DNA of 64,000 bases from the NCBI GenBank assembly GCA_030295235.1, contig AP026146.1, positions 248,001-312,000 of the forward strand, in the 5' to 3' direction. The position numbers and the translations under genes are program-made. Below the pieces are notes generated by a model. The model was not told the origin of the DNA. It made no database searches and saw only the letters and a program-made list of their open reading frames with translations. Position 1 is the first letter of the stretch. Each line of letters opens with the position of its first letter. Source of the stretch: Fistulifera solaris. Taxonomy: Eukaryota > Bacillariophyta > Bacillariophyceae > Naviculales > Stauroneidaceae. Below, one piece after another: positions 1 to 64,000 of the stretch.

Positions 1-1
1 G

Positions 2-193
2 CAAAGTCCTACGTACGAGCGGTATAACAGCATTTATCGGTCGACGGAACCGTTACTGCCGACCTTACCGACCCAAGCCCTGTGTGTTGGCAATGCCGGA
101 ACGGGACAAGGTGTCCGTGCTGCTATGGAATGGTTGTTGCCTTTGGCGAAGCAACAACAACGTGCACCTGACAAATTGTCGGTCGAGTATTGA
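2..193 (+). CDS. C-terminal end of an unidentified protein (partial)
   Basis: An open frame enters from the left edge and ends at TGA (191-193), giving the last 63 residues of a protein whose body lies outside the window. The visible part has a hydrophobic, Gly-rich stretch, ALCVGNAGTGQGVRAAMEW, followed by LLPLAKQQQ. The Gly-rich segment faintly resembles the C-terminal FAD-contacting loop of FAD-dependent oxidoreductases, but this is too short to assign. The fragment ends about 160 bases before the 3' end of the convergent CRM-domain gene. It could also be the tail of an unrelated enzyme. Confidence 0.5.
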   Translation, partial: QSPTYERYNSIYRSTEPLLPTLPTQALCVGNAGTGQGVRAAMEWLLPLAKQQQRAPDKLSVEY

Positions 194-353
194 AGAGTAA
201 AAACTATTTTACAAAGACGCTAGTCACTCGAATCAATCTAATGAATTTAATGAGCATAAAAAGGTTCTTATTTCATTTTATCCTTACAAAGTACAGAGTT
301 AGAACTGTCGTGTTGACGCCTTGCCTTCAAAACCACAAAAAGAGTACACCCTC

Positions 354-923
354 TTACAAATCCTCCACTTGAATAATTTGTCCTCGATGATCGCGAGGTT
401 TCTTTGGCTTCTTGGTCCACTGTCCTTCCTTGTAACTGGATCGCAATATGATTCGGGGTGGATCGGCCGGGGCATACAGCAGAGCGGAATGTCCCGACGT
501 TTCAATCAATTCAACTTGTGTTCGTGTTTTTGTTGACATGAAATAATTCAATTCCAACACCATCTGTTGCGCGGTTACATATACGTGACGAATATTGTCG
601 CGAGAAATTCCCCGAATTTGGACCAATTCGTGTTGTTGCAAAGCCTCCCAAATGGCGGGGAACGACGACGACGACGACGACGTCATCATCATTCCATCCT
701 CTTGATCCGGAAGAAAGACTTGTGAGAGCGATTTCCGTGCCAATCGTTGGGCGGCTTCTTTGCGTAAGAATTTGATTTGATTGGGTGTTACGGCGAACAG
801 ACGTGTCGTCGTCCAATACGTTCTCCTTGTTGTGGGTGATGTGACAGAAAAGGCGTGGAGGGTCTCCGCCCAGAAGAAGAAGAAGAGTAATATCCCGAGA
901 AGAAAGCGAAAGGTCGATGGCAT
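354..923 (-). CDS. plastid-targeted CRM (YhbY-like) RNA-binding protein
   Basis: A 189-residue protein. Residues 1-25 form a signal peptide (hydrophobic LLGILLFFFFWAE) ending in LHA followed by Phe, the diatom plastid-import motif. A Ser/Thr/Arg-rich transit segment follows. Residues 50-165 fit the CRM/YhbY fold: a helical start (NQIKFLRKEAAQRLARK), LVQIRGISRDNIRHVYVTAQQ, and a final strand GHSALLYAP. CRM domains bind RNA; in bacteria YhbY associates with pre-50S ribosomes, and in plant plastids CRM proteins act in group II intron splicing and ribosome assembly. The canonical GxxG loop is not obvious, so the domain is divergent. A poly-Ser insertion (about residues 80-87) is encoded by a TCG-type repeat. 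One exon; the ATG at 923 supplies the signal peptide. Confidence 0.7.
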   Translation of the reverse strand: MPSTFRFLLGILLFFFFWAETLHAFSVTSPTTRRTYWTTTRLFAVTPNQIKFLRKEAAQRLARKSLSQVFLPDQEDGMMMTSSSSSSFPAIWEALQQHELVQIRGISRDNIRHVYVTAQQMVLELNYFMSTKTRTQVELIETSGHSALLYAPADPPRIILRSSYKEGQWTKKPKKPRDHRGQIIQVEDL

Positions 924-1608
924 GTTTTATTGTGGTCTCTGAATAATGGAATCAAGAAAAAAATCAAAAAAGAATGATAGTGAAAGTCCAAAATGGTTCG
1001 AATGAAAAGGATCGATGTTTTTTTTTTTACTCTGATTTCTTTTCGTCTCGTCGCATCGTCAGTTTTTTTTTTTTTGAATGGGTGTGAAGGAACGAAGGTT
1101 TTCTATAGTATCAAAGTGTAAACCAACACGACACGGTTTCAGTCACGACAGAGCTCGTTCTAGACTTTCTCTCTCTCTCAAGAGGGTCTTTGTTATTATT
1201 TGTTATTACCCAGTTGTGACGACGCATCCGTTTGGTGCCAGTCACTTCTGTTTTGGCTTCCTAGACATTATGAATTGAAAAGACACCCTCGGTTGGCTAT
1301 ATAAGCAAACGATATCGGAAAAATCGTTCTCTCATCTCTCTCTCTCTAGAGAGCGAATGCAGTGGGACATCAGCGAGACACAACTTGGAGTTCGAAATGG
1401 AATATAAAACCACAATTGAGTGATTGTGAACGAATTACTGGTGTCATGTGTTGGCAATGATTGCAATTCTATTTTGATGGACAGTGAGCAGATCAATGAC
1501 TTTATAGAAAATATAAACTAGCTACAGTTGTACAATACAAAGTAACAACAACAACAACACCAACAACAAAAACAACAATTACCACCACCACGCATCACGC
1601 ATCACGCA
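924..1608. other. intergenic region, low complexity
   Basis: This is 5' flank of the CRM gene and 3' flank of the LYR gene. It holds poly-T runs near 1018-1028 and 1064-1074, a CT-rich tract near 1329-1352 and a CAA-rich tract at about 1545-1580. Short frames here have no domain or targeting signal. No gene is supported. Confidence 0.6.
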
Positions 1609-1971
1609 TCACCTCCGCGTCGTATCTTGTTCAATCCGTTTCCATGCCGCTAAAGTCGCATCATTGAATTTTTGTTGCACTTGTTGCAAACAATCCCGTC
1701 CCGTAATCATCATGCGTGCCAATATCAATGGATCTGTTTCTTGTCGTGAGGCAACAAATTCTTGACGAGCCTGTTGTTTGAGGAGAAGATTGTACGGTTT
1801 TCCGGTAACCGGATCCGCCCAATGAAAATGTTTGGCCGTTCGCAATATTTCACGATACAACGATAACGCTTCTTTGCGACGGGTCGTGTCGGTGAGATGT
1901 TGCATTGTCGTCGTCGTCGTCGTCGTTGTCTCGAGTGTTTTGGCATTTGGAATCCATATTCGTGGGGGCAT
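1609..1971 (-). CDS. LYR-motif (Complex1_LYR) protein
   Basis: A 120-residue single-exon protein. After a Thr run (residues 15-22) comes EALSLYREILRTAKHFHW, which contains the Leu-Tyr-Arg tripeptide that defines the Complex1_LYR family, followed by a basic helical stretch and further helices to the C-terminus. Such proteins are small mitochondrial matrix or inner-membrane factors that bind acyl-ACP and help assemble respiratory complexes or receive Fe-S clusters. A Phe-containing motif (RQEF) follows the LYR helix, as is usual. The exact member (LYRM1, LYRM9 or another) cannot be told from sequence alone. Translation could also start at Met23, just after the Thr run, which would give a length closer to the family's usual 80-100 residues. 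The gene diverges from the phytochelatin synthase gene. Confidence 0.7.
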   Translation of the reverse strand: MPPRIWIPNAKTLETTTTTTTTMQHLTDTTRRKEALSLYREILRTAKHFHWADPVTGKPYNLLLKQQARQEFVASRQETDPLILARMMITGRDCLQQVQQKFNDATLAAWKRIEQDTTRR

Positions 1972-2120
1972 CTTTTATTGACAGGAATGTTTATCGTTAA
2001 TATTGATAAAAGGGGGGAGAATGAAAATGAAAATGAAAAGCGAAATCGTAACAACAACAACAACCATCAGAGTGCAATTACTCCGTAAAAAAACAAGAAA
2101 AGAAAAGTGGCAACGTGATC

Positions 2121-2152
<32 letters not shown>

Positions 2153-2549
2153 CACGATCGAGACGACGCACGCACGCACGGTACATGAATTGAATGTCGG
2201 TCTGTTGTTTCGTTTGTTTTTGAACGGACGACGGTTCGACGAACGGCATTGGAACGGAAATGAATTGGAAGTTGGAAGGAATGAATAGTACTTGGAAAGC
2301 CAGTCTCTCAATTGGACTATTTTGTATAGTGTAACATTTGGTACCGATGCCGACCGAAAGTGGAACCAAAAAAAAAGAATGGAAAGCAAAATTTCGAAAC
2401 TGCGGTTTGTCTTTCATCCCATCGGAATGTGTTTTTGTCATTGCCTTATTTCCGCATATCATCGGTTGCAAATAATACAAACTCATTCCATTCTTACTTT
2501 TTTTCTTTCTTTCATCTGAATTTTTCAACTTTCTACCGACAGAACCAAA
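1972..2549. promoter_or_regulatory. divergent promoter region between LYR and phytochelatin synthase genes
   Basis: A 578-base gap separates the two divergent start codons, so it must hold both promoters. It contains a GAT microsatellite at 2121-2152, CA-rich ACAACAAC near 2050 and pyrimidine-rich sequence just before the plus-strand ATG. No recognised transcription-factor site can be assigned with confidence. Confidence 0.45.
2121..2152. repeat. (GAT)n microsatellite
   Basis: About ten and a half perfect GAT units run without interruption in the divergent promoter region between the LYR and phytochelatin synthase genes. It is long enough to be length-polymorphic. Confidence 0.9.
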
Positions 2550-3035
2550 ATGAAATTCACAGCTGTCGTTCGAAATGACGACGTCTCACATTATTATTTG
2601 TCGGAACATACTCGCCTCCTCCTTTTACGGACCGATGATTCATTCTCTTCGTCGACAGAGAAGAATCATCGAGACGACGAATCATCATCAACCAATAAGA
2701 CATTTTACTGGATAGGCGGTACCGGTAGCTTACTGTTGTTGTTATGTGGACTCTTCTTCTTCTTTTCAACTCCTTCTACATCGTCGACGACGACTCCTCA
2801 TTCATTGGACGATGAGGCCACCATCCTGCAACTTTTGCGACATTGGGATGCATGGGGAAAACCGAAAGCATCGTACGATATGTGGGGGAAGAAATACACG
2901 GACGAAAGTACTACTTTCGACGATTCATCGTCGTCATCGTCATCATCATTGCGTCCCAAGAAATCATCGAATTCATCGCCTGCTGACGAAAACGAAGAGG
3001 ATCGTCCTCCAGAGGATGGGACAAAGGAGAAGAAG

Positions 3036-3066
<31 letters not shown>

Positions 3067-4449
3067 ATTTGCATCAAGCACAAGAATGGGCGCAAGACAC
3101 ATGGAAGAATGCTTCACACGAAGCCGAACAGTGGTGGCAGGATACTGACCACAACAGACAATCGACACAAGAATGGTTTCATCAAGCCTGGAATCAAACA
3201 TCCCAACAAGCGCACGCGGTATGGAACCATTTACGACAACAAGAACAACCCCAAATTTGGTGGAATCAAACGATGCACACGGAACAGCAGTGGTGGAATC
3301 AGACCTTACGACATTTGCATCGCTTCGGAACGACCGTGCAGTCGTGGTGGGGACAGGCCACAGACGAGACGCAAAACGAACAACAAGTGTTGGGACAAAA
3401 GTTTCAACAGTGGTGGGCACAGGCCAATCAAGTCGAACGGCAGTGGTGGAAGAATACCGTCCAAGCTTCACGACAATTCGAGCAAGTCGCGGAACAAAAA
3501 ACCGGTCTCTGGTGGAATGCGACCAAGGTGGCGACCGGAAAACAGTGGAATACTACCGTTCATCAAGAACAGGTGTGGTGGAATGCTACAGAACGATGGT
3601 TCCATGATCATCAATTGGTGGATGGTACTACGGCTGCGGACCAGCCTTTACTGTACATGAATTCATCGCAAGCATATTCCATGCTCATGAATGGCTACGG
3701 ATGGTACGATTATTCGTCCGATTTCTTCTTGTATCAATTCGGGATGGGATGCCCAAATCAATCAAGCCTACTGTGCTGTGGCGTCTTCGGCAGCCTTGCT
3801 CAATTCCCTGCGTGCTCAATTGAGTGATGCTTTGCCCATGGATCCCATGTACGAACCCCACCCGTACGCAACACAGCCCATTCTGTTAAGTGCTGACTGC
3901 GTCCATCGCAAAGTGGTCCGATACAACGATACCTTCAATGGCATTTTGCAATTTCCCGGTGGACTCTCGTTATCGCAGGCCCGACAACTGCTCCAATGTC
4001 ATTTGAATCCATCAATCTGGGATGTGACTATCTTTCACGTCGATCCCTCCGCTACGACGACCGATCAAGTCCGCAGGGATTTGCAAAGTGCACTCAAAGA
4101 CCCGAATGCTCGTGTTTTGATCAACTACGATCGACAGAGATTGGGACAAGACGGTGGAGGACACTTTTCGCCACTGGGTAGCTATTCACCACAGCATGAC
4201 GCCTTCTTGATTATGGATGTTGCCAAATACAAGTATCCTCCCGTTTGGGTCCCCACCGCTCGCTTGGTGGCAGCCATGGGAACGATTGATGTTTGTGGGA
4301 TGTGGGATTTTCCGCAACAACAGGATCGATTGGCGGAGAAGGACTTGTTGCGGCCCGACTCGACACGGTCGTTGGAAAAAGCACAGGCCATATTGGGCTG
4401 TGAAGAACGCTTCCGAGGATATCTGATTGTGAAACGTAAGACAGAATGA
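2550..4449 (+). CDS. membrane-anchored phytochelatin synthase with W-rich lumenal region (one frame break)
   Basis: Glutathione gamma-glutamylcysteinyltransferase, which joins gamma-Glu-Cys units of glutathione into metal-binding phytochelatins. The C-terminal 240 residues match the Phytochelatin family: AQINQAYCAVAS carries the catalytic Cys (residue 408), GGGHFSPLGSY the His (538) and FLIMDVAKYKYPPVWV the Asp (556). His and Asp are 18 apart, as in plant enzymes (His162/Asp180 in Arabidopsis PCS1). The N-terminal half is unusual: a membrane span at about residues 53-75, acidic and poly-Ser/Asn linkers, then eight WW motifs of the kind QWWNQT spread over residues 185-360, with at least eight N-glycosylation sequons. 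This implies a type II protein with its catalytic domain in the lumen or outside. The frame shifts by one base at 3741-3743 (GGG where GG is expected). Removing one G gives 632 residues. Confidence 0.85.
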
Positions 4450-4582
4450 GGAAATGGCATTACAAACAAGATGCAATGGTTTGATCTGGAAAAAGTGAAT
4501 GTGAATAGGAAGGTCGTGAACCAAATCCGTCAAAAAATGTTAAATTTAATTGTGAATTGACCTTTGTACTTTATATCTTGTT

Positions 4583-5588
4583 TCAGGTGTATTGCACTTC
4601 CTTTTCTTCTGATATTGAAACTTTGTTGTGTATTTCTTTGACCTTTGGATCATTACGATGTACTAGCCCTGCGACGTCCAAAAAGAAATCGTCGTGCTAT
4701 CACAAAATGCGTGTGAGACTGTATGCTTGAAAATCCAAAAAAGAAAAACGAACGCTCGTTGTAGAGCAACATACCAGACCGGGTGGATTGACTCATCGTA
4801 TTGGTGGGTGGTCCTCCACGTCCATTGAGGCGTGTCGTTACTTGGATGGGTGGAAGATAATCGGGACTTTGAAACATGGGCACTTTTTTGGGATTGTCTT
4901 CTGTCGTCGCTGGGTGGTTGTGGCGTCGTCGTGGAGGCTTTTTCGGGGGAGTGATCTCGTTTGGTAACGAATGCGAGTCCGTGCTGTTGGTTCGTGTGAT
5001 GGGGGCACGTGCGAACCAGGAATCATCCAAGGAATGTCCTCGTCTTCGTTCGGGGGCTGGTATTCGCGGAGACGAAGAGTCGTCATCAATGTGTTCATCA
5101 AATGGATTGATGGGAACTATAGGAGACTCGGTAGCAAAGGGAGTGATTTGTGGTGGTGTCGAATGTTCCGTAGTGGGACGAATGATCAATGATGCTGTTC
5201 TGGATGAACCGCATAAACAACAAACAGGATTCCCATCTTCCACATTGTTCTCGTATCGACATTGCGTACAAGACCATTTACTGGTAGAGCGATCTGCTTT
5301 CGTAAGTAGTCCATTGGTATTTTGGCTATCACTGGATTTGGTACGAAAGATTTTGGGCAACGGAACTTTGCGTTGTGTTGTTAGGGCCACCTTTTTCCCT
5401 GTGTCGATGAATATGCCGGAAGTTGTCTGATCGAGTGTTCGTGCGACAATTTGGGCGGTATCGTCTTCTTCTTCTTCTTCAGCTAACTGCGGACGCTGGC
5501 CTGCTAATGATGAAAGCCGATGGGCGCCTTCATCCCTAGCTGCCATGTTGTTGGTGGCTTCGTTTGTGAGTTTTTGGGAAGGGCTCAT
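4583..5588 (-). CDS. RanBP2-type zinc-finger protein, two exons
   Basis: Exon 1 is 4775-5588 and exon 2 is 4583-4668. The intron (4669-4774, 106 nt) has donor GTATGT and acceptor GCAG, and the join gives 299 residues ending in TGA. Reading through the intron gives an unlikely Phe-rich tail, which argues for splicing. The only recognisable domain is one RanBP2-type zinc finger at residues 103-130 (KWSCTQCRYENN...CCLCGS), with Trp105, Cys107, Cys110, a Cys at 123 or 124, and Cys126. These fingers bind ubiquitin or single-stranded RNA. The rest is low-complexity, rich in Pro, Ser and Arg, with an acidic EEEEEDD patch and probable phosphorylation segments. No membrane or signal segment is seen. 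Cellular role is not deducible. Confidence 0.7.
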
Positions 5589-6044
5589 GAAATGAATTGA
5601 AATGAATTAACGACTTTCACAACAACCGATCCGTTTCCCTTGCTCAGTAGGAGTGATAGGTCTGTAAGATTCCTTGTATTGCGCTCTTACAACGATGCAT
5701 GTGCTATGCAAATGCTGTTGATCGTCGTCGCTTGCTTTCGGCAACCATTTCTTGGCGATCTTGTCGCTGAAGAACGCGGAGGAGGCACTTTTTTACATAC
5801 TACGTAATTGATTATTGTGGATTGTGGGTCATTCTCGGCATGCGGGGCTTAAATTTTCAGTTGGGAATGGTCATTCTCCCAATCCTTATTGGCGTTAACG
5901 TTACTGACATCAAAACCATGAGTTAGCTAGACGTCCATCACGAAATGATTCATTCTTTTGAACTAATCGAGCTGTCCTGCTATTTAAATTCACTACGCAA
6001 TTGGCCTCTTTTTTTTAAAAAAATAAAAATGTAGTTTTTTTAAC
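5589..6044. other. intergenic region
   Basis: Flank between the zinc-finger gene start and the UXS stop. A poly-T/poly-A stretch lies at 6009-6041, next to the UXS 3' end. I see no gene or structured element. Confidence 0.5.
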
Positions 6045-7594
6045 TTACGCCTCGGGCTTGGCAGCACCGGGACCCGTCGGAATGATTTCGCCCGCTTCCC
6101 TCAAAACAGCCGCAAAGTATTCAATCGTTTTCTTAAGTCCTTCATCCACCGATACCTTGGGCTCCCAATCCAGTTCCCGTTTGGCCGTTTGAATATCCGG
6201 TCGGCGCTGCTGAGGATCATCTGTGGACTTGGGGAGTTTGATGATTTGCGAAGACGATTTCGTCAATGCCTGGACGTGTTCGGCGAATTCCGCAATGGTC
6301 CATTCGGACGGATTGCCCAAATTCACCGGTTGGGTGTAATCGTTGTTCATGAGTGCATGCAATCCATCCACCAGATCCGAAACATACTGGAAGGAACGAG
6401 TTTGTTTTCCATCACCGTAAATCGTCATGTCTTTGTTCTGCAAGGCTTCAATGATGAAATTGGACACCACCCGACCATCGTTCGGGTGCATGCGGGGACC
6501 AAACGTATTGAAGATACGGGCCACACGAATGTCCAAACCATTTTGTTTCTGATAACTGTACATCATGGTTTCCGCGACACGTTTGCCTTCATCGTAACAG
6601 GCCCGCGGTCCGATGGTGTTGACGTGACCCCAGTAACTTTCCGGCTGCGGACTGACTTCGGGGTCTCCGTAAATTTCCGACGTGCTGCTGAGCAAAATAC
6701 GAGCGTGGACACGCTTGGCGAGACCCAACATGTTGAGTGTGCCCATGACGCTGGTTTTTATCGTTTTGACGGGATTGTACTGATAATGGGGCGGTGATGC
6801 TGGGCAGGCGAGATGGTAGATTTGATCGACTTCCAATTGGATGGGTTCGGTGACATCATGCACAATCAAACTGAAGTGTGTAGTAAGCAATGAAATGCAG
6901 GTAAGAAATAAATGTGTCGTTGAATGTATTGAACATGAAGAAAATCGCAGAATCGAACCATGAAAAGAAACGCACCTGAAATTCGGATGATGAAGCCAAT
7001 GCGCAATATTTTTCTTTTGACCGGTAAAAAAATTATCCACCACAATCACTTCATGACCTTCCATCATCAATTTGTCCACGAGATGAGATCCGACGAAACC
7101 GGATCCACCGGTCACGAGAATCTTCTTGCGATGATGATCCGGAAGATAGGCCGTTTTCATCACATACGGAGTCGTCGAGGTCGGCAAGGATTGCTTCGAA
7201 AGCACATCTCGGTCTTCGAGTAGACGTTTCTCGGCTTCAGTCGTAATTTTGGCAATGGTAGTTTCCAAAGTACGTTGATCTGCACGCAAATAAGGGTTGG
7301 AAGATTCGGCGATGGGGTAAGGATTCGCTGGAGTGGATTGTTTTCCAATTTCGGAAGACTCTGCATCGCTTTCTCAATGTCCATTTCGACTAGTAAGACC
7401 GGCAAAACCACATATCCTACCAAAATACCTGCACCCAGTAACGCCAGGGACTGACGACTCCACAATCCTCCTCCTCCTCCTCCGCGTCCTCCTTCGACGA
7501 CGCCGTGACGACGCGTTAACGATCGCGAAGTTGCGACATTATTGTTACTACTCGATGGATGACGACGTTCCGTCAAAGAAGTTACTCGCACCAT
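6045..7594 (-). CDS. UXS: UDP-glucuronic acid decarboxylase (UDP-xylose synthase), type II membrane form
   Basis: Converts UDP-glucuronate to UDP-xylose in the Golgi or ER lumen, supplying xylose for glycans and wall polysaccharides. Exon 1 is 6976-7594, exon 2 is 6045-6870; the intron (6871-6975) has donor GTGCGT and acceptor TTCAG. The join restores the conserved HHPNF...LIVHDVTEP. Short-chain dehydrogenase features are clear: the NAD-binding [27 protein letters not shown], the catalytic YxxxK in [11 protein letters not shown], and [20 protein letters not shown], typical of UXS. The N-terminus has a signal anchor ([20 protein letters not shown]), then a stem. One base is missing at 7370-7372 (AAA in the sense strand where AAAA is expected); adding it joins the anchor to the rest and gives 481 residues. 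The 105-nt intron has no in-frame stop. Confidence 0.92.
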
Positions 7595-8000
7595 TTTGCA
7601 GGTTTCCTTGTAGCTTTTGTGGAAATTGAAGAAATGAAACGAACCAGCTGCTTCCTCTCAATTGTATTATCACGAATTGTTGCGAACTTTTGCTGGATGG
7701 TACTAGTAGAAATGGGTGCGGTTGCTGTGACTTTCCAGTCTTTGTTTGGAAAATACACTTTTGTCGTACAGTGAACGCTTATTTATGGCCGGGACACAAC
7801 ACATACGTCGGAGTAGCCTATTCAGTCACGGACTAAGTACAGCATCTCATGCATGATCAATAATCAAGTCCAGTACCAGGTAGAGAGAGAGGGAGACGAA
7901 GCGCGACAGCTGGGGCAACGAAGCATTTACTCTATAATACGAGAGAAATTAATGAATCAAGAGAGTAATAGTCTTCATCTAAGTGGCTCCTACAAGTCCT
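7595..8000. other. intergenic region
   Basis: Lies between the UXS start and the 3' end of exportin-1, both on the minus strand, so it holds the UXS promoter. An AG-rich stretch lies near 7881-7900. No other feature is seen. Confidence 0.5.
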
Positions 8001-11000
8001 CTACAAGTCCTCATCAATGATTTCCGACGGCTTGATAATACCCGGAATGGCGCTCCGCTCCGCTTTCAACGCTTGTTCACGTTCACGAGCGGCACGTTCC
8101 TGTTCTTCCGAATACAACGCCGAGTTATCTTCGGTACTGAATTCTTTGAGTTCAATCAAAAAGTCTCGCAAATGCAACTTAAAGGTTGGTAAATCCATTT
8201 GGAGGTCAAACATTCCCTCCACAAATTTGCTCACTTGACTGCGCGTGAGATTTGGAAAGCTCGTAATCAAAAGATTGGAAATGTGACTGCGCAAAAACGC
8301 CGGATTGGTCGTTCCGGGTGGTTGTGTCGCCGGGTCGAAGAGTGGCAATGTCACCTGGTTCATCTGTACCAAATGGAACATGTGCCGCAATAAGGTGGCG
8401 TGCATTTTGAATCCGGATTTATGCAGCCGATCCGTCATCACGGCAAATACATCTTGAATCAAGCCTAACAGGTACTGCTGGTAAAATGGTTGAGCAACGC
8501 TAGGTGTTCCGCCGACATTCAGAAGCAGTTCATGTAATACATCAAGCCCCTAGTCAGAAGAGAGTGTTAGCTATAAAGCGGAAAGACATAAAACATAAGG
8601 ACCACAGGATAGAACGTACCGTATCCGATATGTTGCGCTCGGTGTGTTTCATTGCCCAAACCACAGAGTGCACGACCAGCTTTTGGTGCTCGGGTGGTAT
8701 GTTGAATAAAGCCGGGAAACAGTGCTTGTTAATCGCTCGAAGGAATTCGAAGAAGCGGATACGGTGCTCTGGGAAATCCTCAAAGTTCTTAGTGATCATA
8801 TCCAGCGTAACTTCAAAGACGGCTTCCATTATCCTGGGAACGTCTTGCAGCACGTGATTCTTCAACTTAATAACCACCGTCGTGAACAATTTTAGAACTT
8901 CCGGATCTCTCGCGTCGGCAATATTCCGCTTGTAATCTCCAAGGATTGGATCCAGGACTGGAGGGATAAAGCCTTGCGCAACAGCAAGCGGCTCTGCTTC
9001 AGGAGGGCCACTTTTGTCAATAAACACATTTAACAGTCGCAACACTTCCTTCTTAGCACTTCTCAAAGTTCGAACGAGACTCATTTTCGTGGCAATCGCA
9101 CCCTGCATCGCGACCTCGGCGGATATACGTTCCGAGTAAACCTTGTAAACATTGAGCATGTCGACAAAGAATACTTTCAGTTGATGAGTAAAAGAGGTCC
9201 AGTAGCCATGCAAACTCTATTGTTCGTTTTAAGAACCTTCGTGAGTTCTTTGATAGTGTTCGGATCCACCAGTGAGTTCACATCGTTGCTCGCTCGTTCC
9301 ATATTCGTCCGCCAGAGCTGATTGGGAAGCTCCATCAACTTAGCTAGTAAACCTTCACGATTGATTGTGTTGGAAACGCCCGTATCACTTAACATGATAC
9401 CAACTGCTTCGTAGAAAGCTTGAACTTGATGTGATTCCAAGTCGCTAATGATGCTCGGTAGGTTATCCACCAAGTCGCACACGAATGGAACGCTTTCGTC
9501 GGACTGCAAAGTAACAAATTTCCGCTTGCATTTACTAGCGATCTTGAGGAAGGTATCGCATGCCATGTCTTGCACACCTGGGTGTAGTTCGTGCATAAAT
9601 TCAAACAGTTTGTTCACGACGGTTTTCAAAAACTTCCAATGGGCTCTTAGGAATCGAGGGTACTGCCCGACAACGTACATGATATTTGAAGCAACAACGG
9701 CTTTGTTATCTTTCCCCGTTTCTGTTCACACAGCCCCAGCAGATCCTTGATAACAGTGACGAGGAATCGTTTTTCTTCTTCCTCGCTCATAGCTCCAGAA
9801 ATACTACCAATCGCCCAGCATAGAGTGTTGAGGTTGTTCCAGCTCCAGCCACTTCCATCTACCTGTTCGGTCAGTTTCGCGAGCATGATAGACTCCGTGT
9901 CTTCGCATGACAGGTGTGTCAAGTATACTAACGTATCGCGCATAGTATTATACTGTGCAATGACGTCCAGATCTTTCGCAGTTTCTCGTACGATATCACC
10001 GTTTTCGTCTTCCACAATCAGGACTTCTTCGGGCTTGGCCATGCTCGCTATCATGACTTGACGAACCCCGTTCAGAACAGGACTGTAGAGAAACTTTCTC
10101 GAGTTTCCTTGCTGACCGCCGAAACCAGAATGACCATTCAAATTGAGCACATTCCCTCCGATTGAACCATTGTTATTATGCGATGAAAACTCCGACTTAT
10201 AAAGGCCTTCCGCAAGCATATACCACGCTTCGAGGCAAATACGGAAAATCTCAACGTCCTTGACACTCGACACGCGAACCAAATAAAACATGCCCGTGAT
10301 CAATGCTTGGTGTGATTCTGGGACCTCCATTACCAGCAAATGCGCTTTGAAGAAACCAGAAAGGAACATGGCTAGTTTTTGTATGAATATGCGATCGTCT
10401 TCAGACCCATTATCATACGCAGGTTGCAGGTCGGTCTCTGGACTGAAGATGTCAGCCAGTCGCATCAGAAACTCCGCCAATAACTTCCGGAACAGCGGAT
10501 CATACTGCGGATCGAGTCCACTGAGCGAACCGATTTCGGTCAAGCAGTCCAGTGCGTCGTTGCGGAAAGTTTGTACCGGAAAGAACTTGTGTACCAGAAC
10601 ATCAATGAGCGTTGTTTGGAAAATAAATCCAAGCGGAATCCACGTCAAAAAGCGCTGCAAAGTCTGAAGTGTGACTTTCAGGAGGCTAGGGCGCTGCGAA
10701 TTGGATAATACGAAATCACAGAGCTGGTAGATCTGCGTAAACTCCCCATTGAGAGACTCCTTCATACGCTTCACTTTCTCGGTAATCATCTGATCCTTCG
10801 AAAAGTCAAAGACTTCTTCCGACAGCAATTTCAGAATTTGCATATTGTTCTCACAAAGAACTTCGCTTGTTTTTGATGACCCGACGAGATCGGAGATGAA
10901 TGAAGGCCAATTGTGCGGCCATTCATGCTTCAGAATCTCTACCAGCGTCAAGTTGAGTTTGCCGACGAGAACTCTCTCCCGAATGATCATGGCCTCATCT

Positions 11001-11344
11001 TGGCACATGTTAATTATCTTTCCGACAACATAATTTTTTATACCGTCCTTCTGTTCGCTGGGAAGAATTTTCCACTTTGTTTTAATAACATCATCCAGAA
11101 CTTGCATTCCAAAAAATCGAGACTGCGGGTTCGTCGCTTGTTCGATGATCGCGTCAGCTTTCGTCCATAACTCTGGAGCCTCTTGAAGCTGCATAAGTGT
11201 TTTATTGGCTAGTGCCCGGTTTGGGTCGATGGGGTTGTATGCTGCACTTACAACTTTATCCAAGGCGGCGATCGAAAATTCGCCTCCCATGAGCGCATTG
11301 CATGCATTCTGAACGTCCATCCTTTTGTGGTATTGCGTATTCAC
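8001..11344 (-). CDS. XPO1: exportin-1 (CRM1) nuclear export receptor, two frame breaks
   Basis: Karyopherin that carries proteins with leucine-rich export signals, and some RNPs, out of the nucleus with RanGTP. The N-terminal importin-beta region ([34 protein letters not shown]) and the C-terminal HEAT repeats ([37 protein letters not shown]) match the family throughout. Exon 1 is 8620-11344 and exon 2 is 8001-8549; the 70-nt intron 8550-8619 (GTACGT...CTAG) is needed to give [18 protein letters not shown]. Two one-base deletions break the frame: at 9714-9717 (four C, five expected) and at about 9198-9201 (GG where GGG is expected). With both restored the protein has 1091 residues, the usual CRM1 length. 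An alternative start is Met9, at 11320. Loss of such an essential gene is unlikely, so sequence error is favoured. Confidence 0.95.
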
Positions 11345-11896
11345 TAATCAGCTTCGTCTACTGTGTTATTAATGCGGATTCAATGCTTGTGTTAAATCAA
11401 AAGAATCAATGTCAGGATCGACTTCTCCGATTACTACAAGTCTTTTTATCATGTGCTTATGAAACAGCCATCGGTAACAACGCTCTGTTCGCACGCTGCG
11501 TGCTTTCGCCTTTCTTCCCTGCCACATAAATAACAAGCAACGAATTCACTTGTACACACTAAATCTAGCTTAAAGATCAGGCTATCTACCGCAATGTAGA
11601 CAAGGTTATTCTGATGTCTAAGTACGTCTAAGATTTGGAGGGCAACAGCTACGGTAACAGCAATACTACTATTAGCTGAATAAAGGTTCTCAACAGTGGG
11701 AATCGTACCGGTACCTACTTAAAACGAACTTCTGGTATCCTCCAGTTAGTCACGAGTAATACACGAATGATGAGTATCGCAATTCTATTCGCATTCCATG
11801 TTAATGCTGCATCAGGAACCGTTCTTAGAAAACTATTCGTGTGAAAAAAAATTATGAACTCGATATTTACATCGCAATGAATGAAAAACAATTGCC
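11345..11896. other. intergenic region
   Basis: Holds the exportin-1 promoter and the 3' flank of surface gene 1. A GGTACC-containing near-palindrome lies at about 11704-11716. A short minus-strand frame at 11715-11900 has no supporting motif. Confidence 0.45.
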
Positions 11897-14716
11897 TCAT
11901 GTGTTCACAATCAACAGGTTCAACTCAACCTGGGTACCTTTGTTTCCCTGATTAGTACTTGACGGCAGCGGCGTACCTTTGATCTTTACTGACGCATAAC
12001 TAAGGAAAGAATTGCTTGTCTGGAACGGGGGAACTTTATCCCAAATCGTATTTGATCCACCTCCACCATTATTCGAAACCACTAGCGAAACACTTCCAAC
12101 TGGCCCATTCGCCGTTGAAATAATAGCCTGGACTTTTAGATCTGTGCCGTACGTCACGGTGCTGATCGTTTGACCTTCCGTAAGAGAAGCTATCAGGACA
12201 GTACCCAGCCCGTCAACAAGCGACCAACCAGTGATCGTGCCGACAGGACCCGGTGTCGTGGGCGCAGCAGTTAGAAATGTAGTTGGATCCACAGTTGGAA
12301 GTGGAGACGAAGTTGTCTTGACGGATGGAGGCGAAGTCGGATCCGCAGATGGAGACGAAGGCGGACCCGCAGATGGAGACGGAGTCGGACTCATAGATGG
12401 AGGGTTGACAGGGACTACGACTGGACTTGGAACGGGCACAAATACAGGACTCGGAACGGGCACAAATACAGGACTTGGAACGGGCACAAATACAGGACTC
12501 GGAACTGGGTTTGGAGCCAAAACGGGGCTTGTTACCGGAGCAAGAACAGGAGCATTAGTCGGTGATGAAGTCGGGCTCGTTGTGGGGCTTCGTGTTGGAC
12601 TTTCTGTAAGAGCGCGCGATGGGGCTTCAGTAGGACGTTGTGTTTGTGATTGTGTTGGATTGTCTGTTGTCGCAATCGTCGTTGGACTTGGAGGAGAAAT
12701 AGTGCCTGGCGACGACACAGGACTGGCAACTGTTGGGCTAACAACTGTCGGCGGGACGACAGGTGAGGTCGGTCCCGTTCCTGTAGGAAATGATGGCCCT
12801 GTCGGCGCACTTCCTGTAGGGAATGATTGACTTGCCGGTGCATTTCCTGTAGGGAATGATTGACCTGCCGGCGCACTTCCTGTAGGGAATGGTTGACTTG
12901 TCGGCATTGATTGTCCTGTAGGCACAGACGGAACGACCATTGTCATTGAAGGCCTAGGGGTCGCCGCGGTGGCCGTCGGACTAAAGCCGAACGTGTTTGT
13001 TGGACTTGCAGTAGTTCCCGCAAATGGTGTTTGAATGTCACTCCCTGTCGTAGGTGCTGGAACAAGAACAAAACCACCCGTAGGAGTATTTGTAAACATA
13101 GCAATTGGCGACGTCATTGTTTGAGGACTTGCCAAGGGGAATCCAAATGTAGGCGATAAGACCGGGAACGGGGCCAAACCTGGCGATACTATGGGGCTTC
13201 CAGGTAAAGCACTTGTTGGGACACCGATGTTTCCTGGTACTGTTGGAATAGGAGCCGTAACGGGAGACGGAATACCGCCGAAGGAGGGCTTGTTCGTGGG
13301 TGGCTCGGATGCTGGAAAAGATAGCGGCGATCGGCTGGGTAATATATCGTAGCTTAGATCATCGCCGGGCGAGGGCGTGGGCTCCAATCCAAGGGAGCCC
13401 AAATCTTCAACGAACGATTCTGGAGAAACCGAAGGAGCAATACCAGAAGCCAAGTCGAGAGTATCGAACTTGTACGCAACGAGTTCGTTCTCCGCGAAAA
13501 CCGGCTTCGGGACGTTGATCTTCATCTCTTCCTCTGCCATGTAGCTTCCCAACGTCGCTCCTCCAAGACCTCCTGCTGCTATGATGGAGCCAATCGCTAC
13601 CCCCACAGCAAACTTGGCACTCATGGTGGCGGCAGCAGCTGCTCCTCCCGCCGCAACGGCAGTGGCACCACCGGCAGTAGCTCCAGCGGATGCGGCTACT
13701 GTGATTGTTGCTGCCCCTTGTCCCACAGAAGCACCCGCGGTCTGTGCTGCTTGAATCATGGCTTGTTTCATTACTTGTGCGCTGAAACAGTTGAAAATCG
13801 AAAGTTAGCGAATGAACAAATAATATCATTGTCGATGTTACATCACAAATCACTTACGTTACATCCTGCTGAACCACGAAAGCGCCCGTCATATTGCGTG
13901 ATGACTCGTGCGCTCCCGCTTGTGCGAAACTGGAAAAATCACCTCCGCGATTCAACATGCCGTGTTGTAGATTCCCACTGCGGTTTACCATGACGTGAGC
14001 CGCCGCTGCATCTTCCACAACATCCTCCTCGTTATTTTGATTGTTAAGAAGTCGTTTTCCCAATCGCATCAACGGATCCATGGCGAAATACATGCCGCCT
14101 TGTAGCATAAGTCCGTACCCCATTTGTTTTACAAATTGCCGAGTCGGGTCCTCCTCTTCCTCCTCTCCCTTCTTCGGCGGACTCCCTAGACTACCCCCGG
14201 AGCCGTTCGCGTTCGTCGCATCTACTAACATAGGAATGTCCTCCAGAGACATGGAATTTTCCATCCGAGCGGTTTTTCCGAGCGCATCATGAGAATGCGA
14301 CATGGATGCTTCGCTTGTAAACGATTCAAAAGAGCCATCCCACAAGTCGCCAGCGGATTTATTGAGTGCACTGCAAAAATGAAAATAGTATGAAGCAAAG
14401 AGCAAAGTGAGGAAAACGTTGCGGTTGCAAATTTAATACCGTGAAGCCGCGAATGAAAGGCCTCTTTCCCGGTGAATAGACTCCGTATTATAGATAATCC
14501 TGCTACTTACGAGAAGGAAATCATACCGTCCGGTAGGTCGGAATAGGCATCCATAAACGAAGGGTCTTCGTCTCCTTCACTAAGATGCATGCTTTCGCTG
14601 GAGAGGGTATCCTGATTGTCTTTGGCATCATAAAACTTCCCGTCCGGGTGCAACGGCAACTCTCTGGATTCGTTATTCGCATCGAAAACGGTCACCGACT
14701 CGGCAAATCCGACCAT
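11897..14716 (-). CDS. surface protein family member 1: cytosolic N-terminus, membrane span, PST-rich stalk, beta-sandwich-like domain
   Basis: Three exons: 14511-14716, 13858-14370 and 11897-13781, with introns of 140 and 76 nt (GTAAGT donors, both phase 2), giving 867 residues. There is no N-terminal signal peptide. Exon 1 encodes MVGFAESVTVFDANNE and a conserved LHPDGKFYD box. Exon 2 encodes an acidic region and DPTRQFVKQMGYGLMLQGG. Exon 3 begins VMKQAMIQAAQTAGASVGQG, runs into an Ala/Gly-rich segment and a membrane span (FAVGVAIGSIIAAGGLGGA), then about 450 residues rich in Pro, Ser and Thr. The last 110 residues (TGWSLVDG...LTEGQTIS...VGSVSLVVSNNGGG) resemble the beta-sandwich repeat seen in bacterial secreted proteins. 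Likely a cell-surface or wall protein with extracellular C-terminus. Function is not known. The start is chosen as the second Met, to match both paralogues. Confidence 0.8.
12425..12498. repeat. three 24-base tandem repeats in the stalk of surface gene 1
   Basis: Three near-identical 24-base units encode PSPVFVPV on the minus strand in the stalk of surface gene 1. A second set, with 33-36-base units encoding PTGQSFPTG-type peptides, lies at about 12780-12905. Both keep the frame. Confidence 0.85.
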
Positions 14717-16044
14717 GGTCACCCAATAGACAGAAAAATTGAACAGATATGGAGGCTCGAATGCGTTTTCAGGGTCAACACTCTAATCGGGGATCTATTT
14801 TTATTTTGGTGTTTCTCTATCCGTCTCGTCCCAGTCGAGGGAAGAAAAAAAAGTTGTTTGTTGCGTTCATTTGGCGGATGGAGAAAATTGCAGGGCCTAT
14901 CGCTTCGTTAATTGCTCTTTTTCGTCCGTTTACACTAGTACTGAAAGAATTTTTAGTTTCGCTTGAAGTGCCAGCTTCACGTTTAGCACTTAATTGATTG
15001 AGGAAACGAAAGACACCCAACACTGAAACGCGACGCTTCTTGCCATAGTGGTTAGTTCGGGGTAGATTTAAGACGATTCCACCTGATTTCTACTATCTCT
15101 TTGGATGTAGCAAACGATCACGTTTTGGTCGTAAAACAAATCCGCTACGATAGTTCTTTGTACCTCATGTATGACTTTCGTCTTTCGTCTGAAAGGGCAC
15201 TATAATTGTTAAGTACAGTACGTAATCATCTAACTCGTGGAAATTTGTACCAGCTCCACGTTCAGAACTTTAACCAGTACCTCTATTCATTGATCGGGCA
15301 GCACCTTGACAAAACAATAACAAAAAAGACTCGATGATGTGATTTGGATCTTTGCATGGCAGAAGCGTGCATTTCATCGAATATGCTCGTCGACGAGCGA
15401 TATCTTCTTTTAACACCATCAGATGAGACCACTCGAACTATGGGTAAGAGTCCGGCATCGAACGAGGGTCTAAGGGAGACATCATCAAATAAATGAAGTG
15501 CTCCATCATGCTGCTCATGAGCAAATGATGATTCGGTTATTACGCGTCACCTGACTGACAGCAAAATACTCTATTCACTACTGTCTCTCTGTAATGACAA
15601 ACGAAACTTTTAGAGACCACGGGCCCATTGGATTCTTCAGCTGTGGCAAGGTAGAAAAGGAGCATCCTCGTTGTTAATTGTCAAAAAATGAATTACCACA
15701 GAGAAAGAAAACATTGCATCAATTCGAACAAAAAGTTATTTGATTTACCCTGAGCGAGAACGCGATTGCGCAGGAAAGCTGAATTGATCGACAGAACAAG
15801 GTGCAAAGCTGGCAACTGATAAAACGAGAGTGACTCGCCCAATCGTCTTATGACGAGCCCCCTTATCCGAGAAATTCGACCGCACCTTATGAATCGATTT
15901 TGCAATAAAGCTCAAACATTAAATTTGACACGACCGCTCGGATGCAATTGACCATTAAGCAGTTGGCTCTACATTGTTATGAACACGATCGAGTGTCTCC
16001 TCTTTCTTGTGGATTTCGAAGGAACATCCACACCAAGATAAAAT
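14717..16044. other. intergenic region between the two tandem surface genes
   Basis: A 1.3-kb gap holding the promoter of surface gene 1 and the 3' flank of surface gene 2. The plus-strand frame at 14749-14997 and the minus-strand frame at 15693-15905 have no family motif or spliced partner. I found no tRNA or transposon signature. Confidence 0.45.
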
Positions 16045-19000
16045 TTAGGATATTGTGCCAATGATCGACAAATTCAGTCGAACTTCAACACCCTTGTTGC
16101 CCTGATTACTGTTAGATGGAAGCGGAATCGCCTTGATGCTGACAGATGAATATCGGAGGAATCGATTGTCCGTTTCAAAAACCGGACCAGGTCTGCTCCA
16201 TATCGACGAAGATCCACCGCCGTTATTGTTATCGATGTCAAAGGTTACGCTGTTGACAGGGCCCCATATTGTTAAGTAGAGGGCTCGGACTCTGAGGTTC
16301 GTCCCATATACAGCTGTATTGATGGTTTGTCCCTGGAACAAAAATGGAATCAGAACATTTCCTCCCCCCATCGACAAGCGAAAAGCCAATGATGGAGCCA
16401 ACTGGTCCCGTGCCAACAGGTGACGGGGCCACGGGCGTCGGCTGTGGAGCAATTGGTACTGGAGCAACAACAGGCGATGGCGCAACAGGGACCGGCTGTA
16501 ACTCAGTAGGAACAGGAACGACAACGGGTGCGACCGTCGGATTGTCAGTTGGGCCTTTTGTAGGTATAGACGTAGGCATTGAGCTCGGCCTGGAACTCGG
16601 AACAGAAGTGGGATAACCAGTTGTCCCAGACGGATTACTAGTCGGGTCATTTGTGGGCAAAGAGGTCGGACCTGGACTTGGAACCGAACTTGGATGATCC
16701 GTAGGGACTGTTAATGGGTTAACTGGCGGTATACTGACTGGCGTTAGCATGGGACTGCCTGTTGTCGCTGGTGGTCTCAGTAAAGCAACACTTGGCACAG
16801 AACTGGGATGTTGCGACGCCGCAGATGGATTGCTAGTCGGGGTATTCGTGGGCAAAGAGGTCGGTATCACGGTCGGAACAACGCTCGGAGCAAAGCTCGG
16901 ATAGTCCGAAGGAACCAATGAGGGCATCTCGGATATCACTCCTACCGGGTTCATGTTTGGCACTCTGACTGGATTACCGGTAGTTGGCGAAGGACGTGGC
17001 ATAATTGTGGGTGAGGAACTGGGCAGAGAAATCGGCAGAGAGCCTGCATTGTCAGTCGTAGGCGCAAATGTGGGCTTTGAAGTTGGAGTCGAACTTGGAC
17101 TGTCGATATTTGAGTCATTGCTTGGCGATGTGGAGGGAAAACTAATGAAGGTCGTTGGACGCAAAGAAGCAGGTATCGATAGGCTTGGCTTAAAGCTTGG
17201 TACAGATGTTGGCTCATCCGCAACTACCGATGGTATGTTGGTGGGGCCGGTTGTTGCAAATAGGGGTGCCGAGCTTGGAATTGAGCTTGGACTGTCCGCT
17301 GTCGCCGTTGCTGGTGTTGGAAGAGCAGATGATGTTGACGGACGAACAGTGGGGATGAGACTTGGCGATGACAGGGGGCTGTTTGTAGCAGTTGGAATTT
17401 GAACCGGGCTTGAAATATTGGGCTCTAATGTTGGAGTCCCCGTAAACGTTCTTACTGGACTGTCGCCAGCAGTTGGAATTTGAACCGGGCTTGAAATATT
17501 GGGCTCTAATGTTGGAGTCCCCGTAAACGTACTTACTGGACTGTCGCCAAAGTTTATTGTTGGTGATTGCGTTGGCATAGCTGTTCTTGCTAATAAAATG
17601 GTGGAAGGACTAGAAGATGAGCCGACAATAGGGTTGGAGAGGGCTGGACTGTCCGTTGTCACAGCCCGACCAGTAGGCTCCAAAGTTCCAGTCGGGTCGG
17701 TGATCACAGCAACGGTCGGCAAAGTAGTCAGGATGCCTTTTAATATGGTCGGTGATGGCGTCAACGCAGGGTAAGGCACGAATTCTCCCGTCGGCTCGTT
17801 TGAAGACGTTGGAATGGGCGATGTTGACGGAATAAAACTAGCCAAATCGATGGGAATACCAATAGCTGGATGCTGAGTTGCTATTATCATTGCAGGATTT
17901 CCAGCCAACCCACCAACTGGGACTCCCGGACTACCTAATGTTGGCGCCATTACGGGTGATCCACTCGTGCTTGTAGTGGGTGTGGATACAGGGCTTAAGG
18001 GCAGTGGTCTAGTTGGATCAACGTGGTAGCCAAAATCCTTGTTTGGCGAGGATGTTGGTAGATTTCCGAGAGAATTCCACGATTCTGGAGAAACCGTAGG
18101 GGCAATAGCTGCTGCCAGGTCAAGAGTGTCAAATCCGTACGAAGCTAGCTCTTGCTTAGCAAAGACGGGCGTCGAAACGTCGACGTTTAACTCCTTCTCT
18201 CCCATATAGCTTCCGAGCGTCGCTCCTCCCAGACCTCCCACTGCGATGATAGAGCCAACCGCTACCCCAATGGCAAACTTGGCACTCATAGTGGCGGCAG
18301 CAGCTGCTCCTCCAGCCGCAACAGCAGTGGCACCACCAGCAGCTGCTCCAGCAGATGCTGCTACTGTCATCGTTGCTGCTCCCTGTCCCACGGACGCTCC
18401 TGCTGACTGGGCAGCCTGAATCATGGCTTGCTTCATTACCTTTGTCCTGGAGAAAAAGAAGTTGAAAGTCAGTCAAAGCAGACTCAGACTGCTTTTGCTT
18501 GATGCTTCACTCAGCGAACAACTTACGTTACATCTTGTTGGAGCACAAACGCTCCCGTCATATTGCGGGATGACTCGTGGGCGCTTGCATGTGCGAAATT
18601 GGAAAAATCACCCGCGCGGGTCGTCATATTGTGTTGCAATTGTCCGCTTCGGTTCATTATCATCTGAGCTGCCGCTGCATCCTCCAGAATATCCTCTTCG
18701 TTTTCGTCACTGCTAAAGAGCCGTTTTCCAATTTTTATCAATGGATTTATCGCGAATTGCAACCCGCCCTGGAGCATGAGTCCATATCCCATCTGCTTTA
18801 CGAATTGGCGAGTCGGATCCTCCTCTGGTTCATCCTCTTCCTTCTTCGGTGCACTGCTTATACTATCGCTCGAACCGTTTGCGTTACTCGCAGCTACCAA
18901 GTTGGGAAGGTCCTCGAGTGTCATAGAATTTTCCATTGGAACAGGTTTTGACTCGATTGTCGTATCCTGGAACTGCGACATCGAAGCATTTCCGTCACCG

Positions 19001-19407
19001 CCGAATTCAAAGGAATCATCCCACAAGTCGTTAACGGATGTGTTGAGTGTGCTGTGACAGAGAAATGAATCCGTGCAGTCATAAGTTAACACCGCAATCA
19101 GCAAAAGGGAGAGACATAACTTCGATATTAGCATGGCACTACATCGCGCAAATTGAGAGCTCCGCGACTTCAATACTTACGACAACGAAATCATGTTATT
19201 GGAAAGATTACCGATCGGCATGGTAGAGAACGCATCTATAAATTCAGTTTCATCGTCGGCTTCACTCAGATGCAAACTTTCGTTTCCAAGAATGTCGCTT
19301 TCTTGGTCGTCCTGCGCATCATAAAATTTGCCATCGGGATGAAGCCTTAACTCCCTGGACTCATTGTTCGCGTCAAAGACGGTAACAGAGTCGGAAAATC
19401 CGACCAT
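16045..19407 (-). CDS. surface protein family member 2 (tandem paralogue, one frame break)
   Basis: Exons 19181-19407, 18527-19051 and 16045-18446; introns of 129 nt (19052-19180) and 80 nt (18447-18526), both phase 2 with GTAAGT donors, at the same places as in member 1. The N-terminus (MVGFSDSVTVFDANNESREL, LHPDGKFYD), the DPTRQFVKQMGYGLMLQGG block and the Ala/Gly-rich membrane region with VMKQAMIQAAQSAGASVGQG are nearly identical to member 1. The stalk is longer (about 600 residues) and differs in sequence. One C-terminal domain follows (IIGFSLVDGG...FLFQGQTINTAVYG). A run of six C at 16364-16369 has one base too many; removing it joins the two halves and gives 1050 residues. The paralogues arose by tandem duplication and have diverged mostly in the stalk. 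Confidence 0.8.
17388..17549. repeat. 81-base tandem duplication in the stalk of surface gene 2
   Basis: Two adjacent 81-base copies (17388-17468 and 17469-17549) differ at only a few bases. Each encodes 27 residues beginning GDSPV and ending PVQIPTA, so the frame is kept. Confidence 0.9.
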
Positions 19408-20761
19408 GGCGGCGTTGCTTGTTGTTGCTTAACAATCGTTTGCTTGGACAAAATAGTCTTGTTGTGATCGTTGTTTGTTGGTTTCGCAATGGCTTTCGTG
19501 TTCTTGCTTTTTGAAGTTCATTATTAAAGGCCCAAACGAAATCGAAATACACATTATCCTAGATTACACCACCGGCAAGAACTATGATTCATTAGATTGT
19601 GTACCCTACTGGTTGGTGAAAGTACTAATAAAGCTGTTTTCCAGTATTGTGTTTTTACTGAGTTTTAACTACGTTTCGGAGTATGTTATACGAAGCTGAC
19701 TGTGAATTATTTTCCTTGGTCTTGGTCAATAGTCAAGAGTTAAGAAGAATATCATCAAGAATCATCATTTGAGTCCGGAGGATTCATGAGTCATGAGGAG
19801 ACGATATGCATCGAATGAAAACGAGTAGTCCGAAGTCCGAAGATTAGCTCTAGCTAAGGGATTAGATGATGACAATTTCTAGACAGTTGTGGTTTAAAAT
19901 AGAATTTCAAAGAAGAAGAGACGACTGGTGCGCAAAATAAACTTAATCGGATCCTATATTGAATTGCGTCTCCTGGTTAGCAACGCCTTCGTGTTGTTGC
20001 ACGACAATGGAAACTACAGCATTTGTCCTTTCATCAGAAAGAAGATTGAAGACTTATCAAACCTCCTGGCTGTTCTTTAAGCTATTGAGTACGATGTAAC
20101 ATAATCAAATGACATTTTTAAGACGGAGTATGGTTAATCCTTAGCTGACTCGTGTACTTTTTGCTCTTTGGTGTAGTTCATTCAAACATCACCCTCTGTA
20201 ATCATTTGTTCAACGTACGAAGTGAAGTTTTGCAACCACCATAGCTGTGCTGCCAGAATAGCAAGAAGGTTCCGTTGTCATTAGTGTTTTGGTCGACGGC
20301 AACAAGTACAGACGAGAGAAAGTCTCCCTGCTTGGTCTTGATGACTGATGAGTGATGATGACCGATGTGTGATACTCCGAGCCTTCCGTACTACTTCGAT
20401 AAACAATGTAACCTTAACCCTAACACGTCAGATAAGCGGGAACGGAAGCGGCAAACGCGAACAAAAAAAAATCGACGATGGCACTTTGGCCCAAACTCCG
20501 ATTAAGAAAACGACCGAAAATCTCTTTCACTATAGCCTAGAAAGTGCAGTTCTCATGCCTCGATCTTTGGGGTGCTTTTTGACACGAGAAATGCCACGAG
20601 CAATCAGCCCATCAACACTCAACTCTCTGCTCGTGGATTTTTTATTCTTTACTCGGAACTATCTCATTGTTTTTCCAAACAAAGATAAGCAAACAGAACA
20701 CTCCTGAAGGATCATTTCTTGCGTCAAGCGAAATCGCCTACTTCATACAATCAAGTCAAAT
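19408..20761. other. intergenic region
   Basis: Divergent promoter region between surface gene 2 and the small secreted-protein gene. It includes the GAGTCATGA-type motif near 19790 and the repeat AGTCCGAAGTCCGAAG near 19829. A 119-codon frame at 20348-20707 lacks any motif and is not annotated. Confidence 0.45.
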
Positions 20762-20968
20762 ATGTACCGTCAATTCCCCGTCTTCCTCACCGTCATCGTT
20801 ATGCTCTTTGCCGCTGTGAGTTCCTTTGGCGGACGAGGCAAACAAGCCGTTACCTCCCATGGATCAGGCCTTCACGGGCATCGTCTGCTGAATCATCTTT
20901 TCGACATCGGCGAGAATCCCAACGAAGATATCCGGACCAATGTCTTTTTGGCCATGGAAGGTCTTTAA
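20762..20968 (+). CDS. small secreted protein, unknown function
   Basis: A 68-residue frame with a clear signal peptide, MYRQFPVFLTVIVMLFAAVS, followed by a polar mature part of about 45 residues containing GGRGKQAVTSHGSGLHGHR and an acidic end (DIGENPNEDIRTNVFLAMEGL). It has no Cys, so it is not a disulfide-rich peptide. A second, shorter overlapping frame (20719-21009) is a shadow. It lies between surface gene 2 and HSP90, on the opposite strand to both. Not recognised. The support is the signal peptide alone, so it may be a short secreted peptide or an N-terminal exon. Confidence 0.45.
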   Translation: MYRQFPVFLTVIVMLFAAVSSFGGRGKQAVTSHGSGLHGHRLLNHLFDIGENPNEDIRTNVFLAMEGL

Positions 20969-21482
20969 GAAGAAGAAGCGTAAATGAACATCGACGCACA
21001 CACTTTTGAAACAAAACGAACGAGAAAAGGGAACAATGTATTATTACTACATAGACAACAAATAGTGTTGCGACCAAAGAACGCAACCAGAACAATTCAT
21101 TTATAATAGATCTTTTTTAACCCCGAAGCTTCGCACAATCTTCTGTTTGTTCTCTCCTTGTATCGACTTCTTATTGGCTTAAGCTCTGTAAAAAGCCTTT
21201 ATTTACTGAAATCATTCAGTCGATTTCTTCCTTCAGAACACATCAACGGTCAGATTTTGCGATTCATCTCGTCTGGTACTCGTCGCGGTCACCTTTTGCT
21301 AGGGAGAGAAAGAGATTTCTCCAGACGAAGTAGATAAAATCAAGCATTTCGCAAAAGTTAGCTCAGCTACGGGTAATAGAATGGCTACAGCTTACTATAA
21401 TGATAGCTGGTAGAGCCTAGGCAAATGCATTATAAATCATTTCTCTACTGTATCCTACATTCTCTTTGTCTATAACTCCGCT
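20969..21482. other. intergenic region (convergent 3' ends)
   Basis: Lies between the ends of the small secreted-protein gene and HSP90. A/T-rich sequence with no structured element that I can see. Confidence 0.5.
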
Positions 21483-23785
21483 TCACGCGACAACTTCGGC
21501 ATCTTTTGCTTCGGCCGCATCACCGTCGTCATCTGACTTCTTATTTTCCACCACAACATCCTGAACCGTCGAAACGACCTTTTCGTTCATGAGTCTCATC
21601 ACCCGCGATGCAAAACTCCTCATGTCGGATACATCGTAGCCGCTTGTCATAGAGGCCACATCGTACATAAGTAAGGCGAAGTTCTTCAGCTCCTCCGAAT
21701 CCTTGTCGCCCTTTACCATGCGTTCCAGGTCCTGCACAATGGGATGGTTGGGGTTGATCTCGAGAACGGCTTTGTTCATCGCATCGATGCCATTGACGTC
21801 ACCACCGGAAGAAACAGCTTGTGCACGCATGTAGCGTTGCATTGTTGGACTCATTCCGTAAGCACCTTGCACCAAGGCGGCAGGTGAATTCGTCAACAAA
21901 TTGGAAACTTCCACTTTTTGGACCTTGTCTTTTAATAACACTTCCAAATATTCGACAACGGGCTTCAACTCTTCCTTAAGTGTTTCCTTTTTCTTCTTGG
22001 TTTCTTCGTCTTCGTCTAGCTTCAAATTCTCTTTGGCGGCATCCACAATGTCCTTTTCCTTATAACTGCGCAAGCTCTCCATCATAATTTCATCCAAAGG
22101 TTCGGTAGCGAAAAGGACATCATAGCCGCGTGATGCCAGCTTCTCAATGACCGGCGACATGGCGGCTCCGTCGCGGCCGTCTCCGGTAACAAAGTAAATA
22201 TTCTTTTGGTCCTCTGCCATATTTTCTACGTACTTATCCAAAGAGGTGTACTCTTCGCCCGATTTGCTGGAAAAGAATCGCAGCAACGGTGCGATTTCTT
22301 TGCGGTTGGCATCGTCTTCTACAACCCCCACCTTGAGATATTTGCCAAAGTTATTCCAGAACATAATGTACTTGGTCGTGTCTTCATCGTCCGCGATCTC
22401 GCGCATCATATCGAGCGACTTGCGGACCAAGCGTTTGTTGATGATGGAAAGTACCTTGGACTTTTGCAGAATCTCTCGACTCACGTTCAGTGGAAGATCA
22501 TTGCTATCTACAACACCGCGAACGAACTTGAGCCAGCGAGGCATCAACTCGTCGAACTTATCGTTGATAAAGACACGCTTAACATAGAGTCGAATGTTTC
22601 GAGCGTTTTCGTCAAACATGTCGCGCGACAATTCAAACGGCAGCATGCCTGGAATGTACAACAACGCCTTGCATTCCACTTGGCCCTCGAGCGAAAAATG
22701 GGTCCATTTCATTGGGTCGTCATAAGCGGCACGGAACGAAGTTTTATAAAACGACTTGTATTCGTCCTCTGTGACGTCTTTTGTGGGTCTCAGCCAGATG
22801 GGTTTTTGCGTGTTGACCAACTCATATCCTTGTTGGGTCACCGGAACCGTCTTCATTTTGGGCTCTTCACCTTCCTTTAGATCCTTGTTGGCTTCTTCAT
22901 CGGGTACTTTCTTGTACTCGGTCTTTTCCTTCCAAACAGAGATGGGAAATTCAATGAATTCAGAGTACCGCTGCAGTAGCTCTTCAATCTTGGCTGACTC
23001 GACGTACTCCACCGCCTCATCTTTCAAATGCAGAATCAATTGAGTACCCGCTCCACTTTCAAACGTCACCGAATCATCTTCTTCGATCGTATAACTACTA
23101 TCTGCTGTGGAGCTCCATCGATATTGTTTAGATCCTTCTTGCATGGATTTCGTTACGACTTCCACCTTGTTGGCGACCAAATAAGCCGAATAAAATCCGA
23201 CACCAAACTGCCCAATGAGGCCTAAATCCGCGGAACCATCCCCCAAGGCATCCATGAAGGCACGAGTACCCGATTGCGCGATGCGACCCAAGTTGTTGAT
23301 CAATTCCTCTTTGGTCATGCCGACACCACTGTCTTGGATGATCAGCGTGTTGTTTTCAGGATCGGCTTTGATCTGAATGGACGGCGTGACCGACTCGCCT
23401 TCGGTCAGCGACAAAAATCGGCGTTTGTCACAAGCATCGGCGGCATTGGAAACGAGTTCTCGCAAAAAGATATCCTTGTCACTGTACAAAGAATTGATGA
23501 TGAGATCCATCACCCGGCCGACGTCACTCTGTCATACAAACGAAGAGACAAGAAAACAATGAGTTTATGCACAGCATAAAATGAATCAACATTCACGCAG
23601 TCTGGACTTACGGTAAATTCATACGTCTCCTTTTCTTTTTCGGCCACTGTGCTCATGAATCTTCTGGTGGTAGTAGTGGTCGGCACACTCACGCCGAAGG
23701 ACGGCGTACGCATTTGCGAAGGAATAAACGCCGAGCATCCGGCGGCTGCCATCAAGAGAGCTACTGATCGAGTTGTGAACTTCAT
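21483..23785 (-). CDS. HSP90, plastid-targeted
   Basis: ATP-dependent chaperone. Exon 1 is 23612-23785 (58 residues) and exon 2 is 21483-23528; the 83-nt intron (GTAAGT...ACAG) is in phase 0, giving 739 residues. Exon 1 supplies a signal peptide ending GCSA before FIPS, the diatom plastid motif, then a Thr/Arg-rich transit segment. The ATPase domain shows LRELVSNAADACDK (catalytic Glu and ADP-binding Asn), DSGVGMTKEELINNLG, the lid GTRAFMDAL, and FGVGFYSAYLVA. The middle domain has SREILQKSKVLSIINKRLV. The C-terminus ends AEVVA, so it lacks both the cytosolic MEEVD and an ER retention signal, which supports an organelle form (HSP90C-like). Mitochondrial TRAP1 is less likely because of the signal peptide. 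Confidence 0.93.
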
Positions 23786-24242
23786 AATGCTAGGAACGAA
23801 CGAATGAAAAAGTTAAAGTGATTCGAATGGTTTTCAGCGCTGTTTCAGAGAAGAAATAATGAAACATCGAAAAACGTGTTGCGTCGTTTTGATGGCCTGG
23901 AGAGTGGAAGAAAGCTGACGAGAGGACGCCGTAGATAATCACGCCTAGACTTCTACGGAGCAATAATTGCGTCAGGGACGAAAACAGACGGGAACGATTG
24001 TACAATTTTACACCAATGAAAAAAGTCATGACACGTGGAACGTCCCAAACGGTTTGTTGTTGAGATTTATTGTTGACTCGTGATGATAATGTTTTTCAGC
24101 GACACCTAGACAAGTCTAGAAAATGGCTAACTTGAGCAGCGTCTGCAAGCTAGTTCCCGATGATGGTTCTCCTCGCCGGAAACTCTTGCAAAATTGTTTT
24201 CATTTATCTTACTATAGACCCAAAATGTCGGAGCCTTTTCAT

Positions 24243-24264
24243 CACGACTGCATTTCAGTCATGA
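24243..24264 (+). repeat. CACGACTG/TTTCAGTCATGA motif, copy 1
   Basis: CACGACTG followed directly by CATTTCAGTCATGA. GACTG and CAGTC form a five-base inverted repeat with a five-base loop. Related copies lie at 24447-24468, 59006-59027 and, with the second half inverted, at 33983-34004. Confidence 0.6.
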
Positions 24265-24446
24265 ATCATGATTTTTCAGCCAAGCCTGCTACTGGTACCT
24301 ATTTGTAGAAGTGCAAATGGCAAATGCTCTATTCACGATATTCTTACCTTCAAATATGTCGGCAATGAACACCTCTATTCTTTTGCCGAACATTCTCCGA
24401 ATAGTTGTATGCCAGAAATACTATAGACCCAACGTGGGATCTAGGC

Positions 24447-24468
24447 CACGACTGCGTTTCAGTCATGA
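24447..24468 (+). repeat. CACGACTG/TTTCAGTCATGA motif, copy 2
   Basis: CACGACTG followed by CGTTTCAGTCATGA; one base differs from copy 1 about 200 bases upstream. It belongs to the duplicated block that starts with ACTATAGACCC. Confidence 0.6.
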
Positions 24469-24777
24469 ATCCAGATTCACGGTCAAACCTTATTACAATT
24501 AAGATCACAGTATCTTTCCTCCATGACACGTGGAACGTCCAAGACGGTGTTCGTACGTTTTGTTTTGATTGCCATGTACGATGCATTTTTGTTTCAGCGA
24601 CACGAGAATCAATCAAAGAAAGACATCCTTTTGATCCATTGCCTCGGCAAACTCTCTCTAGAATTAACTCTCACCTAACACCACCGTGACGGAAAAAGCC
24701 TTACCAACAGATTTAATTGCTAGCTGACGAGTTCATTTCCCCGTGACTTCCACCCATTCCACAACAGACAAGTACAA

Positions 24778-25662
24778 ATGCCACGAGGAAGTGAAGCCAA
24801 GTTGCGTCGGCGCAATCAACGCAAAGACGAAGATAAGCAGGATTTGAACGCCATTTTCGGTGATCCGAATGGAAAAGAAACGGATGATATTCCCTTACCG
24901 CCCCGCATGAAGAATGCGGGCGTAGCGCCAGTCGACGACGACTCGGAGGAAGAAGCACCGGCCATGCCCAAGAAGAAAAAGGGCAAAGCCGTTCCTGTTG
25001 GACCACCTCCATCATCCAAAGGTGGAATCAAACGGGCGCCTCTGATTATGCTTATCTTAATGACGGGGACCACGTTGCTACCCGCTTTGTTGTACGCGGG
25101 TGATTTCCTGAGTTCGTTCTTGGCGAAATCCAACATCACGGGTGGACTGGGCTATCGCATGGGCATCGGACACGTTCCTCGCAAGCGTGTGTTATCATTT
25201 TATGAGAAACATGCACCGGAAAAAGTCAATGATGTTCCACATATTTTGTCGAAATATTATGGCGATTACCCCAAATTGATCAAGAATTTGGAACGAAAGT
25301 ATCAAGATTACGGTTATTTCATGGGGTGGGAAGAAGACGAAGCACCCATGAAACTCATGACGGAATATTTGAACGACATTTACAGTATGTGGATCAAACA
25401 ATGGAACAAACACGCGCCACAAGTCTTGAAAACAGCGGCACGGAATGCCAAGTACAATATCACGACCGTGTACAAGAAAGGACGGAAGGTTTGGAAAGCG
25501 AAAGTATGGCCCATGTTGGAGCCCATCTTTGGTGTGCCCGATGGTGCTGATAAACAAAAACGGCAAGATGCGGCCGAGGCTCGAAAGCGCCGCAAGTCGG
25601 AGGGTGGTTCCAAACCACGACGTAAGAATCGAGAGTTCCGAGATGATGTCGATGAATCTTAG
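24778..25662 (+). CDS. single-pass membrane protein, unknown function
   Basis: A 294-residue single-exon protein. Residues 1-85 are charged and likely cytosolic (SEAKLRRRNQRKDEDKQ, acidic DDDSEEEAP, and basic PKKKKGKA). Residues 86-108 form one membrane span (APLIMLILMTGTTLLPALLYAG). The remainder holds a globular part with GLGYRMGIGHVPRKRVLSFY, ILSKYYGDYPKLIKNLERKY and several Trp residues (MWIKQWNK), then a strongly basic tail (RKRRKSEGGSKPRRKN). One NIT and one NIT-T sequon lie after the span. The Tyr-rich KYYGDYPKLIKNLERKYQDYG segment looks like a conserved helical module, but I cannot name a family. It diverges from HSP90. Confidence 0.65.
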   Translation: MPRGSEAKLRRRNQRKDEDKQDLNAIFGDPNGKETDDIPLPPRMKNAGVAPVDDDSEEEAPAMPKKKKGKAVPVGPPPSSKGGIKRAPLIMLILMTGTTLLPALLYAGDFLSSFLAKSNITGGLGYRMGIGHVPRKRVLSFYEKHAPEKVNDVPHILSKYYGDYPKLIKNLERKYQDYGYFMGWEEDEAPMKLMTEYLNDIYSMWIKQWNKHAPQVLKTAARNAKYNITTVYKKGRKVWKAKVWPMLEPIFGVPDGADKQKRQDAAEARKRRKSEGGSKPRRKNREFRDDVDES

Positions 25663-25833
25663 AATCGAATGCATATTCACATATAAAACCTATTTAAATA
25701 TACATGCATATCGTCTATATATTGCATGTTGGATTATTTGTCATAGTTTTTGGTTTGGGTTCATGATGATGCTGTATCAAGATGATATGACGTTGTCGAT
25801 TTTATTGCGGTGTACATTAGTACAAAGTCATGT

Positions 25834-26859
25834 TCATCGCCGTTTTGTTTCTTCGTGGCGTTGTATTAGTAGACGCTTGATGTTATCATAAAGAGGTAAA
25901 TAGATACAAACAAACGGGACAATCCATGATATCCGCGCTTCCATGCCACTGAAAAGTCCTTCCACACCATGAGATTCGAGTGTATGCATAGCACAGTCCC
26001 AGTAATTGTAGGTTTCCTCGGAAGTCATCAATTTTGTTTTGATGGTGTCCATCGGAGTGGTAAGAAACGCAGCTATGGCGCCCGTGATAGAGGCAGCCCC
26101 TACTTCACGCAGCGTGGACTTCTTCTCATTGTCAAAAGCCTTTTTCAACAGTTCGTAAACGCCCAATTCCAGCATGGTATAAGGAACATCACGGTAACAA
26201 GTCGCATCATAACCGACAAAGAACCCCTCGACCCCCGCCATTCCGGCAATTCCTTGCACCGCCGCCGAAAAATCTGGATACAAGCCCATCTGCAGTTGTT
26301 GTTTCACAAGTTCTCCAGGAACCAGGAACAGGGAAGACGATAAAAACGCAATGCCCGCTCCCACAAACAAAACAGTGGAAGGCATGGCCCGTTTCCACCA
26401 TTCCCACGTGGCGAATTTGGCGGCACCGGCCAACGCATCGGAGCCCGCGTACACCAAAAAGCCGTGATAGAAGCCCGACAGTCCAGAGGTCGCCCACAAG
26501 TACTGTGCCGCGTCCCCCACATTTTTGTGCAAACCCAATTCCCAGCCCAAGTCCGATTGCTGCAATGTTTTGATGCAATCCATCGGATGAATCATCACGT
26601 CCGCCACAAACGTCGTCACGGCTCCCGCGAGTGCCAACTGCACGAGAGGTACAGTCGGTACGAAAGCAGTTGCTCCTTCTTGTGTTACCTTGGAATCACG
26701 ACTGCGTTTCCGAGACGTCACCACGGAAGAAAGTTCAGGTGGTGTCATGTTCAATTGACGACTCGAACACCGAGTGACGACTCCTCCTCGGAGCACTGCG
26801 AAGCTCACGGACGGATTACCGTGTTGAAGTAGCAAGAGAAGAAGAAGGTTGTATTTCAT
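25834..26859 (-). CDS. mitochondrial carrier family (SLC25) protein, possibly in the plastid envelope
   Basis: A 341-residue protein with three repeats of the carrier family, each starting with a PxD/ExxK-type signature: HPMDCIKTLQQS, VPGELVKQQLQM and TPMDTIKTKLMT. The repeats pair with GLSGFYHGFLVYAG, GVEGFFVGYDATCYRD and GVEGLFSGMEARISW. Carriers of this type, including S-adenosylmethionine transporters, exchange metabolites across organelle inner membranes. The N-terminus from Met at 26859 (MKYNLLLLLLLQHGNPSVS then FAVLRGG) looks like a signal peptide followed by Phe, so the plastid envelope is possible. The frame is open further upstream to 26955, but that start would hide the signal peptide. 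Single exon. Substrate is not deducible; the SAM carrier group is my best guess. Confidence 0.8.
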   Translation of the reverse strand: MKYNLLLLLLLQHGNPSVSFAVLRGGVVTRCSSRQLNMTPPELSSVVTSRKRSRDSKVTQEGATAFVPTVPLVQLALAGAVTTFVADVMIHPMDCIKTLQQSDLGWELGLHKNVGDAAQYLWATSGLSGFYHGFLVYAGSDALAGAAKFATWEWWKRAMPSTVLFVGAGIAFLSSSLFLVPGELVKQQLQMGLYPDFSAAVQGIAGMAGVEGFFVGYDATCYRDVPYTMLELGVYELLKKAFDNEKKSTLREVGAASITGAIAAFLTTPMDTIKTKLMTSEETYNYWDCAMHTLESHGVEGLFSGMEARISWIVPFVCIYLPLYDNIKRLLIQRHEETKRR

Positions 26860-27673
26860 GGTATTTGTTGTCAATATTGGATCTTTTCTTTGAGTTGCTT
26901 TTGACATTAATAATAATAAGAAGAAGTGAAGTTTTTCTCCTTTCTCATTGCTCATTGCCCATCAGAATTTAGGCTCCCAACAAAGTTCTTTCCTCTTCGC
27001 GTCTTTCTTCGCATCCGGGTGCCGCATGGCTTCGTAACGGTACCGACTTTGCTTTTTTGTCATCTCAAGGCAGTTGACAGTTTCGTTACGGATGAATGCA
27101 AGACGGGATGTCTGACCGGCGTCCGTCTTAAGACACATTCAACGAGTGCCGAGTGTCTTGAAGAATGAGTAGTTCTTGTCGAACAGCAAACTGTCCAACC
27201 TTATTCATCGCAGAGTACAGAAGTGTATGTGTTTGAATAAAATTTACCATAAATTGTAGTACAGTCCGCCGAATTTTCTTAAAGTATCCATTAAATGCGT
27301 GACAGGGGGTTAAATGAAAAAAAATGATGAAGGCAAATGGTTCATGGTTCCACATTGCCCAATTAGAGGGCTTTTTGTCAGTGGTTTTGCAAATTCCTGC
27401 GAAGTCTTGCTGTGAACGACGGAACCTCGAGCCAAAAGCTCGCATTCATTCAAAATCAATGAGGAAAAACTCACTCCAGCTCTTATTGTACTGTACTTGC
27501 AGCACAAAACCAATAAACGCAAAAACCAGGATTGAACAGAGCGCTGCATTGTGTTTTGTATTGATACCATAATCACCCTTTCTTGCGTTAACTCGAAAAG
27601 AATTTTCTTGCGGTTTTGAATGGAATGAACAGCAAGAGAGAGCTGCTGTAACAATTAATAGCCAACAATCAAA
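26860..27673. other. intergenic region
   Basis: Holds the divergent promoters of the SLC25 gene and surface gene 3. Overlapping frames on both strands at 27310-27682 include a hydrophobic one but share no motif with any neighbour and start at non-ATG codons. No gene is supported. Confidence 0.45.
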
Positions 27674-30600
27674 ATGGTTCAATTTGCTGATTCTGTCGTC
27701 ATTATACCGGACGGTTTAGATCCGTATACATTGCCCTTGCATCCCGACGGAACCTACGTGGACGGGAGCGAATCGCTGTCGGCTGAAAGCTTGGGCTTGG
27801 ATGGTCTCGACAATGATGCTTCCTTTCAAGATGCGATGCAAGGGGAAATGAGTATGGGCGATATGTACGTGAGAGAATCGAAATACTACCATTATTTGCA
27901 GCGAATGCAAAAAAAGTCTCACTCGATTGTTGTCCTAATTTTACAGCGGCGGCGATGCCATGGTGTTTTCCGACTCGTTTCTGACCGACGAGGACTTTAG
28001 TAGCATGAGTGATTCCGAAGCGACGCTCGAAAAGGAACCACCTTCCGATTACGACATTTTGAAACAAATGGGCACGAATGCCGCCCTTTCGGGGGCGATC
28101 GCCTTGGCGGCGCCGACACTGGTGAAGTATGGTGCGCGCTTGATGAATAGCTCGAATGAAGCCGAAGATGCGGCTTTGGATTCCGTGGCCTTGGCCAATT
28201 TGAGCAATTCGGCATCGTTTTCGCAGGGTGGCAACGCGACAGGTGCCTTTCCTGGATTTGGGGCCATTCCGGGTGGTGGCGCATTTCAAACGGGTGTTTC
28301 GTAAGTTACTTGTGGGTGATTGTTGGTGCACGCAATTCATTCGTGTGGCAACTCAACCTTTGCTCTTCATCTTTCATTAGAAAATCTGTGATGCAGCAAG
28401 CAATGCTTTTAGCGGCGAAATCCGCGTCCACCTCTGTTGGACAAGGTTCGACTGCCTTGACAACGGCAGCTAGTGGAAGTGGTGCTGTCGCTGGAACCGT
28501 CGGTGGTGCGGTAGGTGGAGCAGTCGGAGGAACCTTTGGAGCGTTGGGCATAGGCATGAATGTTTTAATTGTTACAGCAGTCGCAATGTCCCTGATAGGA
28601 GGTGTCATCGTAGGGCTGGAAACAGGAGGATTTCTTCGACCCGAAACGCGGGCGGATACCTTTGTTCCTCTCAATATCTCTCTCTTCGATTTCGAAGTCG
28701 TTTCTTCTCCGTCTGTGGTTCCGTCAACGGTTGACTTCATACTCCCAGCTCCATCTTTGGTTCCGTCACCCACGAAATCACAGTCACCGACTGGTTTGTC
28801 CTTTAATACCGAGAGCGAGTCTCCATCGACTATAACAGGCGACTTCCCTGTAAGCATATCAAGCTCTCCGTCTGGGTCTTCACGACCCACTGGACTTTCG
28901 GGCGGGAGCTTTTCACCAACACCGAGTCCAAGTCTTTCTCGTTCGGAGTTGAGCCCGGAACCAACTCGTTTTTCACCATCACCAGTATCTGCGTCACAAA
29001 GTCCGCTACCATCCCAGACTGGACTCACTGTGTTTCCATCCACAAAACAGAGTGGGACTACATTTCCAACAGAAGGTCCAACCATATCACAGAGCGGTAC
29101 CTTAATCCCAACCGCAGCCCAGGGTGACACCGCATTTCCAACAGAAGCTTCAACTACACTGCAGAGTGGTACCGCAATTCCATCAGCAGCTCAGACTGGA
29201 ACTGAAGCGCCTTTGCTCCTTTCTCCAGAACCAACGGCCTCCCCGAATGGACGCTCGTCTCCCGTTCCTAGTGGCCTCGATGACTCTCTAGCTCCTACTG
29301 AACAGCCGACGGGTATTGCTATTGGTGTTCCATCGAACGGACCTAGCACGCTACCTGACGGCGCTACGGCCCCCCATCAATCATTGCCGCTCCATCTCCT
29401 ATACCAACTACCGTTGTCACTGATGGACCGTCTTCGTTTACTTCCCCGAGCCCGACATTGGAGCCAACTCTAGAGCCGACACCCCAAGAGTCTTTTTTTC
29501 GCGCCAACTGCGGTGCCATCTTTCAGCCAACCATCGAGTTCGCCGGTCGACCCAAATGCCCCATCAGCTTCGCCGACGATTTCATGGATGCCTGCGGCGA
29601 CTATGTTCCCTTCTGGCGAGCCGTCAACGACAACAAGTCCGAGTGTTGCTCCTAGTTTCATTTCTTCCGCCGCGCCATCTGGGCGCCCTACGGGCCTCCC
29701 CACTGTTTTACCGACGGACAGTCCAACGATGACACCTACATTCGAGCCAACAAATACGCCGACGGACAATCCAACGACTGAACCTACGTCTGAACCAACG
29801 AACACGCCGACGGATAGTCCAACGACTGGACCTACGTTTGTACCAACAAGTTCGCCAACGGACAGTCCAACGACGGATCCTACGTTTGAACCAACAAGGA
29901 CACCGACGGATAGTCCTTCTGTGCAACCTTCCCGTGTAGGACAGGTTGGCAGCATTACCGGGTGGCGTTTGGTATCGTTAAATACTAACACGCCTCTCGC
30001 AAACCTAACAGAAGGTCAATTGATTAATTTATGCGATTTCGAAACAAATGTCACAGTACAAGCGATAACGAGTGACAATCCAGGCGAAAACGTCGGAGCA
30101 ATCGAGTTCAAATTGCGAAATGTTTTCAGTCAAGCAAATCCCGAACGCGTTTATGACAACGAATTCCCTTTTGTCATTGGGAACTTGGCCAATTATTGGG
30201 CTTTTACGCAAATCAATGCCATCCCGTTCCCGAATCCACGTAATAATGGGGGAAGAGGTGCGGAAGTTATATTCAGGCTTTGGATCAATAAGGAATGCTC
30301 GCCACCAACTGGCAGTCCAACTCCCTTACCCTCGCCTGGACCAATGATCGCACCCTTTGAGAACCCAACTACATTCCCATCGGCTGGACCAATAATCGCA
30401 CCCACTGAGAGCCCAACTACATTTCCCTCGCCAGGGCCAACGATCGCACTCACTGAGAGACCAGCTACATTCCCATCGGCTGGACCAATAATCGCACCCA
30501 CTGATAGTCCAACTGCATTCCCCTCGCCAGGGCCAACGATCGCTCCCACTGAGAGACCAACTACATTCCCCTCGCCTGGACCAACAAGTGTTCCTACCGA

Positions 30601-32083
30601 TGCACCGATTATCCAGCCTCCCACTATAGGACCTGTTGGCAGCATCTCCTACTGGCAGTTGGTTTCGCTAGATACAAACACGGTCATAACAAGATTACAA
30701 GATGGACAATTTATTGATCTGTGCAATTTTGGTGGACCTGTTACGGTACAAGCGGTAACACAGGGCACTGTCGGAGCAATAGAGTTCACTTTGCAAGATA
30801 GCTCGAGTCAAGATTTCGCACGCCTCTATGACAACACGACTCCGTTTGTCATTGGAGCTCTGGATAATTATTGGAGTTACACTGAAATTTATCCTATGTT
30901 GTTCCCAAGCGCAGACAATTTTGACGGTGCCGGTGAGGATGTTCCTTTGCGTCTCTGGATAAGTAAATGTTTGCCGACAGAGCAACCCGTCAATGTTCCT
31001 GTGGCTCCTCCGACGGATTCACCCGTTGAAGTGGTGCCTGTTCAGCCACCAATAGCACCACCAGTACCAACACCGACCGCGCCTACCAATCCAGGACCTG
31101 TTGGCAAAATTTTAGAATGGCGACTGGTATCGCTTTATACGAGCACAGTCAGGGTACCCTTAATAAATGGTACACTCGTTAATCTGTGTGATTATGCAGA
31201 AGATGTCACGGTACAAGCAATAACAGATGACCAGATTAAAGCCATCGAATTCCAAGTAAGAAATGGCGATGGGGGTGGATCACGACGCGTCTACGATAAT
31301 GAATTTCCATTTATCATTGGGGATACGTACCAGGGTTGGGAATCGGTAGAAATCAAAGCGACTCCGTTCCCGAGTGCAGATAACCTTGGTGGTAGAGGTG
31401 AAGAAGTTCTATTCGTTTTACGATTCAACTTTGTCTGCTTGCCAGTAGAGCCACCTGTTCAGCCGCCGGTTGAGCCACCTGTTGAACCTCCAGTTCAGCC
31501 GCCGCTTGAGCCACCTGTTGAACCTCCAGTTCAGCCGCCGCTTGAGCCACCTGTTGAACCTCCAGTTCAGCCGCCGGTGGAGCCACCTGTTGATCCTCCA
31601 GTTCAGCCGCCGGTAGAACCACCAGTAGAGCCACCTGTCCAGCCGCCAGTAGACCCACCTGTTCAGCCACCAATGAAACCACCGGTCCAGCCACCGGTCG
31701 GACCTCCTGCTGGTTCTGTTGGCAGTATTGTAGGATGGCAATTGGTATCATTAGACACCAGCACAGCTATCAAGAACTTGGAATACGGTGATACGGTTTA
31801 TTTGTGCAATGACACAAGAAATCTGACGGTACAAGCAGTACCTGAGGGCCTTGTTGAAGCAATTGTGTTCACAGTGAGAAATTACTGGGGCGGCGGTTCT
31901 AAGCGCATCGATGACGAGGTGTCTCCTTTCCGCATTGATGATGCGTATCGCGACAATCGGGGTGAAGCATGGAGACGTGTAATAATCAATGCAATTCCGT
32001 TTCCGAGTTCAATCAGCAATGGCCGCAGAGGTGTTCAAGTTCAATTGGGACTGTGGTTTGATCAAGGATGCCAGACCAACTAA
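27674..32083 (+). CDS. surface protein family member 3 with four beta-sandwich-like domains (two compensating frame breaks)
   Basis: Exons 27674-27864, 27947-28300 and 28381-32083; introns 82 and 80 nt with donors GTACGT and GTAAGT, both phase 2 like the paralogues. The product is 1415 residues. The N-terminus MVQFADSVVIIPDG with LPLHPDGTYVDG and the membrane region VMQQAMLLAAKSASTSVGQG place it in the family, though it is the most diverged. The stalk has TDSPTT repeats (29700-29935). Four copies of the C-terminal domain follow (29943-30300, 30640-30970, 31105-31440, 31716-32083), each starting GxVGxIxxWxLVSLxT and containing VTVQA, AIEF and a Gly-rich EVxxxLW end. Linkers are PSPGPTIAPTE-type and PPVEPPVQPP-type. 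One C is missing at 29370-29375 and one extra T is present at 29493-29499; between them about 40 residues are out of frame, and an apparent TAG falls at 29471. Confidence 0.8.
29700..29935. repeat. TDSPTT-type repeats in surface gene 3
   Basis: Several degenerate 48-base units encode peptides such as TNTPTDSPTTEPTFEP. They form the upper stalk before the first beta-sandwich-like domain. Confidence 0.8.
30301..30620. repeat. PSPGPTIAPTE-type repeats in surface gene 3
   Basis: At least six 48-base units alternate PSAGPIIAPTESPTTF and PSPGPTIALTERPATF types. They link domain copies 1 and 2. Confidence 0.85.
31441..31710. repeat. PPVEPPVQPP repeats in surface gene 3
   Basis: A run of 12-base units encoding PPVE, PPVQ, PPVD or PPLE makes a stiff Pro-rich linker between domain copies 3 and 4. 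Unlike the other linkers it contains almost no Ser or Thr, so it is a poor O-glycosylation substrate. Confidence 0.85.
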
Positions 32084-32451
32084 ATTAAGTTGGAACTGTT
32101 GTGAAGTCAAGGTTGACTTTTTCTTTAGTAATTGGCTTGCTGTGATGTAAGGCATCATCATTACTACAGCACGAAGGCAGCTGTTACTGATTCAGCGTCT
32201 AGCGTTTGCATCAAAGCTACCTACTAGATCATAATCCTCGTCGTCGCTTTTGATGACAATTCATCTTGAGAATGTCCCAACGCGCAGCGAAAAGGAACAT
32301 GTTATGTGTATTTTCTAAAGTAATGTATTACTCCGGAGTATTGTTTTTTGATAATCGTGCGTTGCGTAGACATGTTAGTGTGTAGTAGTTACGGACTTTT
32401 TTATTTTAATTGGTAACACAGTTACGTCTTTCAAAAAGTATCGGAAATCAT
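32084..32451. other. intergenic region (convergent 3' ends)
   Basis: Lies between the ends of surface gene 3 and the minus-strand nucleotide-sugar transporter. Nothing beyond A/T-rich flank is seen. Confidence 0.5.
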
Positions 32452-33574
32452 TCAGTCTTGTTTCACCGTCTTCGGTTTCGGAGGATTCGTCGAATGCAGA
32501 TACAAGCTGGTCGCGGCTAGCAATCCCCCCACCACTTGTCCAGCCGAAACACCAATGTCGGGTTCGATCATTGCCTGCACCATTCCTGACAAGAGCATAC
32601 CAAATATTAACGCAAACCCTTTACTCACCGATCCAGCATACTTGGTGACCAATCCCACCAAAACACCCCCAATGGCGTTGGTGAAAATCGGGATCCAGGT
32701 CCAGAGGGTCCAATTGTGCCAAAACCCATGTTCTAAAATCATTCTTCCATCCGGCGCTACCAACAGACTTCCCGTGAGAATCAAGATGGTGGCAATGCAC
32801 AATTCCATGCTAAATTGGTACGAATTCCGGGCTCCGGTTTGCAAATTTTTTTGGGCTACGGCCCCCGCCAGGCCCGAAATGAAACTGGCGAGTAACAGAG
32901 GAGCGACACCGTAGGTCAAGTGATGCGTGTTGAACCGGTCTTTGGTGCGATTGGTGTGTTGTGAATAATTTGTGCGAAAACTTCCCAAGAGTGCATCCAC
33001 GGGAACGATTCCCTCCATGACCAGAGCGGACAAAAACAAAAGAAAGAGCGCCACAATTTGCCACTGGCTCTGCGTTTTCCCCATGACAAGATAAGTACAC
33101 AATGCTGCCGACAGCGTCTTGGTTTGATTCAATACGTTGAAGGTAAGAGCATCCAAATTCTGATACGCCATGATGGAAGCCAAATTTTGCACGGAGTACA
33201 GCAGTGCTGGGAATAACGCAACGGCGAGCCAGCTGATCACGGACCAGTCTTTGATGAATTTGATCAAGAAACAAAAGCAATGAGAGCTATTAGAGCGTGA
33301 GAAACTCAGGGAACGAATACCGAATAGTTGACGTACTCTTCCACGACTCTCGGGCGGCTCCCGAAACGAACAAAAAGGTCGCCGCCAAGAAAAATTTGAC
33401 CAATTCTTGCATGAGCACAATTGTTGAACGATTCACTCCCGAAGGTGCAAACCTTCGAGTCAGAATGGGTTGACACCCGAATTGTACGGCCAGTAAGACC
33501 AAATACACAATGGCTTGACGCGATAGTCGATCTGACGAAGATTGTGATGGTTGTTGTTGTTTAGAGGATTTCAT
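32452..33574 (-). CDS. nucleotide-sugar transporter (SLC35A-like), two exons
   Basis: Golgi or ER membrane antiporter of the UDP-GlcNAc/CMP-sialate/UDP-galactose group, with ten expected helices. Exon 1 is 33337-33574 and exon 2 is 32452-33248; the 88-nt intron (GTACGT...AAAG) interrupts at the same place as in the neighbouring paralogue. The family core is clear: YLVLLAVQFGCQPILTRRF, LDALTFNVLNQTKTLSAALC, LVMGKTQSQWQIVALFLL, SFISGLAGAVAQKNLQ, AIGGVLVGLVTKYAGSVSKG and a final SLYLHSTNPP. The start used (33574) gives 344 residues; the frame also has an upstream ATG at 33640 (366 residues). The substrate cannot be read from sequence. It stands head to head with a paralogue. Confidence 0.88.
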
Positions 33575-34167
33575 GATAATATTGTATTCTGTTTGTGTTT
33601 GCGTCGAAAGAGAAAGAGGCGAAAAGAGGTGATTCTCCAAAAATTAACCCTCCCTTTTCCGCTAAATGCAATAAGTAGTTACAGAAGTATGGATTAATGT
33701 AATTGTATCGGAGAGGTAAAACCTGAGTATCAAGAAAACGAATGAATCACACAATAAACGTTTGGAAGTAATCGATTGTTTTCTTTTATGCCTCTGTGTT
33801 ATTCTTGCTCTCATTTCCACCGCTTCATTGCTTGTTGCGGTGCGTGATGCGAACAGGCAGAGGTAGAACACTTGTTTTATACATACAAGATGAGACGTCT
33901 GTAATACTATAATATTTTCGAAATTAAGTTTTCGAGATAGATGGTGTCGCAAAGTATTACTTTAGGATCTTCCAAACGCTCTCACGACTGCTCATGACTG
34001 AAATCCACTCAAGAAACTGTCGTGTGTCGTGCTATTTTCAAGACAAACAGACAAACGAATGATAACGTTTTAAATTCCTTTTCTACTACGTAAGGAAGGT
34101 TACTTGTACTTTGATTCAAAGAAAGTCATCGAAAGAATTCGTTCCTCAACTCTACCCTTTGGAAAAC
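33575..34167. promoter_or_regulatory. shared promoter region of two divergent nucleotide-sugar transporter genes
   Basis: About 590 bases separate the two divergent start codons. At 33983-34004 it carries CACGACTG followed by CTCATGACTGAAAT, a rearranged form of the motif repeated at 24.2 kb, 24.4 kb and 59.0 kb. Co-regulation of the pair is plausible but not shown. Confidence 0.45.
33983..34004. repeat. CACGACTG motif with inverted TTTCAGTCATGA module
   Basis: The first half, CACGACTGC, is the same as in copy 1 at 24243. The second half, TCATGACTGAAAT, is the exact reverse complement of the 13-base module ATTTCAGTCATGA in copy 1. Confidence 0.5.
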
Positions 34168-35217
34168 ATGAAGAATGTTACAATATCCGGCGAGGCAGTC
34201 ATTTACCTCGCCTTACTGGCGCTGCAATTTGGCCTACAACCGATTTTGATGCAACGTTATGCCCCAGTGGGCATTATTCGTTCGACGGTTGTCATCTTGC
34301 AAGAGGTCACCAAGTTTTTATTTTCGGGAAGTATTTTACTAGTAAATCAATCATGGTCGTCGGCTCTTCAAGGTACGACTTATCAGAGACATCATTGACT
34401 GGTTTGATTCGATTTTTAGTTGCGGATTCTGATTTGTTTCTCCCCGAAAGACTGGTCCACGAGGGGCTTTCTCACCGAAGCCGTATTACCCGCTGGACTT
34501 TATGGTATACAAAATGTCGCTTATCTCATGGCCGTACAAACGCTCGATCCATTGACCTTCAATGTACTCGCACAAACCAAAACATTATCAGCCGCCTTGT
34601 GCTGCTACCTTTTGTTGGGACGGAAACAAAGTCGAACGCAAATAATCGCGCTGTTACTACTGCTGTGGGCCGCTTTGATTATGGAAGGTGTCATTTTTAT
34701 AGACTTCACTAGATATTGGGAAAGAGACACAAGTTCGAGTGAATGGGAATGGCATCATTTGACTCATGGAGTGTTGCCCATTTTGCTGTCGACCTTTATC
34801 TCTGGCCTCGCTGGAGCACTATCACAGGGTGCTCTGCAACACAAAAATTCGTATCTATTTAGTATGGAGCTCTGTGCCGCTCAATCGTTGCTTCTGGTGA
34901 CCAGTCTGTGTTTCTCCTCCGACGGAACCATGATTCTCGAGAAAGGGTTCTTTCATCAATGGGAATGGGCAACGTTTCTTCCCATAATGACGGGAGCCGT
35001 CGGTGGTGTATTGGTCGGTTTGGTGACCAAACACGCTGGCGCAGTGTACAAGGGGTTTGCGCTCATCACTGGAATGTTCTTGTCGGGTGTATTGCAATCG
35101 TCTTCTGTTTCCCTGCAACAAGCCGTCGGTGGAACCTTAGCCGCGATAAGTATCTTTCTTCACGCCACGAATCCACCCCGCAGTGCTATTGTTAAGGAAT
35201 CGAAGAAGAAAAATTAA
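34168..35217 (+). CDS. nucleotide-sugar transporter (SLC35A-like), divergent paralogue
   Basis: Exon 1 is 34168-34372 and exon 2 is 34451-35217; the 78-nt intron (donor GTACGA, acceptor GAAAG) gives 323 residues and an exact join at DWSTRGFLTEAVLP. The same core motifs as the minus-strand neighbour occur: YLALLALQFGLQPILMQRY, LDPLTFNVLAQTKTLSAALC, STFISGLAGALSQGALQ, AVGGVLVGLVTKHAGAVYKG and SIFLHATNPP. The transporters share intron position and most of their length, so they come from an inverted duplication. The frame upstream of 34168 opens only at a TTG codon, so the ATG at 34168 (MKNVTISGEAVIY) is preferred. Expected in the Golgi or ER, moving nucleotide sugars into the lumen. Confidence 0.88.
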
Positions 35218-35338
35218 ATTTCAAGAACGTGTTCTATGTTTGTTGTCAACAGGAAGGTCGAAGGCAAACTAGACAAACGACATGACAGTGTCAATCTCGA
35301 GTTTTGAATTGTTCTACGTTTTATCTATTTCTTCTATA

Positions 35339-36557
35339 CTACGCATATTCAACTCGTGCAGAAGGTTGGAGGTGGGCATCAGCAACAAAATCGTCGCAAA
35401 GGTGAAAATGAATAGGTCCACACAACAATCGTTGCGTCAGAGATACAGAAGGTACATCCGTCATAGACCAACAGCGTTTCGTTTGTTCCTGGTTGTACAG
35501 AAGTTCCCACAAGTCCGCACACACTTTCTGTTGCAGTTCGCTTAACTGAACCAAAGACTTCTCTTTCAATCCCTCGATACCCGCCTTGAGACCTTTTCCG
35601 TATCGCCGTCGAATCCCAATCCATGTTCTTCGCAACATCCACCCGATGCGTTGCGTCAATGTCGTCTGTTCGACCAGAAAAGCGGGGTCGACCGATTGAC
35701 ATATTCCGGGCGGTTTTAGCGTCCTTACTCGACAGGATCTTCCCAAATGATAATCCCCAAATTTGAGATGAAATTCGCATTCACAAATCGGTTCACAATT
35801 CAAGGATCGCCAATCCCATTTGCATTCGGGGTTTGTTTCAGGAATCTTTTGTTATAGAAAATAAAGTGCCATGAGGGCCATGCTGGCAAAAATTCCAAAT
35901 ACACTCGCTACGTACCACTTTTTGGGTCAAAAATTGCTTAGCCGCTTCTCCGAATATATCCAACAACGTACGATCGTCTTCCACCATAACTTTGGGTGGG
36001 TTTTCTTTTGGCTCAATATCCACGAGATCGCTGCTTTTCAGACTGCGGTGGTGATGTACCGTATCGACTTGTTCTACCTCTTCTAGCGTTTGCAGTAGCG
36101 TTCTTAATTGTTCAATGGTAAATGTCGGAACTGCCTCTTCCGTTTGTGTCGACTTGGCTTCCTCCATACAGCCGCGTTGCTCCAAGGATACATCACCCGC
36201 ATGCTGCGGCGGATAACTTCCACGTATGTTGATATTGTTTTCTATTATTTCTTCTTGTACCTGATGAATATAATCCGTATGAATCGATGATTCGTGTGAT
36301 TCTTCCCCCCTCTCGCTTGTCGTTTCTCCGTGAACAGAAGGAGGGAGTCGGACATCCTCGTGATTTAGGGTGTTGTTGATGCGCGCCACCTTTCCATCTT
36401 TTTCCGAAGGATTCATAATTTGTTGAGATTCGAGAGGATCATTTTCCGTGTTGGGCATCTCTTGGCCGACGACGAAGCAGCCTCTTTGCGCGAGGAAAAT
36501 GCCTCCCACCAGTAAGGGAAGAATTGCTCTTTGTTTACTATTATTCTTTCGAGGCAT
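35339..36557 (-). CDS. secreted or membrane-anchored Cys-containing protein, unknown
   Basis: Exon 1 is 35916-36557 and exon 2 is 35339-35845; the 70-nt intron has donor GTACGTAG and acceptor AAAAG in phase 0, giving 382 residues. The N-terminus has a hydrophobic signal or anchor segment (AILPLLVGGIFLAQRGCFVV) after a short basic start. The middle is long, acidic and low-complexity. A helical stretch (FTIEQLRTLLQTLEEVEQ) precedes the junction. Exon 2 is Cys-rich: ECKWDWRSLNCEPICECEFH, GRSCRV, GICQSVD, VCADLW, KRCWSM, GPIHFHLCDDF. The clustered Cys suggest disulfides in an extracellular or lumenal domain. I do not recognise the family. The splice is supported by the uninterrupted, Cys-rich frame that continues through the acceptor. 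Confidence 0.6.
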
Positions 36558-37614
36558 CGAATCGTACTTTTGCTTCTAATGCAATTGCTGCATACACAAC
36601 TTGCATTCATGCAAACAAAGGCTTACAGGGCGCTGCTTTGAATAAATTAATAAAATGAAGGGCCGACGACGCAATAATAAAAACCGCAAAAGCGCTGAGA
36701 TTTTTTCACAAACCAGCGTATTTCCCGGTTACTTTTCACAAACCAGCTTTTTGGCTGTTTACCAGCACGGGCCACTTAGCAAGCATAGCAAGCTCATCAT
36801 GTTTACAGATATTTGTATTATGTGTGTTCCAGAATTTCCGAATACTACATTCGAGCATACAGAAATGCTATGTACTTTTCTTCTGGAGGCAGTGTTTTTG
36901 ATCATACAGAATTTCTGAGTACTTTCCAAAAACTTTTGATACGGCGCATTTGTTCACCAGAGATGCTGGATAGAGTATTGTAACGATCAATCCTAATATT
37001 TATTCCTAATTTCCTAAAGTCAGAATGTAATTTTGACATTCGACTGAATTTTCCATTTTTCGTTTCGTTTTGTCACATCCAATGATAGATTGTTTTGTGT
37101 ACTTATCCAGAGATTTTGGATAGGGTATATTTGTTCATACAGAAATTCTGTATATCTCCCAGAATTTCTGGACTTGACCTCTTGATCATTATATCAGCAA
37201 GATACCATGTGTGAACTGCATCAAATGTAGCCTTGACGTTTGACAGGTTTTACGGACCCCTCCTACAGACCCGGAACTTATGCTCCTTATTATTATTTAC
37301 AAAAAATGTAATAATTGCCGATGAAATCAAATGGCCGCACTACGATGATTCTGAGGCTTCTACTTTAAATACAAAGCGGTTCTGTTGCAGGTTTTGAGGC
37401 CATTGTTGGATTGAAGGGGCGCTATACTACGTAGTATTTTATTTGGTAAAATAATGTGTGGGCTTCTTGTGACTGAAAGTCCCGCTTAACATAACACCTG
37501 ATCATAAAACGTCTGTACGCCGTGCGCTCCGAATTTCTTCCGAAGCTTCTCGCAAAAAGTGATGTTCTTTTCGTTGGGATCGTCTGTTTTCTTTGAAACA
37601 TTCTCGACACGTCA
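36558..37614. other. intergenic region with AT-rich imperfect palindromic repeats
   Basis: A 1.06-kb gap. It begins with two 30-base tandem copies starting TTTTCACAAACCAGC (36703-36732 and 36733-36762). Between 36830 and 37180 there are several degenerate copies of CATACAGAATTTCTG or CAGAAATTCTG, and two of CCAGAGATnnTGGATAG (about 36959 and 37109). Short frames here are composed of these repeats and are not genes. Confidence 0.6.
36703..36762. repeat. two 30-base tandem repeats
   Basis: Both units start TTTTCACAAACCAGC and end in a GGnTnnTTAC-like sequence; they sit directly next to each other in the intergenic region. Confidence 0.7.
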
Positions 37615-39097
37615 ATGATAGTGTCGAAAGCATTGTTGCTGATGACAAACCAAACCATGCGATCTCCCTTCATTCTCCTCATTTATCTTTCCTCATTATT
37701 CCTTGGCGGATCGTATGAATGGCATACGAGCGGAGGTCGCCCACCACTCGATCGTCGAGCCATTGCTGGACTTTGGAAATTAACAACGTGTCCTACCTTT
37801 CCTCTCAAAGAGTTTACGGTGCATCCACCATCACAGAAAGAAAAAGAAAACGAAGAACTTTTGTTGATGCTCAAAGAAGACGGGTCCTTTCAGCAGTTCC
37901 AGAAGAATGAAGAGGATATCGATCAAGCGTGGACTCGTTGGCAAAAATCGCGGCAAGAAAAACAAGAAGCATTGGATCAATTGCAGTATCAATTTTTGCA
38001 CGGGACGTGGGATTATCGAGACGGAAAACTTATCTTGGCAGCGGATCGAGCCGAGCCGCCCAAGTCGGATAATTTGTGTCAATTTTCGAAAGATTCGGCA
38101 CTGCCGACCTCCCAATCAAGCGAAAAGAAAAAGAAACCGTCAGATACATTGTTGACAGGACGAGTCGTTGCCAAGTATTCCAATAAAGGGACGGATCGTC
38201 CACTATGGCGTGAAGAAGAAAACACAAACAGTGGTAATCAAGTCGCGGAAGATTCATCGTCGAATTCCAATGTCGATGCGTATCTCTCGGTCCCCAAAGG
38301 CAGTGTCAAAGTCGGACGTTTCTTTTATCCTCGCAATCATCCATCGTTCTTTGATCAACCCATGTACGAACCCAAGAAACGTGGAACCGTAATGTTGCGT
38401 CAAGTACTCGGTGCCTTAAATACGGTCAGTGACGACGAAGAGGAGGAAACCATGATCGAAAAGTTTCGCAACACGGATTTTCACAACAAGACATTTATGC
38501 TGACATCCCATCCAATTGGGTTCCGTGCCGCCAAAGACAAGCGTACAGAAGAAAAGGACCAGCGTCCCGATAACGTTCGTGTGATGCAAATTCAATTTCA
38601 CGCCAACAATACATTCTCGACAGTGGCTGGAATTGGAGAGAATATTCTGCGCGGCAAATTCTCTATCATGGGGAAGCTTCGAGATCAATTTTGGATGCAA
38701 GTCTCACGATTTGGCTTTTGGTCGTTCCGTGTCGGGGTCCGTTTATTCGGAAGGGAATAGTATTTCGCATGAAGATGCTAAATCGTACTGGGGTACAATC
38801 GGTTTTCAAGAACGAATGAGTGATTCTTTGAATGCCACTAGTAACGTGACTACGACGGAAGCGAAACAGCTGATCGAGGTGAAAGGTTCTGTTTTGTTTG
38901 GTTGGGGGATTGAGCCGATCCCCGAAGCTCGCTTCATCATGCGTGAATTGGCTTCAGACGAATCGGAGGAAGAAGAGGACGAGGACGACGATGATGACGA
39001 AGACATGAACGTGCTCCGCTTCAATCCCGGAAAAGATCTACCAACACTCGGGGATGAGGATGGGATTAATCTATCGAACTCGGACTCGTTTCAGTAG
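37615..39097 (+). CDS. secreted protein with lipocalin-like N-terminus and acidic tail (one frame break)
   Basis: The N-terminus MTNQTMRSPFILLIYLSSLFLG is a signal peptide. The mature part begins AIAGLWKLTTCPTFPLKEF, then LLLMLKEDGSFQQF and GTWDYRDGKLILAADR. This pattern of strands resembles calycin or lipocalin-type beta-barrels that appear in many plastid and secreted algal proteins, but I cannot name the family. A second similar block (GTVMLRQVLGAL, FMLTSHPIGFR, RVMQIQFHANNTFSTVAGIG, ILRGKFSIMG) follows, then a Glu/Asp run (ESEEEEDEDDDDDEDM). The frame breaks at 38734-38737 (GGGG where GGG is expected). With one G removed, SVYSEGNSISHEDAK continues and the product is 493 residues. The in-frame TAG at 38758 is then not used. 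Confidence 0.6.
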
Positions 39098-39726
39098 TCT
39101 GTAGTCATACTCCTTCACCTACGAACCATGTACCTTCAACCTCTGTACAACTTTGTCGCTTACTAGTTATCGATGTTTACTTTTGATCCCTTACACATGG
39201 CTGACGTGTAGCTTCACCCAGCTGTGGAAGATCTAAAGGCAGGCAGCAGGAGGAGGACACAACCGCGAGGCTTACGTCGCTGCGAGCGGCTTGATCTGCA
39301 ATGTGTTCCACAAAGATCGCAAAGCTCGACGAAGCTCGAACTTCGCTTTCCACTTTTTCAGCGGAAGTCGAAATCATGTCTTTCCATGTTGAAGATCGAC
39401 CACTTCTGCATGCCTATCGGCTTCTTTGGTTCCTAATTTACCTTATCGAATGTCGCCATCTGCCAGGGCCCTGAGTTATGATGTCGTGGAGAATACTGCC
39501 AGCTGCCGGGCTGCCCTTCTGCTAAGAAGGAATGAAAGAAAAAAGGGTTTAAAGCCAAACGAACGTTTCGAAGAACGATCTTGAATTCTGAAACACCACG
39601 CAGGCCACAAAGCGAATCACGTTGGAATTTCGTTTCTGGGATCCCGGTCTTTTTTGCATTGCTGTAGATTCGAAGAAATTTTGTGAGCAGACGATATCGG
39701 AAAAAGTGAACAAGCGAACGTGCAAA
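39098..39726. other. intergenic region
   Basis: A 630-base gap. Short frames (39177-39377, 39224-39436) lack motifs. Nothing else seen. Confidence 0.45.
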
Positions 39727-39948
39727 ATGGAAGCAACTTTACGTGTCACACTAAAAATTATGGCACTGATCGGGTTCCTGTTTTTATCCGGCATTCATTC
39801 CAGTACAAAACATAGTAACACCAAAGAACTGGAATGTACGTACGGAGCAATTTTTTCTATCGAACCTCCAAAGGTCAAAAAACCAAATGGTTGGATGGAT
39901 AAACTTGCTTTCGTCGTCCGAGGTTATGTTGCAAATCAGCGGATATAG
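39727..39948 (+). CDS. possible small membrane or secreted protein
   Basis: From the ATG at 39727 a 73-residue frame starts MEATLRVTLKIMALIGFLFLSGIHS, a plausible signal peptide or single membrane segment, followed by a polar part with one Cys (KELECTYGAIFSIEPPKV) and KKPNGWMDKLAFVVRG. The stop lies 70 bases before the sHSP start, so a spliced join to the next gene was considered, but no convincing donor and acceptor pair was found. It is not recognised and has no paralogue in the window. Confidence 0.3.
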   Translation: MEATLRVTLKIMALIGFLFLSGIHSSTKHSNTKELECTYGAIFSIEPPKVKKPNGWMDKLAFVVRGYVANQRI

Positions 39949-40017
39949 CGCCGTCGCTGCTTCATTCATCGTTCATAATTCACCTATCCATCGTATGCAT
40001 GTTACCCAATCGACACA

Positions 40018-40578
40018 ATGACAAGGCATAACCAAAGTCAAGCAACCCATCGACCTCAAATAGTTCGCTCATCCCCGACGCAACAGATGAACATGCCTAC
40101 ACCGAACGAACGGGACGGTTCTACTCCCTTCAGAAAGGAAGGAACAAACAAAAACCCCGCGCCGTCTACTTCTCACGATTTACCTTTAAGTGCTGAGCTC
40201 TCTGAGAATAGAGACATTGTGCGTCTTCGTATCGATGTGCCCGGCATTGAACCTAAAGACATTCAAGTCTCGGTCGAACGAGGCGTGCTAACGGTACAAG
40301 GAACGCGCAAGTCCTTCTCTATCGACGGGAAAACGTGCCTTAAGAAACGCCAATTTATCCGCCGCTACGGTCTCAATACCAACGCTATTGAAGCTCATTC
40401 GGTGAGCGCGGCTTTGGCGTTGGGTGTGTTGGAAATCCGAGCCAAGAAAAAGCCAAAGTCGCACAATGGGGTGATCCCTGTCGTAGGCAATCGATTAAGC
40501 CAAAGACGTGTCGTCATTCCTGCAGAAATATCATTGTTGGAAGTGGATTCGCCCGTCAAAGGCGACCGGTCATCATAA
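40018..40578 (+). CDS. small heat-shock protein (Hsp20/alpha-crystallin)
   Basis: ATP-independent chaperone that binds unfolding proteins as oligomers. The 186-residue protein has a disordered, Pro/Ser/Thr-rich N-terminal arm of about 58 residues, then the alpha-crystallin domain: LSAELSENRDIVRLRIDVPG, IEPKDIQVSVERGVLTVQGTR, FIRRYGLNTNAIEAHSVSAAL and LALGVLEIRAKKK (the usual GVLxIxxPK-like end). A C-terminal extension with IPVVGNRL contains an IxV-type pair that, in this family, docks to neighbouring subunits. There is no signal peptide, so a cytosolic or nuclear location is likely. Single exon. Confidence 0.85.
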   Translation: MTRHNQSQATHRPQIVRSSPTQQMNMPTPNERDGSTPFRKEGTNKNPAPSTSHDLPLSAELSENRDIVRLRIDVPGIEPKDIQVSVERGVLTVQGTRKSFSIDGKTCLKKRQFIRRYGLNTNAIEAHSVSAALALGVLEIRAKKKPKSHNGVIPVVGNRLSQRRVVIPAEISLLEVDSPVKGDRSS

Positions 40579-40729
40579 AGGGAAGCAACTGACGACTGAA
40601 ATACTGGATCAAAGGAAAAGGTTATTACGTATATTCTCACGCGACATTTTTCAGGTCAAAGAGCTGTATAGTAGATTTATAATTTTTAAAGCACACAATT
40701 CCATGAGTTTCCCCAGATGTTCCTAGTAT

Positions 40730-42894
40730 CTATTTGGATAAAAAGTTTTCGAGATCTTCGAGTTCCTCGTCGTCGAAATCTAAATCAAGGGCATCTTCGC
40801 CTCCTGCCTCGGCAAGTAACGCATCTACATCTCCATCCAAGTTAAGATCTGCATCGGCCAACAAAGCCTCTACTTCGTCCGTGTCATCGGAAGTAGTTAC
40901 AGACGGTGCCTTGTCGGCATTGCCCGGTTCAGGAGCAGTTACACTGCTAGCTGCGCTGGTAGCGTCAACTGGGGTGGCGATCTTTGCATTCAAGGGAGTG
41001 TCCTGACTGGGAGTAGAACCAGAGTAATCGAAGATCACAGCTTCGGGACCGTCATCGAGATGTCCTCCTTCGCCAAGAGCACCCATGAGCGCTTCCATCA
41101 AAGAATCCTTCTTCGGAGGTTCTGTCGCAGAGGCTTTGTTATCTTCTTGAGGCACAAAATCAAGCTCGCCTCCTATACTGAATGTCTGGAATTCAGTTTC
41201 TTGTGCTTTTGATTTCGCATCCTCCTCGGTCTCAGCGATGGCTTTGTTGGGTCTGTCAAAGTCGCGTCGGCGACCGATGGATGGACCCCAAGTGGGATCC
41301 TTCAGGTGCTCACCCTTTGCATCGATTGAAGCTTGTTCTTGTCTACGCGCATTGATGACATCCCAGAAGCGAGATTCACGATGGAGCATAATATCATAGG
41401 CTGCAGCAGAAACATGCTTCGCACCCCCGACCAAGGCATTTGCTTCGTGACTGTTACCGGCAGTTGCCACTGCGTTAGACCCATCGTCGGTACCGGCATC
41501 AGTTTCCATGTGCTTGAGCATCAGCTGCTGTTCCTGTTCCATGATAAGCTTACTTGCCTCTTCAGCATCCATCGCTTCGAAAATGAGGTCGATGAAAAAG
41601 TCCTCTCTGAATCGCTCGTCATTGCATGCACCGTCCAATTCGCTCTTCTTTAGGCGCAGCACCTTTGGTGGTACATACCCAGTGTGAAAGGCAGCACGGA
41701 ACATGGAAATGCGAGTTCTCTTACTGGTGAGATGACGACATCGGATCAATATATCACCCTGGACGACGCAGTTGATATTAAAGCTCACTGTGCCATCTGC
41801 TACTTGGACAAACGGAAGTTCATTTTGCGATTGTTGATAGTGCAGAGAAGCAGGAGCTGTAGCGAGTAAGTCTCCGGCTTTAAAGAGTTGTAGTACGGCG
41901 CACAACCCATGAGACGGTCTGTGCGATTGGCCAGTTTATCGTCATCGCGCGGAGGGCCCCGAGCAAACTGCGGTGCCTCCGACATGATGATCCGCTTGAG
42001 CATTAATGGCGGCTGTGAAGGACGCACTCCATCCAGCATGTTTTTGAAGTAAGACGCATAGCGCCGTTGCGATGGTATAGTCAATTCCTCAAACGAAAGG
42101 TGTTTACAGGCTGCGATGTAATTGAGTGCCTTGTAAATATCACCAAACCCAGCTTGGCCCATCCAACACAAGAACGATGCGAGTACCATGCTCGTGCGGC
42201 CCTTTCCGGTCAAGCAATGGACCACAGCAACATTGCGATCATCCGCTTTCATCCAGGCTTCCATGCTAATCAGCAATTTCAATAGTAAGCCCAATGGCGG
42301 GCTAGGACTTCCTGGAAAGGAAAACGTCAATACCTGCTCATCCAGTATCCTTGTCTCGTAATCCACTTCGGAAATATTCCATACCATAAATCGTCCGTTA
42401 TGACGTTGTGTCAGCATGTGTCCTATCGCAGCCAGTTTGCGTTGACCCGTAATATCTGCGTTCACCGCTGAAGCCATAGCCGGATGACTCATGGTAATGA
42501 GACGATCTGTAATATAGACTACCTGTGCGTCACGAAGGGCTATGGTATCGAGAGGAAGCTTCGGGTCGCGTTTGTAATAGGTATGACGGGCCTCGTTGAT
42601 GCGTTCTTGTAGACGAGACTGCTGTTCTTCAAGGACATTTTGTGCGACTTGCCATTTTTCCTTGGTGACATTGAGCACGGAAGACCAGCCGGTTTGCAAA
42701 TTGGCTAAAATTTCTTTCCGCTTTTTCTCGGTCTCGCTTTCTTCTTTCTCTGTGGAAGCCGTCTTATCCGCGCGTTCGGGAAGCGTTGGTTCGGGTGCCT
42801 GTTTCGCCTGGCTCGCTGCTTTCGAAAGTGCGTCGCCTGTCTTCTCTAAAACGGATGTCAAAGAGGCCTTCGTATCAGCCCACGATGACCACAT
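40730..42894 (-). CDS. PTEN/auxilin-like phosphatase plus C2 domain protein (one frame break)
   Basis: A dual-specificity-phosphatase fold followed by a C2 domain, as in PTEN, tensin and the PTEN-like part of auxilin/GAK. The P-loop is VVHCLTGKGRTS: Cys227 and Arg233 of the HCx5R signature are present, with Lys at the position equivalent to the second Lys of PTEN's KAGKGR. YITDRLITMSHPAM and VDYETRILDEQVLTFSFP are typical of the tensin group. A coiled-coil region (QQSRLQERINEAR) precedes it. The C2 domain covers LPFVQVADGTVSFNINCVVQGD to FREDFFIDLIFE. The tail is acidic and Leu-rich (LLADADLNLDGDVDALL). One base is missing at 41879-41884 (TTTAAA). Restoring it gives 721 residues. Could act on lipids, or be an inactive adaptor in clathrin uncoating; there is no J domain. 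Confidence 0.8.
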
Positions 42895-43298
42895 ACTTTC
42901 GGTTCTTATTTCAACTTATATATTCGTGTTCAAGAAATAGGATTAACGAGTAGCATGTCAATCAAAACGAATACGTAGTAAGTTAAAATATTAAGTAAAT
43001 TGAAAGTCTGTTTGTGTTTTTGTTACCGTTGCGTTGTTGCGTCTTTTTTTGCGCGTTGCGTTCGGGTGAATCTTGTTTTAGTATGGTCTACAATGTAAAC
43101 TACTGAGGTTGTGTGAATAACGAAAATAACGTCTAAGGTCCTAGCGGTAATAAGTAAGTCATTATTTATTTTATTTTTTCATCTCGTTGTTCCGCGCGAA
43201 CGAACGACTTCGCGGACTTCGGATTCATCCAAGTTTGTTGTCAATACGTACGATCAGGAACCCACGAGGAAACAAAAGCGTTCTTTTACAAACCAGCA
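42895..43298. promoter_or_regulatory. divergent promoter region
   Basis: A 404-base gap between the divergent starts of the PTEN-like gene and the PDZ-like gene. AT-rich with TTTATTTTATTTTTTC near 43165. No specific site can be assigned. Confidence 0.4.
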
Positions 43299-43898
43299 AT
43301 GAAAAACCATTCGGAATCGGAAATACCTCTCGTACATGCTGTTCCGGTCACTGAACTACCCTCTGCTCTTTCCGGAACGGTCGAAGTCGAAGTAAAAGTG
43401 CCGCTTCCCCAGCATGCTAGCTCGGGGTTTTCGTTCGAACATGACCCGCCACGCGTCAGCAGCGTTGTGAACGATTCACATCAGCGGTTGCTGGGGTATT
43501 ATTTTAGCAAACTAGCGCTTCCGGGGTTGGAAATCTCGGGAATTTTCGACTGCAATATTTTACGGAAACTGCTGATGGAGAATGAGCACGTGGAACGCAC
43601 GCTTATTTTGACCGATACGCCCCCGAAACGAGGAGAAATTCTTTACCAGTATACCTTGCCAAGGGAGGTTGGTTTGACCTTTTCCGGATTCCCTCCTTGC
43701 GTTCAGTCGATCAGCGATTACTCCTTGTTCGGACGCGTACGTGTCGGCCAAGCCATTCACGCTCTTTGTATTCCCGGCCGTTCCCCTCTCATGATGCAAT
43801 CTGGTGGTTTCACAGCCATGCGACTGCAGCAACAAATTGAGGAAACGTCCCACATCGATGGGCGTCATCTAATTTTGAAAGATAAAAGGAAGAGTTGA
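43299..43898 (+). CDS. PDZ-like protein, unknown function
   Basis: A 199-residue single-exon protein. The C-terminal half holds GLTFSGFPPCVQSISDYSLFGRVRVGQAIHAL, which follows the PDZ pattern: a GLxF carboxylate-binding loop, a Val/Ile strand, then a helix and RVxVGQxIxAL in place of the usual GDxIxxVNG. The N-terminal 50 residues are polar and lack targeting signals. The middle contains a helical segment (NILRKLLMENEHVERTLILT). PDZ modules usually bind C-terminal peptides; no partner can be inferred. Cytosolic location is likely. Confidence 0.55.
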   Translation: MKNHSESEIPLVHAVPVTELPSALSGTVEVEVKVPLPQHASSGFSFEHDPPRVSSVVNDSHQRLLGYYFSKLALPGLEISGIFDCNILRKLLMENEHVERTLILTDTPPKRGEILYQYTLPREVGLTFSGFPPCVQSISDYSLFGRVRVGQAIHALCIPGRSPLMMQSGGFTAMRLQQQIEETSHIDGRHLILKDKRKS

Positions 43899-44132
43899 AA
43901 TTGAGAGAAGGAAGCAGGGGTGCGTTTGATCCGGAGGGGTGTTGTGTGTCCTAAGAATTCGACTATTCTTTGTAGTATAACAGCAATAGAAATCATAGAA
44001 CATCAATAAGAACATTCATATCTAGTAAAGTTGTAGTATAGCCGTGCGCAAAGCGGCACGAAACAGTAACTTCCACAAGGTCTTTGACCCTGAAGAGTAG
44101 GTTATTCGGAAGTCAAACGGACAAAATGGAAT

Positions 44133-44896
44133 TTACACACGCGTTCCCTCGCTCATCATTTCGAACCCGCTAATACTTTGTCCGTGTTGCAAAAGCTCCT
44201 CTTCTTTTGAAAGATTGATACGGCCGACTCGTCGCTTTCGTTGGTACAAAGCACCGATCAGGGCAGCTAATCCAACCGCCGACAAACCGACAAAAGCAGC
44301 GGTAGATGAGGATGAGCTAACGGCCTTGAATGAAGCCGAACATGTAGTGTATTGGTAACCCGATTCGCAATCATCGACAGTCACATCGGTCGTTAACCAC
44401 CAACCTGCGGCAAAGAGTTGTTGTCAGACGAAAGGCCACTTCTGTAGAACACAAAAGAAATTGAAGCAAGACACTTACCACTCCCAAGGTTCATTAGATT
44501 CGGAGAGGGAATCTTCATGTTGCCAGTAAATGTGTATTCACCAGCACTCGGGCATCTCGCGCCATTTGTCGACTCGAGTTGGAGAGAGTCGCACAAGTTA
44601 GCCGTCTCCGTGTACGAGCGGCAGAAAAAGTTGATACCCATGAAACAAGTTTTCAGAGTCAAACAAGACTGCTCCGGGAAATCTTCCGTAGCAGACAAGG
44701 TTCCGGTGACTTCCAAAGAGCCTCCAAAATTGCAAACATCGTCACTGTCTTCTTCACCGCCGCAGGCGAAGGAATCCACCGAGAGAGAAACGGGAGACTC
44801 GCAACTGGCGTTATCCTGATAGCGAAAGCCAGTTGCCGCAAGTGCTTGTTTGGAAGCCAATGCCAAAATTAGAAACAAGCTTCGTTGGAATATCAT
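44133..44896 (-). CDS. type I membrane protein with Cys-rich ectodomain
   Basis: Exon 1 is 44479-44896 and exon 2 is 44133-44404; the 74-nt intron (GTAAGT...GCAG, phase 1) gives 229 residues with an exact join at GSGGWWLTTDV. Signal peptide: MIFQRSLFLILALASKQALA. The ectodomain has evenly spaced Cys (ASCESPVS, FACGGEE, DVCNFGG, SCLTLKTCFMG, FFCRSY, NLCDSL, ARCPSAG, KCLAS, DDCESGY, YTTCSAS), probably disulfide bonded. A membrane span follows (STAAFVGLSAVGLAALIGALY), then a short basic and acidic cytosolic tail (QRKRRVGRINLSKEEELLQHG). Not recognised; topology is type I with the Cys-rich part outside. The frame extends further upstream of 44896, but this ATG is the one that gives the signal peptide. 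Confidence 0.65.
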
Positions 44897-45441
44897 TATA
44901 GCAAAAATAATGAAAGACGGTAGCTTTATGGGTGGTTTGACTATACGTGGAGTTGTCGCTTTTACAATCGATTGTCGTTGAAACATAGGACGTTGAAATT
45001 TTCGTCGATCGATTATGGAAGAGGTCAGCGTGTCAACCCTGGCGAGCGTAAATTTCTCTCTAATTAATTCGCTACACTTCCGTTGTCGATAATGATACAC
45101 AATACTGATAGTCCGTTGGTTGAAATTACTTATTCGATGGCGTCTTGATTGGACGGAACGTTGTGTCCGTTCGACTGAGCACGCATCGCTAAATCTCCTG
45201 TGTCACTCTGCGACTCTCAGAATTAGGCCTCCAGAGAGTTTACAAAGGCACGACGGACGTACCAGCCACCAGCCGTGAGCCTTGACCGACCGTACCCCCG
45301 CCAAGTCCGACCAAACACTATACGGAGTACCAACGAGAAAGCGCGCTTGAACTCACATTAACTAATACCACATAATTTACTCAGTAACTCCGTAAAAGCA
45401 ACAACTCAGTTTCCCGCTCCGTGTTACACTTGATTTAACTG
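44897..45441. other. intergenic region
   Basis: Between the Cys-rich membrane protein start and the WLM protease stop. The frame upstream of 44896 is open but lacks a usable ATG context for a signal peptide. Nothing else seen. Confidence 0.4.
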
Positions 45442-46563
45442 TCATCGCTTATCCTGATTCTGTGACGAATCCCTAGCACGTTTCTCAGCTGCTTCAAGGG
45501 CTGCTCTTCGAGCGTCTTGCCTTAGCTCTGACCCACCTAGTTTTCGTCCTTGTTCCATGCTTTCAAATTGCTCTGTCAACTGCCGGCATCGATCTACAAT
45601 AGCTTGACGCAAAGGCACCGGGGACAATCCGTACTGTGGCATTTCTCCGGCCAATTCTTTCATGACGGCATCCGCTATCCCAGCCAAGCCATTTTGACAT
45701 TCCTTGGAGACACCGGCGATCACGGCCGTCGACTTTCCTTGCGAAATATACCCTTCCGCCGCCAATCGAGCGTGCGTGTGCAAATACTCGACCCGCATTT
45801 GTGCAAAATTCCCCCAAAACAACAAATCGTGCTCTCCCACCCAATTGTGCGACAATTCATGAATTAATGTCGCTACCAGCTGTGGATACGGCATAAAACC
45901 TTGCAAATCCATCGTTCGCAGTCGAATGTGTATGGCCAGTCCGTGATTCGTATTGTATCCTAACAGACACGCTCCGTGCTCTTGTTTCTTTTGCATCAAT
46001 CGATCATCGATGGGATCCATTTCACCCAACAGATTGACGACTAATTGGCGTTCCCGCATAATGGCCACAATTCCTGGGTCTGTCGCCAGTTGTTCGAGCA
46101 GTTGCTGTGCCGCAAACGGGTGCGGCTGTTGATCCGTCGCCCGGACTCCGAAGGAGTGCCATGTGCAGACTTCAAATTTGACAAATTTGTATCGTGAATC
46201 TTGTCTTGTTCCCCATATTGTTTCATTGTTTTTTACGGTAGATTTAGCAGTATTCTCAAACCCGCGGATGGTCGGATCGGATCGTTTAGATTGGACTTGT
46301 TCTACCGCACTCTGACTGGACGCCATGACAATCAATTTCGGAACTTTCGACGGTATTTCCTTAAAAACTATCGACGCATCATCGGCACGCAACATTTTTC
46401 CCTTGTACAGTATTTTGATCGCATGCTCTTCGGGATCGAGATGAAACAGGTGTCGTACTTTCTCAAATAAATCACCGGCTGTTGTGGAGGTCGATACTTC
46501 GACGGATTGAGTCTCGCCGTTGAAGGATATTGTTGCTTCAAAAGATGCCAATTTCAAACTCAT
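45442..46563 (-). CDS. ubiquitin-like domain plus WLM metalloprotease
   Basis: A 373-residue single-exon protein. Residues 7-80 form a ubiquitin-like fold (EATISFNGETQSVEVSTSTT, KILYKGKMLRADDAS). Residues 120-300 match the WLM (Wss1p-like) zinc metalloprotease family: the zinc-binding HELSHNWVGEHD at 235-246 (His235, Glu236, His239, His245), and CLLGYNTNHGLAIHIRLR upstream. The C-terminus is charged and helical (RRAALEAAEKRARDSS). WLM proteins with an N-terminal UBL occur widely in plants and protists; Wss1/Spartan relatives cut DNA-protein crosslinks and SUMO- or ubiquitin-bound substrates. The Met at 46563 is chosen because it starts just before the UBL; the frame is open 18 codons further. 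Confidence 0.87.
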   Translation of the reverse strand: MSLKLASFEATISFNGETQSVEVSTSTTAGDLFEKVRHLFHLDPEEHAIKILYKGKMLRADDASIVFKEIPSKVPKLIVMASSQSAVEQVQSKRSDPTIRGFENTAKSTVKNNETIWGTRQDSRYKFVKFEVCTWHSFGVRATDQQPHPFAAQQLLEQLATDPGIVAIMRERQLVVNLLGEMDPIDDRLMQKKQEHGACLLGYNTNHGLAIHIRLRTMDLQGFMPYPQLVATLIHELSHNWVGEHDLLFWGNFAQMRVEYLHTHARLAAEGYISQGKSTAVIAGVSKECQNGLAGIADAVMKELAGEMPQYGLSPVPLRQAIVDRCRQLTEQFESMEQGRKLGGSELRQDARRAALEAAEKRARDSSQNQDKR

Positions 46564-46984
46564 ATAGTAGTCAAGAAGAGAACAACAATAAAAAAATGTT
46601 CCGAGAGGATGATACACGTAAAGAACAACAAGTTAATAATCAGTCAATGGCGTTGTGTTGCGCTGCGTTGTCGCTTATGTCGCCGTTTTTGCCGCGTTCG
46701 TGACGAAGAACTTCTGCGATGTTCGTCGAGCGCGCGCAATGCAAAGAGGTTCAGGTTCACGCGAAGGAAATGAAACGGGACTCCAAGCAACGGAAAGGTC
46801 TGCCACGCCGGCCGGGCTCCCCCTCATTTTCTTCGACGACGATCGGCAATTGCAATCTCCAGCGCTGATGATCCTTTCACCAATGCCAAACAAGTTTATC
46901 AGTATTCACAAACTTTACGAAATATCTCACAACAAGTTGGGTTAACGAGTGTTGAGATCTTTCTGTCAACAAGAAAGAACAAGA
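46564..46984. promoter_or_regulatory. divergent promoter region
   Basis: A 421-base gap between the divergent starts of the WLM gene and the helical protein gene. Repeated GTTGCG/TTGTCG trinucleotide-like motifs lie near 46650-46690. No specific site can be assigned. Confidence 0.4.
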
Positions 46985-48478
46985 ATGTACCCGGCTTGCC
47001 TATTGCACACCATCGTCGAGTCGAAATGCGCGATTGCCTTCCAATGCTACGCGAAAATGGTGGCGGAGGAAGAGCACGATATGACCAAAGCTGGACAAGA
47101 AGCCCGCATGAGTGCTCTATATCACGACGAGGTGGAACGCTTCGTCAACGGCGCGGAGGAGTATGAAGGATTGTTTGAATACGAAGAATCGTCTTCTTCG
47201 TCGCAGACCTTGACGTTACCCTTCTCCTTACACCGTAAACGAAATTGGATCATGACCGTGGGCTCCAACGACGAAGCTATCACCTCACAGAGGCTCCGAT
47301 GCAAATCGCGTACATCCCCCGATACACTCATGAGTGGAGCGTGTCTATTGAATTACGCCAAAACGGTCGTAGCGAATTGTGAAACAGCCATGGCGTATGC
47401 CGATCAATATCTCGTTCAACGCCCCCGCGACAAGACTCACGATTATGCCGATTATATTCTCGATAAAATGTACCACGATGAGAGTAATCACAACAAGAAG
47501 AGTGCCGAACGACCGCAAAATTGGTTCTTCCGTGGGTTTTTCGCTTTTATGGCCTGGGGCACTCTGCCCTTGAATAATCTTTGGCAACATCGATCGAAAT
47601 TTTTGATGCGTCTGCGCAAACCTTTGGTGAACAAAATTAGTGTGAAGCGATCGCGGCAAGAGGAGGAGGAAGAAGTGGCTCCCGTCGCTAAGAAACCCAA
47701 AGTCCCTCCAAATGCTTCACTTCAAATCAAACGCGTGCAAACCATGCTGCTGCAACACGACAATCACCAACGAGATTTGGAGCGTCAAGAGGATCATCTG
47801 TACCGTCACATGGAACACGCTTGGCAAGAATACGCACATCATTACCAGCGAGCCAAAGAAAAGTTGTACAAGAACGAGGAGGATTTCAATGATAGGCGCG
47901 CGGTTTACGAGACGCTCAAGCAAGAGTGGGTCGATTTCTCGAGCTCTATCCTTTATCCAGAGGACGTGGACGAGGATCTAGTAATCATTGACAGCTTTAT
48001 TCGAAAAGAAACTCGAGACCTCGATTTGACGCAATTTGAATGTGGAGAAATGGCAATGGAGGATGAATCACTGTTGTTCAGATTCGTTAACATCCTGCTT
48101 CTTCGCCGCGAGATATTCCAACGTGCCATCTGGTTCAAAATACATCTTTACTCCCGTCCTACTGAAACGTATTGGCGTGAATATGTACTGGCTTCCGACT
48201 TGGCGAAGTTCACCAGCGACCGGTCCGAGGCCGATGCCAAGTTTCTCACGTATGAGGGGATGCACCAGGAGTGCAAAACATGTACTTCTTCACTTTTACA
48301 GCAACAGCAAGAAGGAGGCTTCTTTCAAGAGTTTCTCAACAGCATCCTCGAGGTTTTGAAAAAGACAGCGAAGTTTACAATGCTTGGAGAACATACGATT
48401 AGATGCAGTGATACCGAGGACCTTGTCGTTACTCCACGATCAGTTAGGAAATTGAATTCAAGAGCCGTCGTTACTTAA
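46985..48478 (+). CDS. long helical protein, unknown function
   Basis: From the ATG at 46985 the protein has 497 residues, one exon; the frame is open upstream from a GTG, and a Met further on (MVAEEEHDM) is also possible. The N-terminal third is acidic. The middle has NWFFRGFFAFMAWGTLPLNN, a hydrophobic, Trp/Phe-rich segment of about 20 residues that could be a hydrophobic core or weak membrane segment, then a basic RKPLVNKISVKRSRQEEEEE with a possible nuclear signal (KKPKVPP). A long charged coiled-coil (QRDLERQEDHLYRHMEHAW to EEDFNDRRAVYETLKQEW) follows. The C-terminus is helical. I do not recognise it. Confidence 0.6.
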   Translation: MYPACLLHTIVESKCAIAFQCYAKMVAEEEHDMTKAGQEARMSALYHDEVERFVNGAEEYEGLFEYEESSSSSQTLTLPFSLHRKRNWIMTVGSNDEAITSQRLRCKSRTSPDTLMSGACLLNYAKTVVANCETAMAYADQYLVQRPRDKTHDYADYILDKMYHDESNHNKKSAERPQNWFFRGFFAFMAWGTLPLNNLWQHRSKFLMRLRKPLVNKISVKRSRQEEEEEVAPVAKKPKVPPNASLQIKRVQTMLLQHDNHQRDLERQEDHLYRHMEHAWQEYAHHYQRAKEKLYKNEEDFNDRRAVYETLKQEWVDFSSSILYPEDVDEDLVIIDSFIRKETRDLDLTQFECGEMAMEDESLLFRFVNILLLRREIFQRAIWFKIHLYSRPTETYWREYVLASDLAKFTSDRSEADAKFLTYEGMHQECKTCTSSLLQQQQEGGFFQEFLNSILEVLKKTAKFTMLGEHTIRCSDTEDLVVTPRSVRKLNSRAVVT

Positions 48479-48799
48479 AAGGTCTATTGTAGAGAGTATG
48501 CTCTCTCGTTCCGATCCACATTAATCTGCCACAGCCATTAAGATCGTATATCTTGGTGTAATATGTTGGATTTTCAACGCCTGCACATGCCCTAGGGCCC
48601 AGAACTCGTACGATTATTATTTTGTAGATTCGTAGAGTTTGTGAGGTCCCTGCTTTTGACGCTTTCAAAGAAAATACCGCTACCTTGTTTATATTCACGG
48701 TCTTTACAGGCGAACAAAACAGCTCACGAAAACAAGATAACAATCCGGTCCCATTGAGAAGCATTCCACCGCAACAAAAAAGATCTTGCTACCATCTAC
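48479..48799. other. intergenic region (convergent 3' ends)
   Basis: Between the stops of the helical protein and TrmO. A minus-strand frame here (48471-48764) has no supporting motif. Confidence 0.45.
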
Positions 48800-49807
48800 T
48801 TAAAAATGATCTATAGCTATAGCGGTTCGATTTTTGGTGACAAAAACTGTGTCCTCTGCTCCGCTTCCTTCTGATGTAGGCCGAACAACGGAAGACGCTG
48901 GTTGGACGGAGAAATGAACTAGTAGATTGTCAATTTGTTGTGTGCATGCAAAAGATTGTTCCGTCACTTTTATTTGCACTCGCTTCGATCGTTCGGCTTG
49001 TGACTTGCCCTCTCTGACCTTTTTTGTTTGATACGTGCTCCGCACATCCATGGCCAGAACTTCACAAATACAGGCAGCAAGATGCTCAAAACCTTCGTCG
49101 TCAGATTCACCAAAGGATCTACCGTAAAACTTGGTCTTTCCCTCTTTCAGAATCCTTCGTAATGAATCACGTGCAGTGTCGGATAGTTCCACGGGTCGTT
49201 TCGTAGCCAAGCCCCCGGATACCCAACTCGGAACGCGGGCTACCTCGTCGATCGGGGAATCGTAAGCTGCGACGTACGGCTTGATGTCCAAGACAGGAGT
49301 TCCATCTACTAGATCCAAACCGGAAAGTTCCAAGCTCACCGAGTTATTCTCAGCAATGATAATTTTGTCCAGTCGAGCCAAAGTGATACCGACTGGATTG
49401 AATCGATGCGGCGATCGCGTGGCGAGGACGCCCACTTTGCGTCCTCCCAAGGCGGGCGGAGCAATTTTGACACCCTTGTGTGGCGTATTCAAATGAAAGA
49501 CAAAAACAATCCAGACATACGAATACTCAGATAGCCCTTCCACGGCATGAGCATAGTTCAGACGCAATCTTCCGCGTGCGTGAGGCGCAAGCAGGCCTTG
49601 ACGCGGCGTCCCGACACATAACCGATAAATTGACTCAATTTTCCCGATCGATTCTACAACTAGTTTGCCATTCTTGATTTCATCATCCACCGTCCTTCTT
49701 GTAGTTGTTTTTCTATACTTCTTCCGCAAAATCGCTGCCGCGATTGTTGCAATCGATGCTCCTCCCAAGAGAAGTATAAGTGGCGGAAACTTGTTGCGAA
49801 ACGTCAT
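48800..49807 (-). CDS. TRMO: tRNA (adenine37-N6)-methyltransferase TrmO family
   Basis: A 335-residue protein of the TrmO/TsaA (UPF0066) family, which methylates the N6-threonylcarbamoyl-adenosine at tRNA position 37 using S-adenosylmethionine. The domain is at residues 45-210: VESIGKIESIYRLCVGTPRQG, GLSEYSYVWIVFVFHLN, ALGGRKVGVLATRSPHRFNP, VGITLARLDKIIIAENNSV, LDLVDGTPVLDIKPYVAAYD. The C-terminal part contains the family extension (KTKFYGRSF, VLAMDVRSTYQTKK). The N-terminus has a basic-flanked hydrophobic stretch (PLILLLGGASIATIAAAIL) that is either a membrane anchor or part of an organelle presequence; bacterial TrmO lacks it. Single exon, ATG at 49807. Confidence 0.9.
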   Translation of the reverse strand: MTFRNKFPPLILLLGGASIATIAAAILRKKYRKTTTRRTVDDEIKNGKLVVESIGKIESIYRLCVGTPRQGLLAPHARGRLRLNYAHAVEGLSEYSYVWIVFVFHLNTPHKGVKIAPPALGGRKVGVLATRSPHRFNPVGITLARLDKIIIAENNSVSLELSGLDLVDGTPVLDIKPYVAAYDSPIDEVARVPSWVSGGLATKRPVELSDTARDSLRRILKEGKTKFYGRSFGESDDEGFEHLAACICEVLAMDVRSTYQTKKVREGKSQAERSKRVQIKVTEQSFACTQQIDNLLVHFSVQPASSVVRPTSEGSGAEDTVFVTKNRTAIAIDHF

Positions 49808-50243
49808 GCTTTTTTGTCCTAGTAATAGTACGGTCTCTCCCTCAATAAAGTTCTCCGAGAACTATATGGCTTTCTTGTTGCAGTGAGAGTTTGTTGTGGT
49901 ATTTAAAACTAACTACAAGGTATTAATCGTCTCGACACCATGAATTTTTTATTTCTCTTGATTACTCCAACATGGTGTCGGATGCATTAGGGACTGAAGG
50001 ACTGTAGACTGGGGACTTAACCGGCACTAAATACTCGCCAACTGTTATTGAATTTACTAAGTAAGAGTATTTTTCCTCTAATTATTCACATGTAAGACAT
50101 CGTTGTTTAGAGCACAAATCGCTAACTGCTGTCGTCCGGTACTCAAAGGAGGATGCGTTTTTGACGACCAAAGCAAATTTTCTGAGACTTGACACATTTG
50201 TCGAATTATTCCACATCCTTTGTGTTCATCGACGCGTATCACC
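49808..50243. promoter_or_regulatory. divergent promoter region
   Basis: A 436-base gap between divergent starts of TrmO and the J-protein. Nothing specific is seen. Confidence 0.4.
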
Positions 50244-50960
50244 ATGGTGGCTGATCCGTACAAGACGTTGGGCTTGCCACACACGGCAACACCCGCTCAA
50301 ATCAAAAAGTCTTATCATGCCTTGGCACGAAAATATCACCCAGATCGCTTACAGCCCAATCTAAAAGCTACATCGGAAGTAGACTTTGCGAAGATAGCCG
50401 AAGCATACATCTTGCTCAGCGATCCTCAACGAAAAGCGCAATACGATCACATTTACCAATATGGCGGGTATGACGACGACGACAAGTCCAGACCCGATAA
50501 CTCATTTCCCAGAAAGAAGCGATCCCGGAAAGGCGTCGGATATGCCTGCAACGACCCTTTGTTTACCTATCTGTTTTCCCAGGGCAAAGTGTATTCGACA
50601 CGCGCTGTAGCGGGGATAGAGTTTCCCAGTCGCTTGGCTATGAATCAGGTGCGATGGGCATTTTCGTCGGAACAGGTGTGGAACGTAGAACCCGAAACGC
50701 GAATTTACCAAAGTCAAACGATTCATTATGAAAGAGGTCAACAATACACGCGCACAAAGAAGACTATACTGCACAAAGATGGACGACGAGAAGTGATTTT
50801 GATCGACAAGGATGAACAGGGACATTCGAAGAAAAAATACTATATTTTGAATGGCAAACCGATGGTTGATCGCGATTCTACTTGGTACAACAATACGTGG
50901 CAAGAAGTCAAAGAATCGTTTTTGATGTGTTACGCGCCTTGTACAGCGGTAACGAATTGA
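50244..50960 (+). CDS. J-domain (DnaJ) co-chaperone
   Basis: A 238-residue single-exon protein. The N-terminal J domain (residues 5-70) contains the HPD tripeptide at 32-34 (ALARKYHPDRL) and EAYILLSDPQRKAQYDHIY. This domain stimulates the ATPase of HSP70. After a basic linker (PRKKRSRKGVG) comes a C-terminal region with RTKKTILHKDGRREVILIDKDEQG, a beta-rich stretch similar to the class B/C J-proteins of the DnaJB6-like type, without zinc finger. No signal peptide is visible. Start is taken at the ATG at 50244, because the frame upstream has no usable ATG and the J domain starts within five residues. Confidence 0.85.
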   Translation: MVADPYKTLGLPHTATPAQIKKSYHALARKYHPDRLQPNLKATSEVDFAKIAEAYILLSDPQRKAQYDHIYQYGGYDDDDKSRPDNSFPRKKRSRKGVGYACNDPLFTYLFSQGKVYSTRAVAGIEFPSRLAMNQVRWAFSSEQVWNVEPETRIYQSQTIHYERGQQYTRTKKTILHKDGRREVILIDKDEQGHSKKKYYILNGKPMVDRDSTWYNNTWQEVKESFLMCYAPCTAVTN

Positions 50961-51785
50961 TTTGTTAGGTCGCACGCTTAATCCGTATGGATCGTCCCCG
51001 TGTAAGAAGCTAGCTGCATGTAATAATCACCGGTTTTGAGAAAACTCGTTTTTGTGTCAAATCAAAGGCTACGAAGTATGATCTATTCGTTAGAGTGATT
51101 CGAAATACTAAGCTATTAGCTCGATTGGTTTGGGGAGAGATATCCCCACGAAAATGTAGAGCGTGGCTCTGCTTTCCTCTTCACCTTTGCGAGGTTTGTT
51201 ATGTAGAAATGTCTCCTCAGGTTTTTCTGGGTTTAAAAAATGGCTAGAATTTATTGAACTTACGTCCTATCCCTACAAGAGAACCGAGACACCAAGACAA
51301 GTTGGCGAACCAAATTGCCAGGTCACTGGTTAGCAAGGGGGCTTCTGTCTGATTCAGACACGACCGGGGACCACCAATCGTCTCAAGACTCTCATCTACG
51401 GCATTGAACGCCAAGAACGAACAGTCAGAACTGAGCGGTCAAAAGCACAGCCAACAACAGTGATACCACCGATTATATTATACGTTCTCTATGGTTGCCA
51501 AGATTTGCAACTAGTACGTACTTGCTCACTAGTTCGACAAGTGCCGAGTGCCGAGACTGCTAAGCGGTCAAGTCGAGTCAAGTAATTATTACACAGTGAG
51601 GAAATCCGCTTAGCTCGTGACTCATGACTCATAACTCATAACTGAGAACTGAAAATCCAATAGAGCCAACCATTATCCTTAATGGATAATTTCATTTCGA
51701 ACGAAAAAGTTGCCGCCGTCGCGCTATTATTTCGCATTATAACAAGAAATGGGGAAATCCTTTCATTAACTATAATAATATTACA
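50961..51785. other. intergenic region
   Basis: An 825-base gap holding the TFIIH p62 promoter. A TGACTCATGACTCATAACTC array (about 51610-51640) contains TGACTCA sites that resemble bZIP/AP-1 binding sequences. No gene is supported. Confidence 0.45.
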
Positions 51786-53639
51786 ATGCAAGTTGACGAG
51801 AAGCGATATTCACAAGTGATATTTCAGAAACAGTCCGGTGAACTGGTGCTCAATGAAACGGGTTTACAATTCGGAACTTGGCAGATATCGTGGACTCAAC
51901 TTGTCAAGCATCAAGTGAGTCCAGCCTCGTATCCCAAAGCTTTATTGAAGCTGGTATTACAAGGAGAAACAATTGCGACATTCCAATTTATCAATCGAAC
52001 CGACTTGGAACGAATCCGCAAAGAAATATCGTTTCATTTGCAGCAGCGTTCGAAGAAACGCCCGCACAGTGAACTAGCGACCGTCACGTACGGCGCTCCT
52101 CTCGATTCTACCGCAACCGCCGTCACACGAGCGTCTCTGCTAGCGGCGCATCCTTCGTTACGACAACAACATGCTTATCTGGTACAAGAGACACGTACAT
52201 TGACGGAAGATGAATTTTGGGAAACGCATCAACACTTGCTGCAAGAAGAGCATGCGCGAATTTCCGGCTTGGCGCAAGCAGGCAGGAGTTCCTTTATGCA
52301 ATCGCGCTTGCCGACATCGGGTCGGATTACCTTGGGCGTCGAAGAAATGCGACAAATTTTTATTCTGTATCCGGCCGTGCACAAGGCGTACGAAGAAAAA
52401 GTACCACTAGAGTTGTCCGATGAACAGTTTTGGAGAAAATACCTCGAATCCGAATATTTTCATAGAGATCGTGGACGCCTTGGAACTGTGGCTCGGAATC
52501 ACGCCAATGGAGAGGAAACAAACAAAACCACCAAGAATGGAAAAAAGCCCAGCGGGCCGTCGATGGAAGAGCAAGATGCTCGTGCGGCAGCTGTTGGCAC
52601 GGATGATTTCTTCTCTCGATATGCACAAAAATTACAACAAGAGCAAAAGCCGCTCGATCATAACAAAGTAGGTCGTCGTTTGGCCACCGGTCAGTTCGAT
52701 TTGGCTTCGACGCTCGAAACAGAACGAGGACACTTGTTACAAGGACCTAAAGACAATCATCCTGGCAATGTTCACGACGATGAGAAAGGCGCCCGCGTGA
52801 TTGCCAAATACAACCGACACTGGGCTATGGTTTTGCATCCTGACGATGCGGTTGCCGGTGCCGATCTTTTGAATGTGGCGCGACAAAGCCCGCTCCAAGT
52901 GTTGCCAGACGATGAAGATGCGAAATGGGGCGGAGGCGTACACAAAGAAATGCAGCGACTGGTAGGATTTGCGGAAGCTACCGAAGAGGAGGCAAATCAC
53001 GCGGATTGCAGAAAGGCCGACGATGCCTATGAGCCCCTCTCGCTCAAGAATGTAGAGGCTTATTATTCCTTCAAACAACCAGCAAATAATACTACTACAG
53101 AAACATCAGAAGAGGCTAATGAACGTTACAAAGTGTTTGCCAACACGATTTTAGGGAATGTGAACGCACTGGTCCAAGAACTTGTTGCCGACGAAACAAA
53201 ACTATCCGAACTTCCGCCAACCTGCTTTCCTCCGCCGAAACTGGGACGCGAATTGCTTTCGGCGCTCACCAAGAAGATGGCGGCCGACGCGCGTACCGAT
53301 TCGGCGTCTCTCGCCATGGTGGAACAGCTTCCTTCAGAATTCCGAGAAAAGCTGCAAATCTACTTTCGTCGTTGCTCCGAACTTTTGCGGCACTTTTTTG
53401 CCTTGCGTCAGATGAAGAACAGTGGCGAGAAATTAGCTCGTATTGTGCTGGGGATGGAGACCTTTTACCGAGAACTGGATACGATGCGGAAGGGATTTCC
53501 TCATACGGATGCCGGAAACATGATGCAGAAGATGTGCCTGCCTCTCATGGACCAGCTGGATTGGGCGTTTAAGCTGCATCGAGAAGGCAGCGGCGGTGGT
53601 GGAGGTGGTGGTTTTGTGACAGTGGAAGAAATTTACTAG
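51786..53639 (+). CDS. GTF2H1: TFIIH subunit p62/Tfb1
   Basis: A 617-residue single-exon protein. The N-terminal PH-like domain (residues 1-88: GTWQISWTQLVKHQVSPASY, TIATFQFINRTDLERIRKEI) and two BSD domains follow: the first around LTEDEFWETHQHLL to SRLP, the second with LSDEQFWRKYLESEYFHRDRG. The remainder contains helical segments and DLLNVARQSPLQVL, PLSLKNVEAYYSF and a C-terminal helical region with LLRHFFALRQM. p62 is a core subunit of TFIIH, acting in RNA polymerase II transcription and nucleotide-excision repair; its PH domain binds activators and TFIIE. A Gly run (GSGGGGGGG) sits at the C-terminus. Start ATG at 51786. Confidence 0.9.
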   Translation: MQVDEKRYSQVIFQKQSGELVLNETGLQFGTWQISWTQLVKHQVSPASYPKALLKLVLQGETIATFQFINRTDLERIRKEISFHLQQRSKKRPHSELATVTYGAPLDSTATAVTRASLLAAHPSLRQQHAYLVQETRTLTEDEFWETHQHLLQEEHARISGLAQAGRSSFMQSRLPTSGRITLGVEEMRQIFILYPAVHKAYEEKVPLELSDEQFWRKYLESEYFHRDRGRLGTVARNHANGEETNKTTKNGKKPSGPSMEEQDARAAAVGTDDFFSRYAQKLQQEQKPLDHNKVGRRLATGQFDLASTLETERGHLLQGPKDNHPGNVHDDEKGARVIAKYNRHWAMVLHPDDAVAGADLLNVARQSPLQVLPDDEDAKWGGGVHKEMQRLVGFAEATEEEANHADCRKADDAYEPLSLKNVEAYYSFKQPANNTTTETSEEANERYKVFANTILGNVNALVQELVADETKLSELPPTCFPPPKLGRELLSALTKKMAADARTDSASLAMVEQLPSEFREKLQIYFRRCSELLRHFFALRQMKNSGEKLARIVLGMETFYRELDTMRKGFPHTDAGNMMQKMCLPLMDQLDWAFKLHREGSGGGGGGGFVTVEEIY

Positions 53640-54023
53640 TGTCGCATCCTAACGAATAGCATCATCGTTAACACCTATTCGTTCCCTACCAGGTACCGGT
53701 ACTCCGAACTCCGAAGTCGCATCTCTCTACTGGTACTGCGAATTTTTAAGGTTTATAATAACCTTGATCCATTCATTAGCCTGTAACCTTACTGCGGTAT
53801 ATTATTCTGCGGTCATTCGGCGCCATCTATGTCTCTTCGTAGCGGTACTCACGGCCAACTAAAAAACTCAACGCTCGTCTCGTAAGCCGCGCTCATCGGC
53901 AATAAAAAGTCCTCATGGTGATGATACTGGTAGCAGAGCAACGGCATTTTTATTTAGAAGAGACGCTCCTTCACCTGTCACAACAACAGCTTCCTATTGA
54001 CTCTTTGATTTGAACGAAAGACA
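53640..54023. other. intergenic region
   Basis: Between TFIIH p62 and the HEAT-PDZ gene, both on plus. A GGTACCGGTACTCCGAACTCC segment lies near 53691. Nothing else seen. Confidence 0.4.
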
Positions 54024-57000
54024 ATGGAAGCCCGAGGACCAGAAGATAACGATGACGCGATTCGTTTTGAAGATTTAACGGTCGATGATGATCTCCCCAT
54101 TTTAGAACGCATCGTCCGCTACACGGGCAGTCAAATTGCTTTACAACGTTTAGTACACGTCAAAATGTTGGCGGAAACGGCACAACTGGCGGGGTAAGTC
54201 GTGGGGTACCTTGTGCGTTTGGGGTTGCTGGCGTCTCTTTCTCATTCACTTTTTCTTCTAGCCGCGTTCCCACACAAAAAGTATTGATCCCCATGCTCGA
54301 AAATTTGTTAAATGATGCCGAATCGGTCATTCGACAGCACATTGCGGGACAATTATTGCAACTAAGTATGATCGCCATGATCGAAGAACCTCCCCACAAA
54401 GTAGATTGGGAAGAATTTGTACATCGACCTCTTCCGAAGGACACGAAAATCAACAAGGAAGGATACCAAACTGTGTTGGAGCACGTCATACCCTATTTGC
54501 GCGTCTTTCTATCGGACACCGAAGTCGATGTCCGTCGTGCGGCTTCCGATTGTCTCGCTGGATTAGCGTTGCATTTAAAACCAGCCCATGTGACCGAATT
54601 TTGTTTGCCCATTGCCCTGGAATTGGCAAACGAAAAGCCTCATCAACCCAGTAGCACCAAGAAACGGACCGAAGCCGAACAGCGCATGGAAGAATTGCGG
54701 ACGACGGCTTGCAACTTGTTGGCCGAAATGGGTGGAGCCGCCAGTGAGTATCCCGAATCGCGAGAGCGGGCGTCGGCGTGGGTGCACGCGCACGTCTTGC
54801 CTGCCGTTTTAGAATTGTGTCAAGACGATGGTTTTCGGGTCCGACGATCGGCGGCACAGAGCGCTTCCGCGGGTCATGGGTGCCGCGTCTTTTGAGGCGG
54901 TTCGGGATCAGATCGTTCCGGCATTTGAAGCGCTGAGTCAAGATGAAGCTCACCGGGTTCGTAAATCCACAGGCGAATGTTTGGTCGATATGTCGCGAGC
55001 ACTGATGATCTTGGCGGCGGCGGAACCGGAGCATGCGGAAGATTTATTGCATTTGCGAAGGGATGTGTTACTACCGATTGCGGATCGACTCATTCAGGAT
55101 GGACAAAAACAAGTTCGTCAGGGGATGATGCAATTTCTTGGTCCTTTTATGGCTTCTTTTTATCCGTATCAAACATCGGCTTTAGCAAGAGTGTTACCGA
55201 CCACTACAGAGTCTGATGGATCGCATCATTTAGGTGTAGTGGCACAGTTCTTTCCCCACGCGAGTAGCATGGTGGCCCGCTTGAATTCGTCGCAGAATTC
55301 GATTTTGTTGACGCCGACACCGGTTCATTCCAGTACCGATCCATTCTTTCCGCGACCACTCACAGAAATGGAAAGGTTACGGAAATCGTTGCCCGAATAC
55401 TTCTATGCCAGTCAAATATCGAGCCTCTCTTCTCATGCGGTGGTGTGGGATCGCACCCGAAATCCTCCTGCTCCGGCTGATTTGCAAGCCATCTCGGAAA
55501 TATTGCTGGATTATTTTGCCGCACTATCAGTCGTTAGTACCGGTGACGAAAATACGGATGCAGAAATGCGAGTATATTGCGCCTATTCCTTTCCAGCATT
55601 AGTCTTACTTCTCGGTCCTGATAATTGGGACGGCAGCTTGCGCACATGTTTTTTCACTCTACTAAATCCTCTATACGGGCAAGAGACAAACGACGATGAC
55701 GACGTACTGGAGCCACCCTTACCAGTGAAGCGTTGTCTGGCCAGCTCTCTACACACAGTGGCGCATGTTCTGGGCCCCGCCTTGGCGGCGCGTGATATCG
55801 TTCCCGCTATTTCCGAATTCTTTTTGCCAGATGGCGATGAATCCGTGCGACTTAATATTATTCGAAATTTTGCTTCCATGATGCAAGCTCTAAACCAACA
55901 AGATCGCGAGGGTCCATTCTTGGTATGGAGTGAAATCATTCAAGGAGAATCGTTTCTAGGTGGTCGCAAACGGAGTGCAAGCAACCCAGTTGTATTGAAT
56001 TGGAGACAACGCAACTATTTGGCACGGAGTTTACCGGAAATAATAATGCTGGTGAACCCGAAGTTAGTGCGAGAACACATTTGGCCCATTCTGAAAGTGC
56101 TTTTGACGGACATGGTGAATGATGTGCGCGAAGACGCTTTATGGAGCATAAGTTTGATCGTGCAACGATGCATGTGTGCAGAAACGATAAATAAATGGGG
56201 TGGCGTTGAAAATCCTGAAAAGTTTGCCAAAGAGTTTTTCTCCGAAATGATCACTTGGATTTTCGCCAACATCCTTTCCAACCCTCCTTCTCCTATAACA
56301 GGGAAAACACGACCATCCAATTTTAGCGATCGGCAAATATTTTGTCGGATATGTGGCAGCCTTGGGTTAGCGTTGCGGTTGGCCAACCAAGATACTGCCA
56401 CCACACAGGATAATGTGAAAACTCTGAGGCGGACACTGAAATCCCTGTTCCCGGACGCAAAAATGCCTGTGTTTTGTTACGAATCCATGACAACCGCTGA
56501 ACAAAAGGTTATTCAGACAATGCTTGTAGACAACTTACTGCCGCGTTCGTTGATGATGAAAGATGATAGGACCAGCAACGTGCGTATTACCTTAATGAAA
56601 GTTTTGCAAATCATGCCCAAGGATATCAGATTATCGAAGGCGGTGAAATCTGTTTTGAAGGAGCTAGAAGACGAATGGGAAACGTGGACGAGTTTCGGGG
56701 AGGAATTGGAAAACGACGACGAGAGCAACCAAAAGTACACACCAGTCCCAAAAAATAAACGAGAAGCACAACAAGATCAGCAGGATTCGAGCACCGATAC
56801 GAATGAAGAAACGGAGATACCACGAGAAATTCGAACAGTGGTCTTCGAAGACGGCCCAATTGGGATGCAACTGGAACCAACCAAAGGTGACAAAGCCTGC
56901 AGAATATACGGCTTCAATGACTTCGGTGACGAGCTCAGTCCTGCACATGCTTCAGGACTCATTGAAATCGGAGACGTCATTGTCAGCGTGAATGGAACGA

Positions 57001-57407
57001 TTGTCCAATCTTATGATGAGACTATTGAGTTACTGAAGTCCGGTGGGAAACGAATAGTATGTTTCCGTACGGGGTCAGAAGCCGAGCGTTATGTTTCTGA
57101 TGAAGGTTCCATCGATGAAGAGGAAGAAGAGAGACGTCTGAGAAAAGCGAAAAAGGAAAGTAAGAAATCGAAGAAACCTAAAAAAGAAAAGCACGATTCC
57201 GAAAGCGGAGATAAGCGTGGAAAAACTAAAACTCGTGAAACGGTCTCTTCGCCCAATGATGAAGCCTCGGCCGCATCGGGTTCCTCCATTGGCGTGGATG
57301 CTGAATCCAACGATATCACCGATGACAAGGACAAGAAGTCTAAAAAGTCCAAGAAGGAGAAGAAGGAAAAGAAAGAAAAGAAAGAACACAAAACCAAGCA
57401 AAAATAG
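54024..57407 (+). CDS. PPP4R1-like HEAT-repeat protein fused to a PDZ domain (one frame break)
   Basis: Exon 1 is 54024-54193 and exon 2 is 54262-57407; the 68-nt intron (GTAAGT...TCTAG, phase 2) joins LAETAQLAG to RVPTQKVLIPMLENLL. HEAT repeats fill residues 30-750, including DTEVDVRRAASDCLAGLALHLK, HRVRKSTGECLVDMSR and VNDVREDALWSISLIVQRC. The arrangement matches the regulatory subunit PPP4R1 of protein phosphatase 4. Distinctively, the C-terminus adds a PDZ domain (VVFEDGPIGMQLEPTKGDKA, GLIEIGDVIVSVNGTIV) and a Lys/Glu-rich tail (KSKKSKKEKKEKKEKKE). The frame breaks at 54860 (one base too many: CAGAGCG where CA-GCG is expected). Removing it gives 1104 residues. It likely brings a PP2A-type phosphatase to PDZ partners. 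Confidence 0.8.
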
Positions 57408-57583
57408 GTTGCAATAACACGAAAATAAGTAAACTTTTTTGTTGCTAGTTACAAGCAGTACGAAGAACCGTATAGTAGAGTCTTATAAAATCGAATGTAG
57501 TTTGCTAAAATCCGATTGGATTACGGTTACGATGAGAATGCGGCCACTGTATACCAAGAAGTCCTGCTCGTTCCATTTGCTGC

Positions 57584-58637
57584 TCAGCATGTATGACAAA
57601 AAGAAAAGCCATTCGAACTTTCAGGTCCAGAGGGAACGACGCAGCCGCTTCGCAAGAACATTGCATCCGTTGTGCAGGAGTCGGGAATTTTATCCCTCCA
57701 GGCACATAGCGATTGATCGAACCATTTGGCGTTGTAAAACATGTACTTCATGACGGTGACCTTTGACACTTGCCACGAGCTTAAGTCATTATTAAACGCA
57801 ATTGCCGAGGAAAACATAGCTTCGATACTTGTCACTGCCGATGTGTCCCATGATGCAATGTCTTGGTTGAAGGAAGACGCGCCAGCAAAAGTATTTCTCA
57901 TAGAGGTTACTGCACCTGTGTTCCAAAAGCTCACGTCACTGTCAAAGCTAGTGGCCAACCGAAACATATCGTCCATATCAGTCACGTTTGCAGTGTTCCA
58001 GCTACCAAGATCTTGGTCAAAGGACGAGGCTTTGTTAAACATTCCTGACATGTCTTTTACGGAGCTGGTCGTCCACGATCCAATGTCTTTGTCGAACAGA
58101 GTGGCCCCCAGCAAACATGTTGGACATGTCTGTTACCGCTATTAAACGCAACGGCTTTTTCAAACATACTTTTCATACTAGTGGCGGAAGACGTATCCCA
58201 TCCACCAATTTCCTGGTCAAAAGCTCGCGCTTGTGCAAACATCTGGTTCATATTCTTCACGTTCGATACGTCCCATGAGCTGATGTTTTGATTGAACGAA
58301 AAAGCTTGAAAGAACATGCGCGACATGTCAGTCGCCGATGACACGTCCCAACCACTAATATCTTTATTGAACTCGATTAATCTTTCCATGATCAGGTCCT
58401 CGGCCGAAAAGATGGACGAAAAGTCCTTCACTTGTGAGACATCCCATTCCCCAATAGGAACCCATCCTCGTGGATTACGAGTGTAAAGTTGCACCGCAGT
58501 CCGAAGAGCAATTTTGGAACGGAAACTGGATGGCTTGCCAATGCATACATCTTCACAACATACACGGATCATGGTACAGCAGATTACAAGAAAAGTTGTG
58601 AGGAGGAGAACGATCCCTGGGCAGGAAGAAAAATCAT
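57584..58637 (-). CDS. secreted BspA-type DUF285 repeat protein, damaged frame
   Basis: About 350 residues built of DUF285 (BspA-like, lipoprotein-type) repeats of about 25 residues with the consensus FNxDIxxWDTSxVTDMxxMF. At least eight repeats are visible, including ISSWDVSNVKNMNQMFAQA, IGGWDTSSATSMKSMF and LGSWNTANVTDMDDMF. The N-terminus, MIFSSCPGIVLLLTTFLVIC, is a signal peptide if one T is added to the run at 58629-58633 (A on plus). The frame breaks again near 58135-58145, where about nine residues of a repeat are missing, and at 58105-58109 (one base extra). Such proteins are found in bacteria and protists, often on surfaces. Because one break coincides with a missing part of a repeat, this may be a decaying gene or a collapsed repeat. 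The first ATG of the uncorrected frame is 58572. Confidence 0.65.
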
Positions 58638-59147
58638 GTTATGGATGCCATAATATCCCTTGAGTAAAATCCTATGGAAGAGGAGTCTCTCTTCGGATTG
58701 GAATCATTTTCTAGCAAACCTTTTCGACATGAGCATGTGTCAAAATTGTTTTCTCCTTACGAGTTTCTCTCGCGAAAAGGAAAAGTGAGTAAAAAAACAA
58801 TGAGTGCGAGCAAATCATGACCCAATGACCTGTCGTCACTTTAAAGATTATACTCCAAAGAAGACGGATTTCATTATTTGTGGTCACACGCCCTCTCGAT
58901 TCTATTTGTCGAAAGGTACCGGTAGCGCGGATCGCTCGAAGAAATCTTAACTGAATACTTTGTACAAAGTACTGTGTAGACTCAAAAGTGTCCAAGACTT
59001 TTTGCCACGACTGTATTTCAGTCATGAGGAGGTCACCAACACACGCAGATTTTTATTGCGACCTAAAGATAAAGCGACAATTTTCAAAGTAAAATAACAA
59101 TAGCATTTCATTTCTTAATTAATCGTGTGAAAAACTAGTATTGTAAA
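58638..59147. promoter_or_regulatory. divergent promoter region with CACGACTG motif copy
   Basis: A 510-base gap between divergent starts of the DUF285 gene and YJU2. At 59006-59027 it holds CACGACTG followed by TATTTCAGTCATGA, the third near-exact copy of the motif, about 120 bases before the YJU2 start. A GGTACCGGTA sequence lies at about 58914. Confidence 0.45.
59006..59027 (+). repeat. CACGACTG/TTTCAGTCATGA motif, copy 3
   Basis: CACGACTG followed by TATTTCAGTCATGA, one base different from copy 1 at 24243. It lies 34 kb away from copies 1 and 2 and close upstream of YJU2. Confidence 0.55.
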
Positions 59148-60062
59148 ATGGGAGAGCGCAAAGTTGTGGCAAAATACATTCCTCCGGACTTTGATCCGTC
59201 GCTGGTTCCACGGGGAAAGAAACTCTCTGCCAATGATGGGACGGTGCCGGTGCGCATGATGTTGCCGTTTTCCATTCAATGCAGCAATTGTCATACATTT
59301 TTGTACAAAGGTCGCAAGTTCAATTCGAAGAAAGAACCCATGGGAGGTCCCGATGGTGTTTATTTGGGTATTACGCGCTTTCGATTTTATATTAAATGTA
59401 CACACTGCGCGCGGCCGGTCACGTTTCTAACTGATCCGAAGAACGCGGATTATGAGATGGAGAGCGGAGGGACGCGGAACTTTGAGTACACAAAGGACAA
59501 GCAAGAGCAAGAAGCGAATGCTGAGGAGGAAGAGGAAGAAAAGAAAAAGCTAGATCCTCTGGCTGCTCTGGAATCTAGAGTTCTTGATTCGCAACGAGAA
59601 ATGGCAGAAATTGATCAACTGGAGGAAATTCGTGCATTAAACGCAAAGCACCTTAATTTACTCAAGCCGAAAAATGGAAATTTTGGAGATGAAACTCAGG
59701 CAGTTTTGAATGCTGTGCATTCTAGTGAGAAAGAGACTGTTAATCCCAACAAAGGATCCTTGGAATTGACCGCAGAAGAGGAAGAGCTTTTGAGATCTAT
59801 CAAATTCGGCAAGCAAGAAAACAAATTACGACGACTAGACGAAAGAGACGAGCAGCTGGCAGAAGAAAAGCGAAAGAGAGAGCTCGAACGAATAAGACAG
59901 AACGCCGCTGATAATCTGCAAAAGAAGCCCAAAATAAACGTAGTTGCGCGCAAGCGCAAAGCCCCATCAATCGAGTCGGACAACGTTGAGCAAGTAAAGT
60001 GCAAAAACCAAGGACTATCCTCTTTATTGAGCGATTACGGCTCTGAATCCGACTCTAATTGA
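59148..60062 (+). CDS. YJU2: splicing factor YJU2 (CCDC94/CWC16)
   Basis: A 304-residue single-exon protein of the CWC16 family. YJU2 is a spliceosome component that acts with Prp2 in the first catalytic step and binds near the branch site. The N-terminal domain is highly conserved: MGERKVVAKYIPPDFDPSL, RMMLPFSIQCSNCHTFLYKG and RFRFYIKCTHCARPVTFLTDP. Two CxxC pairs (Cys45/48 and Cys84/87) bind a zinc ion. TKDKQEQEANAEEEEEEKKK and LAALESRVLDSQREMAEIDQL form a coiled coil. The C-terminus is charged with a basic VARKRKAPS nuclear signal. The paralogue CCDC130 lacks this pattern of N-terminal residues, so YJU2 is preferred. Confidence 0.92.
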   Translation: MGERKVVAKYIPPDFDPSLVPRGKKLSANDGTVPVRMMLPFSIQCSNCHTFLYKGRKFNSKKEPMGGPDGVYLGITRFRFYIKCTHCARPVTFLTDPKNADYEMESGGTRNFEYTKDKQEQEANAEEEEEEKKKLDPLAALESRVLDSQREMAEIDQLEEIRALNAKHLNLLKPKNGNFGDETQAVLNAVHSSEKETVNPNKGSLELTAEEEELLRSIKFGKQENKLRRLDERDEQLAEEKRKRELERIRQNAADNLQKKPKINVVARKRKAPSIESDNVEQVKCKNQGLSSLLSDYGSESDSN

Positions 60063-60833
60063 GTTTCTTTAGTTGCCACTAATCGCTGCTGGCAATCTTA
60101 AATTCAGACTCGATGCCTCTGACACAAGGAAAACCAAGAGCAACAAGGAGAGCTTCTGGATACCCATTAGCATCTATAAATTGATTAATAATATTATATT
60201 TCCTGGCGAATTAACCAACCTTAGCAAACAAATAGATGCGGCTCATATCCTTCATGTGTCTCCATTCTCCATTAATGGGAAGGTGATCTGGTTGGGATTC
60301 TAATGAAGCAGGAGTTGACCGTGGCAATCGATACACTCTGTACCACACGGGATAACTGGTCGGAGGCAAACTCTTGACACGACTTCTTGAAGGAAACGAA
60401 ACGACGAAAGATTGGCGTGACTCCGATAAGTTGGAGATACGACTACCAGGTACATGTATAGCAGTTGCTGTTCGTGCAACCCTTTTCTCGGTATTGAAGG
60501 TGTCATAAAAATATATTTTGATTGGCTGTCTGGAGATGTGTTTTGACCTCTGATTTCTGATTGGTTTCCTTTCTTCGAATGCCAGCAGGAAAAGCTGTGC
60601 TTTCAGTATAAATTCTATTAGTACGCACGAGGCCTGAAGCTCACAGCCACAGAAATTGAAAACAACCTCCTGACCAGTCTACCGTAGCAGCGCCACTGGC
60701 CAACTTCATTCTACGAGAAACTCCGTACCATTGATTGTTTTTTTGTGCAACGTCAATTTTTGCTGGTGTCTCTGTAGCAAAATTCGTGATCACCCCCCTT
60801 TACCCTGAACATCTAGAGTAAAAGCCACCGTGA
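60063..60833. other. intergenic region
   Basis: A 771-base gap with short frames on both strands and no motif. It holds the promoter of the next gene. Confidence 0.4.
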
Positions 60834-61557
60834 ATGCAGCCCTCGACCATGGGACTAAGCCTCTCAAAAGATGATTTATCTTGTTTTACAAGTAAAAACG
60901 AAGTTCGAGGGTCGGCCCGAAAGATGACCATTACGTCGCATCACAGGGCTTCACGCATCGCTAAAAATGGCTTGAATGTCTCTAGTAGCTTTCGAAATAC
61001 AGCCAATAAGGCGTATGCAATGAAGCCTGCATATGTTTTCGATGATGATACCGTGAGTACGCGTGACTCTCGAAGAATCGCAAAGGAAACGGTCCATAAG
61101 GAGGCCTCTAATTCTGCTGGTGGTATAATGGGGATGTTCAAGCGGCAATCGTTTGCATCTGATCATAGCCACCCCCGCTCCGCTTTTCGGCAAGATTTGG
61201 CTTCTTACGATCCCTCAAGTCCAATGTCTGGTGCTTCAGAAGACACAGACATAGAGGAAGCGTCTTCTAGCCCTCTACCAATTCCCTACAAGCCCAGGCC
61301 CTACTTCCGTGTCCAAGCCTACTCTCGTGGACGAAGACCACGAAGTCGATCACCTACGACGCGTTTACGATATGAGGACCTGGGATATGTATATTCGCAT
61401 AACAGAATCTCGTCGGCATTCCAACTATCAGAGCCAGGCCCCCGCAAACAGCTATGCGTGTGGGCCAGGTGTGACAATGGATCACCATTGCGATCCAAAT
61501 GTCGGATGCCACTCATCAAGCGAATACGACGAAGAGCTGATGTTTCACCTTGAATAA
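60834..61557 (+). CDS. basic, Ser/Arg-rich protein with TWDMYxRI motif, unknown (one frame break)
   Basis: About 240 residues. The N-terminal part is basic and low-complexity (SARKMTITSHHRASRIAK), with probable phosphorylation sites such as PSSPMSGASEDTD. The frame breaks at 61284-61286 (CCC where CC is expected). After that the correct frame reads TSPGPTSVSKPTLVDEDHEV, then VYDMRTWDMYIRITESRRHS and a His/Cys-containing end (GPGVTMDHHCDPNVGCHSSSEY). I recall similar TWxMYxRI helices near the ends of other diatom proteins, but I cannot name a function. The uncorrected frame runs on for another 80 residues as a poor, Arg-rich sequence, which supports an indel. An alternative start is Met6. Confidence 0.5.
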
Positions 61558-61775
61558 AAGCTACTCGTGCTACGCTAATTTCCCACCGATTGAGTGCGGA
61601 ACCTTCAGCTACGAGCTACGAAGATACAATTTTTTGTAAAAGAAGGAAGCTTATTAGTTTTGAGAAACTATTTTTAACAGAGACTTAATAGAATGTCTAT
61701 CTTATAGTGTAGTGTGCAATCGACGCGAAGTTATAACGTCTGTATTCATCACAATTAGAGTAGATACTCTGGCTT

Positions 61776-64000
61776 TTAATGCGCAAGCAAAAACTCAGGA
61801 CGGCCGCGAAGTAAAGCGAATAAAGTGTCGGAACCACAATGACTAGATACCCGAGCCAAAATGTGTGGAAGAAGCTTGGCGTCAATTGTGCTCACCCAAT
61901 GAAGAGCCTGGGGATACGTTCGAACCACCAAGGCAAACGAGCTATCCCAAGGACGGCCATTCTGTATCATAAGAGTGAGAGGGAAGTCTCCATCATTGTT
62001 CCGGATCTTGGCTGCTTCGGGGTAAATTTCCAAAAGTTTTCGAAGAACGCCGATACGCTGGTGATAGCTGCCGTCGCAACAATTGACGACATTTCCATCA
62101 AGTAGTGACATCTTCTCTATTGGAATACTCGCTTCAATGTGTAAGGGGGTATTTCCTTCGACGTCAGCGACTCGAGCCTCCTCGGGAAACATGTGGAGGG
62201 CTCTGTGAATATAGGCAGGGTCAATTCGAGCACCCTTGCGGTGCAGAGCGATACAAGCGCCAACAAGACTCTGCCCGTTGTTTTCATTCCCAGAAGGGCC
62301 ATAATGCAGGATTTTGGCAAGGATTGATAATGTAGTGAAGCATCGCATCTGATACACATGAACGTTGTTATGCAAGGTACATGTGCTTCCTTTGCACAGC
62401 TTCTGGTACTCTTCCATAGCAATCCCAATCGGAGTCTGCCCAGCAGTATTTTGAATCAAGATGGGGAAATTCGCCCGTTGCACGTTGCCAGCGCAGACTC
62501 CAACCCAGCACTGCTAGCTAAAGCGACTTCTCTCACTACCTCTGGATTGACTTTACGCAATACTGCCAAGTGCAAAGGGGTATCGTCATACGTCGTTTTC
62601 ATGTGCAAAGCATCAGGATACGCCCGGATGATTGCGCGAAGAGCTTCCACGTCCATCTCTTCCCGAATGGCTGAATGCAGCGGGGTATTTCCCATCAGAT
62701 CGACATCGGAGAAAATCTGAGGTCCACACAAGCGAGAGAAAAGTGTGACGATTCGACTGCAGAATATTCAAAGTGAGTGAACTGAACTAGAAGCGATGAT
62801 GCATAAGGGTAAACGAACGCAGACTCACTCGTCAATCCTTCCGTTCTTGCAAAGTATCTGGAGGGGTGAATAGCCCGCATTGTTGCGAACGGAAATCCAT
62901 GAAGGATTTGAAGCCGCTAGAGATTCGATATGAGGGCGAGAGAAATCACGAAAGCAAGCAAGGTGGACTGTTTAATCAAGATGGTGAGCACACACACTAC
63001 AATATCCAATATCGATGATAGGATCGCACGACCAAACTTACGAGGTGTGTTTCCCACAGTACTTGTCAGAACTTTATCGCGCAATGGTGATGCATGCATC
63101 TCCTCGGCGCCATTCTCTTCGCGAAGCGTTTGATACGTCTTCGACAGGACATCAATAATGGCAACAGATGCGCTGGAATTATTACTGGCCAAGTGCATCG
63201 CAGACTCACCGCCATTTGTGAGTTTGAGGGCAGCTTGTGGGCACGCATAGAGCAGTTCACGAACAATCATACACTGCGCTTGGTAAGCCCGGCAGCTGCA
63301 GTGAATCGGTAAAAAACCATAGTCATTTGGCTGAAGCGTAGCAGCGGGATTGGCTTCTAGTAAAATCTTGACTGCCTCGACTGATTTATTGGCTGTGCAT
63401 GCCAATGAAAGTGCCGTGTCATGCTTTCGAGTTTGTAGAATTGCCGCCCGCTTCTCCACGTCCAACAAACACCTGACCACATCACTATCCGCACCGTTTT
63501 CGAGAGCGTGGTGCAATGGAAGGTAACCGTTGACATCCTGAATAAGCAGAGCTTCAGCCGCCGCACGGACCAGGGCTCCAACAATAGGAAAATGAATCGT
63601 ACGAGCGCCACGGCACACGAGATGGAGGGGCGTAGAGGAAGCATCCTGATCGGTCAGAGTGGCAGCGTTCGGGGCGGCCACTAGCAGACGCTTGATTGAC
63701 TCTACATCCTCGGCTGTGGTCGGATTTTGCTGACAAAGAATGTGCAATGGGGTTTTTCCCGAAATCAGAGAAACAATGCCCGCGGAGAAAGGGTCCCTCC
63801 TGGCGAAGAGGGCTATCACCGCGTGATTCGAGTTACTTGCGGCATAATGAAATGGTGTAAAACCACGAGCATCGGAACGGTCACGCAACTGAATCGATTC
63901 GGGCGCAAGATTTAGCAAGTATTCAGCAAGCTCAACGGATGCGTTTCTGCGTTGACAATGAAGATGCAGTGCAGTCTGACCCCACCTATTCAGCCGACTA
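61776..64000 (-). CDS. ankyrin-repeat protein, 5' end beyond the window (one frame break)
   Basis: Open at the right edge, with at least three exons: 63042 to beyond 64000, 62829-62916 and 61776-62756. Introns are 62917-63041 (GTAAGT...CTAG) and 62757-62828 (GTGAGT...GCAG). The joins give T-P-P-A-S-N-P and NGRIDDRIVTLFSRLCGPQ. At least ten ankyrin repeats are visible, such as GFTPFHYAASNSNHAVIALF, GKTPLHILCQQNPTTAEDV and GNTPLHSAIREEMDVEALR. The frame breaks at 62485-62486 (one A missing on the sense strand). With this restored, SALANVQRANFPILIQNTAG continues to the stop. The repeats have a long, spaced form common in diatom ankyrin families. A protein-protein interaction scaffold is likely; no catalytic domain is seen in this part. 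Confidence 0.8.

What the first reader, a model, noticed from the sequence alone, without database searches (positions are those of the whole stretch)
11897..32083. Three-member surface-protein family with an unusual no-signal-peptide, type II-like layout
Three genes share a conserved cytosolic N-terminus with an LHPDG box, two phase-2 introns at matching places, a VMxQAM...SVGQG motif leading into an Ala/Gly-rich membrane region, a Pro/Ser/Thr stalk, and C-terminal beta-sandwich-like domains. I know of no described diatom family with this exact order. It looks like a diatom-specific membrane-tethered adhesin or wall linker, built from a eukaryotic tether and a domain that I otherwise associate with bacterial secreted proteins.
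Basis: partly seen in the sequence, partly recalled or inferred. Interest (0 to 1): 0.8.

Follow-up and report, generated by a model that had tools for sequence, protein, structure and literature searches.

The report
Fistulifera surface proteins with bacterial domains
Three neighbouring genes in a small oil-producing diatom encode long membrane proteins that seem to start inside the cell, cross the membrane, and carry outside a long stalk tipped with a domain of bacterial type, so they are probably adhesins or cell-wall tethers, though nobody has yet located or tested them.

Summary
Genes A, B (minus) and C (plus) share three exons, two phase-2 GT-AG introns, LHPDG, KQMG and VM[KQ]QAM...SVGQG motifs, a membrane segment, a Pro/Ser/Thr stalk and one (A, B) or four (C) C-terminal domains; no hydrophobic N-terminus. 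Added here: (1) The genome is Fistulifera solaris; each gene has a homeolog on contig C34, and four module searches find only these six genes. (2) The domain, an Ig/FnIII-like sandwich by prediction, is homologous to a domain of bacterial secreted-type proteins: bacterial HMM to gene C E 7e-18, diatom HMM to bacteria E 5e-25, 0 of 1206 controls. Of 10 such bacterial proteins scanned, 4 carry carbohydrate-binding-type modules. (3) The N-terminal part matched only one F. solaris protein, so a diatom-wide family is not shown. (4) Inner part and membrane segment are most constrained (dN/dS 0.03-0.19), the A stalk 0.36, domains 0.08-0.41. Against simple integrity: four of the six genes carry a frame break in this assembly; public intact copies exist for two. 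Best reading: a type II surface adhesin/wall tether; location and ligand are inferred.

The parts
11897..14716 (-). Gene A: exons 14716-14511, 14370-13858, 13781-11897 (867 aa), intact
   Evidence: open frame across two GT-AG phase-2 introns; intact homeolog on C34
16045..19407 (-). Gene B: exons 19407-19181, 19051-18527, 18446-16045; frame broken at G run 16364-16369; an intact copy is P0001, FisN_15Lh252 (1050 aa)
27674..32083 (+). Gene C: exons 27674-27864, 27947-28300, 28381-32083; frame broken at 29370-29375 and 29493-29499; homeolog open at those places
14639..14653 (-). LHPDG box, gene A (B 19330-19344 -, C 27737-27751 +)
14112..14150 (-). DPTRQFVKQMGYG, gene A exon 2 (B 18781-18819 -; C has DILKQMG 28053-28073 +)
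13878..13895 (-). N[MA]TGAF, a sequon kept in A, B (18547-18564 -) and C (28233-28250 +) and in the three homeologs
13550..13612 (-). Membrane segment, gene A
   Evidence: hydropathy, place
18215..18277 (-). Membrane segment, gene B
28559..28618 (+). Membrane segment, gene C
12245..13519 (-). Pro/Ser/Thr stalk, gene A
   Evidence: P+S+T 53% over 400 residues
16421..18190 (-). Pro/Ser/Thr stalk, gene B
   Evidence: 604 residues, P+S+T 50%, measured on P0001
28658..29947 (+). Pro/Ser/Thr stalk, gene C (contains the two frame breaks)
   Evidence: P+S+T 56% over 429 residues of P0002, a copy 98% identical to the C34 homeolog
11900..12244 (-). Bacterial-type Ig-like domain, gene A
   Evidence: bacterial HMM E 2.3e-4 on the ORF
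16048..16402 (-). Bacterial-type Ig-like domain, gene B (frame break inside)
   Evidence: bacterial HMM E 6.4e-3 on the downstream piece, 1.7e-4 on the homeolog
29948..30301 (+). Domain D1, gene C
30635..30970 (+). Domain D2, gene C
31103..31441 (+). Domain D3, gene C; the modelled domain (31091-31441)
   Evidence: AlphaFold2 mean pLDDT 85.9, pTM 0.76
31715..32071 (+). Domain D4, gene C

Best explanation
A lineage-restricted family of type II cell-surface proteins. The acidic N-terminal 240-300 residues (net charge -22 in A and C) stay in the cytosol; an internal Gly/Ala-rich membrane region acts as signal-anchor; a 400-600-residue Pro/Ser/Thr stalk, probably O-glycosylated, reaches outward through or along the thin silica wall; and one or four Ig-like domains of bacterial type at the tip bind wall or mucilage polysaccharide (or a partner surface), tethering the plasma membrane to its coat. 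Shown: gene structure, family size in this genome, no hydrophobic N-terminus, domain homology, relative constraint. Inferred: membrane side, glycosylation, location, ligand, adhesive role.
For: Layout and introns. No N-terminal hydrophobic stretch; one best membrane segment; net charge of the 15 residues before and after it +1/-1 in A and 0/-1 in C. All four domains of C have a Cys at the LC motif and one at the end, while A and B lack both, as expected of a disulphide in an oxidising compartment. Domain homologous to a bacterial one; of 10 bacterial host proteins scanned (of 41 ORFs holding it), 4 carry carbohydrate-binding-type modules (malectin; CBM6/CBM35; CBM96; F5/8C), others collagen-binding or PKD domains, and 2 a Por_Secre sorting tail above cut-off. 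dN/dS: exons 1-2 0.03-0.14, membrane segment 0.03-0.19, A stalk 0.36, domains of A and B 0.14 and 0.08, C D1-D3 0.17, 0.31, 0.41: inner half and single tip domains are kept, stalk and repeated domains vary.
Against: No localisation, expression or binding data were seen. NxS/T sequons sit mostly in the N-terminal part of A (5 of 5) and B (9 of 13), and N[MA]TGAF just before the membrane region is kept in all six genes, which would suit a lumenal N-terminal loop; the C type differs (3 in exons 1-2; 7 in the outer part of P0002). The membrane segments of A and B are only moderately hydrophobic (a recalled free-energy scale gives sums above zero for all three genes). Bacterial Ig-like domains are often mere spacers (recalled), so the tip need not bind anything. 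Four of the six genes carry a frame break in this assembly.
Confidence: 0.5

Rival explanations
1. Silica-wall protein: the C-terminal part faces the lumen of the silica deposition vesicle and ends up bound to the frustule, like the silicalemma-associated proteins but in opposite orientation.
For: A conserved cytosolic segment plus a low-complexity lumenal region is the SAP logic (PMC5647440, passages). Some frustulins of this species also have proline-rich linkers (PMC4712521, passages).
Against: No hydrophobic N-terminus; no named family matched; the stalk is Pro/Ser/Thr-rich rather than Ser-rich; the domain's bacterial relatives sit in secreted-type proteins.
Confidence: 0.2
2. Different topology: the Gly/Ala-rich stretch forms a hairpin, or the KQMG helix is also in the membrane, so the stalk is not simply outside an N-in protein (three segments, or an intracellular stalk).
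For: A further Gly/Ala-rich stretch before the main segment (means 1.31-1.37 in the three genes) and a KQMG stretch with mean 0.67-1.30; Gly-zipper spacing in C; conserved sequon N[MA]TGAF before it.
Against: Those stretches are less hydrophobic than the main segment in each gene; the paired cysteines and the domain's bacterial company favour a C-terminus outside.
Confidence: 0.2
3. Decaying genes or assembly artefacts: B and C and their homeologs are broken, so much of the family is relic sequence.
For: Frame breaks in B and C of the window and in both homeologs, B in the stalk and C inside D4: 4 of 6 genes.
Against: The breaks lie at different places in the two subgenomes, those in the window are in homopolymer runs, public intact copies exist of B (P0001) and of the C34 type of C (P0002), A and its homeolog are intact, and dN/dS is below 0.42 in all 15 regions measured.
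Confidence: 0.07

Closest known systems
Unnamed domain of bacterial secreted-type proteins, bordering Pfam Big_7 (PF17957)
   Same: Homologous over about 100 residues (hhalign probability 97.7%, E 1.7e-12 in a one-to-one comparison); same core pattern of L..., L..G..inL, A.t, vgsv.F, dn..PF
   Different: Diatom copies lack the WTP..G loop and the copies of C add a Cys pair; no window domain hits Big_7, and 1 of 6 bacterial copies scanned reaches its cut-off (24.3 against 24.1 bits)
Diatom adhesive trail proteins acquired from bacteria (CaTrailin4, Ca5609 of Craspedostauros australis; Zackova Suchanova et al. 2023)
   Same: Diatom extracellular proteins acquired from bacteria according to the paper's title (seen in reference lists; paper not held)
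   Different: About 900 kDa and above 1 MDa (PMC11420354 passage); the present proteins have 867 (A) and 1050 (B) residues. Sequences were not compared
Silicalemma-associated proteins (SAPs), Thalassiosira pseudonana
   Same: Single membrane segment, low-complexity lumenal part, conserved cytosolic part (PMC5647440 passages)
   Different: SAPs have a signal peptide and the opposite orientation (N lumenal, C cytosolic) and a Ser-rich region; sequences were not compared
Mucin-like protein CaFAP1
   Same: Mucin-like surface protein of a raphid diatom (PMC11420354 passage)
   Different: Sequence not compared

Membership tests
Bacterial Ig-like domain of the L024-L058 type | HMM built from bacterial copies alone recognises it | tested here: met
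   whole-ORF E 6.9e-18 (C, four domains), 1.2e-19 (C homeolog), 2.3e-4 (A), 1.3e-4 (A homeolog), 1.7e-4 (B homeolog), 6.4e-3 (broken B piece); single domains are weaker (3e-5 to 0.1 in C); no other of 1098 ORFs listed at E up to 10; 0 of 1206 shuffled or reversed controls
Bacterial Ig-like domain of the L024-L058 type | Reciprocal recognition | tested here: met
   diatom HMM (11 copies) finds 30 of 1198 ORFs, in 26 of 35 bacterial loci (best 5.4e-25, weakest 4.3e-3); 9 loci missed
Pfam Big_7 (PF17957) | Score above the Pfam cut-off | tested here: not met
   no hit for the window domains, for whole A, P0001 or P0002, or in the genome
Ig/FnIII-like beta-sandwich fold | Seven to eight strands, structural match to known sandwiches | tested here: inconclusive
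Silicalemma-associated proteins | Signal peptide, N-terminus lumenal | tested here: not met
   no hydrophobic N-terminus (hydropathy only, no SignalP); definition from PMC5647440
Frustulins | Pre-sequence and acidic cysteine-rich domains with Cys hexapeptides | tested here: not met
   no hydrophobic N-terminus; no Cys at all in A or B (C not checked for the motif); definition from PMC4712521
Diatom-wide protein family | N-terminal modules present in other diatoms | tested here: inconclusive
   1 protein (F. solaris P0001) at E up to 1 among 3631 candidates of 5.8 billion; the search also failed to list A and the A and B homeologs of this species
Diatom adhesive trail proteins acquired from bacteria | Shared sequence or domains with CaTrailin4 or Ca5609 | not tested
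   sequences and paper not held
Adhesin | Located at the cell surface and needed for attachment | not testable with these tools
   needs tagging and knock-out

The most novel reading that the evidence does not exclude
These proteins are the missing membrane-spanning link of the diatom adhesion-motility complex in Fistulifera: the conserved acidic inner part couples to raphe actomyosin and the bacterial-type tip grips the extruded mucilage, so a bacterial domain was recruited into a eukaryotic traction machine.
Probability: 0.05. Interest if true: 0.85.

Novelty: new variant of a known kind. Interest (0 to 1): 0.45.

Why it matters
[quoted passage not shown] A small family with a conserved inner half and a bacterial-type outer tip gives a concrete, taggable candidate for a membrane-to-coat link, in a species in which GFP fusions work (PMC4712521 passages), and would be a further instance of bacterial surface domains being taken over by diatoms.

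Tried and rejected
Scan of genome contigs (84,980 prokaryote species) with close diatom copies: 40 stretches matched, none a relative; a probe based on the bacterial form succeeded. tblastn of domain D1 against plasmids: none. PDB by sequence with domain D4: nothing below E 0.8. The four-domain protein search was capped (7996 candidates scored) and listed 105 proteins, but an HMM of the domain finds it in only 3 of the 106 proteins held, P0001-P0003; I take the other 103 as Pro-rich linker matches. The first N-terminal search was also capped, so it was repeated without the Ala-rich part. Exon 2 model was useless (mean pLDDT 48.8). Own-genome search with bacterial domain L034 gave one weak hit, the B homeolog (E 0.2); Big_7 none. 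Structure library: no Foldseek match below 0.001. Pfam: one search covered ten pieces; whole A, P0001 and P0002 were scanned later, the only match a sub-cut-off 'PT disordered repeat' in P0002, so no LRR, receptor or enzyme family. Paper searches whose listed titles and abstract openings named no such family: (open-licence PMC only, 0 to 15 papers listed each, most lists cut; six papers opened at passages: PMC7335047, PMC11420354, PMC12803021, PMC12159174, PMC5647440, PMC4712521).

dN/dS was not computed for the stalks of B and C or for D4 of C; 15 regions are measured.
Full report
What was checked. The window is contig C35:248001-312000 of a 51.7 Mb, 61-contig genome. Protein P0001, the nearest database match, is named 'hypothetical protein FisN_15Lh252 [Fistulifera solaris]' and reads as gene B. 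A published F. solaris assembly is listed with 62 sequences and 52 Mb, and Fistulifera is called allopolyploid (PMC12159174, passages). So I take the organism as F. solaris.

Gene structure. Genes A, B and C each have three exons and two phase-2 introns with GT..AG ends. A and B lie in tandem on the minus strand; C starts about 8 kb further on the plus strand. Each has a homeolog on contig C34 in the same order and orientation, with the same exon layout. Four module searches of the genome, with exon 2 of A, the membrane part of A, exon 1 of C and domain D4 of C, list only these six genes (6, 6, 6 and 13 matches; the tool scores only the best candidates).

Frame breaks. In the window, B is broken in a G run inside its domain and C in a C run and a T run in its stalk. 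Of the homeologs, A's is open from VM to its stop (589 aa), B's breaks in the stalk (507 aa open) and C's inside D4 (1126 aa open). So 4 of 6 genes are broken in this assembly, at different places. Public intact copies exist for B (P0001) and for the C34 type of C (P0002, 98% identical). I read the breaks mainly as assembly or sequencing slips, because dN/dS between homeologs is 0.03-0.41 in the 15 regions measured (my own counting script). The stalks of B and C and D4 of C were not measured.

Membrane layout. The first 60 residues have no hydrophobic stretch (best 19-residue means -0.14, -0.27, 0.78), and the best segments are FAVGVAIGSIIAAGGLGGATL in A, its counterpart in B, and one around NVLIVTAVAMSLIGGVIVGL in C. 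Charges favour N-in weakly. A further Gly/Ala-rich stretch precedes it, so a hairpin cannot be excluded. Against the simple type II reading, sequons cluster in the N-terminal part of A (5 of 5) and B (9 of 13) and N[MA]TGAF is kept in all six genes. For it, the outer part of P0002 has 7 sequons against 3 in exons 1-2 of C, and all four domains of C carry a Cys pair that A and B lack together.

Distribution. With the Ala-rich part left out, residues 1-258 of A match only P0001 at E up to 1 among 3631 candidates from 5.8 billion proteins. The same search did not list A itself or the homeologs of A and B, so it does not hold or reach even all family members of this species, and its silence on other diatoms is weak. 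P0003, of unnamed origin, is 89% identical to C, so a close relative outside this genome has the C-terminal part. A diatom-wide family is not shown; restriction to Fistulifera is the simplest present reading. Whether the domain came from bacteria by transfer, or is older in eukaryotes, was not tested.

Mechanism. Exons 1-2 and the membrane segment are most constrained (dN/dS 0.03-0.19); the single domains of A and B are nearly as constrained (0.14, 0.08), C D1-D3 less (0.17, 0.31, 0.41), and the stalk of A is at 0.36. This fits an inner half with fixed partners and a tip that matters in A and B, joined by a stalk whose exact sequence matters less; it does not fit a wholly free outer half. With 400-600 stalk residues, the tip could stand of the order of 100 nm out (inference). 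I hold a membrane-to-wall or membrane-to-mucilage tether with an adhesive tip as most likely (0.5); the silica-vesicle and alternative-topology readings follow.

Comparison. SAPs have a signal peptide and the opposite orientation (PMC5647440 passages). Frustulins have a pre-sequence and cysteine-rich domains (PMC4712521 passages). The trail proteins of Craspedostauros acquired from bacteria (known here only from reference lists and a passage in PMC11420354) suggest that diatoms do recruit bacterial surface domains. The adhesion-motility model needs a membrane-spanning link (PMC11420354 passages); the present family is a possible candidate, but its apparent restriction to one genus argues against a general role. 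None of the papers listed in ten searches is, by title and abstract opening, about this family; the lists were cut and the library is open-licence PMC only.

Noticed in passing
11897-32083 and C34:232500-254500 (L022, L023): Frame breaks in four of the six family genes, at different places in the two subgenomes; those in the window are in homopolymer runs.
   Followed up: partly
21486-23513 (-): An HSP90 open frame lies between genes B and C (Pfam HSP90, E 1.8e-178).
   Followed up: partly
32455-33420 (-) and 34420-35214 (+): Two nucleotide-sugar transporter open frames (Pfam Nuc_sug_transp, E 5e-28 and 1e-26) lie in opposite directions next to gene C; possibly a duplicated pair.
   Followed up: partly
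L024-L058: The bacterial domain found in 35 loci of many phyla is barely covered by Pfam (1 of 6 scanned copies just passes Big_7) and would merit a family of its own.
   Followed up: partly
29948-31441: D1, D2 and D3 of gene C diverge between homeologs very unevenly (91%, 78% and 59% identity), which may reflect gene conversion or relaxed constraint.
   Followed up: no
13878-13895 (-), 18547-18564 (-), 28233-28250 (+): The N[MA]TGAF sequon before the membrane region is kept in all six genes although the N-terminal part should be cytosolic; unexplained.
   Followed up: no
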